From Opisthocomus hoazin (lineage: Eukaryota; Chordata; Aves; Opisthocomiformes; Opisthocomidae): 64,000 bases of DNA. The notes beneath the pieces were generated by a model. The model was not told where the DNA came from, made no database searches, and worked only from the letters and a program-made list of their open reading frames with translations. This document shows positions 1-64,000 of the stretch, one piece after another. How positions within the stretch are numbered: the stretch's first letter is position 1; every line of letters starts with the position of its first letter. Location of the stretch: NCBI RefSeq assembly GCF_030867145.1, contig NC_134454.1, positions 70,352,308 to 70,416,307 on the forward strand, written 5' to 3'. The position numbers and the translations under genes were made by a program.

Positions 1-3000
1 TTTAAAACATAAACTGATTACTAAAGATACACAAAAGATAGCAAACCACTAGGTTAACCTTTAAGTTCACAGCCCTGGAAAAAATACTGCTTAAGAGCCT
101 CAGTCAGGTGTCAGCCTGCACTGCTTTGGAGCAGATCCTCAGCATTGCAAAGTTGCTGCCATGCACCAAATCTGTTCACAGTACAACCAGCTCATCAGCC
201 TGGCTGGCCCTCCATCTTCTTGTAATGCTCCAGTCAGCTTTTCAACAGTGTCTGCTTCCGTTGAACTGTATGCTCTGCAGATGTGCTCCATTGCTCTGAA
301 CTCATTCCTTCAGCACAGTGGCACTGAGGCTTGCTGCACTCAGTGTCTTCTAAGATCTGTGTCCACTGTGTTCCACAGCATGTTTTTTAACATTATTGCT
401 TCCAGTTCCTCATGAATGCATGTGTGACTTGACATGTAGTGTGGCATTTAAGTAACTACAGCTCACTGTTATGAATGCAATGTACTGTTACAAATTTAAT
501 GTTCATGGAAGTCATTGTGGTATTTCCTTCCTACTGAGGCTCTCCTGCAAGTTTGTTCTTAAGTACAGAGACTATGCCTTCTGCCACTGAGTTGTGCCAA
601 AACTATTAGAGTATGTTTAGCACTTTCTGTTTTCATTTTGTTTGCCTGTTTTGTTTTGCAGCATTTTGATTTAGCAATTGTTGCTGCATCTGTAAACTCA
701 TACAAAATAAAGTTGCACAACAATAACTGAGCAGTAATTATTGGAACACTGACATTAAAATCACACCATGCATTTGTTACAGTATGAAAAATCTTGTTCT
801 CAAGTAGTGGATTCTTGTGTTTTCTGTTAGCAGAACAAAAATACATACAGTGTGTATATAAACACAGCCTGCACCTATACATTTAGCCCTTTAATTTGCT
901 CTCCAAATAAAAGCCCAAGGCTTTGATCACAGAATCGCAGAATGTAAGGGGTTGGAAGGGACCTCTGTGGGTCATCTAGTCCAACCCCTCTGCTGAAGCA
1001 GGGTCACCTACAGCAGGCTGCACAGGACCTTGTGCAGGCAGGTCTTGAATATCTCCAGAGAAGGAGAATCTACCACCTCCCTGGGCAGCCTGTTCCAGTG
1101 CTCTGTCACCCTCAAAGTGAAGAAGTTCTTCCTCATGTTCAGACGGAACTTCCTATGCTTCAGTTTGTGCCCATTACCCCTTGTCCTGTCACGAGGCACC
1201 ACTGAAAAGAGTCTGGCCCCATCCTCCTGGCACCCACCCTTGAGATATTTGTAAGCATTTATAAGGTCCCCACTCGGTCTTCTCTTCTTCAGGCTGAATA
1301 AGGCCAGCTCCCTCAGCCTCTCCTCGTAGGAGTGGTGCTCCAGTCCACTAATCATCTTTGTAGCCCTCCTCTGGACTCTTTCCAGTAGTTCCTTGTCTTT
1401 CTTGAACTGGGGAGCCTAGAACTAGGCGCAGTACTCCAAATGGGGCATCACTAGGGCAGAGTAGAGGGGGAGAATCCTTCGACCTGCTGGCCACACTCCT
1501 TTTAAAGCACCCCAGGATCCCATTGGCTTTTGTGGTAGCCAGGGCACACTGCCTGCTCATGGTCAACCTGTCGTCCACCAGCACACCCAGGTCCCTCTCC
1601 ACAGAGCTGCTCTCCAGCAGGTCCGCGCCAAGCCTGTACTGATGCATGGGGTTGTTCCTCCCCAGGTGCAGGACCCTAGTCTTGCCCTTGTTGAGCTTCA
1701 TCAGGTTCCTGGCAGCACAGCTTTCTGGTGTATCAGACACTTCTCTTGGTTTTTCTGTCATCAGCAAACTTGCTGAGGGTGCGCTCTGTCCCTTCAGGTC
1801 GTTGATGAAGAAGTTGAACAAGACCGGGCCCAGTGCTGGCCCCTGGGGGACACCACTAGCTACAGGCCTCCAACTAGTCACAGACCTCTCAGCTCTGCCA
1901 TTCAGCCAGTTCTCAGTCCACCTCAATGTCCACTCATCTAGCCCAATTCAAAAGATTTGGTGTTTGTCTCAGTAGCAAGATACCAAGATAGACGTGCATT
2001 TACCACTACTATATTCAGAAAGGTATACTTATATATTTCCATATGGTTTTATCCAAATGTTACATTTCTAGGTGTTAGTACTATAACTATCAAGTGAAGT
2101 TTCAACAGAATCCTTAAATGCAAAGAAACAAATGTGCAATTATGATGCTAAAGAGTAATACAAGCATTCTGGCAGTTTTGAAATCTTTTGGCAGTTGGCT
2201 TGCTACTTAATTCTTATCATGAAACATCTACTTTGTACTCAAAGTAGTGACAGTAGCCAAAGATCTTTATATCTAGCAGAGCAGGTTTGCTGCATAACTG
2301 TGTAGATTACAATTAGTGTGATTTCTGTGGGTTCTAGAATTAGTGTATCCCTGCCAAAGGGATTTGATTTTAAAAGCTTGTTTGGTTTCCTCCTGAATCG
2401 CTTGCTGATTTCTGACTTCAGAGAGAATTAAATGATATGGGGATTTTATGCCTTGTTTTTGCAGGAACTTGGTTATTATCAGTTAGAAACTCTTCTCTTC
2501 CAGTTCTAGGGTTGTGAGAAGCTACTTTAGCTTGGTCAAGTTTCCATTTCAGTTCTTCTTCGATAGCCTGCAAGACTGGCTTTGTTTCTGGCCTGCAACT
2601 GATCCTGCCCCATGTGGAGCCAGTGAATGGACTTTCTGGTTGTGTACTTGACACCCAGTAGGGAATCTATTCTTCCTTCAGACTACTACAAGTACTTTAT
2701 GGTATCTGTTTAGCTTCTAACTCAGCCTGATTGAGGATTTTTGGGTTTTTTTCTTAATGTGCATTAAGCTTTCCTGCTTGCACTCTTCCTGGTCTTCTTT
2801 CTGTAATAGCCTGTCTGTTGCTTAGTGCATCCCAAGGCACCGTCTTCTTAAGCAGTCTATTTAGTACACCATTTCAGTCGTAAACAGAGTTAAATCAATA
2901 CAGGTTTCATTGTCTAAACACCGCTTTGTGCTTGGAACTTGACTGGATCAGAAATCCTTCCTCATCTACTCTAATTGAGTTCCCAGTAATGAGTTTTGAT

Positions 3001-4365
3001 TGAATTTGCATGTCATCTTATATTGGAGAAATAAGGAAAATATTGTAGTATATATGCTACTTGTTTAAACAAAATGGAATTTATGTGCACATAATGGCAT
3101 TGCTTCAGCTCAACGCAAAATTTACTTTCTCTGGGGAAGATACTCTAAACTGTTATTTTAATATTCTAGTCACTTCTTTTCAGCTCCTAATGACAGTATT
3201 GGTTTGTGTTCTGTGGTGACTGTCTCAGTCTGAGCAAAGCGAATACCAGGACTGCCTGCCTATTTAGACTGCGTTCCTGTTCTGCTTCAGTGACTGGCTT
3301 TGCAAAGATACTGCTGTTGTCTTATTTTAGCCTCAGAACAAAGGTGTTATGGTAGGAAACAGACATGAGGCAGATCATGTTGCATTCATGAACTATATTA
3401 GGCAAGATGTACAATTGCTTCTGTTTCATGTGAATCAAATCCGGGTACTCAAAAGAGATTGTTAAGAAAGAGCTCACTTTGCCTTAATTCCCTTCTGCTT
3501 CCCTCCTGATGTAAAGTACAAGAGACAAGATGTACACTGTAGACTCGATGCTGTGTTTTGGAGGTAAAACAGTCAGGATCTCATAATTACTAATATAAAA
3601 AATGCAATAAAAGAATTCCCAGAGAAAGTACAGTCTAGCAAGATTATAAATGTAAATGCGTTTTAAGATCATCTTTCTATTAGGGCTAAGACCCTCACAA
3701 AGGATTGACCACTTTTTATTGCTTTATGCACTCTTAACAGATTGATTTGTTCTACTTTTAAGATAGATTTGCAGTGGAAATACCGCTTGAATTTTTTACA
3801 GTACTGAAGCCGGAAAGTATTGTACAAAAGTATTGCAGTTCTGTTACCCTTTCTAGCATAAAGGATATAGAAAATTTAGGGAATTCAGGCAGTAGAGATT
3901 TCTCTCCTCGTTAACTTCTCTGCACTTGCCTTTTTTGGGTGACTTGATATTGAGGGGTAGGGAGTGTGTTGCAGCTGCAGACCATGGCGAGGTTTGCAGT
4001 GCAGAGATGTGCAGGGCTCTGCCTCTGGATACAGGCTGCACGGTGTAGGTTTGGTCATACCTCACTCAGCACTGTCATCTTCAGCCCATTCTTGCAGATG
4101 ATCAGCATGGTGACTCTTGGTTATTTTAGTACTGTACAGTTAGAGCACAACTACTGTTTTGCACATCCCTTCTGGAAATCTTGCCATGCAGGTGTTCCAC
4201 TTAATATACCAAACATTATTTTCTTCGGGGGACTAAGGAAACACTTTCTGTGTATGCTTTTATTAAAAAAAAAAGGGGGGAGGAAGCATCTAATGATAGT
4301 CAAAGAATGAATTCAACAGATTAAGTAAAAATATTTCTACTGTTAAGCATTGTTTCTCTCATCAG
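1..4365 (+). other. IL6ST: IL6ST intron, partial (upstream exons lie outside the window)
   Basis: This stretch ends at a splice acceptor (AG at 4364-4365) that opens the first recognisable IL6ST exon. I looked for the preceding gp130 cytokine-binding exon, which should carry the WSxWS-type motif, and found nothing like it on the plus strand, so the whole stretch is best read as one long intron. It is AT-rich and contains one antisense CR1 (927-1945). The other open frames are short and unlike any protein I recognise. Confidence 0.75.
927..1945 (-). mobile_element. CR1 LINE fragment, antisense, 5'-truncated
   Basis: The plus strand begins with the reverse complement of the CR1 3' terminus (TCACAGAATCGCAGAATG, then GGTTGGAAGGGACCTCTGTG), so the element reads right to left and keeps its 3' end. 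Its 5' end, near 1945, encodes a piece of the ORF2 reverse transcriptase on the minus strand (1348-1926) with the motif GVPQGPALGPVLFNFFINDL. Downstream, the frame at 1008-1355 carries the usual CR1 C-terminal region ([33 protein letters not shown]). Frameshifts separate these pieces, so the copy is dead. 5' truncation is typical of LINE insertion. Confidence 0.93.
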
Positions 4366-4448
4366 AACCATCTAAAGGACCGCCCATATGGAGAATCATT
4401 GATGCATCTCACTCACCAGCTTCCTGGACTGTGCATCTGATGTGGAAG
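4366..4448 (+). CDS. IL6ST: IL6ST exon: start of the fibronectin III domain D4
   Basis: The exon is bounded by ATCAG and GTAAAG. It starts with two bases of a split codon and then reads PSKGPPIWRIIDASHS and HLMWK. This matches the linker and first strand after the cytokine-binding module of gp130 (PSKAPSFW... in the human protein). It ends in phase 0. Confidence 0.93.
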
Positions 4449-7400
4449 GTAAAGCAACATGAAAAACTGCAGGAATTGAGCATGCTTTAAAAACATGAGG
4501 TTTCAAGTGACAGAATTTCCTCGACAAACTTGAATAGATAGCTTGGATAGTGTAGGTTTTATTGATACAAGAAGTGACCTCAGTATTCTTATTGTAATAA
4601 TTAGTTATGAAAAATTAAAAGTACAGATGCAAAGGCCGTCAGTTAACTGATACAGGTCTGTGAGCCAGAGTATACAGAATCCACTTTTGGATTCCTGACT
4701 CACTGTGCCTAAGCAGTCTGTGGAATTGGAAACTTTTTGCTTGAACAAGGTAAACCTTCATGTTATGCCTTCTGCTGTATCCTAAAACACTCACAGCACT
4801 ATCTGGACAGGGATACTCCAGCTGCAAAATCCATTAAGCTTAGAGATATCCAAACTTATTAAATACAAAATTGCATGTTTGCATGCAGTAGTCAGCTGTG
4901 TCTAGTTGGCTGATTAGCCCAAAGGTGGGAAAGTGAATGCAGTAATGGTCAGTCCCCATCTCCTGCTCTCTTTTGGTCTGTGAACTTTGTCACATTTGAT
5001 CTAGCTGTCTTTTTATTATTACTTTTTCCTTATTACTACATGGCGTGTGAGAAGTTACATGTATATGGATGTGGCATCATTTTCTGGTGTAACTCATGTG
5101 CGATGTTCCACTTCTGGCAGTATTTAGCTTAGAATTGGAAAACTGGTGCTACTTTGCAGTGTCAACAGTTTTCTTGTAAGTTATCTGAAAACTTACGCAG
5201 TTACACAGTATTTTTCTGTGTGACTAGATAACACAGAAACAAGTATTTTTCCATGTGTAATAAGAGAAAACTGCTCGGGTTGTTTTGTGTTTGGGTTCAA
5301 CACAGCTTAAGATGTGAGATTCCTTTTATGTCATTGTGTTGTAAAGTCACATAAAATGCAGGTTTTATCAACACAAGTTCTGCAATGTTTACAGAATAGT
5401 TTTTATTGAACTACTAGGTAGGATTGTGAGCCAAGCAAAAGAGGATTTAAAGCAGAAATAATTCTGAAGGTTACTGCTTTACAGAAATGAATGCAGATTA
5501 TTTGTGCTTTCCTTAAGTAGGCAGCTATTTCATCTGTGTAACTTGTCTTGCTCTTAGATTTTTAAATTATGCATCAAAGACAGTAAAGGTTAAGTCACGT
5601 TTGTTCAGTGTCAGTCTAATCCAAGATGTGTTTCTGACAGTCATTGGAGCCGTTTGAAGCCAATGGAGTAATCTTGCAGTATGAAGTGACTGTCAGAGCT
5701 AAATCGTCTCTCTCCAGTCCACCAGAGAAATACAATGTTAATACCACCAACCTTACATTAAAGCTGCCAAATGGAACTTATGAAGTGACTCTGATTGCGC
5801 TTAACAGAGTCGGGGCATCCCCTCCATCAGTTTTACTTATCCCAGCAAGTAATTTGAAAGGTTAGTGTCCTAGTCCTAATGTCTCTTTCAAATGCATCTG
5901 CATGGCTTTTATTACAAGAAATCTTCAGTGTTGTAAAATGATACCTTTCACATGGACACATCATGAAAGTGTATTGAATATATCTACAGTCTTGCACCTT
6001 ACAATTGTGTTGCCATTTGTATACTAGGGAATGTGTGGAATTAGGTACTCACAGGTTCATAAGCTATATGTGCTATTTTGCTGTTCTTTTTGATACTTAG
6101 AGCTACTGTGCACTATATTCCCTGCTGCTTCTTTTCTTACCATAGCAGGCATTTTTCGTTTTCTTTTTAAAAAATGAAAGGGTTAGGGAAGAAAGCATCC
6201 TTTACTTCATTTCTTCTCTAGTCCCGGTCTCGCTCTCCTACATTTTCAGTATCTTATCTGGTTGCTTTGTCATCTGCTTCCACTGTTTCCCTGCTCTTCT
6301 TGTTCCTTTTTATTATGTTCCTTGCATTGCGCAGTAGTAGTAACTACAAAGTGGTTTCTCCTTACTTCCACCCTCCTCTTAGACAATCCAAGCAGAAAAT
6401 AAGTATATGGACAGATGCTGCTTTTAGTGTAAAAATCAAGGGAGAGCCACAGGTTCTAAAACTAGTAGATGAACTAATTAAGGGTATGTTTTAGAGTAGC
6501 ATTGCAGCCATAAGTACTTGGTAAGGTACATGAATACGACGATTAGAATGACAATTTAGAAGTGTCTCAAGGTTTCGTTTGTTTCTGAAATAGACCCTTT
6601 CTTTTGGGTGAAACATAGTATCTCCCTACTGTGCAATGAGGTTACTTGCTGTGTTTGAGAACAGAGATGCTGACTTTAATTTCTAGTTTTTAAATAGCCT
6701 AACGCTGCTTGTTTTAGATCTCTTGATACAAAGATTCAGATGTAAGCTTCCAAATTTCAGAAAATGACTTTTACATTTACTTAGGTTCTGTCAAAGTGTC
6801 GCCATTACAGTAACCCAAAAGTAACCACATTTGCCAAAATAGCTATTATTATGAATATCTAGTGGAAGAACTGCCAATATTTATCACTTTTCTGTTTTCT
6901 TTCATCACAGCTCCTGTGAAGAATCTTAGAACACTACCTAAAGATGGCAAGTTGTGGGTCGGGTGGACTGCTCCTAACAGTTATGTTCTGAAATATGTGA
7001 TCGAATGGTGTCTGGTGTCCAACAGCTCACACTGCATCATGGAGTGGCAGAACGAACCAGGAAATGTTCAAGGAACATACTTAAAAGGTATTTAGCTCAT
7101 AAGTCTACAAATACTGTGTAGAACACTCTAAGAACCTGGTAAGTATCCTCAAAGTGAGGAACATCCTCATGCTGACTAGAATTTCATTGTAGGACAGAAA
7201 CTTGGGATAATCCTGAGGGCTTCTCTTAGTTTGAGTGTGGAAGTATCTGTGTATTTTTGTCAAATATAAAACTATCTGTCTTGCATTTTGAAATTTGTAT
7301 TATGTAACAGCAAGGAGTTTATCTGCATTTTGGTTTTAGTCTTCTCATTCTCGGAAACCATCAAAATAATGAACAGGCTGAGTTCCTTCAAAGTCAAATT

Positions 7401-10400
7401 CTCCAATCCCTTTTTCAGTTCAAACAATGAAACTTGATCAGTTTTACAGTTCTTTTCAGACTATGATCAGTAGCTCAAATCAATAATTTTGGGGTTCAGT
7501 GCTGTAGACAGATAAAGACTTTTTATTTAAAAGAGATTAGGAAAAAAAACAGGCTTCTGTGGAGTCTGTTTATTATTTTTAACATTTGAATGTGAACCAT
7601 TATATTGTTCCTTTAGTTAATATATTGGAGCAGTATGTCAATAAGCTCTAGAAAAAAAAGTCAGCTGCATTACATACAAGTGCATCTAATAAAACAACCA
7701 AAACCCAGAACTCTGTATCTGAAGTAAGTAAGAAGGTTGGTGAGGAATTTGGCTGTGAAACAACACATTTTGAATTCCTTTTATTAGGCGATATAAAGCC
7801 GTTCAAGTGTTACCTGATAACCGTGTACCCGCTATATGCTGATGGTCAGGGAAGTGGACAGTCTGTGAAGGCTTACCTTCAGCAGGATCGTAAGTACAAA
7901 AGAGTAATCCAGGAGCACATAAAATTACTTTCTTGACTAAAAATAATGAGGCCTTTGCTTTAATGTGGACTATGTAATGAAACATCGCCCTACACCTGAG
8001 GGTCATCTGACATAATCGATCTTTTCCCTTCTATTAACATCCATTGTGCTTATTTACAGTATTTAGGGTTAAGAGATGTCTGTGGCTGACTCTATCTCTT
8101 TGTCCAACCTTTGTCAGATAATTTGGTATGAGTTTATTATTTTACTAGCATAGTAATATTTCTGTGCTGATTATTTTGAATTTCAAGTATGAAGCCAAAA
8201 CTAATTAATTCAGTTGAAGATTTCATGTGATCTGCTGATTATTGTTTTTTGTGTCTTTTTTTCCTGGAGGTTTCTCTTTTCAATTATCTTTGGAGTTGCT
8301 GTGTTGTCTGAAAGTAATGCTTTGCAGATGACTTAGTCCAACTATTCCGTTGAAGTTTTTGTGCAGTAGCAATTCAGTGCTCATTAATACACTGCTGCTG
8401 AGGGTGTGAGGATGCCCGACAGAAATTAATCTTCATCTCCCATTACAGGTCCTTCAAAAGGACCAACTGTTCAGACAAAAAAAGTAGGAAAAGCTGAAGC
8501 TGTTTTGACATGGAACCATCTCCCAGTGGATGAACAAAATGGATTTATCAGAAGTTATACCATACTTTACAAAACTATTGATGGAAATGAAACAGGTAAC
8601 AGAAAGCAGAGAAGTGCTTTGTGACATTGAAGTATTCCATCTGTCTTCGTCCTAATACGTGTTCCTGAAAAACAAACTACAGAATTGAGTGTGGCCGACG
8701 GTCTGCTTTGATGACATAAAGCTGATGTCTGAGGCGTAGCCCCCTCCATACCAAACAGAAAGTCCCTGATAAAGAATATGGAACGGTCAGTCTGTGTATA
8801 ACAGGGTACTGAGTTTAGTTTCTGAAAGCTGATTTGCAGGTATTGTGCTCCTATCTTTCTGTCTAAATGGAGGATGAGATGTTGGTATAGCAGGATGAAG
8901 CTAGACCATTCAAGATGTAAACGAGTTGACTGTATTTAACTATTGTAAAGCCTTAAATAAAAAAGGGGGGATTTTTAATCCTCCTGGAGCTCTAGATCAG
9001 TGTATTACTGACATAAAACACCTTGTCTGAAGTGCATTTTAGTTCTCAGTAGTGTGTATGGCCTGCAGGCTTAAGACAGGGAGCTAGCACTATCAGAAGT
9101 TTTTCTTTTTTAGATTTCCTTAAATTAGAAGGGCCAATTGCTTGTGCCTACCCTACTTCTTGTTATTTCTAGTTAACCATGTTTCTTCTAGTTAGTAACT
9201 AGCTATCTCTAGTTAACCATGTATTCTGCTTATTAAAGATATTTAAGCCTTAACTTTACTACTAGTTTAGTTTGTAGCTACATTCTTGGGGGGATGGGGG
9301 GGGATGCGGAAACCACAGAAAATTGACAAGTAAAATATCAACAAGAAAGAAACTAAATTCAAACCTTGAACAGAAACAAACGAATCTCAGTGTTTCTTGT
9401 ACAAGTTTGTAGTCTTTCTGTGCCTATTCTATTTTTCTTACAGCCATGCATTCTACTCAAACTGTCTCGTACATCTGAAGACACGATATCCTAATGCTAC
9501 TGCATTTGTGGTGATCTAATAAATTGTACAGAAAACCAGTATAATTTTTTTCCTCTCTTTAGCTGTGACAGTGGATCCTTCCAAGACAGAATATACGCTA
9601 TCTTCTCTAACCAGTGACACACTGTATACTGTGCGGATGATGGCGTACACAGACGAAGGAGGCAGGAGTGGTCCTGATTTTACATTTACTACACAAAAAT
9701 TTGGTAAGGAAGAGTGACACAATTAGTAGAAGCAGGAAATATGTTGCAGCAGTATAGCAAGGCTCTGTGCAAGATCTGATAGGAGGGGAATGTGATTGTA
9801 TTTAAAAGAAAATAAGTTTCAGTTGCAGTCATACTCACAAGGTGCATGACACCCAGGTAGCCTATCTAGTACTCAATCACAAAGAAGTGGTTCAGTGAGG
9901 ATTTCTTCTGACTCTACAGAGACAAGCTATACTCTGCAGATCTCCTCGCTGGCTCTCTTCTCTTGGGAAACATGCTGGGTTTGGATGTATTTTGTGTATA
10001 CTTCAGGTTATAGTATTCTTTTGTCCCAACTTTCCATGAGTCATGAGAATTTACTCAGTGCCCTTGTCTTCTCTTCTTGTGTCTGATGGCTTCTACGCTG
10101 GTCTTAAAGAGTCCAGTCTTTGTTTTACTGTGAAGGTAGGTTGGCCTTTATTATCCTGACACGGGTGTCCTGAGAAGCTGCAGAGGTGTGCTGGCATCTT
10201 GATCTGCTAATCTGCATGCCAGTCAGCACGTGCCATTCTTACAGTCCTTCTTCAGGTTCTGCATTCTCATTCATACCACTATTAAAGTTTGCTACAGTTC
10301 ACTTCAGAGACTCATTTTGAAGGTTTGCATTTATTGTATGTCCAGCGCTTCCTATTTGTAATGGCAAGGGCAACAACATTAACTGAACTTAGTTGTGGAA

Positions 10401-13400
10401 AGCACTTCTTAAGATTTAGCAGGTTTTTATATTCTTTTTTCTGTATAGCGTTGCTCTTCCCTCAGCATTCTGTGAGGTTTACTTAGGAATGTGTATAACA
10501 ATGAAGGGAATACAGAACGATAATGCAACCTTAAGTGTTTTCAGGAAGAGAATATTTTCATGTACAGAATAAACTGATGGATGACTAGTGATTTTGCTTA
10601 CATTACTTATTTGACCATGATGTTGTTATGACAGCCAGTAGGCCACTGAAACACCTGGACTGCAAATGAATTCACATAGATGTTACTGTCATATCTGTCC
10701 GAACTGTAAGATCACTTGCTCCATCAGTGTTACAGCTTCTAGAGCAACGTGTGGTTTTTATTGGTGCAATGCATTAGATTGTTAGGACAGAGCTTTTCAC
10801 ATTTCCACCAAAAGGCTCTTTTCATATGGTGAAAATGTTTTTCCGAAGGTGCAGCTTAAGACTGAGCCCTGCAGTTGTGTTCAGTTTCAGATTCTTGCTG
10901 TCCCTTTGGGAATGTATGCCGTGGCCGAGTTCCTTAAATGACAAAGTGGGCTGTAACTGCTTCTCTTCATTTCCTTCAGGGAAAGGAGAAATTGAAGCCA
11001 TAGTTGTACCTGTGTGTCTAGCGTTCCTGTTGATTGTGCTCCTTGGAGTTTTGTTTTGCTTCAACAAACGTGACTTGTAAGTATAAATGAAGTTTTTCTC
11101 TTATGCTTCTGATGTTTCTGGGCGTAACAGAGAGATGGCAGTAATTCAGTACAAACAAGTAAATATTCTGCAGTTAAATCAGAAAAAGAATGTAAAACAC
11201 ACATACATTGATTGGTGATAAACATTTTTGTGTTTTCCTTGGGAAATCAGGGCCTCTTCTGATAGTAATTTCTTACTGGCACATAAACCAAGTGTTCCAT
11301 GACTCAGTCCTGCAAGGAAATTCCTGCTTTTCTTGCTGGAATTGGTCAGGATTAAGTTTGTTAGTTTTCGTTCAGGATATATTGTCTGTGTTGTTTTCTT
11401 AGTCATCATGTGGGAGTGAAATGATGATTCTTAGTTTGTGAAGCACAGAAGAGCTGTTTGCTGGCTGTATTTGAGCTATTTAATTACAGCGTTAGCCTAT
11501 TTTAAGCTTTACAGGCGAAAAAATTAGGCGGACGTCTTATTTACCTACCTTGCATAACCTCAGTGAAACTCTGTGCCTATTCACTGTCTGCTGGGAAACA
11601 TCCTGAGTCCTGCTTGCTCTGCCCCAGAGCTCTTGTCTGCAGCTTTAGCTGAGGGCTTACTGCTGAAGCATTTTCCCTAGCAAGAAGTAGCGCCTCTCCG
11701 ATGTCCCCGGTTAACTATCTTTTCTTTCTAATTAAAAACAGCATTTTGTGCCCTTCTCCTTCTGACCTCCCTGATGCTCCTAAAATCAGTTCTTAACGGA
11801 CATCAGTTGAAAAGCCCATCTTGCAACGTTATTCATAGTTCTTGTACAGAGGTTTTGTTGTTGGAGCCTGTTCATAAAGAGCTGGATAGATCCATCAGTG
11901 TCAAAGTTAGTTTGGTTGGGGGCGATATATCTACAGAGATTTTTATTGTTAAATAACAGTTAACACATCCTTAAACTTAAGAGTTCAGAGTTACAAAAGA
12001 CCAAGCAAGTTTTTCTTCAAATATTTTCACTTTTTTTTTAGCTGTGAAGTTGACTTAGATTTTGATAGCTGTGATAGTCATGGTTATCTTAAAGAAGCAA
12101 CAGTGTATTTTCATACTGACATGCATCATAGACTTCACATAAATAATTGCTCTGTAGATTCTAGAGTGCTATAAATTTGAAAATCCCTCACTAACCATTA
12201 CTGTTTGTTGGTTTGCCTTATGTTCGGTGGCTACATCTAGTGTGTAGAGGAGCTGTAAGTGCAGTGCTGTGTTTTGCTAAGTACTACAGCTTCCTACAAA
12301 GCTGTAAGGAAGTGCAGGAAGCATTCCTATTTGGAAATAAATACTCTTGCAGAAATGCTGTGTAAGGGAGTAGTGGCCTGGATTATGCAGTACTTACTGT
12401 CAACATAGGACTTTAGGGAGTGCATCTTGTAATTTTGTTCTGGTTTTAATGCTTTACAGAATTAAAAAGCATATCTGGCCTATTGTCCCTGATCCATCCA
12501 AGAGTAACATTGCTCAGTGGTCTCCTCAAGTTCCAGCTAAGGTAATAACTCATCTTTTTGCATCCTGTATCTTCCTGGTCCACAAGGTTTCAAGTAAACT
12601 AACCAGTGGGAGTCTTATATCTTCTAGCACACATGGCTTTCAAGGAAAAAAAAAACTGGATGTTAAGTTTCACGACATTATGATACGATAGGGTTAGAAA
12701 ACTTTATTGCATTGATAGATTCAGCACTAGAAATACATGGCCCTTAGCACAAGTTCACAACATAGAGCAGGCTTTAACATTGTGAATTATATTGTTTACT
12801 AGTTGGAAGGGTGAAGTCCTACTTACTTTTCTTATTCATGGTTAAGTAAACAGAATCCATGATTCCCGTTCTTAAAACCCTGAAGTGACTTACTTGCACA
12901 GTTAAGTCATGAACGAGAGAGAAAGCTGTAATAGTTCCTCATGGGTGAGGAGATGGCAGCAAAATTTAGGCACCATGTGGTGTCAGTGACATAGCAAATT
13001 CCATCCAGTGAACTGTGGCTAACTTCTGTGAGGAAGTGCTGTGATGTTGAATACGTTATTGGAAGTAATGTATGTATGGCCTCAATATAGAATGTTCCTG
13101 TGTTGCACAGCAAATGGTTGTATGTTTACGGATCTTAAGAATAATTAAAACTGGAGTAAAGCTTGCACACCCACTATGGTTACAGAACAGCTGCATAATG
13201 AAGACTTTGCATTGGAAGCAAAAGTATGTCCTTCATTTTGTAACAGATACTTTGGAGATACTGCCAAACTTAGTAAGGAGAAAACTTACATGAAGGAAGT
13301 TGAAACAATTACAGAATAAAAATTCAGGTATTTAATGGGGTTCTTGGTTTTTAACATAACCTTCCTTTTAGGCAACATCCATCTCTTTCTTTCAGCATAA

Positions 13401-14124
13401 CTTTAGTTCCAAAGATCAGATGTACCCAGAAGGCAGCTTTACAGATGTAAGCGTCGTAGAAATAGAAGCTGATGACAAGAAGTCTTTTTCAGAACAAGAT
13501 CTAAAACCCTTTGACTTGCTTAAAAAGGAAAAAAGTACTTCAGAAGGGCACAGCAGTGGTATTGGAGGGTCCTCGTGCATGTCCTCTCCTAGGCAAAGTG
13601 TCTCTGACAGCGACGAAGGGGAAACTACACAAAACACTTCAAGCACTGTACAGTATTCAACTGTAGTACTCAGTGGCTACAGAGACCAAACACCTGTACA
13701 AGTCTTTTCAAGGTCTGAGTCGACTCAGCCACTGCTAGATTCAGAAGAGAGATCAGAGGATCACGCTGGAGGAGGTGACAGTACAACACAGAGGCAGCAG
13801 TATTTCAAACAGAATGCTGGTCAGGATGAAATCAACGCGGACAGCAGGCTGTGCTTTGAAAGAACAAAGCAGATTACTCCTGCTAATGAGGGGGATCTTG
13901 TTGGATTTGCAGAACTGCAGATCTCAGGTGAGGGTTCAGAGCTGTTGGGCCTTGGGCTGGAAAAAAATACACAGGAAGCTGCTCTATCAGATATTTTACA
14001 GACAAGTACTGAAGGACAGACTGTGAGACCTGAAACGGTGGAAGGAAATCCACTGTCAGTTGATGAAATGCCAAAAAGTTACCTCCCGCAGACTGTGAGA
14101 CAAGGGGGCTATATGCCTCAGTGA
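4366..14124 (+). CDS. IL6ST: IL6ST (gp130), 3' half, nine exons
   Basis: gp130 is the shared signal-transducing receptor chain for IL-6, IL-11, LIF, OSM, CNTF and related cytokines; it acts at the plasma membrane through JAK kinases and STAT3. The nine exons are 4366-4448, 5641-5860, 6911-7087, 7788-7889, 8449-8595, 9563-9703, 10980-11076, 12460-12541 and 13396-14124. They join with consistent phase into about 591 codons with no stop. In order they encode the three membrane-proximal fibronectin III domains, a transmembrane helix, Box1 (IWPIVPDP), a Box2-like acidic stretch (DVSVVEIEADD), the SHP2/SOCS3 site YSTVV, an STQPLLDSEE internalisation motif, four YxxQ STAT3 sites, and the conserved C-terminus ending in GGYMPQ. 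The signal peptide, Ig domain and cytokine-binding module are upstream of the window. Every splice site seen is GT/AG. In this window it looks functional, unlike the genes downstream. Confidence 0.97.
5641..5860 (+). CDS. IL6ST: IL6ST exon: fibronectin III domain D4
   Basis: The exon is bounded by TGACAG and GTTAGT. It reads SLEPFEANGVILQYEVTV early and ends PASNLKG. PFEANG and the following YEVT strand are gp130 hallmarks. NTT and NGT are possible N-glycosylation sites. It leaves one base of a split codon. Confidence 0.95.
6911..7087 (+). CDS. IL6ST: IL6ST exon: first half of fibronectin III domain D5
   Basis: The exon is bounded by TCACAG and GTATTT. It reads APVKNLRTLPKDGKLWVGW, then YVIEWC, and ends GTYLKG, matching the human D5 segment with its paired cysteines (EWC and HCIMEW). 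The phase (2 in, 1 out) matches both neighbours. Confidence 0.95.
7788..7889 (+). CDS. IL6ST: IL6ST exon: second half of fibronectin III domain D5
   Basis: This is a short exon between ATTAG and GTAAGT. It encodes DIKPFKCYLITVYPLYADG and KAYLQQ, matching gp130 CYLITVTPVYADG. It leaves a single C that combines with the next exon to give arginine. Confidence 0.95.
8449..8595 (+). CDS. IL6ST: IL6ST exon: first half of fibronectin III domain D6
   Basis: The exon is bounded by TTACAG and GTAACA. It encodes PSKGPTVQTKKVGKAEAVL and LPVDEQNGFIRSY, nearly identical to the last extracellular FNIII domain of mammalian gp130. The final NET is a possible glycosylation site split by the intron. Confidence 0.96.
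9563..9703 (+). CDS. IL6ST: IL6ST exon: second half of fibronectin III domain D6
   Basis: The exon is bounded by TTTAG and GTAAGG. It encodes TEYTLSSLTSDTLYTVRM and AYTDEGG, ending TFTTQKF, the strongly conserved end of the extracellular region. It leaves a G that completes a glycine codon in the transmembrane exon. Confidence 0.96.
10980..11076 (+). CDS. IL6ST: IL6ST exon: transmembrane segment
   Basis: The exon is bounded by CTTCAG and GTAAGT. It encodes KGEIEAIVVPVCLAFLL and the rest of the hydrophobic helix, then LFCFNKRDL as the basic stop-transfer. It is almost identical to the mammalian gp130 transmembrane exon and has the expected position and phase. Confidence 0.97.
12460..12541 (+). 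CDS. IL6ST: IL6ST exon: JAK-binding Box1
   Basis: The exon is bounded by TTACAG and GTAATA. It completes the leucine codon and then reads IKKHIWPIVPDPSKSNIAQW. IWPxVPDP is the Box1 motif that docks JAK1, JAK2 and TYK2. It ends in phase 0 after PAK. Confidence 0.97.
13396..14124 (+). CDS. IL6ST: IL6ST last exon: cytoplasmic tail with STAT3 motifs
   Basis: The exon starts at HNFSSKDQMYPEG and runs to the stop at 14122-14124. It carries the Box2-region sequence DVSVVEIEADDKK, a serine cluster (GHSSGIGGSSCMSS), YSTVV (SHP2/SOCS3 site), YRDQ, YFKQ, YLPQ and YMPQ (four YxxQ STAT3 docking sites), and STQPLLDSEERSED (di-leucine internalisation). The central part (about 13,830-14,030) differs from mammals more than the motifs do. 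The frame is intact throughout. Confidence 0.97.
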   Translation, partial: HNFSSKDQMYPEGSFTDVSVVEIEADDKKSFSEQDLKPFDLLKKEKSTSEGHSSGIGGSSCMSSPRQSVSDSDEGETTQNTSSTVQYSTVVLSGYRDQTPVQVFSRSESTQPLLDSEERSEDHAGGGDSTTQRQQYFKQNAGQDEINADSRLCFERTKQITPANEGDLVGFAELQISGEGSELLGLGLEKNTQEAALSDILQTSTEGQTVRPETVEGNPLSVDEMPKSYLPQTVRQGGYMPQ

Positions 14125-15590
14125 GGGAAGAGACTGGCTCTGTGTAGGCCTTCGTTAGTGCCTGTTCACACTTTCTCCTGTGTTTCTGATAAGTTAAGCT
14201 GGGTATTTTTATCTGAGTGCAGATAGAAATATTGAAACTAGGTGAAGAATAATTTGACAAAATACAACAAGGACTGTGTTTTTGTGGAAAATTTGCGGTC
14301 CAGACCTACTGGATACTGACTTCTATGCACTACATAAAATCTTATGTCTGGATAGCTGAACAAGCCTCTGTGCTACCTTGGTTTTTTTGTGTCTGGTCAT
14401 ACCAGATTTACACATGATTGAAAATTGCAAGTTTCAATCAATCACATCAGCCAATAGGCCTCCTAGAAGAAATACTTCGATTTGTGACAGTGTACAAGCC
14501 TAAAAAAGACAGGTTTAGTTGCTTGGAGCATCTTTGTGCAAAAGTAAGACTGAAGCTTAGTATGTTAACATGGAAGAGTACTTAAGTCAGATACTTTTCA
14601 GTAGCTTGATTGGCTTTCTGAGTTTTGACTTCGCCCAGTGTCTCACTTTTCAGCTTACCAGACATGCAAGTCGTGTTCATCCCCATTTAGAAATTATAAA
14701 AATTAAATAGAACTTGCTATGATGTGCAAATAAGAAAACACCATGATTGCTTGACTTTGAATGCTACTATAGTAACTGATACTCTGCCTACATGTAGATA
14801 TGCGTGCACATGAACTATAGAATAATTTGGCCTAAAAATGTGCCTTGCAACTTGACGCACAGCAATTCAGTCTCTTGTTCACAAGTTTTAAAATGCCGGT
14901 GAAAACGTAGATTTCACAGCTATATAAAGGCTTTGTACCCAAATCACTGTCTGATTATACCGTACCTCTCTGGCGACAGAAGTTGCCTTTGTTCAAGAAG
15001 TGCACCTTTGCTGTATACAGCTTGAGAGGCAAGTAATGAGCTGTAAGTTCTTACCATTTTTCTAACTGCTCAGGAGAAATGGAATATGACCTTCTTCCTG
15101 ATGGACTGCAACAATCAGTGTGCTATAACCTCACTGCTAATGCCACAGGGCCTCCTTGAAACTGAAAGAAGCAAAAAACCAAAGCACTGAAGTCATTGAA
15201 GCTTTCAGAAGAAAAAACAAAGCCTATCCACCGAATTGAACGTTACTGGTAGTATGTATCTACTAGCACTACTAGCAGTCATGAGCCACAAATAACACAT
15301 GGTTGTTAAAATTCCGTACTTTTTTTGTACGTCTCACTTTTCCCCTGTCATAGAGTTTGCATTTTGTTGAAGGAGATAGATTTCTTGGAGACTGTCTCTG
15401 CCAGGGTTTAAAGAAAATTGAAATTACATTAAACCCCTTCTCCAATGATAACTAGGAATTTTATGGCATTTTTGTAGGTATTTTTTTTTAACCTTAACTT
15501 AGTCAGCTTTCTAGTCTGACACTAATATAACCTTAATTCAAAACACTAAATGCTATGTTGTGAGAATAAAACAAGGGTTTTATTTCTCCT
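14125..15590 (+). other. IL6ST: IL6ST 3'UTR (minimum extent)
   Basis: This follows the IL6ST stop without a break and has no coding sequence. AT-rich sequence leads to a possible poly(A) signal AATAAA at 15565-15570. Mammalian IL6ST has a multi-kilobase 3'UTR, so the transcript may continue to signals at 17094-17099, 17111-17116 or 19214-19219. The sequence alone does not show which is used. Confidence 0.65.
15565..15570 (+). terminator. IL6ST: Possible IL6ST poly(A) signal, proximal
   Basis: AATAAA about 1.44 kb after the IL6ST stop, followed within about 25 bases by a T-rich stretch. Function is inferred from position and consensus only. Confidence 0.45.
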
Positions 15591-18500
15591 TCAGCAAAAG
15601 AGCTGTGTATTTAAGACCACCTGAAACCTTTTGTGCAGTGACCTCTGGTGCTGCTGTTCTGCAGAGCACTGGTTAAAGGCCCTGGAAAGGCAGGTGTCAG
15701 TATCCTTTCAACTTCCTTTGTCTTTGTCTGCCAGCTGGCATGGAAGGTCAGGTGTACATACATAAATGTTCACATGTGTCTTCTGCTTTTGTTACAAAGA
15801 AATTCAATGCTAGAGTAAATTCATAAGATTACCTCTTGAAGTCTGGACAATTTGAACAGATTAAGAATGGACAACCTTTAGTAACATTTCAGTATTTCAC
15901 AGTTCCTTTCTCCCAACAGTATTTTTTGTATCTGGGCACTTTTTTAAATGAAAAGGCTATGTTGCAGCTTACTATAACTACACCTTTCTTCAAACCAGTC
16001 CCCTACCTTTTCTCCCCACTCCACCTCAGCACCTTCAAACTCCCTCCCAGAGGGCAAGGGCATAGTGAAACCCATGCTGTCGTGAGACAGCAGAGACAGC
16101 CTTTTGTTCTTTCAGAGGTTGAAGGAGCATTCCTTTGTCAGAACACTTCTTTTTGAAAATATTACTGGGGGATGGGTCGTCTTCTCTATGCAAATTTCAC
16201 AGTGACTGTAAAGACCACAAGTAAAAGGGAAGGTCTCTGTTGACCGGTGTGCGTGCTTATTAGAACTGCCCTACAGCCACGTGCATCTAACCCACCTCCT
16301 GCTTGTCTCTGAAATACTGTGGGCCACAACCTGGCTACTTAGTCTGAACGTTGTTTCAAAGGCCTGGACATTTTCAAAAACATGATGATGAGTTCTTTTT
16401 TTTTTTTTTCATTGTTTTTTTGTGATCCAGTAATACTAAGTTTTGATAGCATATGTTCATATTTGAGGGACAACTTCAGTTATTCCTGAAGTTGCTATTT
16501 GCCTTTCTGTTGTGTAAAAGGAAGGTATTTTGTTCTCAATTGCTGTTAATCGTGGACCGTTTCCAACATTAAACAAACAGCGTCAAGGGATTCTCATTTT
16601 GAAAGGTCTGCGCTAACAAGAGTTCTGGCCTGTCACTTCTGGTATCTTTCTTTTTTTGTTGCTTATGGGCCAGTGGTAATAAACTCACAGAACCGTACAG
16701 GAGCATATCCCTGAGAGAATTTTATCTGTCTGGCAGAGTTACGTTCTGTCTTTCAGGCTTGTTGGGTATATTTAGGACTAAAATACTAAAGACTAAGCAG
16801 GAGATACTGGTGGGTGGACAGCTTGTAGAAGCCACAATACATATAAATAACAAGTTTACAGCTTGTTCATAAACCTATGTGCCAAATATTATATCATGCA
16901 GTGTTCAGGGTTTAACTTGATTTTGTACTTTGGATCTTAACAATCTAATTGTGTCAAACAGTTGCATACAGGTTTTTAGAGCATCCTTAATGTAGTTACA
17001 GCAATCCACTGAAATTTTCTGAACTTGGCCCTAACATAGCAATTAAAGAAAAAGCTTCCCTCACCCCCCCAATTACTATGGTGCACTTCATAAAATAAAA
17101 GCATTATTAAAATAAAATCACAGTTCAGTATTGACACTTTCATATCCATCTTGATTTCCTGGACTGGAATTTGTCAGGTGGGGGTTGGAGAATAGTTGTG
17201 AAGACCTTGTTGCTTTGGTGGCAGGGAAGGGAGGCTAGTAGAAGTATAAAGTATTTTTGCTATATTAGCCTTTTTGTAACATCTCTTGAGTGCAGGCTGG
17301 CTAACTGCCCCTCTGTTTACAGGAGAAGTGACTATATTTATCCCCATAGTTCTGTTGTGGTGGTTCTGTTAGAACGGGAAGGTTTTGGGGTTGTTTCTGG
17401 GGTTTGTTGGCTTGCTCTCAGGGCAGTTAGTCTGGGAATATCCTCTCCCACTGTAGGGAAAGTCTTGGGATTATGTTTCGTACACTCTACTGTAGTCAGC
17501 TAAACTGCCTGTGAAGCCTGAACCTGGCACAGCAAAGCAAAATTTTTTCCAGACTTCGTGCTGGAGTGTTTGTCACAAGCCTGTGCCTATCTGTGCTACA
17601 GCAGCCTAGCAAAATGTTAATTACCAGGACTGGAAAAAATCTTTGGCCCTGGGAGGAGGAAGGAGTTTGCACGCAAGGGCTGAGTCCGGTTTGTGGGCAC
17701 TGGAGCAGCACCATGGCCTGGGGTGGGGTTTGCAGCCGCAGCTTTGGCTGGAAATCACGAGCACCACCAGATCTTACTTCGGTTTGCCCAATATGGGAAC
17801 CACCGTGCTGATTTAACTTCAGTAATTGAACTTGTTTAATTAGTGCCAGGTCTTGCATATAGAAGACCCGCATCCATATGTGCTGCTATGGCGTTGACTG
17901 ACTTCACGGTGGGATCTGAAACTCCAAAGACTCTCAAATTGTTAATAGTCAGCCCCCGCTCCAGGACACACATATTTTAAATTGTGATTTATGTACATTA
18001 AATGGGACTAAATATACTAGTTTATTTTTCCAGAGGCAGTTGTTATAATTGAGATTAACTGTTGTTTGGACACATTCCTTTAACTATGTTAAAAAGGTCT
18101 CCCGAGTGATGGATTGTGAAACTTAATTGATCTCCTGTAACTTCTTGCCTGTTTGCTAGGATGGATACATATAGCCATTTTAAATTCCAGGAGTTGCTTT
18201 TCATGTGACTTAGAAGCAGTTTATAACAAAAAATATTTAGTCTTTTGTCAGGAAACAGCCATTTGGGAGTTACAGCCAGCCCCAGAGTCTTCAGCTTGAG
18301 CTCTTGATTGAGAAAAGTGCAGTGAAGTGAAGGTGTAAGTGAAAAGTCTGGAGAAGGGTAAAATTAAATATCTTGCATTGGACTCACAAATTCTCATTTC
18401 TCTTCCTTAAAAATGGAAGAAGCATTTAAAAAAAAAAGATTAAGCTAATACGCATGTGTGTTTGCTTTCGCTGTTGTTTCCTTTGTAGTACTTGTGCAAT

Positions 18501-19700
18501 CTGAGCCATTCCTAAAAATGAAAGCAGTGCTGACTTAATGCAAGGATGCATTTTTAAGGCCACAAGATTTGGTAGAAACAAGTTTAAAATTAATGACTAA
18601 GGGCCATATCTCAACAACTGTCCACTTCCCCCCCTCCTCCTAATTTTAGTGCAGAGGGAGGGTGGGCAGCAAGTACCAAGTACCTGCCGGAATGCAGCCT
18701 TAGCCAGTACTTCTGTTCATTTGCGAAGACAACCTTGAAGGGGATATATGCAGTGAGGTCACTGATACTCTACAGAAGCACACTTCTGTAACAACAGATG
18801 AAAAACACATGGCACAACTGTCGACAGACGGCTGGAAAGCTCCGCGTCCTCCTGCTCAGGCTGAAGCCTCGCCTGCGCCCCACACCGGCTGTCCTTCCCA
18901 GTGATGGCGGGCGCGGTGGGTGGGCGTTCACTGCAGCGTTGGAACTGGTAACACCTATCGCTCTTGTTCATGTTGGAGCACGTTCCTTGATGGATCCAGT
19001 CAACTTGCCGTGTTTTTTTAACACACCAGTCTTGTTTACAGTGTCACATATAGCCTGGCACTTCTATACCGCGATGCGTTGTCTGATAACCACGTGCTTT
19101 TTTATTTGGGGATAATGAGTCTACGGTCAAGGTTACTGGTCGCCAAGTGTCGCTGTGCTGGTACATGCGTCTGGGTAAGCAGAGGCATGGGACACAGGGA
19201 CAGACGTACTAACAATAAAAGTGCCTTGATGCTGGATTATGAATGGCTAGTGAATGTAAACATTAAGTCAAATTTTGCTATGATGTACTTAAAGTATGGC
19301 TGATTAAGCTACTGGTAATTTGAATGCCAGCTTTAAAGGGCTTGCTTACTCCAGCCAGAGGCTAAACTTGTAAATTGCTGCATAAGCTGTCTCTGTATGG
19401 AAATATGTTTTAATACCAATACACTATCTTCATTCTTTTGCAAGATGCATGTTTATTGTCATATAAACTCTGCTTTCTAAAATTTACTTTATGGTCAGTT
19501 TTGAATGTCTTCCTCTTTGTTACCCAACTGAGCCGGAATGTTGCATTTGTCTAGTACATGATGTATGGAGAGAAAACAAAACAAGATTCCTTACTTACCT
19601 TGTGTGCCAGAGTCAGTGTTTTGTAAGGCTGGCTCAGGTGGTAACCACAGAAGGAGAAGAGTCTGGGTACTACCTAACAGGCAAGGAACAGAGAGACCTT
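15591..19700. other. No recognisable gene; possible distal IL6ST 3'UTR, then intergenic
   Basis: I see no protein-like open frame and no CR1. There are T-runs near 16,398-16,430 and AATAAA hexamers at 17.1 kb and 19.2 kb. Base composition resembles the IL6ST 3'UTR up to about 18.7 kb and becomes more GC-rich after 18.8 kb. Confidence 0.5.
17094..17116 (+). terminator. IL6ST: Possible IL6ST poly(A) signals, distal pair
   Basis: Two AATAAA hexamers 17 bases apart lie about 3 kb after the IL6ST stop. A distal site would fit the long 3'UTR known for this gene in mammals. The paired hexamers make it a better candidate than isolated ones, but there is no direct evidence of use. Confidence 0.4.
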
Positions 19701-22340
19701 CCCTGAGAGAGACGTAACCACCGTACACCAGGACGAAACGCTACCTCATTGGGTGTGTGGCCCAGCTCAGCAGCAGGTGAACGCTCTGGAGTCCTCCCCT
19801 TGTGATCCCTCCTGTCGCCAGATGTCTGCTGCGGCTGTCCAGCCGTGGTGGTGAGACATGTCGCTGTCCCTGGGATCGGCTGTGTTCTCGCTGCTGGCCC
19901 TGGTGCGTGTGTGCTGTGCTCCAGGGTCTTGCCAGGAAGCAGCGGCTGCGGCTGACTGCGGCTCCCATGTGCCGGGGATGGTGTAGGTCTGCTGAAAATG
20001 GGAAGGGTACCCAAAAGGTTGGAAGGAACACTGCGGGAGTGAGGAGCAGGGTGTAATGCCATCTGCTTGCACAGACTCTTGTCCAAGAAAGGACTCGCAG
20101 GGCTGGCTGTGTCTGCCATTGCCCTCAGCCTCACCTGGGTTTGGTTCTTCTGTTTCTGATGGGTTCAGGACCATCATAGCTGCAGTGAGCTTACACCTCT
20201 ACTGAAAAAGCACACCTGTGTCTGCAGAAGATGGTCACGTCTGCAGCAGGCTTCGAGGGTGGCACTTGAGGAAAGACAGCTTCCCCTTTGTGGCTGTGAA
20301 GCTCCGCTCTGCGTAGGCACACTCAGACCCACATAAAACAGGTGTTCAGGGGGTGGGCTTGCGGGTGTTTGTTACGCGTCACCTGCGGCACCAAACAGCG
20401 TTTCTGTCACTGCACAGAAGAGCCATCCCAGACATGTGACACCAGTTAACACCTTGGTGTTAAATTAGGTGCAAACCTAACACCAGGCTCCTTTTCCAAA
20501 ATGCTAGCCCACGGCACAGTAGTTCACTCGTCCCTGTTGCACGTCAGGCCCCGGGGTTTCTGCAGGAGCAGGGTTTTTTTGCGTGTCCTGCTGACTGGAG
20601 CCTTGCTCCCAGCAAGGAGGAGGCAGCAGCGTTGTCTTCAGCGGCGGCCTGGCTGCTGGCAGAGCAGGAGTGCTTCCTGGAACCGTTAAAATAAACAGGA
20701 AATACGGCTGGACAGCGGGTGAGGGGAATGCCCTGCTTTCCGCAGGAGACACATAGCTGCGCGGCGTACGTGTCGGGAGGACAGAAGCTGCCAGGATCCT
20801 GGGAACAACCCTGCACCCCTGCGGCCGTGGGCCCACGGAGGAGCCAGGGACGCCCCAAGGGCCTGCGACCCCCAGGGCAGGCCAGGCCTGTCCGGCCGCG
20901 ATGGGCACCGGGCAGCAGCGCAGCGCGACGACCTGGGAGCGACGGAGGGACGCGCAGGAGCCCTGCCAGCCCGGCGCAGCTCGGGGCGGCGTGTTCGGAG
21001 GGCTGCTGCGGGCTTGCGGCTGTGTTCTGACCGCTGGTGGTCACAGTGACACACCAACCTCTCCGCGAAAGCGTCTTGCGTATCAATTTTCCAGACGTGT
21101 GCTGTTTGTGGTAGAGCGATGCAGTGCCTTCCTGTCTTTGCAGTGGTCTCCAACTGCCGTGAAATACAGCAGAGCCAAAGCATCCCTCCCACCCCTTACA
21201 AACAGCTAGGAACTTCCTGGCTCGGCCGGGGAGGCTCTGAGCACGAATGACGCAACGGGGAGGTACAGGGCGAATTCCAGGCTCGCCTGCAAAGTGGAAA
21301 CGTGTTGTGCGCTGGTGTGCCAGGCATTATGCTGGCTTTCCTGTCACGGTAACACCTTAAGTCACCCCAAGTGCTCGGGCACTGAGCTGGCTCAGGGGCC
21401 AGCGAGAGGTTTCGGTGCGGGACAGCTCTGCAGGAGCCGTCGCTGACATCCACCCGTATCCACCAGCACTCGGCCAGTCCCCTGCAGCCACTGGCACAGC
21501 CCCTCACCCTCAGCGCGCAACATCGTGCAGCAGGTTCTGGGCACCAAAGTCCCACATAAAGCTCCTCAGAAAGTGGTCTTCAGGGCTGTGAGAGCCTGGG
21601 GCGCTTGTTACCCCTGACAGCGGCCAAGCCGCAGAGACGTGCCAGCGAGGCTAGCTGGGACCAGCGAGGGAGTGTGCTTGTGCTGCGGGCAGGAGCCCCG
21701 GCATCGTCCGGAGACACCAAGCGCTGCTGACCCATGGCTCTCAGCAGTGCAGCACGGCCCTGCTCCCAGCCTTCCCAGTGGTCTTCGGGGAGGGCCTGGG
21801 TGGCCCAGCATGGCCCCAGCACCCTGGGCCCAGTTAGCCCACTGGGGCCATGCCGGGAAATGGCAACAGCATGTTACCATTAGCAGCCAGACAAGCTGAC
21901 TGCTCCAGCCCCAGCTCCTACCCATGGCCAAATTGCATATTTTTAATATTTCTTTTCTGACCATTTAATAAGTCCCCTTCGCTTTTCTCCGGCCACTCCC
22001 CTGTCAGCAGAAGCTCTGACCCTTGTTTCATGCTTCTCCCACCCTGGACCCTGAGCGGGACGTGGAATCCAGACCCACATGCGCTGCCAGGCAGGTCAGC
22101 GTCCCCGTGCCCTCTGGCACGTGTCCCCCTTGGCCAGGCCGCACCAACAGCCCATCCACACAAAACTGGCCCCCATCACTGGCTCCTTGCATCCCCACGG
22201 GCTGGCTGACACGCTGGGGTTTGCTAATAGGGAGCCTGTTCTCATGCATTGCTGCGGCCTGAATCACTGCGCTGCGCCATCCAGAGAAGTAATCACCACT
22301 GACCCTCATTTGTTACCAATATATATTCCCATGCACTTTG
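19700..22340. other. GC-rich intergenic block, no recognised gene
   Basis: GC content rises sharply here and falls again after about 22.3 kb. Open frames overlap on both strands with arginine/proline/alanine-rich translations that resemble no protein I know. That is what GC-rich non-coding DNA gives, because stop codons become rare. I do not call a gene. Confidence 0.55.
20760..21080. promoter_or_regulatory. CpG-dense patch (candidate orphan CpG island)
   Basis: CpG dinucleotides are unusually frequent here (runs such as CGGCGCAGCTCGGGGCGGCG), far above the AT-rich flanks. CpG islands usually mark promoters, but I found no first exon or recognisable gene on either strand. It may be the promoter of a non-coding RNA, a remnant, or simply GC-rich DNA. 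Confidence 0.4.
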
Positions 22341-23330
22341 GGAACAAACATGGGGCTCTTGAAGACTATTTCTGGACCAGACCTGTGCCAGAAAAACTCT
22401 TCCTGCTTGAATGGATGCAGCTTTTTCCCGTTTTAAGGAGATTTCACGCAGGAGAAAGAACACGTGTAGCTGCATGTGCACCAGAGAGCCACGGGGACCA
22501 CCCCACTGTGCACGCTGCTTGTCTCCATCACGGGACTGGGTTATGGAAGAGACAAGGGTGCTCTTTTGCTACTAAGACACATTTTTGTGGATGGGGTTAC
22601 CGTAATAACCTTTAAAACATATTCAGAATGCCATTTATCATGGATTACATGAAGCTGACCGTGTGTTGAGTCAGAGACACCTGAACAGGCACCCTCCTTC
22701 CCTCCTCATCTTCCTCTCCCAGACATTTGTCTGGACAAGCACTTGCCGATAGCCCCAGGACACAAAAGCAGATGCCTCCAGAGCCCACTCAGGGCATGGT
22801 GCTTTCAGCAAGTCCCTGTTACGCTCCATTTGCTGCATGCGTTTTCACTCACCCATTTGCTGGATGTCTGCCTTCTCTACATGAAACTAGTAACACTCCT
22901 ATCTGTGCCAGAGAGCCTTTTGGATTTACTTATTAATATAAATTAATGCTATTAGGTAGATACTGCATAGACACACATCTGTACATGAAAGAAAATTGAA
23001 TCATTACCTAAGTATGAAAAATAAAGGAACTTTTATCAGCCTTTGAATTTAGCCTGAATGCAATGCAGGAAAAAGGTCAGACTCTGTGAGAGTGCAACAT
23101 GTGGAGTATTTTAAATAAGAATGTCAACATAGAAACACCAAAAATAAACAAACATTACCAGAATACGAACTCCTTTAAAGGCAGTGAAACTGAGACTAAC
23201 CCATAAAAGCTGGAGTAAATAGAGATGCCTCACGCAACGTGTTTCTTTCCAGAGAGAAATTCAAGATAGCCAGCCCTATCATTAAAGAAAGAATCAGTCC
23301 TTTCAAGAGCAAACCTCAGCGGTGGGAGCA
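22341..23330. other. AT-rich intergenic stretch, nothing recognised
   Basis: I see no gene, no long open frame and no identifiable repeat. The GC-rich block ends here and AT-rich sequence begins. Confidence 0.5.
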
Positions 23331-23334
23331 GAAA

Positions 23335-23672
23335 GGACTGAAAAGTCCTCCTGAAAGGAGGTTGTAGTGAGGCAGGTGTTGGTCTCTTCTCCCAGGTAAC
23401 TAATGATAGGACGAGAGGCAATGGCCTCAAGTTGCTTCAGGGGAGGTTTAGATTGGTTATTAGGAAAAATTTCTTTACTGAAAGAGTGGTCAGGCACTGG
23501 AACAGGCTGCCCAGGGAGATGGCTGAGTTCCCATCCCTGGAGGGGTTTAAAAAATGTGTAGATGTGGCACTTCAGGATATGGTTTAGTAGGAATGGTGGT
23601 GTTGGGTGGGTGGTTGAACTCAGTGATCTTAGAGGTCTTTTCCAACACATGATTCTATGATTCTGTGATAAG
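23335..23672 (+). mobile_element. CR1 LINE 3' end, sense orientation
   Basis: The plus strand reads in CR1 sense: GGTAACTAATGATAGGACGA, the untranslated/C-terminal segment with CACTGGAACAGGCTGCCCAG and GGAGGGGTTTAAAAAA, and the 3' terminus GATTCTATGATTCTGTGA at about 23,650-23,668. It is a strongly 5'-truncated copy of roughly 0.33 kb. The left edge is approximate. Confidence 0.92.
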
Positions 23673-26600
23673 CTGGAGACAGCACGTCCAAGAATTTCTC
23701 TGAGGATGTGGCAACAAAAACCACTGGCCACAAAGGAAGCAGCGGCACTTGAGGGATTTTCCCTGCACACCTACACTCCTATCCCACATTAGATGCAGCA
23801 TTGCCAGCTCACTTTCACTGAGGAGTGAGCTACTTCACTCCTACCTTAAACTCACATCAGGAACCTGGTCCACATCTACTGATTAGCAGACCTACTAGTA
23901 AGTCCAAGGCTTAGGTAACTTCTCAGCAATTTGTTTGTAGGTTTTGCATTGTGACAGTCACAGAAACCGATGGCTCAAGGAAGTTATGTGTCCTTAGGGA
24001 CACGGGGCTGGGGAAGTGGGAACACGCATGGGGAGGGTGAAGAGGGAGGGAGGGAAAGGATGGGGTCACCTCTGTTCAAGATCAAGTGTCTCCTGTCGCT
24101 CGCATCCCAGTACATTGGGAGATGTAGTGCACAGCTTATATCCAGGATCATCTTTATTTTATAAAGTTAGTACTTACAGACAGAGAACCAGCCCTGTGTG
24201 CTGGAAGAAAGGTGAAAATTACCAAAATCTAAACTCCTGTGTGTCCATTTTCACCCCCAATGATTCAACACTCCCCTGCTTCCTTCCTTTCACAGCTCAG
24301 ATGGCGTGATACCTTGTTAGGCTCGTAAATTGCAGATACACTTCATCAGAAGTGTAAAAACAATTAAGCCCTTCTAATAATAGAAGCAAAAGCCAAAGAG
24401 AAATGCAGTCCGAAGACAAGTAAAACTCAGGGCCTATTTGTGAGCCCAGCTACAAAACTGTAAAAAACGTCACTGGAGATGAAAACAAATGAAGTGAGCA
24501 TGTTTGAAGGAGCTGTAAGCTCCTGGGAGACAGCCAGCAAAGGCAGCAAGCCATGAAGGCAGCTGGATGTGAGGGTTTCTGGGCATTATGCTAGTTATGC
24601 AAAAGCTTTACATTGAAAGCAAAGCCACTATCCCCCACTGTTTAATTCTTCCTCTGTGCAGAGGATTTTTAAACACAATTTGTGAATTAAAATGTGTGTA
24701 GCTCATAAACTATTGATGTTAGCGTAAATTCCTACTCCTAACAGGGAAAAAAAAAATCCAAACAGGAAAAGGAAACAAATATGAAAGCCCCTTCCAGCTC
24801 AAAAAAGACCTCAGGTAACTGCTAGAGTTCAAGACAGTAACAGATATATAATCTAGAGGCCATGCCCAGATTTAGCAGACACTGACAATGAGAAGATTCA
24901 CTTCAGAACCATGCAGCGCTCATTTGGTAGAATTAAGGATAGGAAGAAATTTCTTGCATCTTCTTACATTAAGACATAATTTGTGATACTGTCTTTTTAG
25001 AAAGCTTTTCAAGCACTTTTTTTTCCAGAATAAAGTGCTGGATTTAGTTCAGCGACGTTCTGAGTGGGAATCCCAGAGCATCTACCCTGATTATAATCTT
25101 ATGCTCATTGTTTCTGGCATCCCTGAATACTCTTGTGTAATCTTTCCGTGATTATGAAACATGCTACTTCTTCATCAAACTCCATTAGATATGCAGTTGC
25201 TTAGGTAATCATGAAAATTCTGCAGAAGTTACCCTTGGCTAGGTCAGCAGCAGACTCTGAGGATAACAACGACAGGCCCAGGAAATGTAAGTAAGGCTGC
25301 TTTTCTGAGAAATAAATACTCACTGCTAAACTTCAGTTCTACGGAGTCAGACACTGAAATCTAGATAATATAACAGCTGGCTCAGCAGGCTTTCAGCAAT
25401 GATAAAGCACTTGTAGCTTATCAGTGTGGGGCTGATCAATGCCTGAAAATCAAGACAATCTAAGCGGTTGAGAGAAATGTTGGTGGCAGACATTCAAACT
25501 TGATAGTGTTGACCTCATTACTCAGTAGGACTAGTCAATGTTAAAACAGGACTTCTGAAATATAAAACACCATATTATAGCATTGTTTCTTTGACTGCTT
25601 GCACTGGGAAACACAGGGCCGCTCCAGGCTCAGGTGGACGATGCTGTTACCGGCCACCCGCTAGGCTGCAGCAGCTCTCCCAGCTCCCTCATCCCGCCAC
25701 GCACGAGCGGCAGCGTAACCACCCTCCTCCACCCTCCCAAGGTTCACCCAAATAAGCCAGGACCCTGGGAACGGATGTGGTTATGCTACAGTTGGGGCAG
25801 CTCAGGGCAGCCTGCTCCCTGAAGTATGGATCTGTCAGACAGACTTAAGTACACAACTGGTTTGAAACTATTCCCCTTTCCGTTTGGGGAGAGCGTTTTC
25901 TACAAATACATTGCCTTTTAAGAGCTGAAGAAAGTAAAGCCTAGGAATAGGCAGAATGAAATAAGTGGTCCGTGTTTACTTTTCAAGTATCCTGTTTTAA
26001 ACAGTGAGGAGAACACATATACAACCATACATACACACCTCTGTTTCTGTTCATGTTTTGATATTCTATCAAAGAAAAAATATAATTTCACAGAAGAATA
26101 TGTTAGTCGAACATCTGTCCCAACTTTTGGATTGTCAGTCTTCATGTCCATGTTCTGAATTCAAAAGACAAAGATAAAACAATGGTTTGCATTTAATAGC
26201 AAGGTGGCAGTGAATGACTATGTACTCTTGGAAGAAGGGCCAAAAAAATTGTCACAGGAAAGGCCAGGAGAAGAGCAGGCCAATTAATCCAGGCTCACTA
26301 GAATTAATATAATTTGCCTAATATTGAAAAAAAAAGTTTCAGCTGAGTAGGAAAACTGGATAAAACTGAAAGACATAAAGTATTAAAAAGACAATATTTT
26401 GCTGAGTGTCCCACAGACTGAGAAGAACCACATGTACACAAAAATTGTACAGTTCGCGTTTAGTGATATGCCTAATGAACATTATGACTAAGAACTAAGT
26501 TAATACTACAAAATGGATGCTTAATGTTTTCCTGTCATCTTGATTTACAAATGTCATCCTTCGTACACAGGGCTAAACAATTGCTTAGATATGCTCTATT

Positions 26601-28630
26601 TTTGAGACAAGGGTAGCACATTTTCTGCTAAATAGCTCTATTACAAACATACCATAAAAGCACTGTATATTTTACTGTTGTCTTGCCAGGAAGCAGAAGA
26701 GGTTACTGTTAACAACAACCTGAACTTGCAATAAGCCCATGTACTTATGGGCTCAGGACCTACCTACACTGAGAATGCGCCCTCCTTCCTGCTATCAGTA
26801 TGGCAAACGTTAACATGGAGCAGAACAAGCCTTTCACCATCTTTGCAGTATATTTGAAACCAGAGCAAAGCAACTTGGAACACTAGCTCAAATTAATACA
26901 TATTTCACATGTTCACAAGCAAGTTTTATATTATCTCAAATCATTTTTGGTATATAAGCTTTATGTGTTATTTCCATGTAGCCTTTGGCAAAGTATCTTA
27001 GCTGAATATTTCAGAATAGCTCTTAGTAAAATATAAAGCTATTGAATAAATATTCATAAATCACCTTTTATAATCCTAAGGAGCATGACATTCGTTATTA
27101 GCAACACTGTTTTGTATGACCACTGAGATTTAGAATTGCATTGCTTGTTACATAAAAAACTTCCCAAATTTTGTGATGTTGAATCTTCAATATTTTGTAT
27201 TTTGACATCTAGGTTAGCAAAGCTTAAATGTTGCTACTGAATACCTGGAATCCCTGTTATAACAAAGCTCTTTTACTTAAATTCATCAAGAGACATTTCA
27301 AAAGTAAAATCTGAGACTTCTTTGAAATAGAGCTTCAGAATTGCTTTGTTATCTTTTCTTGTGACACTTCTAATCTCTGTCAACAAAAGACCAAAGGATT
27401 TGGTGCCATTCAGCTGTAAAAACTAGCAGCTGAAACCTCGCTTTCGTGATCACATCACATTGCATGCACTACAGTCCACCGGAGGCTGCAGAGAGCACGG
27501 CCTCCAGCATTTGTTCCACCCAGCCTTTCAGTGTCTTTTTGCAATGCATGAAACATAGCCCAGCATCACTGCCCTAAGATCTTTGTGTCTGCAGAGATGT
27601 ACTCAGCTTATCTACAGCAGTTGCCTTGCCTATCACAGCTGCAATCACTCGGCATTTAAAGTTGTTATCTTACCATTGATAATAGTTTTTCTCTCTACCA
27701 TGGGAGCACTAGAAGATACCTACACCATCACTGTAGTTCTTGACCTGATCCTGCCTGTGTCTCAATCTTCTTGGTCACCCACACTGCTGAAGTGCTGGTT
27801 TGCACTGAACTGCGAATGGAAGGAGCCAGCCACCTCCTCACAAGGGAAACTCAGACACAAAGGCAACACACACACTGAAACAAGGAGTGACAATCTAAAA
27901 GCGTAGCAATAAGTGCAGTGAAACATCAGTTAGGATATCTGGTCAAGGGCCAGGACCTTGTGGACTCCTATACTAAACTCCATGCATGACATAAACCAGA
28001 AGATCCTACCAGTGAAGCAGCTTGCAAACTCATATACACTGATGAGTAAGACTGAGCAGCAATATATATTACACAGACAACCACCTCCTCTGCAGGTATT
28101 GCTGCACAGCGTTAGATAAATTACAATACCTGACTGTGTCTGGGCTCAGGCACGCGCATACACAAACGTACTTAGGTGTACACAAACACTTCAACAGGTG
28201 ATTTCTCAGAGGAATCACTGCAGTTGCATAGATGATATATAACTGCATCACTTCTGCTGAAAATATACCAACTTGCAGGAGCAACAGGGCCACCTCATCT
28301 CTTCAGAGTCTACATCCTAAGATACTCTGCTTGCACAGATTCCAAAGGCAGCAAACAGTGAATGGAACGTTTGATCTTTCTTTATCTGTGAATGTCCAGC
28401 ATACTGGAAAAAGAATACTGTGTACAGAAACTGCACAATGCGCTTTCCATTGCATATGTAATTATGTTGTTCTGACTACACGGGTGCTTAAGATTTCTCA
28501 GACCAATTTAGTTAAGACAGGCATATATGCATAACGTCTGGTAGCTCTGCACACACCTTCATACAAAGACCAACAACCAACTGGGGGTAATCAAAATGCC
28601 CATAGAGGTAACTTAAGACTCGCTGGCAAG
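23673..28630. other. AT-rich intergenic stretch, no recognised gene
   Basis: About 5 kb with only short open frames and no protein similarity that I can name. I see no CR1 terminus or LTR pair. Any regulatory content cannot be judged without comparative data. Confidence 0.5.
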
Positions 28631-28639
28631 AAGCTCAGA

Positions 28640-31303
28640 ATGAGCAAGACATGAATGTGTCGAGCAGGTTAAAAAGCATTAAGATAACTCTAAAGTATCC
28701 ACGCAAGGACACAGCTGTCCAGGTCTCTGGCTGCAGGGAGTGCCTGAGCCTGGTGCTCGTACCGGAGGACAGCAGAGACAACTGCTGTGTTTGGTGCGAG
28801 CAGGTGAATGACCTGCTCAGCCTGGTGGCAGAGCTGAAAGAAGAAGTGGAGAGGTTGAGGAGCATCCGGGAGTGTGAGAGGGAGATCGACTGGTGGAGCC
28901 GCTCCCTGCCCTCCCTGAGGCCGAGGCAGCAGGAGGCGGCTCCACAGAAAGCAGAGAACCCCCTACCCTCTTGCCAGTGAGCAGAAAGAGGGGACCTAAG
29001 AGATGGGGGGGAATGGAAATGGGTCCCTGCTCGGGGGGGCAAGAGAATCCCCTCCCGGCCTCCCTCACCGGCCCAGTTGCCCTTAAGCAACAGATATGGG
29101 GTTCTGGAATGTGAGGGACCGGCCACAGAGGATGTGGGTGAAGGTGAGGCTCCATCCAGGGGGTTGCCTAGAACGAGTCAGACAGCCCCAAGAATGCCTC
29201 AACTAAGAAAAAAAGGAGGGTCATTGTCATAGGTGATTCCCTTCTGAGGGAAACAGAGGGCCCAATCTGCCGACCAGACCCATCCCACAGGGAAGTCTGC
29301 TGCCTCCCTGGGGCCCGGGTTAGGGATGTTGCGAAGAAACTCCCTGGTCTGGTGCAGCCTTCTGATTACTACCCCCTCTTGGTAATGCAGATTGACGGGG
29401 ATGAGATAGCAGAGAGAAGTCCCAAGGCCATCAAAAGGGACTTCAGGGCACTGGGGCAACTGGTTGAGGGATCGGGGTGCAGGTGGTGTTTTCCTCCATC
29501 CCATCAGTGGCAGGGAACAGCACTGAAAGGGGCAGGAAAACTCACCTGGTTAACAGGTGGCTCAGGGACTGGTGCCATCGGTCGGATTTTGGCTTCTTTG
29601 ATCACGGGGAGGTGTACACAGCACCGGGCCTGCTGGTGACAGATGGAGTCCAGCTATCTCAAAGGGGAAAAAGGATTCTTGGCCATGAGCTGGCAGGGCT
29701 CATTGAGAGGGCTTTAAACTAGGTTCGAAGGGGGAAGGGGACATCACCCACCTCACTAGGGATGAGCCCAGGCTTGGCGTGCCAGGGTCAGGGGTGAGAT
29801 TGACAGCCCAGCTCAAGTGTGTCTATACCAACGCACGTAGCATGGGCAATAAACAGGAGGAGCTGGAAGCCATTATACAGCAGGATGGCTACGACTTGGT
29901 CGCCATCACAGAAACGTGGTGGGACAACTCGCATGACTGGCATGCTGTCATGGATGGCTACAGACTCTTTAGGAAAGATAGACCAACAAGGAGAGGTGGT
30001 GGAGTTGCTCTATATGTGAGGGAGCAACTGGAATGCATTGAGCTTTGCCTGGGGTCAGATGAACAAGTTGAGAGCTTATGGGTTAGAATTAAGGGACAGG
30101 CTCATATGGGTGACATTACGGTGGGTGTGTACTACAGGCCACCTGACCAGGAGGAGGAAGCTGATGAGGCCTTCTACAGGCAGCTGCAAGCAGCGTCACA
30201 GTCACAGGCCCTGGTTCTCATGGGGGACTTCAACCACCCTGACATCAGCTGGGAAGACCATACAGCTAGGCATTCGCAATCCAGGAGGTTCCTACAGAGC
30301 ATCGATGATAACTTTCTGATGCACGTGGTAGAGGAACCAACAAGGAAAGGCTCTCTGCTGGACCTTGTATTAACAAACAAGGAGGGACTGGTGGAGAATG
30401 TGAAGGTCGGAGGTAGACTCGACTGCAGTGACCATGAAATGGTGGAGTTCAGGGTCCTGCGTGGAGGAAGCAGGGCAATAAGTAGGATCAAAACCTTGGA
30501 CCTCAGGAGGGCTAACTTTGGCCTCTTCAAGGAGCTACTGGGAGGAATCCCGTGGGCCAGGGCTCTTGAAGGAAGGGGGGTCCAAGAGTGCTGGTCGCTG
30601 TTTAAACGTCACTTCCTCCACGCTCAGGACCGGTGCATCCCCCTGAGAAAGAAATCGAGCAAAGGAAGCAGGAGACCTGCATGGTTGAACAAGGAGATTC
30701 TAGAGGAGATCAGGTGGAAGAGAAAGGTCCATGGAATGTGGAAAGAGGGACAGACCATTTGGGAAGAATACAGGAATGTGGTCAGAGCATGCAGGGATGC
30801 GACGAGGAAGGCCAAGGCCCACCTGGAATTGAAGCTGGCAAGGGATGCCAAAAACAACAAGAAGGGCTTCTTCAACTACATCAGCAGCAAAAGGAAGGCT
30901 AGGGACAATGTGGGGCCACTGCTGAATGAGGTGGGTGTCCTGGTGATGGAGGATGCAGAGAAGGCAGAGCTACTGAATGCCTTCTTTGCTTCAGTCTTCA
31001 GTGCCAAGGCAGGCCCTCAGGAATCCCAGGCCCCGGAGGTAAGAGAATAAGCTCACAGAGAGGATGACTTTCCCTTGGTCGAGGAGGACTGTGTGAGGGA
31101 TCGCTTAAGCAATCTGGACGCCCACAAATCCATGGGCCCAGATGGAATGCACCCACGAGTGCTGAGGGAGCTGGTAGATGTCATTGCTGAGCCACTCTCC
31201 ATCATCTTTGAGAGGTCCTGGAGGACAGGAGAGGTGCCCGAGGACTGGAGAAAAGCTATTGTCACTCCAATCTTCGAAAAGGGCAAGGAGGATCCAGGGA
31301 ACT
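28640..31303 (+). mobile_element. CR1 LINE with 5' half preserved and 3' half missing
   Basis: This copy keeps most of ORF1 and the N-terminal part of ORF2 in sense orientation, but stops abruptly at about 31,303, before the reverse transcriptase core and the 3' terminus. After the break the sequence is ordinary AT-rich DNA without a CR1 tail. That is the reverse of normal LINE truncation, which removes the 5' end, so a later deletion or rearrangement is the likely cause. The coding parts are listed separately. Confidence 0.9.
28651..29722 (+). pseudogene. CR1 ORF1 (coiled coil plus GDSL-type esterase), broken
   Basis: The first frame (28,651-28,980) has a cysteine-bearing segment (CCVWCEQVNDLLSLVAEL) running into a heptad-like stretch (VERLRSIRE), as in CR1 ORF1. 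After a stop, other frames continue with the esterase block: VIGDSLLRETEGPICR near 29,225-29,275 is the GDSL-type nucleophile motif, and VTDGVQLSQRGKRILG near 29,635-29,685 is the C-terminal end. In CR1-family LINEs ORF1 is an RNA-binding/esterase protein. At least two frame changes and a stop separate the parts, so it cannot make a full protein. Confidence 0.8.
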
Positions 31304-31305
31304 AG
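29779..31305 (+). pseudogene. CR1 ORF2, endonuclease part, truncated
   Basis: ORF2 encodes the apurinic-like endonuclease and reverse transcriptase. The frame is open for 423 codons and then hits an in-frame TAA at 31,048-31,050; the same frame continues to 31,305. Endonuclease motifs are in order: TNARSMGNKQEEL, ITETWWDNSHDW, VGVYYRPP, LMGDFNHPDISW and CSDHEMVEF. The linker and early palm-domain entry follow (MGPDGMHPRVL, PEDWRKAIVTPIFEKG). The RT catalytic motifs are absent because the element is cut at its 3' side. Only one nonsense mutation in about 1.5 kb suggests a fairly young copy. Confidence 0.92.
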
Positions 31306-34144
31306 TTCACTGAAATGCTTTTTATTTGGTGCTGCTTATTTGCAAGAAATCAGAAAACAAATTTCCTGAATACATCTGCACTTGACAGCTTTTATATTTC
31401 TACTGGCCTCTTAAGGCCGACCTTTCAGATGTAATACCCTAAGTTGTTCTTCATGCACACAAAGTGTAACTTATCAGGCACTTAGGCAATTAAAATTGCT
31501 GCCATAAACTTGCTCTTAAAGCCAGTAATGATTTGTGGAAGCATTTATGAACGCAGCATCAACCTTTATATACTCAGTAAAAATATAATTTGTTTCGGAT
31601 TACATCCTGTTTAACTGCCCAGAGCCACTATCACTAGAAGGCAATTGCTGTCTTTTAATTTGGCTTTTAACTTTTCACTAACATCACAGCTTTGGTTGTG
31701 AGCAGGAGGAAACTTCATCAAGTGAGCGCAGAAAGGAGTAGCTGGTAGGAAGCTCAAAGTGTGACTCTTCTGCTCCTTGGGGCCCCGTTGAATGTTTAGA
31801 TCATCCTTGTATTTATAATGTAGCTCATATTCGTGCAGCGCTTTGAAGATGTGAAGTAGAGCGAGGTTGTTGTGTCCTAATGCATAGACTTGTACTGCTT
31901 CTGGGAGTGCTTTTCCTGTTTCATTTTTGAGAAGTGTTCTTAGCTCCATCTCTGTAGACCTCCCATAGTATAACGAGCAGCATTTTCTCAAGCGTGACCT
32001 TCATCTTGAGAGTTTGCTGCAAATACCAGCTAATAACATCTCTTGTCTTCATCCTAGTGAAGACATTATCTCAGCGATGACAGTACATCTGTCATTGTAG
32101 AAGACACAAATACAACAGCCCTGGTCCTGGAAAGCTGATGAAGAAGCAGACGAGTAGTATTGGTGACAAAGTTGTAGTGCCCTCCTGAGTTCCAGGTGTG
32201 GGCTCTTAACACACAGAAGGGATCCTGCGTGTTCCCTGCACTTTTCCTCCTGCTGTATTTCAGCACTAAGATTGCCAGTTCAGTCATTACCAAAATGTCT
32301 TGGGTTTCAGATGCTGCGAAGGCTTGGATTTGCTTTGGTCCTGTTTACAGAGCATGGCAGTCTGAATGCTGTGACTCGATGTGCCTTCTGTCTGTCTGTT
32401 CCTGCTCTTCAATGGCAAATAACAACCTTTACTTTGCAGAACCAGTCAGAGTAGCATAGCGAAGTGACAGGCTGGGTCAGGAAAAGGTTAAGTAGCGCTG
32501 AGCTGCCAAGTGCTAATAACTTTCATTTCACAAAGGATTGCTGAATGTGTTTAAAGGAGTCACCAGAGTCTTGTATTTGTAGCGTTTCTGCTCCAAGGGT
32601 CCTGAAAATGACAGGTAAAAATCTGGTTTTTTATGCCATGGTTTTGTTGCACCAGCAGTAAATGCGCTTGCAGGGAGGTTGTAGCTGGGAGCTGCTGAAG
32701 TAAAACATGAAAGATATTAAAGGAGAAGAAATCCTGTTGCTTTGTAACCCTATGGCCTTTATTTAGCCCTAAATATGCTTCCGTAAGCCATGGCTAAAGT
32801 CTTTAGCTTTTCACTTCTGTCTGATGGCTGCCCAAGCTTGTTCACGGGCAAATCTTTGGGTCTGCAGGAGGAGGCATTTATTGAAATGGTGAATTTAGTC
32901 CCTTGGAAAGGTGCTGCCTTGAGAGGAGCCAATGCCTCTGGTGAACTGTTCCACTGGTACAACCGGAGAACTGCGGTGGGTGCTTTTACTTCTCTGAGCT
33001 TTGGCTGCCTCGGTGCTGGTAAACCTGCCAAGACACCTTCCTCAGCTTGGGCTTTTCTGAGGCAGCCGAGCACTGTTGGTTATTGCTGAGGGGGGCAAGG
33101 AAGGAGTCGCAATTGTTTATAGGGCTAAGGACGTGCTGCAGCAAGAGACCACAGCTGAAGGGTAAGAGTTTTTAATCACCAAGAGCTTTTGTCTAGATGT
33201 GAACCAGTAATCTTCCTAGTGAGAGACAGCTCAGCCGGTTCCTTGGGTCAGACAGTTCTGCCATAATTCATGGGGTTTTTGTTTTCTGCAGTAAAATAAA
33301 TAGATGTATGGGTTGGGGTTTTTTCCTGCTTTATATCTTGTCCCTTTCTGTTGCGTTTATTATGCTTATTCTAAGCAGACAGCTTATTTTTGATTTATTC
33401 ATACCAAGCACATGTTCATACTGAGCTGCTAGCAAAAGTGCATGATGCAGACAGTTACAAAGGTGATGTGCTGCTTTGAAGGAATTTGGAATCTTTACTA
33501 TATAAAGCCAGTGGATATTAGATGCCAATACGTGCACTGCCTAAATTAAACCGGATCAAAAATCCAAGAGTTTTCATGAATGCATGCAGTCCTTGTTTTC
33601 GTATCTATTCTGGATGCCGTGAAACAAGTAACTGTAAATATATAGGCTGTTCTTCTAGAATCACTAAGTTGTGATCCTGTGCCTCTTCAGGAGTCTGTGC
33701 AATCCGTGGCGCAATGTGCTGAAAGTTACAAAATACACCTGGCCCTGTATTCTGAAGCTCACTCGCTTGTTCACAGAAGAAATGCCACAGCTGATTGTGC
33801 CTGGGATAAGGGCTACCTTGGGATCGCTAGCGGTGATTTGGTGGGAGTGTTTGTGCAGCCTCACCTAGTACAGCTGCAGAAGGAATTGCAACCTTGAGCT
33901 CCGTTGTTGTATGTGAGGGGTAGCACACTCTTATCTAGCCTGGGACAATATTGGAGTCATTTTTTTATGCAATTTAAACTCCATATTTTCTTTTTGAAAG
34001 TACTGTGATAAACCATGTTCATGAATTCAAGCAACATTTTCTTCTTTAGGAGGTAAAATACAATGGTACAAATTCTGCAAGGTGAGCCTTTCTTGATTTC
34101 CCAGCTTGCTCCCCATAACAAGTGTTGTTTTCTGCCCTCTGCAG
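31306..34144. other. Unassigned interval between the truncated CR1 and the ZC3H18 copy
   Basis: The 3' break of the CR1 is at the left edge and the first ZC3H18 coding exon is at the right edge. A noncoding first exon or CpG-rich promoter of ZC3H18, expected somewhere upstream, is not visible. Two open frames could be remnants of unrecognised exons: minus strand 31,611-31,991 (listed separately) and plus strand 33,679-33,897, which follows an acceptor-like CTCTTCAG and reads ESVQSVAQCAESYKIHLALY. I cannot name either. If the window joins two chromosomes, the join probably lies here or in 19.7-28.6 kb. Confidence 0.45.
31611..31991 (-). other. Unrecognised open frame, 126 codons
   Basis: The frame reads MRKCCSLYYGRSTEMELRTL at its start, has a helical-looking middle (EAVQVYALGHNNLALLHIF) and ends with a lysine-rich tail and ALGS before a TAA. 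Its composition is more protein-like than most random frames here, which sit in AT-rich DNA. I cannot match it to a family and see no promoter or convincing splice context. It may be a remnant exon or chance. Confidence 0.2.
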
Positions 34145-34746
34145 ACTATTGGATACGGATGGACGTTTCCGACAGCCCTGAGTGAAACCCCTACTCTCCT
34201 GACGAGGAGGACCAGCAGCTTTCCGATGACAAAGTCCTGAAGGAGAGCGGTTCAGACCGCGAACTTGATGGAGAGGGTGGGCAAGGTAGTGTCATGGGAG
34301 AGGAAGAGGAGGATGCAGCCAGGGGACTGAGTCATGGTGAAGAGGAGAACCACTCGGGTGAAGAGGACCCCCTAAGTGAAACCAAGTCTCAGGAGTCTGA
34401 CAATAACAAGCAGAGTGGAGAGCTGAAGAGCCGTCTGCCTCACAAAGGAGAGGAGGGAGACCGGACAAATGACCTTGGTGATGAAGCGTCCTCTGTCACC
34501 TGTGAACTAGATGAGCATGAGTTGGACTATGATGAGGAAGTTCCTGAGGAACCAAGTGCTGCTGCTGCAGAGGAGGATGGTGAGAAAGCTGCTGGTGAGG
34601 ATGATGAGGAAGAGGAGAAAGGAGATGATGCCCATGAAGATGAGAAAAAATCCAGCAGTAAAAGTGACGATGAAAAGGATGGCCAGGATTCCCTCAAGGA
34701 GAAGAAAGAAGAAGACGATGGAGAAATTGATGATGGAGAAATTGAT
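34145..34746 (+). pseudogene. ZC3H18: ZC3H18 remnant: start-codon exon with acidic region
   Basis: After a CTCTGCAG acceptor, ATG at 34,159 reads MDVSDSPE and is then stopped by TGA at 34,183-34,185. The same frame continues [20 protein letters not shown] and onward through [20 protein letters not shown] to [12 protein letters not shown], all clearly ZC3H18. Where a donor is expected (34,747) the sequence is ATAAGT, which looks like GTAAGT with its first G changed to A. The frame then runs to TAG at 34,759-34,761. Re-initiation at the ATG at 34,294 could give an acidic peptide of about 155 residues, but no zinc finger. Confidence 0.9.
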
Positions 34747-35719
34747 ATAAGTAGGAGCTAGTCCGAGGTGGGCAGAGTCCTGCAGGGAGAGACCTGTCCT
34801 CCTGTTTCAGAACTGTTTGGCTCTTACACTGACGTGCCTTCTTAATTCTTTGACCCAAATATCTGTGTTAGCTGTGTCTCCAGTGTGCAAGTAACACACT
34901 TTTTCTTTGGAGGTAAGACCATACTATGTACCAAGTCCTAAACTCAATGGCTCGTAAGATGAGTACCACATACTATAGAAAACCTTTATGCCAGGTATTG
35001 TCAGAGCCATCAGAAATAAGCTTTGTTCCCACTGGCTCCAGTGCTTTAAGAAACTGATCTGCGTCAGCCCTTGGAGGACTTTTGAATGATGCCGACACCA
35101 AATTACTTAGCTGTGGATTAGACGTTCATAAGATGTCTCATCAGTTTGGGTTGAAGGGCTGGTGCTGCAGAGTGGCTGCCATGTGCTTGAGGCATCAAGC
35201 GTGGGTGGGAAGCCCGTGGCCCTTAGCTGTCTGTCAGGCTGTAGCGGCCTCTGGGCGTGTGGAAGAGGAAAGGAGCGTGCTGGGCTTTGTGGAAAGAACC
35301 TAACCGGGCAGCCCCGGCGCATGGTTTGGGTGATGTGTTCAGGGATGTGCAGCTGAGTAGCTGCTGTTTCATAGCTGAGAACAAACGCAGCCATTTAAAA
35401 ACATTGAAAACTGGGTTTAATTGCATTGGTAATTAGGGCAAATAGCACTCTTTATCCATGTTTGCCTTTAGGTAGGAAGCACTGTGGTACAACCGTTGTG
35501 TTTAATACTAGTTTCCCTGTTGCAGGCAGAAGAAAACAGGACAAAGTGGTTCTAGCAGTAGAGTAGAAACCCTCCTGTGTGTTCCTGGTTTGGTGGACAC
35601 TTTACTCAGATCTGAACAGTGGGAGTGCAAAGTACTACAAAGAGAAGCTGCTGGTCCAGAGCACCTGCCTGGCTCTGCTCCTGGCTGGCCGTGCCAAAAG
35701 TGCTCCTGCGCAGCTAGAC

Positions 35720-36150
35720 TAGGTTGGGGCAGTGTTGGGAGAACAGACCGGGCTGCATCAAAAGCAGCGTGGCCAGTGGTGCAAGGGAAGTGATTCTGCC
35801 ACTCTGCTCTGCTCTGGTGAGTCCTAACCTAAATACTGCGTCCAGCTCTGGAGCCCCCAGCACAAGAAGGACGTGGAGCTGTTGGAGCGGAGCTAGAGGA
35901 GGCCACAAAAATGATGTGAGGGCTGGAGCACCTCTGCTGTGAGGAAAGGCTGAGAGTTGGGGCTGTTCAGCCTGGAGAAGAGAAGGCTCTGGGGGGACCT
36001 TGTGGCAGCCTTTTGGTACTGAAAGGGGGCCTGTAGGGAAGATGAGAAAAATCTTTTTAGCAAGGCCTGTTGTGATAGGACAAGGAGTAACGGCTTTAAA
36101 CTAAGGGAGGGGAGATTTAGACTGGATATAAGGAAGAAATTTTTTACAGT
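35720..36150 (+). mobile_element. CR1 LINE fragment, sense, lacking its 3' end
   Basis: The plus strand has the CR1 segment ACTGCGTCCAGCTCTGGAGC, CCCCAGCACAAGAAGGACGT, AGGAAAGGCTGAGAGTTGGG and GCCTGGAGAAGAGAAGGCTC, ending near AGGAAGAAATTTTTTACAGT. The usual next part (CACTGGCACAGG..., then the terminal GATTCTGTGA repeat) is missing. It lies in an intron of the ZC3H18 copy. Edges are approximate. Confidence 0.85.
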
Positions 36151-36639
36151 GTCTCTCCAGCCTGTGGAGTCGGCTGGAGAGAAAAACTTTGATGTACTCG
36201 ATGCCTCACCAGAGAGCTCTTTGCTTTGAACGCACGGTGATGCTTTCTTTGCTGCCAGGTTATATTTATTGTTTTCTGTAGAAGGTAGAGCTCCAGATTT
36301 GAAGTGTTTGTCATTAAAAGGACTTTAATAGGAGTTCATAGGATTATTACTGCATATGCTTAATGGTGCGTATTCATCCATCCCTCCCTCCTCACCCCTA
36401 GAATAAGGTTCTTGTGCTTTCACCCATCTGTGACTGGATCTGTTTGTCCTCTCTGGGAAGGTGAGGGATGGCAAGCGTCCTTCCCTGTGTATGAGAACAG
36501 GTAAATCTCAAGAAAGTTGGAGAGAAGGAAAGTCTCATGTCTGAAAGAGCATTATTCCTTGATGGCTTTTAAATGGTTGTGGGGCTGAATAAATGCTTGC
36601 TGTAGGCATACGGGGTCTAACAGAACTGTATTTCCACAG

Positions 36640-36767
36640 ATTACTGCGCTTGTCAATCTATTCATCACGGTGGGAATGACAAAGGAAACTACTCCAAGTC
36701 TGAGCCGTACTCCCCGAATGGAGCTCCTCCTATCGGCCCTCACCCCCTGATGCCAGCCAACCCTTGC
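36640..36767 (+). pseudogene. ZC3H18: ZC3H18 remnant: end of the CCCH finger and following segment
   Basis: After a TTCCACAG acceptor, the frame reads YCACQSIHHGGNDKGNYS, matching the family's GMNCRFIHPGVNDKGNYS, then PNGAPPIGPHPLMPANP. The last Cys and His of the C-x3-H end of the finger remain. The first Cys residues, which should lie in the preceding coding part, were not found between 34.76 and 36.64 kb. The segment ends before the expected WGG and no good donor is present at that point. Confidence 0.82.
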
Positions 36768-37884
36768 GTATGGACATCTTTTCTGGGAATTTATGGCTTC
36801 TTCACATAGCTTTTGTCTCCCGATGTAGGAGAAGTGAAGATTTTATTTGAGCTACAGATAGTTAAATCTTAATTACTGTACAGAACGCACTCTTAGTGCA
36901 GGGGTAGGAGGATGTTCTGTTTCAGCGTGATGAAGGCAAGAGAATGTCTGGGGTGGTAAGGTGGTTCCTCTTCATGTGCCCTGGCTGCTCCTCTGCATAC
37001 CAGGCTGCTGTGCAACGCTTACGGCCGCATCTGCATCTGTTCTTGGGGATGCTGGAGAGGGAGGGAGTTTCCAGGCTATAACCCGACCGAGGAGCGGTTC
37101 ACTTGTTAGCTACTGGGACAGTGGAAAGGATTAGATTTGGACAAGTGTGCTTTGTGTACAGACAGAGGCTCTGGCATGACTCTCCACCACTGGTGGAGTT
37201 GCACGTTGGTTGAGTCAGACGAGGAAAGCATCCAGCCAGTTGCTAAAATCCCAGATGCAGCTGGTTGGTCTTGCCTGCTGTAAGGTGTGGAGCTCCATGA
37301 AAGTAAGGCTGTGAGCCGTTGCCCTCCACTTCCTTTTGCGGTCGTGCAAACTCTTTTCCTCCAAGAGGAGTCGCAAAAATGATGAGTCCTGTGGGGAGCT
37401 TTTCACTGGTATTTGTCACATCCTTTAACAAGTGGCTTTCCTTGTGCTGTAAGACCTGGCTGGTCTACAGAAGCAGTGCATAAAGAGAAGCCTGTCCTCA
37501 CTATTGTTAAGCACGAGACACCATCAGTTATTTTCATGGTGCTTGCTTGTGAAGTTAATTAGCTTGTTATAAACATGATTAGCAATGAGAGTAAATACTT
37601 GTGAACAGCAATACGTTTATTTAATAAGCCAAATTAATCTTTGACTGTTGGCTTTGAAAATTACAGCTGTGATGAATATGATGCGGTGTTTTGTTCCTCT
37701 CCACTTGGTGCCTGTTCAGCAAACAGTGATGGCCAGCAAGCTCCGGGGTGTTGATCTCAGTACTTTGCTCTAACATGGGAGGGTGTGTGTGATTGCTTGT
37801 GGTCCAGGACTGTGAAACCCACCTGCCCGCTTTTTTAGGAAATGCTACGACAGTGTCACGATGAGTTCTCTTTTCTTTTTAAAG

Positions 37885-38093
37885 GAAAGAGAGCGAGAAC
37901 GAGAAAGGGAACGAGAGCGTGACAAGGAACACCAGCAGCGGAAGGAAGAGTGGGAATGTGAGAGAGAACAAGTGAAGAGAGATGAAAATGACAGGCAGCA
38001 CAGGCATCGGGACAGGGACCGAGACCGGGACAGGGACAAGGAACATGAAAAGGAGAAAGAACAATCAAAGTCCTGGTCCCCTCTGCTACCAAG
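37885..38093 (+). pseudogene. ZC3H18: ZC3H18 remnant: Arg/Glu-repeat exon
   Basis: This 209-base exon lies between TTTTTAAAG and GTAAGC. It encodes alternating ERER charged repeats, then RDKEHQQRKEEWECERE and KRDENDRQHRHRDRDRD, closely following the human RE/RD-rich region. The frame is intact and both splice sites are canonical, so this part looks unharmed. The exons that should precede it (the DEILPPPPPEPP to YYDYEIERFW region) are not visible in the 1.1 kb before it. Confidence 0.88.
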
Positions 38094-41000
38094 GTAAGCG
38101 TTTGCTGGAATTCAGGCTTGACATTTTACTTGGCATTGTTTTAGCTGCGGATCGTGAACTAGGCCCACGCTGGTCGGGGTGGAGAAGATCTCTGTTGTCC
38201 TCAACTCTTTGAGTAGAGCGGTAGCTTCAAGAGGAGAGCAACGCTTTAAATGAGTCTTGCTGTCCACTAAGTGGAGCTAAAACATCGGCCAACACCAAGC
38301 ACTCATCACCTGGCTCTGGAAGGAGCAGAGCCTCTGGCCTGTAGGTATGGAGATGTTCAGCTTGTCCTCTTCACCTGAGGCTGGACGACGCCTTGGGAGG
38401 TTGGCAGAGTCCCCAGTGCTGAAAGAGTCCTGCGGTTGGTGGCGACTCCCTTTGAAGCCTGGACAAATGTCCTTTGAGAAGAACCAGGGCCCGTTTGGGA
38501 GTTTGTGCATAGCAAAAGTATCTGGAGATTTATTAAGTAAAACTCCTAGAAGAGGCTAGAAAACGTAAAGGCATTGTGTGCCTAGAAATGAGTCCCTGCT
38601 AGGTTTTAACAGTGCAATTGCAGTGTTGAGTCAGTTTTTTTGCCTCTGCTGATTTTTTTCTTTTTTTTTTCCCCTAAAAATGCTGGTTCTGACCTGTGTA
38701 AAAGAGAAAATTGAACCAGACAGACTAAAAGTCTAGGAATTTCAAAAGCGAATCCTATTTTGTTACTCCATCAATTACTGAAGTACCATGGCTGACCAGC
38801 ATACTGCGTATTAGGCATATTTGTAAAGCACTGTCTAAACATCACAGCTGAATGTAGAACTTATGGGAATTTCTAATGTCACAACGTCTTTTGGTTCAGA
38901 ATCTGAGAAAAATATCAAATTGCTTGCTGAAGGATGTCTCCAGGAAAGCTGATTAGCAGTTTCAGTGTCTTGGAAACTAGTGGCAGACAGAGTCTTCTGA
39001 CAGCGTGTCGAGGAACGTGGGGACGCATGAGCAGATGTATGTGCCTGTTGGGGCAAAGAGGGGTGCAGAGAGGCTGTTTCCGAAGAGATATTGGAGCTTC
39101 TCCTTCTGCCTGATGTCTGTGTTGTTTCTCAAGCACTAGAGGAAGGTGCGAAACATCTGGAGTGTGAGGAAGAGTGTGTTTTAATGAAGAACAGGGCTAA
39201 GAAGGCGTGGAACGAGGTGCCATGTGGAATTACGTGGTTTCAGGTGGGAGCAGAGTTTAGCCTTGAATCTGACCCAGAGTTTTTATTTGCATGACTAGAA
39301 GGAAAGATGATTTTTGATGATGGCCCAGTTTTCCAAGAAGTCATCATTGTTTCATAACAGTTTGAAGGTGTCTTGTGAGTGCTGTGGTGCGGGAGCAGTG
39401 TCAATAGGAATACATTTGATTATGGGCTACATTTAATTATAATCTTCACTTACCACCATAATTTGTGCACCTTAATTACCACATTTGCTGTTGGTTTGTG
39501 CTCTCGTTGGGTTAGTGATGGAAGAGATCTTGCTGTCCAGAACCATGTAATGATGATGACGGTGATGAAAGCGACCTCAGCTGGTTGGCAGCTCGGGGTG
39601 TTAGTCATAAAGAGTCACGGTGACCAGGATCACTGCGCCCAAGGCTCGGGTTGCTGGTTGCTCCTTCCCTTGGCCCTCATGCTGGCTCATGGGCAGGGCC
39701 TTGTGGGGGAGCTTTCACTATTAGTGATGCCCAGGGTTTGCTGGATAGGAGCGATGGCCGTGTTTGCCCATCTTAGATTCATCTCACCCTGTGTAACCAT
39801 CTGTGTGAGAGGGGAGACAGGATTTACAGTGTACGTGACGTTACATGCTTTCTGGATACAGGTTCCCTGCTTCCCTCCCGTGCCCTGTCTCTGACATAAG
39901 CACCACTTAAGGGAGCTTTGGATGCCTCTTGGATCTCCAGAAGAGGCTTCTTAAGATGAGTCTTGGTAAATTAAAATTAGTCCTTGATACACCTCATTGC
40001 TTTTGAAGTCCGCTGCTCTTTCTAGAAGCGTATTGTAGAGAATCTGCTGTTGGAAGTGTCCTCAGCCTTGTCCTGTAACCCAAGCGCTGATGACTGTAGG
40101 GCCAGGTGGAGAGCAGGGACAGAGGGACAGCAAGCAGGGCTCGCTTTGCCTTCACTTGTGCGGGGCTCGAAAAGCTGGTGGCAAGAAGCATCTGTAATTT
40201 TTATGTTGAATAGGGAGCTAGTACTGAGTGAAAAGCTTTAAAATCTAAAAAAAAAAAAAGTCGTCGATCAGCACCCACACTCAGTATCCCCTCTTAGAGT
40301 AGAGTGGAATTGATAGGAGCTCTCGCCAGTAAACCCAAAAGCCCAACGTTGTTGAAGGCAGCTGTCCAAGGGCTCTGAATGGGGCTTCAGTTCCGGCTGT
40401 TGAAGCCTGTGTCAACATGAATGCTCTTACTACAGCATTTACAGGTGTATGGATGTTTGCAGAGAAAACAAAACTGCAGAAAAAGCTTTTTAACAAAGTG
40501 AAAGTGTAATTCAACTTCTTTTCCTTTGGAGAAGACATCCCTCATCCGGCAGTTTGCATTTCCCTACGCTGCCTTCCCCGCAGGTCTCTGTCACGCTCTG
40601 GGCAGTCATGTTTTGTCCCACGTAACCTTTTTGACAGGCTCCAGACTTCCTTGTGGCAGTGCAGCGGTTCGAGCCGTCTCACCTTTTCCCCAAGTACCTT
40701 CGTGCCGTGCTGCAGAGGGTCAGGTTTGGCACCTTGGGATTAAACCGCTCCCGAGTTTGTTTAATGTGTAAAACACTCGTGATTGCCACGCGTTTCCCGG
40801 GCAGCAGGATGCATGATAGTGAGGTAGCACTCACCTGTGTGGCTGTTTATAGACTGGGCTTTCCCTAATTGCTAGATCCCAGCTTTTGGCAAGTCGGCCT
40901 TTCCAGGAGTCGTGCAATGATGGGTGCCGGTGCGTGCCGGGCTGCAGGCAGCTTCCCGTTAACATTCCTGCACCAAAGACAGCACCAGAGCCCACGCAGC

Positions 41001-44000
41001 CCTGCACTTCCCTTACTAATGACCTGGGGAGGTTGGAAAACTGCTGCACAGGGGTTGTGCGACCTGCGAGGAGCTTTGCCAGAGGCAGAGCTGAGGATGT
41101 CTGTAATTACAGAGAGATGCCGGTCTGTCCATCTGCGTACGAGCTCCCTTAAGTAGAGGCTGGAGGAGGGAATGAATTATGATATACAGAGTGCAGAGTC
41201 AAAAGGGATGAAATAAAACTCAAAAAGCTAATAGCCAGGGACATGAAAACAAACTCCTTTTCCATTATATTGAAAGCAGGAAGGTTTAATCTGATTTCTA
41301 AACAGTGGAGCACTTAAGGCTAATAGCGTAGGGAAACCAGAGGACTTCCTGGCACACTGGTTGCTGCAGTTGAGCAGGGTTAGAATTTAGCAGCAAACAA
41401 AGATTGTAAACCCTAAGGGACTCAGTGGCAAGCATTTCTTCTTGAGCCTTTTAAAAGAAGACGCTGGAGTATTTGGGCTTGAAGTAGGGTTGTTGCATGT
41501 GGGTTGGACTTTTTTCGAAGCAGTGTGCAATTGCCACTTCATGCTTTGGGTTTGTTTTTTTTCCCCCAAGCTTAAGATGAGCACTCCAAGAAGTTTATAA
41601 TCTGAGATTGTAAAATAGTTCCTCCCCCTCCTCCTCCTCCCTCTTCAGGCATCGAACACTTCAACAAGGCAGGACTCTTTATGATCAATCAGAGGGATAA
41701 CTTGGCTGGCTGTCCTTGCGCTCCCCATCTCCAGAACGAGTTCTGGTGCCCCAGGCTGTGACTGATTTTGCTGAGTGCAAAATTTCTGCTTTACGTTTCT
41801 GTCTTGCCAGTGTAGCTCACTGCTGTACAAATCATTTCAGGGATAAAGAAGTGGCATGAAATATGTTATCTGAAGGAACTTGGAGCAGTGCAAGACGTTC
41901 TTACCTTTCGCTGTGAGCAAAAGCCCTACACACGGAATTAGTAATTTGCTTTAATCCTTCTGTTGGTGTACTGGTCTTTATCCCACCATCAACCAAGCAA
42001 ACCCGATTGTTTCAGGAGCACGTTAAGCAATGCAGTTAGTGTCATGGGAGCTGTTAGCGGTTGTATTTGCAAAGCACTGAGGGACACCGAGGAGTTGGAC
42101 CCACTGGCAAGGGCAGCAGGCTCAGTATCACCGCCCCTTTGGCTGGGGTGGCACTAGGTGTTGCCCACCAAGCGGCGACAAAGAAGAGGAAGCAATCCTG
42201 ACCTCAAGTCTGACCTTAAAGTTATTTCCTTGCAGACAAGTTTGGTCTGAGCCCATGATACGGACCCTAGAATGAGTGGGGTGCTGGTGCCAAGTGGGGT
42301 GAGGAGGAGGTGGTGGCTGTTGTCCTCGGACATGTCCCAGAGTCTGGGCAGGAGGTGACAGCAGCTCCAAAGCTGCCGAGAAGGAGCAGTGTCCCAGTGA
42401 ACCGTCTTGTGATTATGGCACATACAACAGTTTTTTGGAAGGAAGTTTTCTTCAGCTGGGCTAAAGACTTATTGATGGAGTGCACTTACGCAGCCATTAA
42501 AAAATAAAAATAGCACCTGCAAATAAGGACACTTTAAATTTTAAAGCAATGTCAGAAAGGGCAGCTGTTCTGTTGCAAATCATAAATCCTTGGTGAAACC
42601 CTTCCAGCAAGGAGAGTTGTGCTTCTTTCTAGCTTCTGTTGAGCTGGCACTAGCCCTCAATTTTGAATTGCTGTATAATGCTGCAGACCCTGGGACAAAA
42701 GGTTACAAGTTCCCTTGGCAAAGCTCACCCTTGAGTTATTCTTCCAAGCTCATTCAAGTTGTCTTCGCAATAGGTCATTGTTAATCTCTAGGGTGAGCAC
42801 ATTAAGAAACAGAATAACCTGGAGTCCAAAATCAATAAATGTAGGTTATCCAGGGCTTGCAAGTTAGAAAGTGTTGGAGTGAGGTTGATTAGATAAAGGA
42901 GTGGCAAAAGTACGAGAATGCAAATGGAGTGATTCATGAGCGTGTGTGTGTCTATGTGTGTGATCACAAACCGACTGAACTAGTTTTTTTGAAGAATCTG
43001 TAATTCTCAGTATTCCTGGGTTGTCATTTATCTTTCCCAACAGCTTCTGGTGATCTCCCCATGCCACCAGCTGGATCTGCTCCCTATTTTTTGAGCGTGG
43101 TCGGCAGGGGCTCTGTGCGAGAGCCACTGTTGCTCAAGTAGAGCTGAGTGTTTTGGTGGGCTTGGTAACAGCATCTCATCCTGCTGTATAAAGGTGGTGC
43201 AGTAGACTGATGGATTTTCTCTCCTCTCAGTTTCCCCTGTTGCAGCTGTTTCTTACAAGAAATCCTTCATTTGTTCCTGTTTGTCCTGCCATAGGAGGAA
43301 GAGTAGGCAGGATAGACAACTGTGTGCTCTTTCTGGTTTTGAGCCGGGCATCAGTAAGACCCTGGAGCGCTCCAAGTTAGCCTTACATCCATGAGAAGCT
43401 GCTTGAGGGGGGAAAAGCAGCCTCTGGCAGGAGGCACAGATCTGTTTTCCAGGTGTCTGCACCTTCCGTGGGTGGCTTCTTGGAGTGCAGCAAGTTCAGA
43501 GAAGCAAATGGCCCTGGGCTGTTGGGTTTCCCTGTCTGAAGGAAGGCTTGAGCCAGCCCTCTGTTCCTCCTGCACACAGTGGTCTGCTGTGCTGCCTTCG
43601 GTGCTTCGGGGTGCAGCGCTGCTCAGAAGAGGATTTCCCTTCTCCCCATATACACAACATGCCCCATGCTGCAATGCAGTTCTTCAGACTCGTAGTCAAG
43701 AGCCCTGTATGGTGAGACCACAGTGATAAACATTATAACGACCTGTTTACATCCCCATTTTTTGTGGTGCAGCTTCCAGCCAGAGCAGTGGAACCCGACT
43801 AGATGGCCTTGCTTTCATTTATGCTCCCAGTTCATTTGGGAAGTTAGCGAAAAGAAAATCTCTCCACGAACCAAATCGGTGAAACTTTTCAAAGTTCTCT
43901 GCGAAGCATTTCTGTTGACTGGAGTTTTCGTTAGTCTTCTTGGTTGCTGAGGTTCTGCCTCCACTTCTACAGTAAAAGGAGAAGGGTTTCGTAACCGTAA

Positions 44001-44337
44001 ATCAAGATGAAGAAGGGCACTGAGTGACTCAGATGTGGATCTCAAGGAATGTGTTTTTCTTTGGCATTTCAGAGATGGAATTACTGGAGAGATCCCACAC
44101 ACTGGAATTTATTAAAACGTTGCAAAGACCAAGGCAGAATCACACGTGTGGGTCTCTCTCATATAGACGAGGTTCTCAAGGCATCAAATGCTCAGCCTGT
44201 AGGGTAGATCACGTCTAAGATATGTTTATCTACATGCTCTGACAATTTCATACTGTAGGTTCATTTTGTATCTCCACTGTTTAATTTCAAAGCCTCTCCC
44301 CATCAGGCTTTGAAGAAATCTTTTCTTTTTTTTTTCA
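38094..44337 (+). other. ZC3H18: ZC3H18 copy, intronic interval without recognised exons
   Basis: I looked for the family's DEWKDPWRRSKSPKKK segment and for the start of the serine/arginine-rich region and did not find them. The open frames present are short and unlike the family. One weak LINE-like trace occurs near 41.2 kb (listed separately). Confidence 0.5.
41190..41300 (+). mobile_element. Possible old LINE ORF2 trace
   Basis: A short translation reads KRDEIKLKKLIARDMKTNS, resembling the CR1 ORF2 linker (LELKLARDAKNNKKGFF) that is well preserved at about 30.8 kb in this window. It is short, isolated and without a terminus, so it is only a suggestion. Confidence 0.35.
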
Positions 44338-44530
44338 GGCAGCTGATAACACTAATTCAGATCGAAACCTCTTGAGAAAAGCATATCTTTTGCTAATATT
44401 TCACCAAGATCAATTTGCTCTGGCTCCAAGGTTCAGCATTTCCCGTCATAGCCGCACGTACGTGGCTTTCGGGACCTGTTGTCCCTCTCCAGCCACACAA
44501 GTGCCTTTATTGTGCCAAGACGGGAAAAAC
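44338..44530 (+). pseudogene. ZC3H18: Possible eroded ZC3H18 serine/arginine-rich exon
   Basis: A strong acceptor (polypyrimidine tract plus TTTCAG) precedes a segment whose later part resembles the family's Ser/Arg and Ser/Pro stretch at nucleotide level: TCTGGCTCCAAGGTTCAGC, then CCCTCTCCAGCCACACAAG, then a lysine/proline end. Translation gives FSISRHSRTYVAF and CCPSPATQVP where SGSRSRSRSF and SPSPTPSP would be expected. It sits in the correct order between the RE-repeat exon and the 49.5 kb exon. Similarity is weak and I could be wrong. Confidence 0.35.
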
Positions 44531-46970
44531 CTTCCAGCGTGCATGCACACTGCTGGGCTTTATTTTGCAGCAGTTGCAGGTCCCTTCACAACTGCCTTGG
44601 CACATGGCTTCCCAGTTGTTCCTCGAGTCTGCTTCCTCTGGAAAATTCCACTGACACAGAAGGAAAACTCGCACCAGGGCTGCTGACGCAACACTTGCTT
44701 TCCCGCAACAAACGAAAAGGCTTTTAAATCATCGGTGGACTTTCCTCTTTCAGAAAATTGAGATGTAACTGCCAGCCAGAACAGTAGCCCTGGAGCCAGG
44801 CTGACGTCACCAGTGACCGTGGGCAATAAGGTTTGAGTTACCTGTGGGAGCCATGTCCCACGAGGAGGGGGAAGGAAGGAAGAACTTTCCCCCTCTAAGA
44901 TTCCCCTAGGGGAATCTTGTTTTCCCCTCTAAGACTAGAAATGCTTCAGTATTATTTGCATAATACACGAGGAGGAAAACTTGAGCCGTGTGGCTCCGTT
45001 TTTCCCCCTCCAAATTCTTGTCGATTTCAGTGACGTGCTTCGAACTGGGTTTATTTGGGAGCCAGAGCACGTGCAGCTGGGAGCTGGCTGACCTACGCTG
45101 TGGTCTGTGTTGCCAGCTGGAGCTGCCTTTGTTCCTCCTCTCATTGCCAAAGCCACGTTCAGCTTCAGTTCTCCGCTTGATTGCCGTGATTAAATTCCAG
45201 CATTAACATGTTCGTTCTGGAAAACAAAGCCTTTAGATATTTTAAGGTTAAAATGGGCTTCGGAAGTAGCTAAGCTCTACAGACCTTGCTTATGCCCTGG
45301 TGACGCAGCATGCTGCTGCTCAGGGCTCTGGAAGGAGATTAAGCTGCTTTTGATCAGTCTGTCTTGTCAGTCTCTTATTGCCTCTGTAATTTAATTTTTT
45401 TAAAAAAACCTCATGGCATAGGCTTACCTGATTATGGAGTTAATTCTCAAATATTTGAAATGTTTCCTAAAAATTGGAATCTGGTGAAAAAGACAAGCAG
45501 GATTCACACATGTGCTTTGGTAGCATATGACTTTTTTGCCAGCTGCTCCCTGTGCCGAAGAGCATTAGGTTTGCCGGCAGCATGGATTGCACCAGTTTGG
45601 GTAACTGTGCCTGGCTGAGGATGAACTCATATGAAGGGCTGTGAGCTGATCTCCTGGCTCAACCCCCTCAAGGCAGCCAAGCTGCTTCTCCCCTTCCCTC
45701 CTCTGTTCACCGTGGGTCAGCTCCTGCGGTTCAAATCCTGCCATGGGCTGGCTGGAGTTGCTGACCCAGCAGCAGACTACTTCCCCCCACCTCTCCCTGT
45801 TGACTGAAGGAGTTGACTTGGCCCATGGAAACCTCCAAAGAGCCCCAGATCCAGCACAAGACAGGAAGTGAAAATTACCCAGTCGTAAGAGCTGAAAGTG
45901 AGGAGAAAGCCTCCCCCTTCTCAGGGTCAAACATATCAGTGCTGCAGCGTCACAGCATCAGTTGTTCCCGCGTTGGGTCGGATCTGAGGTCCAGCTCCTC
46001 AGATGTGCAGCTGTTGGACATCAATGTGGGCAAGTTGTTTTTTGGGGAGAGACACGGAGAACGAATTCCATAGGAGACTTTCCTTTCTGAAAACTGTTGC
46101 AGGAGAGAGTTGAGCCTGGAGAGTGGCAAGGACGTTCATTAGTTGTTGGCTTTCACATTGGTCACCTTGGACACTGCAGTGGAAGGCTGCTCAGCAGGCT
46201 CTGTCCAGGTCTGGAGATTGATGCCGCTGCTCTGCCCGCCTGCGCCAGCAGAATGTTCCCCCTGAGTCTCCCAAAGTATGCAGACTGCGGTCCCTTGGGA
46301 AGGGACATCAAAGCAGGACACAAGCATCCTCGCGTGGTGTTCTCCTCCTTTCTGCTCCTGTTTAGCCTGCTGGATGCAAGGGCGTGTAGGCTGTTCCCAA
46401 CCTGCTTTTTCTTCCTGCTTTGCACTTAATTGCTTGGAAGATACTCCAGAGGTCAAGATGGCTTTAAGTTTGTACTATATCTGCTGGAACCAGAGCTTGA
46501 CCCAGGCTACAAATATTTGCTGTTAGCAGAGTATAAATAATAGCTCCAGTCTATCTCAACCCCATATTCAGAGTCATGGTCTTCCTCATGACTGAATACT
46601 CAGATATAGTTGTGGCTGTAATACGGAAGACTAGACCAAAACACCACAAATAACATGTGCTGCATTAAATAGCGTACGTTCGAGCAGAACTGGAAAGGGT
46701 GACGATGCTAAATGAAGATGCTGGTGAGTAATGCTGAGCCATAACCCTGCTTGGGACTCTCTTACTGAGCGGTCAGCAATTTTGCGTGCTAATACGTAAG
46801 CGTCCTCTTCTGAGGCTGGAATGAGATTTGTGGGAGAGGCGAGCATGAAAGAAGAGTTTCTCCTCCTGTAAAACTCTGTATATACTGAGACAGACGTGGG
46901 ATAAATTGTAAAATTGCTGTAGTTACATCAGCAAACATAGGGAAAAAGTAGGGTACTGCACTGGACTTTA

Positions 46971-47472
46971 CAGAATCACAGAATCACAGAATAGTAGGGG
47001 TTGGAAGGGACCTCTGTGGGTCATCTAGTCCAACCCCCCTGCCGAAGCAGGGTCACCTACAGCAGGCCGCACAGGACCCCGTCCAGGCGGGTCTTGAATA
47101 TCTCCAGAGAAGGAGAATCCACAACCTCCCTGGGCAGCCTGTTCCAGTGCTCCGTCACCCTCAGAGGGAAGAAGTTCCTCCTCATGTTCAGACGGAACTT
47201 CCTGTGCCTCAGTGTGTGCCCATTGCCCCTTGTCCTGTCACTGGGCACCACTGAAAAGAGCTTGGCCCCATCCTCCTGACACCCACCCTTCAGATATTTG
47301 TAGGCATTTATAAGGTCCCCTCGCAGCCTTCTCTTCTTCAGGCTGAACAAGCCCAGTTCCCTCAACCTCTCCTCGTAGGGGAGATGCTCCAGTCCCCTCA
47401 CCATCCTCGTAGCCCTCCGCTGGACTCTCTCCAGTAGCTCCTCATCTTTCTTGAACTGGGGAGCCCAGAAGC
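46971..47472 (-). mobile_element. CR1 LINE 3' end, antisense
   Basis: The fragment starts with TCACAGAATCACAGAATAGT and GGTTGGAAGGGACCTCTGTG (reverse complement of the CR1 3' terminus) and ends near 47,472. The minus-strand frame 47,057-47,404 keeps an unbroken C-terminal piece ([37 protein letters not shown]). It is very similar to the CR1 at 927-1945, so the same subfamily. It lies in the ZC3H18 copy's intron. Confidence 0.93.
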
Positions 47473-48051
47473 TCAGTTACAGTCAGCGTATACAAGTTCT
47501 GGAGTCGGGGAAGAGGTGAGAGGCCATAGGAGTTCTGACTGTGCTGAGACTCTTTTAACACTGCCAGGCAAGGAGGAGATGAGACTTCTTAGTGACTAGT
47601 GAAGCCTTCAAAGGGCAAAAAGGCTGCTAACGAAGAGCTGTAATTATCCGGTTGTCTGTTGAATAGGTGTTGTGGCAAGAAATGTACTCCGTAGAATTAT
47701 TAGAAAACTTGGAGGTTGCCTTTTTTATCTCAAAAGGTAGAGGAAGCTGCATGGGGAGTGGTTGCTTCAGTCATGTAACTAATGGGGTGGTACTGGTTGA
47801 ACCCAGAGACGGAAGGTGCCGTTCCTCCCCCAAATTCTGAGAGCAAGAGGGTTCCTTATTTTGAGAAAAGGAGCAAACGCATTGTTCTACTGGTAATTTG
47901 ATGAGGGCAACAGACTTTGTGAACTTTTAAACAAGCGCAAACTAAAACCTGAGGGAGAAGGTTATAAGCAGGTAATTGAACAGTCAGGTGCAGGTTACAG
48001 TAAGGGCAAGTGAAAATCTCAAGTTAAATCACCCTTAGATAGGAGAGGTAA

Positions 48052-48165
48052 TAAAGTCTTTTTGGTTGGAAAAGACCCTTAAGATCAAGTCCAGCCATTA
48101 ACCTTTAGTGGTCCACCACTAAACCATGTCCCTAAGCACCACGTCGAGGCCCCTGTCGTGTGTAC
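48052..48165 (-). mobile_element. Short CR1 3' tail, antisense
   Basis: TTTTTGGTTGGAAAAGACCC and TTAAGATCAAGTCCAGCCAT resemble the reverse complement of a CR1 3' region of a different subfamily from the copy at 47 kb. About 110 bases are recognisable. Confidence 0.65.
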
Positions 48166-49552
48166 AGGAGTGTTTAAACACACATGTGATGTACAATTTA
48201 AACATTTTGTATGTGCAGATCTGTTTATACAGGAGCTATAAGAAAGTTTCATTCATTCCTCTACTATAGCTTTAGTTAATAGACAGCCTTAGAATTAAGA
48301 AATGGTTCAGCCTCATCTGCTTTTAACGTTGGAAACAAATTAAAACATTTTTATAGCTATGAAAATGTTTGACAGATTATTCCAGCAGTCCTGTGCTTTT
48401 AAATACTTGAAGTTGCTGTTTCACAGACTCCTGCAATGTGTAATAAATTATGGATACGTTGAAGGGTGACACAACACCCTACCAATGTCACCTCTTTTAA
48501 GGTGACCTGCAAATAAATTACACCTTGGGAATCGCCCTGAATCCTCCAGAATACAGGACAATCCCCTTTGCCACACTGCTTGTACCTTATTGACCTGAGC
48601 TTTTTTTTTTCTCTCTTTTTCAACTCGGAGGGTTCAACCCTTGAAGAACAGGCTCTGTACCTGCAGTGATGTCTTTACACCCTTCTGGTGCACATTGCGG
48701 TGCTGATTTGGTAACACACAACAGCAGCCAGTGGCCTGTTCTGGCATGGGGACTGGTTTTGCTGCGTAACGTTGCATGCACTTAATCCTGTGTTCTGCAG
48801 GGGGGGAAAGCAGATATCCTTAATCACAAGAGGAGGAATTAACAGTATCTATTCTTGTATGCAGTCAGCCGCCTCCTCCCCAGTTACCAGTAGGTGTGAC
48901 ACCAGTGATGGGGACGTTGAGGAGTAACCAGCTGTTAGGGCAGAGGCTGGAGTGCTCTGAGTCCAGAACTGACCAGCGTTGAGGAGCCAAAGCGATTCCC
49001 ATCTCGCCTAGTGGGTGCTAGATGGAGTCACAAAAGCGTTACATGTCGCTGGCCTCTGCGGTAGTGTTACCCGTTAAACGTTCTGCGGGGTGACGCACGG
49101 GCTCTTTTGCACCCTGCTGAGTCGCGTGACGGAGCGCGAGAGAATTTTTGCATAAACTGAGCGCGTTTGATTCTGAAGCCCTGACCGGCAGATTTTAAGC
49201 AGGTGTATGTGTTTTGGATAAAAATGCACAGAATCAAATGGATAAGAAACAGCAATTCCACGGGCTACTTCATTGGTTAATTTACAAGTCAAATGTCACC
49301 CAAATTGGCTGTTGTATAGTAATTTGCCTCTGAAAAGGTGACTTGATTTAGAATATGGGAAGCAGGTCCCTTGAGTGGAATCCATATTGTTTGAGAGTGT
49401 TTTTGTGAAATAGCCAAGTGTCTGTAGCTACAGTGATCATATCTACATAATATTTAGTCAACAAGAAACAGGAGTGCATTTCATTGCTTTTGAGAATGTC
49501 CGTGGACGGTACCTACTGACTTTGATCGTGCTCAATATCTTAATTTTTGTAG

Positions 49553-49696
49553 TGAAAAAGCTGTGAAGAAACTAGCTGCCCTTCCAGTCCATCAGCCACT
49601 CACTGAAATTACACCAGCAGCACCGGAGCGAGCCAAACCCGGGGATAATTAAGAGGCGAGAAGGAAGGAACATCAGACAAGGACTCCACCCTGGAG
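49553..49696 (+). pseudogene. ZC3H18: ZC3H18 remnant exon with in-frame stop
   Basis: Bounded by TTGTAG and GTAAGA, the frame reads EKAVKKLAALPVHQPLTE and APERAKPGDN, then TAA (49,650-49,652), then EARRKEHQTRTPPW. Human ZC3H18 has EKSVKKPAPPP... and KPGDPREARRKERPARTPP at this place, so the stop falls where an arginine codon should be. Splice sites and phase are still good. This is independent of the early stop at 34,183. Confidence 0.88.
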
Positions 49697-51475
49697 GTAA
49701 GAAAGCTGTGGGGTGGAGTGAGGCTTGATCTCATGGAAAACAGAGCAAATCCTGGGTTTCTCTCAGAAGGACCAACTGCAAGGGCTCTTCAGTATTAAGG
49801 GAGAAATCTGTTTCCTGGGGTGGGAAGGAAATGGGATGAGAGAGGGAAGGAGCTGGGGTGAGTGCTAGTGACTTGCCATAGCAAGTGGCTCCTGTCTCTG
49901 AAGGCTGCTTAGGGGACGAAGTAGGTGGAATACATGAGAAGTGCCAAAAGGCAGGGTCTTCAGTGCAAAAAAAAAAAAAAGGGTATCTGAGAGCCACTGG
50001 TTGCAGAGGCCGCACAGCAGGGAAGCAAAGGGGTGTTAGGTGCAGAGAGGAGATCCGATGCATTGGAGGGCCGAGGTTTGTGGTGATGGGTTTTCACCCT
50101 GGGTACTCTAAGCATGTGCCAGTGTGCAGGGAGTGTTGTGCTCTGTGTGGTCCCAGGAGTCGGTTTGTCAGCCTCCAGCAGTGCGGCTGGGGGAGAGGAG
50201 GAAAAGCTCTGCTGCTTTCGCTGTCCCTGGTACACAGCTTGCTGGCTCCCCTGGTCTACCTTCTCTTCCTGGCTTCCTCCTGTGTGACTAGTCTGAATGT
50301 TTGAAATGTTTTCTGTCTGTCTTCTAATTGGTTTTGTTGTCTCTTTCTCCGCCCTTTGCATTTGAAATGAGAGCCTGCTGATAGTTTTCAAACAAGGAGC
50401 GCTTGTCTCTATTTAAATATGATTATCAGGCTTAATTCATCGTACTGTATTTAAAAATGTTACAGGAAAAATGCAGGTAGCATTGCCTGTTCTTGGAGGG
50501 AAGAACAGCTGAAATTCATCATACATGCTTCTGATGTTAGAAGTTTTGAAACAGCAGTACAGTGCCTATGTGCCTTGTCTGTGGAGGCAACAATTTGGCG
50601 TGCAAGAAATGTATTTACTAGAAACATCTGGTTTATGAGGACAGGAGGAGACTGAGGATGTTTTGTGCCTGCTGTGAGGCGTTATATGGTTTTCTTGGAT
50701 CACTGGACGATGGGTTTTGTCAGTGTGTTTTGAAGACGACTGCAAGTCTGAGTTGTGTTCGGGGTTTCAGAAGCATCCCGGGTCAATTCTTAATTTTGTG
50801 CGTGGGATTACATCTCCTGTTTCTTCCCAGTAGCTAAAGAAAAGGCCTGGGCTGAGCAGTTATGTCTCCGTATGTGAGAACTGATCGTGACAGATTCTTT
50901 TCCCTAGAAACTCTGTCAGTTCTAGTTTCCTTTTCACTTGCTTTAACTAGTTAAATCTTGGATGTCTTTAGTCACCTTCCCTTATTCTATATTCTAGTCT
51001 TGGGGTTGGTTTTTTCATGCTTATACCCACACAAACCCCACTTCCCTATGCTCTCCCTGCGGTGCAAATGACAAAACAGCTCTATTTATGTTAGTACAGG
51101 CATGCTAATCACAAAAATATGTGTGCTTATTTGTATAGCCTGAAATACAAGGTAGTCCCACTGTGTTACACAGTTAGCAATTTTTCTTGATAGGAAGCAT
51201 TTGCTCCATGAATATACGTGTGCCAAGCGGCAAAAGCATTGCCAGGGAACCCCTGAGCTGAGCCGTAACACTGGCCTGTACATGATAGCACACGTCCTGC
51301 TTTCACTTTTTGTTTACCTGAGGAAACAGTGGCCCATTTACGTGTTGCCTTAATCCTGTTTATAAATAAACAGTACTTTCTAGACTTGCATCTAACATGT
51401 TTGGGATTTTTCATATTGTCTGCAACTCAGGAGACACAGCCTTTATCTCTTCCTGGTTATTGCCTGTCTTAGCAG

Positions 51476-51738
51476 CTTTCTGACATCCCAGCCACTCAGG
51501 AGAATTAAAACAAAGGTGTCTGTCTCATCGCTGCCTGGTTCTTGTTGCATTCGTGACTGTAACAGGCTGTTGGCTCTTTCCACGTTCCTGAGCATGAGCA
51601 GTGTTTCTTCTGTCTCTAGTGCCTCCTCTAGCAGCAGCCCTGTATGCAGTGCCAACTCTGAAGACATGTGTGTGGACTTGGCCAGTCCTGTTTCCTCAGC
51701 CAGCTCCCGATCCCCAACTCCAGCGCAGCAGAAGAAAG
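51476..51738 (+). pseudogene. ZC3H18: ZC3H18 remnant: serine-rich exon
   Basis: The open frame runs from a CTTAGCAG acceptor to a GTAGAG donor. The end is clear family sequence: SMSSVSSVSSASSSSSPV, NSEDMCVDLASPVSSASS and RSPTPAQQKK. The first part (around CCIRDCNRLLALSTF) stands where a Ser/Gly/Arg-rich stretch belongs and has drifted far from it without losing frame. That unevenness suggests relaxed constraint. Confidence 0.85.
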
Positions 51739-52342
51739 GTAGAGGTACCTGGTTTGGTGTTTTCTTCTCCAAGGGGTCCTGGGAAAAGAAAAGAGGAGTA
51801 GAGATCTGAATGCGGCTTGCTTGGTGGTGCTGTGGGCTCCAGGAAAATTGTTGAGCAGAGGCAGTTGTAGATTAGAGGAGCTCAGAGGCTTCGCCTGGGG
51901 AGGGTGAGACCGTGGAGAAGGGAGGCTATGGAGCAAATATACATTCACATCCTTCCACCCCTGTGTCTCTGGCTGTAAAGTTGCCTGCTCCTGCCTGGGA
52001 CTTCTGCCTGATGCCTGCTCGCTTACCTTGTTCTCTTTCACACTTGTGAGGTGATGCCAGAACTTCTGGACGACTCCAGTATCATGTCGCTCTTCCTCTG
52101 TTCTTTTCAGACCATAGCAGGGTTGACAGCAAGAGCCTTTTGTTGCTTGTCTTTTATGTTAAGCGTTCTCATAGTGGAAATTCTGTTTTCCTGAATCTTT
52201 TAACCTTGGGGCTATGCGCTGTGCTAACTGGTGTGGGCTTTTTCAGCCCCTGGAGCAGCATCCTTTCGCCCTGCCCTCCAAAAGTACGGCAGGTGAAGGG
52301 AGTTTGTCGCGAATCGCTACCTCTGCTCTCTGGTTTCAACAG

Positions 52343-52539
52343 GAAAGTCAAAAAAAGAAGATAGCACTAAAGAGGAAAAGGAGAAATGGGATGTGCCCGC
52401 TCAGCTTCTGAAGTCGACTAGGCCCACCCCGGGGAGCAGATCACAGCAGCTCCTCCAGACGCAGCAGCCCTCAGACCCCCAGTCGCAGCAAGGGGGCTTC
52501 AGCGCCCACAAAGACATCAAACCGACGCTCTTAATTAAG
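52343..52539 (+). pseudogene. ZC3H18: ZC3H18 remnant: GKSKKED exon
   Basis: Bounded by TCAACAG and GTGAGG, the exon encodes GKSKKEDSTKEEKEKW, a glutamine-rich stretch (SRSQQLLQTQQPSDPQSQQG) and SAHKDIKPTLLIK. The family has GKSKKEDG and AHKEIKLTLLNK here. Frame and splice sites are intact. Confidence 0.88.
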
Positions 52540-53710
52540 GTGAGGGCTGAGGTGAGCGCCATTTCCTCCACGGAGCGGTCCGAGGAGCAGATGGGACGGA
52601 TGCTGGGGCTCGGGGCTGGTGGGAGGGGAGCTCCAGGCTCTGTGATGTTGGGATGAGCTCAGCCAGGTGGGTCTGCAGCTGGGATTGAAGGGCGGCGGAC
52701 AGAACCAGTCTCGCAGCACACACCCTGTGGTGGCTTGAGTTTGGGACTGTGTTGGCGGCTCCCCTGGGGCACATTCCTGCCGCTGCTTCAAGGGCTCTTC
52801 CCCGCTTTCTCGAAGGCTGCAGCTGGAGCACCGAGGCAAAGGTGTGCGTGGCACAGTCACACGTGTACTGGGGCCTGGCCCACTGAAAGCATGCTCCCCA
52901 CACGCTTCTGAGCAAGCTCTCTTCCCACTGCCCGCTCTGGGGTGAACTGCTGACGAGCCATTAACTTCATTAACTCAGGAACTTGCCTCTCTCGGGTGCC
53001 CACTACTAGCCGTGCTTTCCGCAGGGAGCCTGCCTCTTTCCCCATTACGACTGAGGCTGATGCCCCAGCTCAGCACCGTTGGCAGAGGCAGCAATCCAGA
53101 TCATCTGCGAGAGTTTGGCCTTGTGTGGTTTTGTGCTGGAGCAGGGTGTTGGCTCCAGTCATGTGGGCAGGTTCCTGTTTTTGAAGCGTTCCTGTTTTCT
53201 TCTGGCAGTCCAAATTCCCCGTTGCAGTCTGAGGCCGCAGTTGCCTCTGCTTCCCTGTGCTGTGACGTGAGGTGCCTTTATCGAGTCTGCGAAGCATGCT
53301 CCGCGGGGAGGAGCGTGCGATTACACATAACTACCGGCTGGCATGGTCAGGTCCTGGAAGAAGGCATGGCTCCACGTGCCTCCTTGACATTTGCTCTCCT
53401 TGGTGCTGCTGAAAAAAAGCTCTATAAAATGCTGCGATTTTCCTCTTTCTGGCAATTATGAAAATAGCCTGGGAAACACGTTAGCCCCAGTCCCAGAGAA
53501 CATTGCTGATTGCTGATGATGGTAGGGGAATTACGTGGTGCTAGTGGTGGTTGGGACTGGTATTCACAAAGAGTTTAATGGGAGATGCGCTCGCATGAGC
53601 CAGCCAGCCAGCGCATCATGGGCACCCGTCACAGGAAATATCTCTGCCTGCTTCCCTCCCCAGAGGGAAGTGGCTGCTCAGCTCCGTTGTCTGTTTTAAT
53701 TCCATTTTAG

Positions 53711-53807
53711 GCAGACAACAAAGGAAGCAGGAAGAGATACAAGCCAGCAGACAAAGACAGGCCGACCTCTCCTCCAGTCAAACGGGAGAACATGTCACCC
53801 GGCAGAG
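53711..53807 (+). pseudogene. ZC3H18: ZC3H18 remnant: KGSRKRY exon
   Basis: Bounded by TTTTAG and GTGAGA, the exon encodes NKGSRKRYKPADKDRPTS and PPVKRENMSPGR, matching KGSRKRYEPSDKDRQSPPPAKR of the human protein. The frame is open and the phase fits both neighbours. Confidence 0.88.
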
Positions 53808-54320
53808 GTGAGACATCAGCCATCGCAGGGACTCCTGGCCTGGCTGGGTTCCTGCTCTGCCGCTCAAGGCAGTGCTTGAGCCACAAATGTCCCGTGAAAG
53901 TCCTGCTGCAGGAGTCCACTCGCTGGAGAGGCTAATTGCAGGCATGTGTCCTGCCAAAACCTCAGACTGCTGGGGGATAACGGAGCAAGTTTGCAAGTAA
54001 AGCATGGCCTCAAAGCGTGGTGGAGGAGCTGTGCTCCAGCAGCCGGAGGGTGAGGAGAGGGCTGGTGCAGCTCCCCATAGGTGCTGTTTTGTACAGCTGA
54101 CTATGGGGCACAGCCTGGATTAGTTTGTCTGCTCCCCCTGAAGATGGGGTGCGCAACAGTAGGTTCCTTTTCTGGCTGCTGCCGAACTTGGTCTTTTGTT
54201 GGCATGGTCTGGTCGGTCTCAAAAGATCATCTATATACTGCTGAGACGGTACAGTACGCAGGGGAGCGACCTGTGCCTTGGCGATGAGCGAGAGCATCTC
54301 ACCTTTTCCTCTCCTGGTAG

Positions 54321-54418
54321 GCTCTCGCTACAGGAAGGCAACCAGGAGAAGTCTCTGCACGCAAGCGAAAGCGACAGAGGGGCCGGAACCCGAAACCTTC
54401 TCCTGCACAGCCAGACAG
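54321..54418 (+). pseudogene. ZC3H18: ZC3H18 remnant exon with frameshift
   Basis: Bounded by TGGTAG and GTCAGT. In the incoming phase it starts correctly (GSRYRK) and then becomes unrelated. A different frame gives KRKRQRGRNPKPSPAQPD, matching the family's ERQRGQNSKAPAAPAD. The exon length (98) leaves phase 0, while the last exon needs phase 2, consistent with one missing or added base near 54,330-54,345. Confidence 0.85.
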
Positions 54419-56376
54419 GTCAGTGCCTGCTTGTTCTTGTGGGTCTCTTGCGGACCGAGCTGGGGCTCACACTTCTCCAGTGGTTCAGCCCTCCCTCTCA
54501 GGACAGCTCTGAGGCTCTCTGGCTATAGTTTCCAGTTGCCATGGAGGCAGAGTGAGAGGAAGGATCCGAAGATCCCTGGGCGGGAGCCAGAGGTGCTCAG
54601 GGGTTCACACGGAAGCCACCAGCTAAGCTGTTCCAGCTCAGAAATGAGCAGGAGCCTGGGGGTTTTCTTGAGGTCAGTCCCAGCAAGAGGAGCCAGCCGG
54701 GTTAGGTGCAGGCTCGGTCATGCCAGTGTCTTGGCCTGTCACTAGTGCTGCGTGGTGCTGATGAGAAAGAAAGCGAAACCCCTTCAGCCCACTGCCGAAC
54801 TACTCATGGCGCCTGGCTCGGGCGCGCACTTCCCCCTCTTTCGTAGCCAGGCATACCCTCACCTGCTTGCTGCTGCTGCGAGACGTTAAAATGCGGCTCC
54901 TGCCTGAGACTGACTGGTGACTAGCCCCAGCTTTGTGCCTCTCCATCCCCTCTGGTGACAGGCAACCAGCTCACGTCCCACTTCTTGGCAGCCTGCGCCC
55001 ACTGCTCTTCTGGGAATATCCCGTAGCAGAACAGGGTGTGTGGCTCCAGGGGCTTTGGGCTGCGCTCTGCTCAGGGCCCTTGGGCTGAAGGGTTGTGGAG
55101 AGCACCTTCTGCGGCACATCTAAAGCTCCCTCCTTGCCCGTAGCCAGCCGGCCCTGCTTTGCATTTCTCTAGTGTCATCTCTCCGAGGATCTCTGTGAGA
55201 AAACAGACGCAGCCCTGTCCTGCACCCCTCATTCCTTGGCAGGCAGAGCTCGTGTCATCCCCTCTCCCCAGCCTGAAGCACGAGCGAGCCTGAGTTTCTG
55301 TGTGTCAGTCTTCCCAAACCAAAACCTGGCCCAGGCTGCCACAGCCCCGTCCTTCTGCAGGCCCTGAGGTCCTGTTTTCTAGCGGCGAAGACGAACCTCA
55401 GCCTTTCCAGACTAGAGGTTTTGATCACCTCCTTGTTTGTTGACACTCTTCTGGCTCCTGCTGTCTGGGTTGGTAGTGCCACGCCGTGGCTTTGACATGC
55501 CCTGTGCCCAGGCAAGGGTGGGTAAGGACACACTGGGTTTGTCCAGAGCAGCCGAAAGGTCGGTCTGTGTCCCGTTTCGAACTCCTCGGGGTTGTTTGGG
55601 TCGTGCTCGCACAGCTCTGCTTCTGGTAAGCGTAATGCAAAAGGGTGCAGCTGGCGTTAACAGCAGTGACAGTGACTCCCGCTGCTGACATCTGCCAGCA
55701 GGCTGGCCGCAGCAGCAGCACGGGCTTTCCTGAATGGTCCCAAGTCATCGTCCCAAGTCGATGGGTGCATTACCGAGCTCGCTGCACTGCAAAACCCCGG
55801 CAGGCTCCCGATGCCGCTCTGCTCCCTGGTCCTGCCATCCTTGTCCCACCGTAAGGGGAGGTGGTGACCCGCGGTGGGAAGAGCCACGGGCCGCTTGCCT
55901 CCGGCACAGGAACAGCCACTGCTGCCAGCGACGGGGACCGATGGCTCCTGCTGTCCTGCTGTGGGGCTGGCCAGGCTCCCCGTGTGCAGGGGAGGGAGCC
56001 TTCCCCCAGCTTTGCTTTGCTCCCACAGCAACGGCCTCGGCTGCAGCAAAGCAGCATTGGAGCAGAACCGGGGTGCGGTGCTGGGTGTTTGGGAGCTCCC
56101 TGCAGCTGCCAGATCCAGACCGCAAGACCCAGCGGCATCGCGGGGCAGGAGCTTTCAGGATTCGAGATGCTCCAGGGCTGCCCTATGCTCACCCGTGCCG
56201 CTCTCCCCTCTTTGCTGGTGTCTCTGCAAGCTCCCTTGCACATGTGCATCCCCCAGGGAGCTGCCGGCGCTTGGAATGATGCTTCCCACCGGAGCAGATT
56301 CCTGTGGGCTTGTTTCTCTTGCGGCGTGCCACTGGCGAGCATCCTCTCATCACCCTCTCTTCTCTCTCCCTGCCAG

Positions 56377-56566
56377 GAAACACCAGTTCTCACCTCAGTC
56401 CAAGAGCTCCAGCAAAGTCACAAGTGTACCGGGCAAAGCGTCCAAGCCGGGCCCCACGGGTGCCAAGGTGGGCAAGTCCAGGGCCCTGTCGCCACGGAAG
56501 GAGCTCCTAAATCAGCTGAAGGACTCCATCCCTCACAAGCGGGCCAAAATCCTGGGGAAAGTGTAG
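56377..56566 (+). pseudogene. ZC3H18: ZC3H18 remnant: last exon
   Basis: After a CTGCCAG acceptor the exon reads KHQFSPQSKSSSKVTSVPGK, then SPRKELLNQLK, and ends HKRAKILGKV with TAG at 56,564-56,566. The human ending is ELLKQLKAVEDAIARKRAKIPGKA; about three codons of the helix between QLK and KRAK are missing here. Within itself the frame is open. Confidence 0.9.
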
Positions 56567-58640
56567 TTGGCTGTGCATGGAGCATCTCTCTGCGCCTTAG
56601 TGTCCTTTCCTTCTGCTTTGGGATTTTGCGGTTCTGTTGTATTTTGGCCGCGATTCTTTAAAAAAAAAAAAAAAAAAAAAAACACACACAAAAAACCCCC
56701 ACCAAAAAAAAACCCCAAAAAACCCCCCACCCCATTGAAGTTTTGTCAGCTGAGATGCCTGCGACAACTCGCTCTGGCTCCCCAGGGATGAGCAGGGCCA
56801 GCCCCTGGCTCTGCCACCGCCGGTTCCATGTAAACTATGCACAGAGGACTCCAGCCCCGTCGGGTGCTCTTACTGTTCCTCTCTTTCTCTCTGCCCTCTT
56901 CTCCTTGCTAGCCTTGAGCTGTATTCTCCTAGTTAGCCCTGCCGTGTGTTGAGTGTCTTCAGCCATGCAGTTCTACATACTGTGTACTGAGCGAGCCGAA
57001 AACTACTGTGAACTACTGGCAACATCACCTTCTTCCTGCCCTCCCTCCCCATCCAGGAACAAAAAGGTGTTGTGGGGATGTCTGTCTAACAAGGAGGGTC
57101 TTTTTTTTTTGAGGGATCTCCCTGACATAAAGTATAAAAAAATAAAGTATACAGTTCTTCTTTCCTCTGCCGTTCTTTGCATCCCCTGTCCCCCATCTCC
57201 CTTGCCTCGGGGGCCCTGTCCTTCCCATTTTTTGGGGCATGCGGTGAATTTTTCCTGCTCTCCTGACGGCCCCCACGGCGGCACTGACTCTGCCCCCAGC
57301 TCAGGCAGCTGCTAGGGGATGGAGGAGCTGCCCCATCTCTTGGGGAAGCGCCACATCCCTGACCCCTCTGTGGACCCCCAGCACTGGGGGGGTCTCCCAG
57401 CTTGCAGCCCTGTCCTGCCTCCAGTCTTAAACCAGTATCCAACTGGTGTTAGCAGGGCAGAGTCCCCGCCAGGGAGGGGAGCGGCGGGCTCTGCAGCCTG
57501 CAGCATTGCTGGCTTCACCCGGCAGAGTCTGGGAGTGCCTCTGTGCTCCTCCAGACCCTCAGGGAATGCTGTGTGGGGTCCCAGATGCCCTCTCGTGCAC
57601 TGCTGTGGGAGGCTCCATGTGCCTCGTCCCTGCCTGCTTGGGGTGCGCGGCACCCTGGAAAGACACCCCCAAATGGGTGCAAATCCCGTCTCTTCTGGCA
57701 AAAGACGAAAGCATGGCCGTGGCCTGGTCCTGCAGTCTTGCTGGCGACTGTCCCATGTGCTATACTGGAACTACTGGGCTGCTGTGGGGACAGAGCCCAA
57801 GCCCTGACCCCTGATCCTTTCCCCGCGCACCGAAGGTGTGGAGCCCACGGTGCTGGCAGGGTGCAGTGGTCCCAGCAAGTGAGCAGGGAGCACCGGTGAG
57901 CCCAAGCCCGGCTCCGCAGCAGGATGGGCTACAAGGTGGGTGAGTCGTTGAAGGATCTCCATGTGGGGTATGGAGCAGAGGAGAGCCCAAAAAATACTGC
58001 TCATCCCTGAACCAGCTCCTCTGGTCTCACCGCATCCTCCCCTTTCTGCTCAGCACCATCATCTTGGCTTCAAGCCTCCACGCTGCCGGAACACCCCTCA
58101 CTGCTGGACCAGAGAGCATCACCAGGGTGGGGGGAAGGTGGGGGGGTAGAGACAACCCTTCAGCCCTTTCCAGGGTTGCCCAATTTGGGATTTCTGGTCC
58201 AGCAACCCCAGGAACCTGATGGTGATATCACCATTGTGCTTACACAACTGGGCCAGGGCTGGCGCCATGGCCTGGGACACGGGGCTGCTGTCACCCTGGG
58301 TCACCAGAGGGCTGGGGGCCTGGTGAACGGACACTCAGGGCATCCCATGGTGCACGGGTGGGCACGGGAAACCCTGGGTGCCCGTCCACCAGCCACCAGC
58401 CCTCCCACAACCTGGACCGCACAGCCCTGCGATGCTCTATACCCATCCCCATGGCAGTCAAACTGGTGGACATCCATCCCCATCAACATCCCCCCCCCCC
58501 ATATAAATTTTTGGGGTGTTGGGATCCAATTTCCGGGCTGGAACATGCTGGGTTGAGAAGGAAGCACGACGGACCCGCGGGGAGGAGGAAGGCAGCCGGA
58601 GCTGGAGTTTCCAGGTGTGTGTACATCATCTGCCGCAGCG
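56567..58640 (+). other. Decayed ZC3H18 3'UTR and spacer to IL17C
   Basis: This GC-rich stretch after the ZC3H18 stop begins with 3'UTR-like sequence. It holds an A-rich tract at about 56,660-56,730, and AATAAA follows a run of A's at about 57,137-57,145. Open frames on both strands from 57.0 to 58.6 kb give proline/glycine/cysteine-rich translations with no similarity that I recognise. Confidence 0.5.
56660..56735. repeat. A-rich / ACCCC low-complexity tract
   Basis: A run of about 20 A's passes into CACACACAAAAAACCCCC and repeated A/C blocks. It lies about 95 bases after the ZC3H18 stop. It is a simple low-complexity tract; it could be the tail of an old insertion, but no element is recognisable beside it. 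Confidence 0.75.
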
Positions 58641-58641
58641 C

Positions 58642-58649
58642 TATATAAA
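58642..58649 (+). promoter_or_regulatory. IL17C: TATA box of the IL17C-like gene
   Basis: TATATAAA stands about 95 bases before the candidate start codon at 58,741, so transcription would begin near 58,672. A TATA-driven promoter is usual for inducible cytokine genes. It is preceded by C-runs (around 58,488) and a GGCAGCCGGAGCTGGAG stretch. It is inferred from motif and position. Confidence 0.6.
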
Positions 58650-58740
58650 GGTGGTGGCGGTGGCGGTGCTACCACTCGGCCACCTGCACCCCCGGGGTAG
58701 CAGTTCATAAGGGGCCCCCCCACCCCCCCAAGATTTCTCC

Positions 58741-58771
58741 ATGATCCTGCGTCCTCGAAGCCCACCTGATG
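58741..58771 (+). pseudogene. IL17C: IL17C-like candidate first exon
   Basis: ATG at 58,741 lies about 70 bases after the predicted transcription start and opens a 31-base exon ending at a GTAACT donor, leaving phase 1, which matches the next exon. Very short first coding exons are normal in the IL-17 family. The encoded peptide MILRPRSPPD is not a signal-peptide start, so either the exon has mutated or the true first exon is gone. Confidence 0.4.
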
Positions 58772-58879
58772 GTAACTCCAGGGTGGGGGGCTGCAGGAGT
58801 GTGGGGTGGGGCTGCTGGCAGCTGGAAGGGCATGGAGGGCACACGTATGGATGGGGGGGGTTGCATGACGGGGGGGGTG

Positions 58880-59740
58880 TGCGCACACAGAAGGGGTCCC
58901 CAGCTTTTGGGAGGGAGGGGAGTGGGTGCTGCCGTGTGCGTGGCCGCACACGTGCTGGCGATGTGTGTGCCTCTACGCGGCAGGCTGGCAGTGCATGTGG
59001 GCGCGGGCACGCTGCTGGGCTTCTGCACACGCGTGTGCTGGCATGTGGGGGAGCAGAGCCCTCCACACACCTGAGAGCTCGCCAGGATCATATGTGCACA
59101 CGTGTGTGGCTCTACGCGCATACGCTGGTGCTCAGGGGGGCTGGGGTGTGTGTCTGCGTGCACACGGACGGGTAGCCTGGGTGTATGCACGTGTGCTGGC
59201 AACACATGTGTGTGTTTGCACATGTGTGCATGCATGTGTGCTGTTACCTCTGTGTGGGTGCACAGAGGCTGACACCGCTCTGCGCGTGCACACAGGTCTA
59301 TGTGTATGTGCATGGAAGGGCAGCGTGCGGCACGGATATGTATGTATGTGCTTGTACGTATGCGTGTGTGCACGCTCACATGCAGATTGGTACATGTGTG
59401 TGTTACACACGTGTGCATGCACATGTGCTGGCGCTCTGGGTGCCTGTGCTAATACTGTGTGTGTATCTGCACGGCTACGTGTGTGCTGGCACTCTGTGTG
59501 CGTACAGGGCTTCTCCGCGAGTGTGTAGCCGCACGTGTGTGCGCATACGTACAGGGCTTCTCTGCGTACCGCAGTACACGGCTGTGCTGGTACTGTGTGC
59601 GCACACCCGCGTGCTACAGCTTTCTGGGGCACGGGTGTGTAGATAAATGTGTGTGGGCACTCTGTGTGTGCGTGCGCACACGTGTGTGTATGTGCATGCA
59701 CGCACACGTGCTAGCGGCCCGGGCGCTGGTGCATGTGGGG
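58880..59740. repeat. Degenerate TG/CA-rich tract of about 0.85 kb
   Basis: Alternating purine-pyrimidine sequence dominates, with repeated CACACGTGTGTG, GTGTGCATGCA and similar palindromic words. Both strands stay open for long stretches and translate to Cys/Val/His-rich nonsense, as expected for (TG)n-like DNA. It fills much of the interval between IL17C-like exons 1 and 2, where exon-2 coding sequence is missing. Such tracts favour left-handed DNA and replication slippage. Confidence 0.85.
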
Positions 59741-59913
59741 GTGCAGGCTCACGCTTCTGGGGTGAGGGTGCTGGTGCGATGCACGTCAAAGCCTTCGGGG
59801 CTGGGGAGGGGGTCCCTGCTCACGGTGGTATCCCCGGACGGGCAGGGGGTGGGTGCCAGGGCAGGGTGCCCTGCGGGGCACGGGTCTCCCTCTCTGACCC
59901 CGTTCTCCCACAG

Positions 59914-59989
59914 GGCTGGCTCAGCATCCTGGCACTGCCCCACGCCGCAGCGAGCCCAACGAGCGCTCCATCCCCCAGTGGTGCTACCG
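59914..59989 (+). pseudogene. IL17C: IL17C-like exon 2, 5'-shortened
   Basis: After a TCTCCCACAG acceptor, only 76 bases remain before the GTGAGT donor. The frame reads LAQHPGTAPRRSEPNERSIP and QWCYR, the last part being the family's RSISPWRYR. In IL-17 genes this exon usually holds most of the N-terminal half of the mature cytokine, so a large deletion or acceptor shift is likely. Confidence 0.7.
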
Positions 59990-60208
59990 GTGAGTGGACC
60001 CCACCTGGGACCCCCCCACACCCACACCCCAAAGCACCACACTGGCTGCTGCACCATGCCTCAGTTTCCCCCAGCTTCCCTCATCTGCCGCTTCCCATGG
60101 GCATCCCTGTTGCCTGCCCGGAGGGGTTCAGCCTGGCATGGGGTGGGTTGGGGGATGCAGGGGAAGGGGTGTCACTGACCGGGCACCCCCTCCACGCCTC
60201 GCCCGCAG

Positions 60209-60446
60209 CATTGACGAGGATGAGAACTGCTACCCTCACAAGCTGGCCTTCGCCAGCAGCTGTGTGGACATCAAGATGGGGCAGGAGGCGACATCGCTCA
60301 ACTCAGTGGTCATCCACCAGACCACGATGGTCCTGCTGCACAAGCCCTGCCTGCGTCCCACTGGCCTGGGCCTAGTCACCTTCAAGGTGGACTACATCAG
60401 GGTCCCGGTGGGCTGCACCTGCGTCCTGCCCCGCACCGGGCACTGA
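60209..60446 (+). pseudogene. IL17C: IL17C-like last exon, conserved cytokine core
   Basis: From a GCCCGCAG acceptor to TGA at 60,444-60,446, the exon encodes CYPHKLAFASSCVDIKMG, SLNSVVIHQTTMVLLHKPC and RVPVGCTCVLPR. The C-terminal CTC motif and the HKPC cysteine are kept. Four residues of the normal CLCxGC turn are missing between AFAS and CVDI. The frame is open, so damage here is limited to that deletion. Confidence 0.85.
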
Positions 60447-60835
60447 GCCCCCGCCCCGCACCCATTGAGCCCCGTAGCTTGACCATGTCACCGCATCCAC
60501 CCCCACCCATGCTTGTTTCAGAGCACCCACCCAGCCCCCCACACCGCCCCACAGCCGGGTGTCCCACCCCCAAACCTGCACCTTCTCATTTATGACTTAT
60601 TTATGAGCCTTGCTGCTGGGGGGACTTCTTTTTTTTAACCCGTATTTACTGTTGTCAGCCCCCCCCCCGGCCAAGGCTGTGACTCCGGGTCCAGCGTCAC
60701 CCCCGGTGCCAAAGGCCCCGCAGCCGAAACCCACAAGTTATTTATCCCCCCGTAAAGCTATTTATTGTCTCCTCTACATGGGCTATTTAACGCCGGCAGC
60801 GTGCAGCCTGCGAATAAAGACCGACTGCCCCGCCA
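60447..60835 (+). other. IL17C: IL17C-like 3'UTR with AU-rich elements and poly(A) signal
   Basis: In an otherwise GC-rich stretch, several TTATTTAT and TATTTA motifs occur (about 60,588-60,605, 60,735-60,745, 60,760-60,770 and 60,782-60,789). Such AU-rich elements are classic mRNA-instability signals of cytokine genes. AATAAA at 60,813-60,818 is a good poly(A) signal, followed by a T/G-rich stretch. It supports the identification as a cytokine gene whose 3' end is well kept. Confidence 0.7.
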
Positions 60836-60910
60836 TGGTCCTTGCTCTGTTCCCAGCGAGGTGGTGGGGGCAAAGGGGTGCAGGTGGGGATGCGGTGTCC
60901 CATGGGATGA

Positions 60911-61205
60911 TCACAGAATCATAGAATGGTTTGGGTTGGAAGGGAACTTAAAGATCATCTGGTTCCAAACCCCTTGCAATGGGCAGGGCCACCTTCCACC
61001 AGACCAGGTTGCTCAGAGCTCCATCCAACCTGGCCTCGAACACTGCCAGGGAGGGGGCAGCCACAGCTTCTCTGGGCAACCTGTGCCAGTGTTTCACCAC
61101 CCTCATGGTGAAGAATTTCTTCCTAATATCTAATCTAAATCTGCCCCCTTTTAGTTTAGAGCCGTCCCCCCTTGTCCTATCCCTACACACCCTTGTGAAA
61201 AGGGT
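60911..61205 (-). mobile_element. CR1 LINE 3' end, antisense
   Basis: TCACAGAATCATAGAATGGT, TTGGGTTGGAAGGGAACTTA and the following CR1 tail read as the reverse complement of a CR1 3' end. The minus strand (about 60,948-61,200) keeps RVCRDRTRGDGSKLKGGRFR and VKHWHRLPREAVAAPSLAVF. Its subfamily differs from the copies at 1 kb and 47 kb. It sits between the convergent 3' ends of IL17C and CYBA. Confidence 0.92.
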
Positions 61206-61940
61206 GATGCTTGGCCTTGGGGCATCTCTCAGCCCCAGCACAGTGGGCACAGCATCAGCGCACCCAGCGCGGCTGGGCGGGAGGAGCTGGGAGGCGATGG
61301 GGAGGGTGGCAGGGCAGGGGGGGAGGGGACCAGCACCCCAACACCCACATCTTTCCCACGCACCACGGGCCCAGTGCCACCTGCTGCGGCCACCCCATGT
61401 GCCCTGCCAGCACCCATGGGTGTCCTGGGGCGGCTGCACCCCTCCCGGGGCGAGGGTTCGCAGGGGAGGGGGGTCCAGAGCAGCTGCCGATGCCCAAGGG
61501 GGTCAAGGATCTGTCACCATCACGCAGAACGCGGACGTGGCCGTCCCTTGCCCCCCCCCATCACCCACAAGTGGGAGAAGGGAGGGAAATGCCCCACCCC
61601 ACGTTCCCTGCTGGGGGGGGTGTCCTCTGGGGCACCCCGGGGAGCACATGTCACCGCAAGTGTGCTCCCCCAGCTTCACCCACCATTGGGTCCATGGAAG
61701 ATCTGAGGGCACAATGGCGTGGGGGTCCCCCAACACACGTCCCCTGAGGACAGCCCCCGACCCCCCCTACGGCAGGAGGGACACAGCCCTGCAGCGGCCG
61801 CACTCTGTACGCCCCCACCCCAGCTTCAGCTCCACAAGGTTTGCCCATAATCGCACTGCTTGGCCTTAAACCGCCCCCCCCAACCCAGCCCTGGCAGCCA
61901 CAGCCCCCCCAGGGGAGCAGAGGCAGGGGGAGCCGGTGGG
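61206..61940. other. GC-rich spacer between IL17C-like and CYBA 3' ends
   Basis: I see no exon-like sequence and no further CR1. G-runs and C-runs are frequent (for example around 61,318, 61,550 and 61,612). Long frames on both strands are compositional. Confidence 0.5.
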
Positions 61941-61944
61941 GGAG

Positions 61945-62275
61945 CCGGTGCCTTTCCCACCTTTTATTGCAACAGCAACCGCAGAAGTGACAAAAAACAG
62001 CAGAAGTGACAAAAAAAACAGTGGGAGCCGGTGCAGGGAGCAGAGCTGTCTGATCCTCCCCGTCCTCGTGGGGCTGGGGAATCTGGCCTAGTTACTCAGC
62101 CTCGATGGGGATGGGGTTCACCTGCCCCCCCACCTCTGCCAGCTGTTTCTTGCGGGCATCGGCGGGGTGCTGGGTGCGGGGTGTTGATCGGCAGCTGCCT
62201 GATGGTGCCCCCCACGTGCGGCCGCTCCCAGGGCTTCTGCTCGATGGGTCTCCACTCCTCCCCATACACCGCAGC
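61945..62275 (-). pseudogene. CYBA: CYBA (p22phox) last exon and 3'UTR, frameshifted
   Basis: p22phox is the membrane subunit that stabilises NOX2 in phagocyte NADPH oxidase; its proline-rich tail binds p47phox. On the minus strand, after a TTTCGCAG acceptor at about 62,276, the exon reads [20 protein letters not shown] and [13 protein letters not shown], matching human [27 protein letters not shown]. The C-terminal part, [20 protein letters not shown] followed by EAE and TAA (62,092-62,094), lies in another frame. One base is therefore missing or two added near 62,165-62,180, inside the proline-rich region. A poly(A) signal (minus AATAAA, 61,963-61,968) follows. Exons 1-5 should lie to the right but are not seen before the window ends. 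A sequencing error in the C-rich run is possible. Confidence 0.85.
61963..61968 (-). terminator. CYBA: Poly(A) signal of CYBA
   Basis: TTTATT on the plus strand is AATAAA on the minus strand, about 125 bases after the CYBA stop codon. The spacing is ordinary for this gene. Confidence 0.6.
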
Positions 62276-62364
62276 CTGCGAAACCACGGGGGCCATGAGG
62301 AGGGATCCCCCCCCTCCAAGTGCACCCCCAGTCCCCCAAAAGACACCCCCAACTCTCCTTTAGA

Positions 62365-63210
62365 TGGTTATGGTTGGCCCCTTTGGAGTCATCTGCTGGC
62401 AACACAACACAGAAGAGAGGAAACAGTCTTGGAGGTTCCTGGGGTGTGTGGAAGATCACTTCCTGGTGCAGCTGGTGAGTGAGCCTACCAGGGGAGCTGC
62501 CTCCCTATACCTGCTGTTTGCTGACAGAGTAGGACTGGTGGGAGATGTGGTGGTTGGAGGCCACCTTGGTGGTTGGAGGCCATCTTGGGCTAAGAGACCA
62601 TGAAATGATAGAGTTCTCAGTTCGAGGTGAAGTTAAGAGGGGGGGCCAGCAAAACCACCACCATGGACTTTCGGAGGGCAGACTTTGGCCTGTTCAGGAC
62701 ACTGGTTGAGAGGATCCCCTGGGAGAGAGTCCTGAAGGGCAAAGGGGTCCAGGCAGGCTGGACATTCTTCAAGAGGGAAGTCTTAATGGCACAGGAGCAG
62801 GCTGTCCCCGTGTGCTGCAAGGCGAACTGGCAGGGAAGATGACCGGCCTGACTGAACAGCGAGCTCTTGCTGGGATTCAGGAAAAAGAGGAGGCTCCACC
62901 ACCTATGGAAGAAAGGGCAGGCTACTCAAGGGCAGTACAGGGGTCTTATTGGGTCATGCAGAGAGGAAATTAGAAAGGCAAAAGCCCGGCTAGAGCTCAG
63001 GTTGGCCACTTTTGTAAGGGACAACAAAAATACAAATATGTCAACAACAAAAAGAGGGCCAGGGAGAATCTCCATTCCTTATTGGCTGTGAGGGGCAATA
63101 CTGCCAACAAGGATGAGGAAAAGGCTGAGGTCCTTAATGCCTTCTTCACCCTTAGTGCACGGCTGGGAAGAAATGACATCAAAGATTTCCTCAGCATGTA
63201 CTGGTAGAGG
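62365..63210 (+). mobile_element. CR1 LINE ORF2 fragment, sense
   Basis: Translation in shifting frames gives CVEDHFLVQLVSEPTRGAAS, VGDVVVGGHLGG, DFRRADFGLFRTLVERIPWE, GVQAGWTFFKREVLMAQEQA and KARLELRLATFVRDN, the endonuclease-to-linker part of CR1 ORF2. Several frameshifts are present. It has neither a 5' nor a 3' CR1 end. It starts about 90 bases beyond the CYBA exon, where CYBA intron 5 and earlier exons would be expected. Confidence 0.88.
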
Positions 63211-63227
63211 AAGAAGGAGGGAGGAAG

Positions 63228-63362
63228 AAGAATAGAATAGAATAGAATAGAATAGAATAGAATAGAATAGAATAGAATAGAATAGAATAGAATAGAATAG
63301 AATAGAATAGAATAGAATAGAATAGAATAGAAGTAGAACAGAATAGAAGTAGAACAGAATAG
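63228..63362. repeat. AATAG pentanucleotide microsatellite
   Basis: Perfect tandem GAATA/AATAG units run for about 100 bases and pass into the imperfect longer unit AGAATAGAAGTAGAACAG repeated about three times. The repeat stands between two CR1 ORF2 fragments of opposite orientation, next to a GGAAGGGACCT motif. It could have grown from the A/T-rich tail of a LINE or SINE insertion. Confidence 0.95.
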
Positions 63363-63369
63363 AAGTAGA

Positions 63370-63850
63370 ACAGAAGTTGGAAGGGACCTCCTCCAACCAT
63401 CATGTCCAGCTGGGCTGGAGCACTCCTTGTTGGAGAACAACTAGTTTTACTGTTAAAGAGTGAGGCAAATACGGCATTAAGTATCTCAGCCTCTTCCTCA
63501 TCCTTTGTCACTGTTTCTCCCTACACCCAATAACGGATGGAGATTCTCATTCTCCTTAGCTCTCCTTTTGTTGTTAATATATTTACAGAAATGTTTTTCA
63601 TTAACTTTTACAGCACTAGTCAGATTAAGTTCTAGATGGGCTTTGGCCCTTCTAATTTTCTCCCTGCATAACCTCACAACATCCTTGTAGTCCTTCTGAG
63701 TTGCCTGCCCTTTCTTCCATACCTCATAAACTCTCTTTTTTTTCTTGAGTTTTAGCCAAAGCGCTCTCTTCAGCCAGGCCCATCCTCCTCCCCACCAACT
63801 CGTCTCCCAGCACATAGTGATGGCCTGCTCCTGCACCTATAATATTTCCT
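63370..63850 (-). mobile_element. CR1 LINE ORF2 fragment, antisense
   Basis: Minus-strand frames read MQEQAITMCWETSWWGGG, KKKRVYEVWKKGQATQKDYK and KAHLELNLTSAVKVNEKHF, then in another frame TKDEEEAEILNAVFASLFNS and KTSCSPT. This is the same ORF2 region as the sense fragment at 62.75-63.2 kb, in the opposite direction. The right end passes into unrecognised sequence near 63,850. Confidence 0.88.
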
Positions 63851-64000
63851 TCTTGAAGAACGTCGAGCCTTCATGGACTCCTCTGCCCATCTTGCAGTGT
63901 TAAACCTCAGAGCAACATACAAACAGGAAGTCTACGGCATCACTGTGCAAAACTGTTAAAAAGCAATTATAGCAGCACTGTTGAAATGACAGCAAAGGTC
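63851..64000. other. Window end, nothing recognised
   Basis: The last 150 bases show no gene or repeat that I can name. CYBA upstream exons, if present, would be beyond this point. Confidence 0.4.

Follow-up and report, generated by a model that had tools for sequence, protein, structure and literature searches.

A probable decayed interchromosomal segmental duplication next to IL6ST on the Z chromosome of Opisthocomus hoazin

The adjacency of IL6ST and ZC3H18 in Opisthocomus hoazin is very probably (roughly 90%) the result of a decayed, DNA-level interchromosomal segmental duplication of the ordinary kind on the Z chromosome. The window, which is the whole 64,000-nucleotide stretch of DNA that was analysed, corresponds to C41:70352308-70416307, and 100 kb on either side of it was also read, giving 264 kb of contig C41 in all, with an N count of 0. 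The inserted block is a degenerate stretch of about 31 kb from the ZC3H18-IL17C-CYBA region that occupies positions 31304..62390 of the window on the plus strand, with an approximate right edge. It is collinear with another contig, C12, up to window position 52775, and from 52776 onwards it is recognized by its gene content.

Z-chromosome genes on both sides of the block

Genes were located by tblastn with typed human sequences as queries. The 3' exons of IL6ST (gp130; residues ~326-918, to the stop codon) lie at 4368..14124 on the plus strand, and its 5' exons precede the window, at about -7.9 to -1.0 kb. Together, the exon matches cover residues 12 to 918 on the plus strand, between about -7.9 kb and 14121. 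In PDB, the final exon hits gp130 with an E value of 6.2e-72, which bears out the presence of IL6ST in the original prediction. To the right of the block, the search of the 264 kb revealed IL6ST-family matches at 73.4-91.9 kb on the minus strand, and one exon of this gene has gp130 as its best match in PDB (2.4e-10). Its position suggests that it is an IL31RA-like gene. DDX4 exons follow at 122.6-133.5 kb, also on the minus strand, with up to 87% identity, about 59-69 kb beyond the window end. The order and orientation of IL6ST, IL31RA, and DDX4 on C41 are presumably those of human 5q11, which we take to be ancestral. The block breaks into the Z gene order, which restarts about 11 kb past its end. 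Because the IL31RA-like gene and DDX4 reappear on the far side, the block is an insertion into an otherwise ancestral gene order, as far as this order can be taken from human 5q11. MVD, SNAI3, and RNF166 gave no tblastn match on C41 within 100 kb of the window.

C41 is 91.3 Mb long, in an assembly of 1.482 Gb and 415 contigs. It is the Z chromosome by gene content, although few genes are involved, because IL6ST, the IL6ST paralogue, and DDX4 are located on it. DDX4 is reported to serve in the sexing of neognath birds as a conserved gene specific to the Z (PMC11768705). The sizes of 20 of the 415 contigs were obtained. Fifteen of them, between C1 and C39, decrease in size from 157.5 to 1.25 Mb (C12 has 30.2 Mb); C40 measures 50.4 Mb, and each of C42 to C44 is below 0.15 Mb. 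Such a series is consistent with 39 autosomes listed first and W and Z after them.

The left junction lies at 31304, where a CR1 piece meets sequence collinear with C12 from C12:2148091, as determined by blastn of C12:2144412-2153035 against the window. This join between a Z-type and a chromosome-11-type block falls within the interval 14124..34160, in which it had been placed originally. Read by eye, the junction has microhomology of 1-2 bases at most, and the 3.7 kb of C12 to the left of 2148091 had no blastn match in the 264 kb of C41. The CR1 piece (29707..31303, plus strand) comprises the 5' part of ORF2, namely the endonuclease and what follows, in two open reading frames (29707-31050 and 31051-31305), the first of which matches Exo_endo_phos in Pfam at 8.9e-18. 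The frames immediately upstream, from 28612, presumably represent the remainder of its 5' part; that at 28612-28980 had no Pfam match. ORF2 of this CR1 stops at the left junction, in the middle of the reading frame. CR1 copies usually retain their 3' end, and the ORF2 domain would be expected to continue; if so, the insertion event truncated the element. The missing 3' half was not found at the right edge, and the only CR1 sequence of the same orientation within 46 kb to the right of the block is 159 bases at 79.8 kb.

The right edge probably lies at about 62.3-62.4 kb, because the CYBA exon ends there, an old CR1 starts at 62390, and GC content drops from about 0.58 to 0.41. In the right flank (62390..63891), two old CR1 pieces of opposite orientation enclose an (AGAAT)n array at 63229-63375, with about 29 copies of the repeat.

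Between IL6ST and the CR1 piece, a stretch at 19500-22500 reaches a GC content of 0.60, compared with about 0.4 around it. The segment 14300-23300 matches itself alone in the assembly, and none of six open reading frames in the GC-rich 20-22 kb stretch scored above the Pfam cut-off. Within 23301-31303 of the Z, the whole-assembly search covered 28000-28300. Rfam gave no match in the window.

Decayed genes in the block

Sequence of ZC3H18, IL17C, and CYBA follows IL6ST at 34.2-62.3 kb in the 16q24 order, and both order and orientation are presumably those of human 16q24. The original prediction of these three genes downstream of IL6ST holds for the sequence and its order; as genes they do not stand, since what is present is fragments, with ZC3H18 broken and CYBA frameshifted. 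The ZC3H18 pseudogene extends over 34159..56560 on the plus strand, as traced by tblastn and by comparison with C12. On the Z, codon 9 is an in-frame stop, whereas on C12 it encodes Arg and the frame is open. The splice donor after the codon-9 exon is AT on the Z compared with GT on C12, and a second in-frame stop lies near 49.65 kb. The core exons for residues 202-237 and 279-401 had no convincing match on the Z even at loose thresholds, and the exon for residues 310-361 is present on C12 only and absent from the Z copy. Because of the codon-9 stop, the loss of the donor, the second stop, and the missing core exons, the Z copy of ZC3H18 is clearly broken. It is an unprocessed pseudogene, and its codon-9 stop and donor loss are disabling changes that C12 does not share.

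The last exon of IL17C (60210..60437, plus strand) has an open frame, was found by tblastn, and matches PF06083 (IL17) in Pfam at 2.1e-13. Compared with typed human IL17C, it is four residues short in the cysteine stretch, a shortfall that may be typical of avian IL17C. The last coding exon of CYBA (62275-62114, minus strand; tblastn) is frameshifted, as read by eye from three-frame translations, and no further CYBA exon was found in the 264 kb of C41 at E 0.01. CYBA on the Z is therefore a remnant. ZFPM1, sought to the left of ZC3H18, gave no match at E 1 in the 264 kb of C41 or in the 5.6 kb of C12 that were read. The window also contains two 3' ends of CR1 on the minus strand, at 924-1947 and 46967-47470, which resemble each other at about 90%; the second lies inside the block.

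The locus on C12 and the age of the copy

When the first exon of ZC3H18 (window 34150-34770) was compared with the assembly, the matches listed comprised two, itself and C12:2150912-2151535, at 96% identity. The C12 exon for residues 310-361 (C12:2160052-2160207) shares 92% identity with typed human ZC3H18, from which it departs at three internal residues of a conserved stretch. Farther along C12, pieces of MVD occupy 2189887-2194869, with RNF166 beyond them at about 2206 kb, so that ZC3H18, MVD, and RNF166 follow what we take to be the 16q24 order. A gap of exactly 200 N stands at C12:2189445-2189644, with minisatellite arrays directly beside it. In the assembled C12 sequence at this gap, where they would be expected, neither IL17C nor CYBA was found, nor were the 3' exons of ZC3H18 and MVD. 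The source copy is thus intact for the ZC3H18 exons that were read on C12, while its ZC3H18 3' exons, IL17C, and CYBA are unassembled there.

Window 31304-36151 aligns with C12:2148091-2152888 at 92.4% identity over 4768 ungapped sites (K2P 0.081), with 22 indels. Nine further collinear pieces up to window 52775 have a pooled identity of 92.0% over 4003 sites (K2P 0.086, range 0.050-0.151), a value that covers the nine matching pieces and excludes C12 samples without a match; one matched piece is just 86% identical. Outside CpG, K2P is 0.060 in the main alignment and 0.057 in the pooled pieces, and in the first coding exon of ZC3H18 it is 0.038. The introns of the Z and C12 copies are therefore about 92% identical where they can be aligned, above the level of about 90% that marks an interchromosomal segmental duplication, and the collinear DNA on the other chromosome includes introns. 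Of the 20 pieces in a first C12 sample, 8 were collinear with the block. Seventeen pieces of this sample fall inside the aligned span, and nine of these had no collinear match, including four at 2156-2162 kb, in the part whose ZC3H18 core exons are missing from the Z copy. A second sample gave no piece collinear with the block (0 of 20), although some matched repeats. A 7.6-kb piece of C12 carries the collinearity to window 52775, which corresponds to C12:2189444.

The avian neutral rate is near 2e-9 per site per year. Combined with K2P, this rate suggests an age of perhaps 20 My for the duplication, as a rough figure.

The right third of the block (52776-62390) has no assembled counterpart, and the C12 gap stands at this place. 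Copying can therefore be seen in the left two thirds of the block only, because C12 has the 200-N gap beyond. A search of the assembly with window 56300-60460 returned ten matches; apart from the self-match all were weak, none of the nine exceeding 72.5 bits. The likeliest reason for the absence of the right third on C12 is assembly dropout of GC-rich sequence.

Origin of the block

The features of the block are those of an interchromosomal segmental duplication with an unprocessed pseudogene: introns were copied, the junction lacks long homology, identity is about 92% where aligned, and decay has been independent. No difference in kind from such duplications was found. A stretch spanning 41 kb or more in present C12 would have been copied as DNA, introns included, and would have landed on the Z between IL6ST and the IL31RA-like gene. 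Its left end may have been joined to the CR1 element almost without microhomology, by end joining or template switching, which are preferred over recombination between repeats because at most 1-2 bases are shared. The ZC3H18 copy would then have decayed into a pseudogene. A processed pseudogene made by LINE-mediated retrocopying would resemble the block in being a copied gene on a different chromosome, next to a LINE. In contrast, the block on the Z contains several genes and introns that are present and alignable, and because these were copied it is not a retrocopy.

The original prediction favoured a fusion of the Z with chromosome 11 at a point inside the window, giving a neo-sex chromosome like that of parrots. 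C41 does extend about 20.9 Mb past the window, which is near the size of avian chromosome 11. A Z-11 fusion is reported to be common to all parrots, with the entire chromosome 11 (23.7 Mb) joined to the Z (PMC8854603). Opisthocomus hoazin resembles this case in that a single chromosome carries both Z-type and chromosome-11-type sequence, and differs in that the insert is only about 31 kb, Z order restarts after it, and the chromosome-11-type locus keeps its own contig. The IL31RA-like gene and DDX4 indicate that the sequence beyond the block is still old Z, ZC3H18, MVD, and RNF166 reside on the separate 30.2-Mb C12, and the ZC3H18 within the block is broken. Chromosome-11 gene order does not continue past this junction, and the locus lies on a separate contig. 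In addition, no tandem TTAGGG or CCCTAA, which as interstitial telomere repeats could mark a fusion, was found in the window. A fusion at this point is thus highly improbable, and it was dropped in favour of a chromosome-11 segmental duplication inserted near IL6ST, which the original prediction had listed among three alternatives and which agrees with the data.

The stops in ZC3H18 also raised the idea of a neo-W copy, which was rejected, as ordinary Z genes flank the block. For the presumed W (C40), no match was listed for the assembly-wide queries 34150-34770, 14300-23300, and 56300-60460.

An assembly chimera, in which C12 sequence was misjoined into C41, was the remaining alternative in the original prediction. 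The N gap of C12 lies in the very same neighbourhood, a sign that the region is hard to assemble. Such a misjoin is nevertheless very unlikely because the aligned copies are about 8% apart and 22 indels separate them in the 4.8 kb of the main alignment. The stop, the lost donor, and the absent exon are likewise peculiar to the Z copy, and the 264 kb of C41 contain no N. It is equally improbable that the distal part (the ZC3H18 3' exons, IL17C, and CYBA) was moved rather than copied, so that the remnants on the Z are the sole ones in the bird. The search with window 56300-60460, which gave no other good match in the assembly, and the direct passage of C12 from ZC3H18 to MVD are in line with such a move. 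This jump on C12, however, coincides with the 200-N gap, and the MVD 3' exons are missing too, as would be the case for unassembled GC-rich sequence. CYBA is the p22phox subunit of the phagocyte oxidase. The idea that the distal segment was relocated to the Z and that working IL17C and CYBA were lost at the old place, with remains on the Z only, is slightly less credible still.

Under the preferred segmental duplication, copying from C12 to the Z, the adjacency of IL6ST and ZC3H18 taken by itself was a false lead towards a Z-11 fusion; the 200 kb of flanks and the genome search with ZC3H18 reveal an insertion. A decayed copy on the Z can preserve a GC-rich locus whose counterpart sits in an assembly gap, and annotation can be misled by it.
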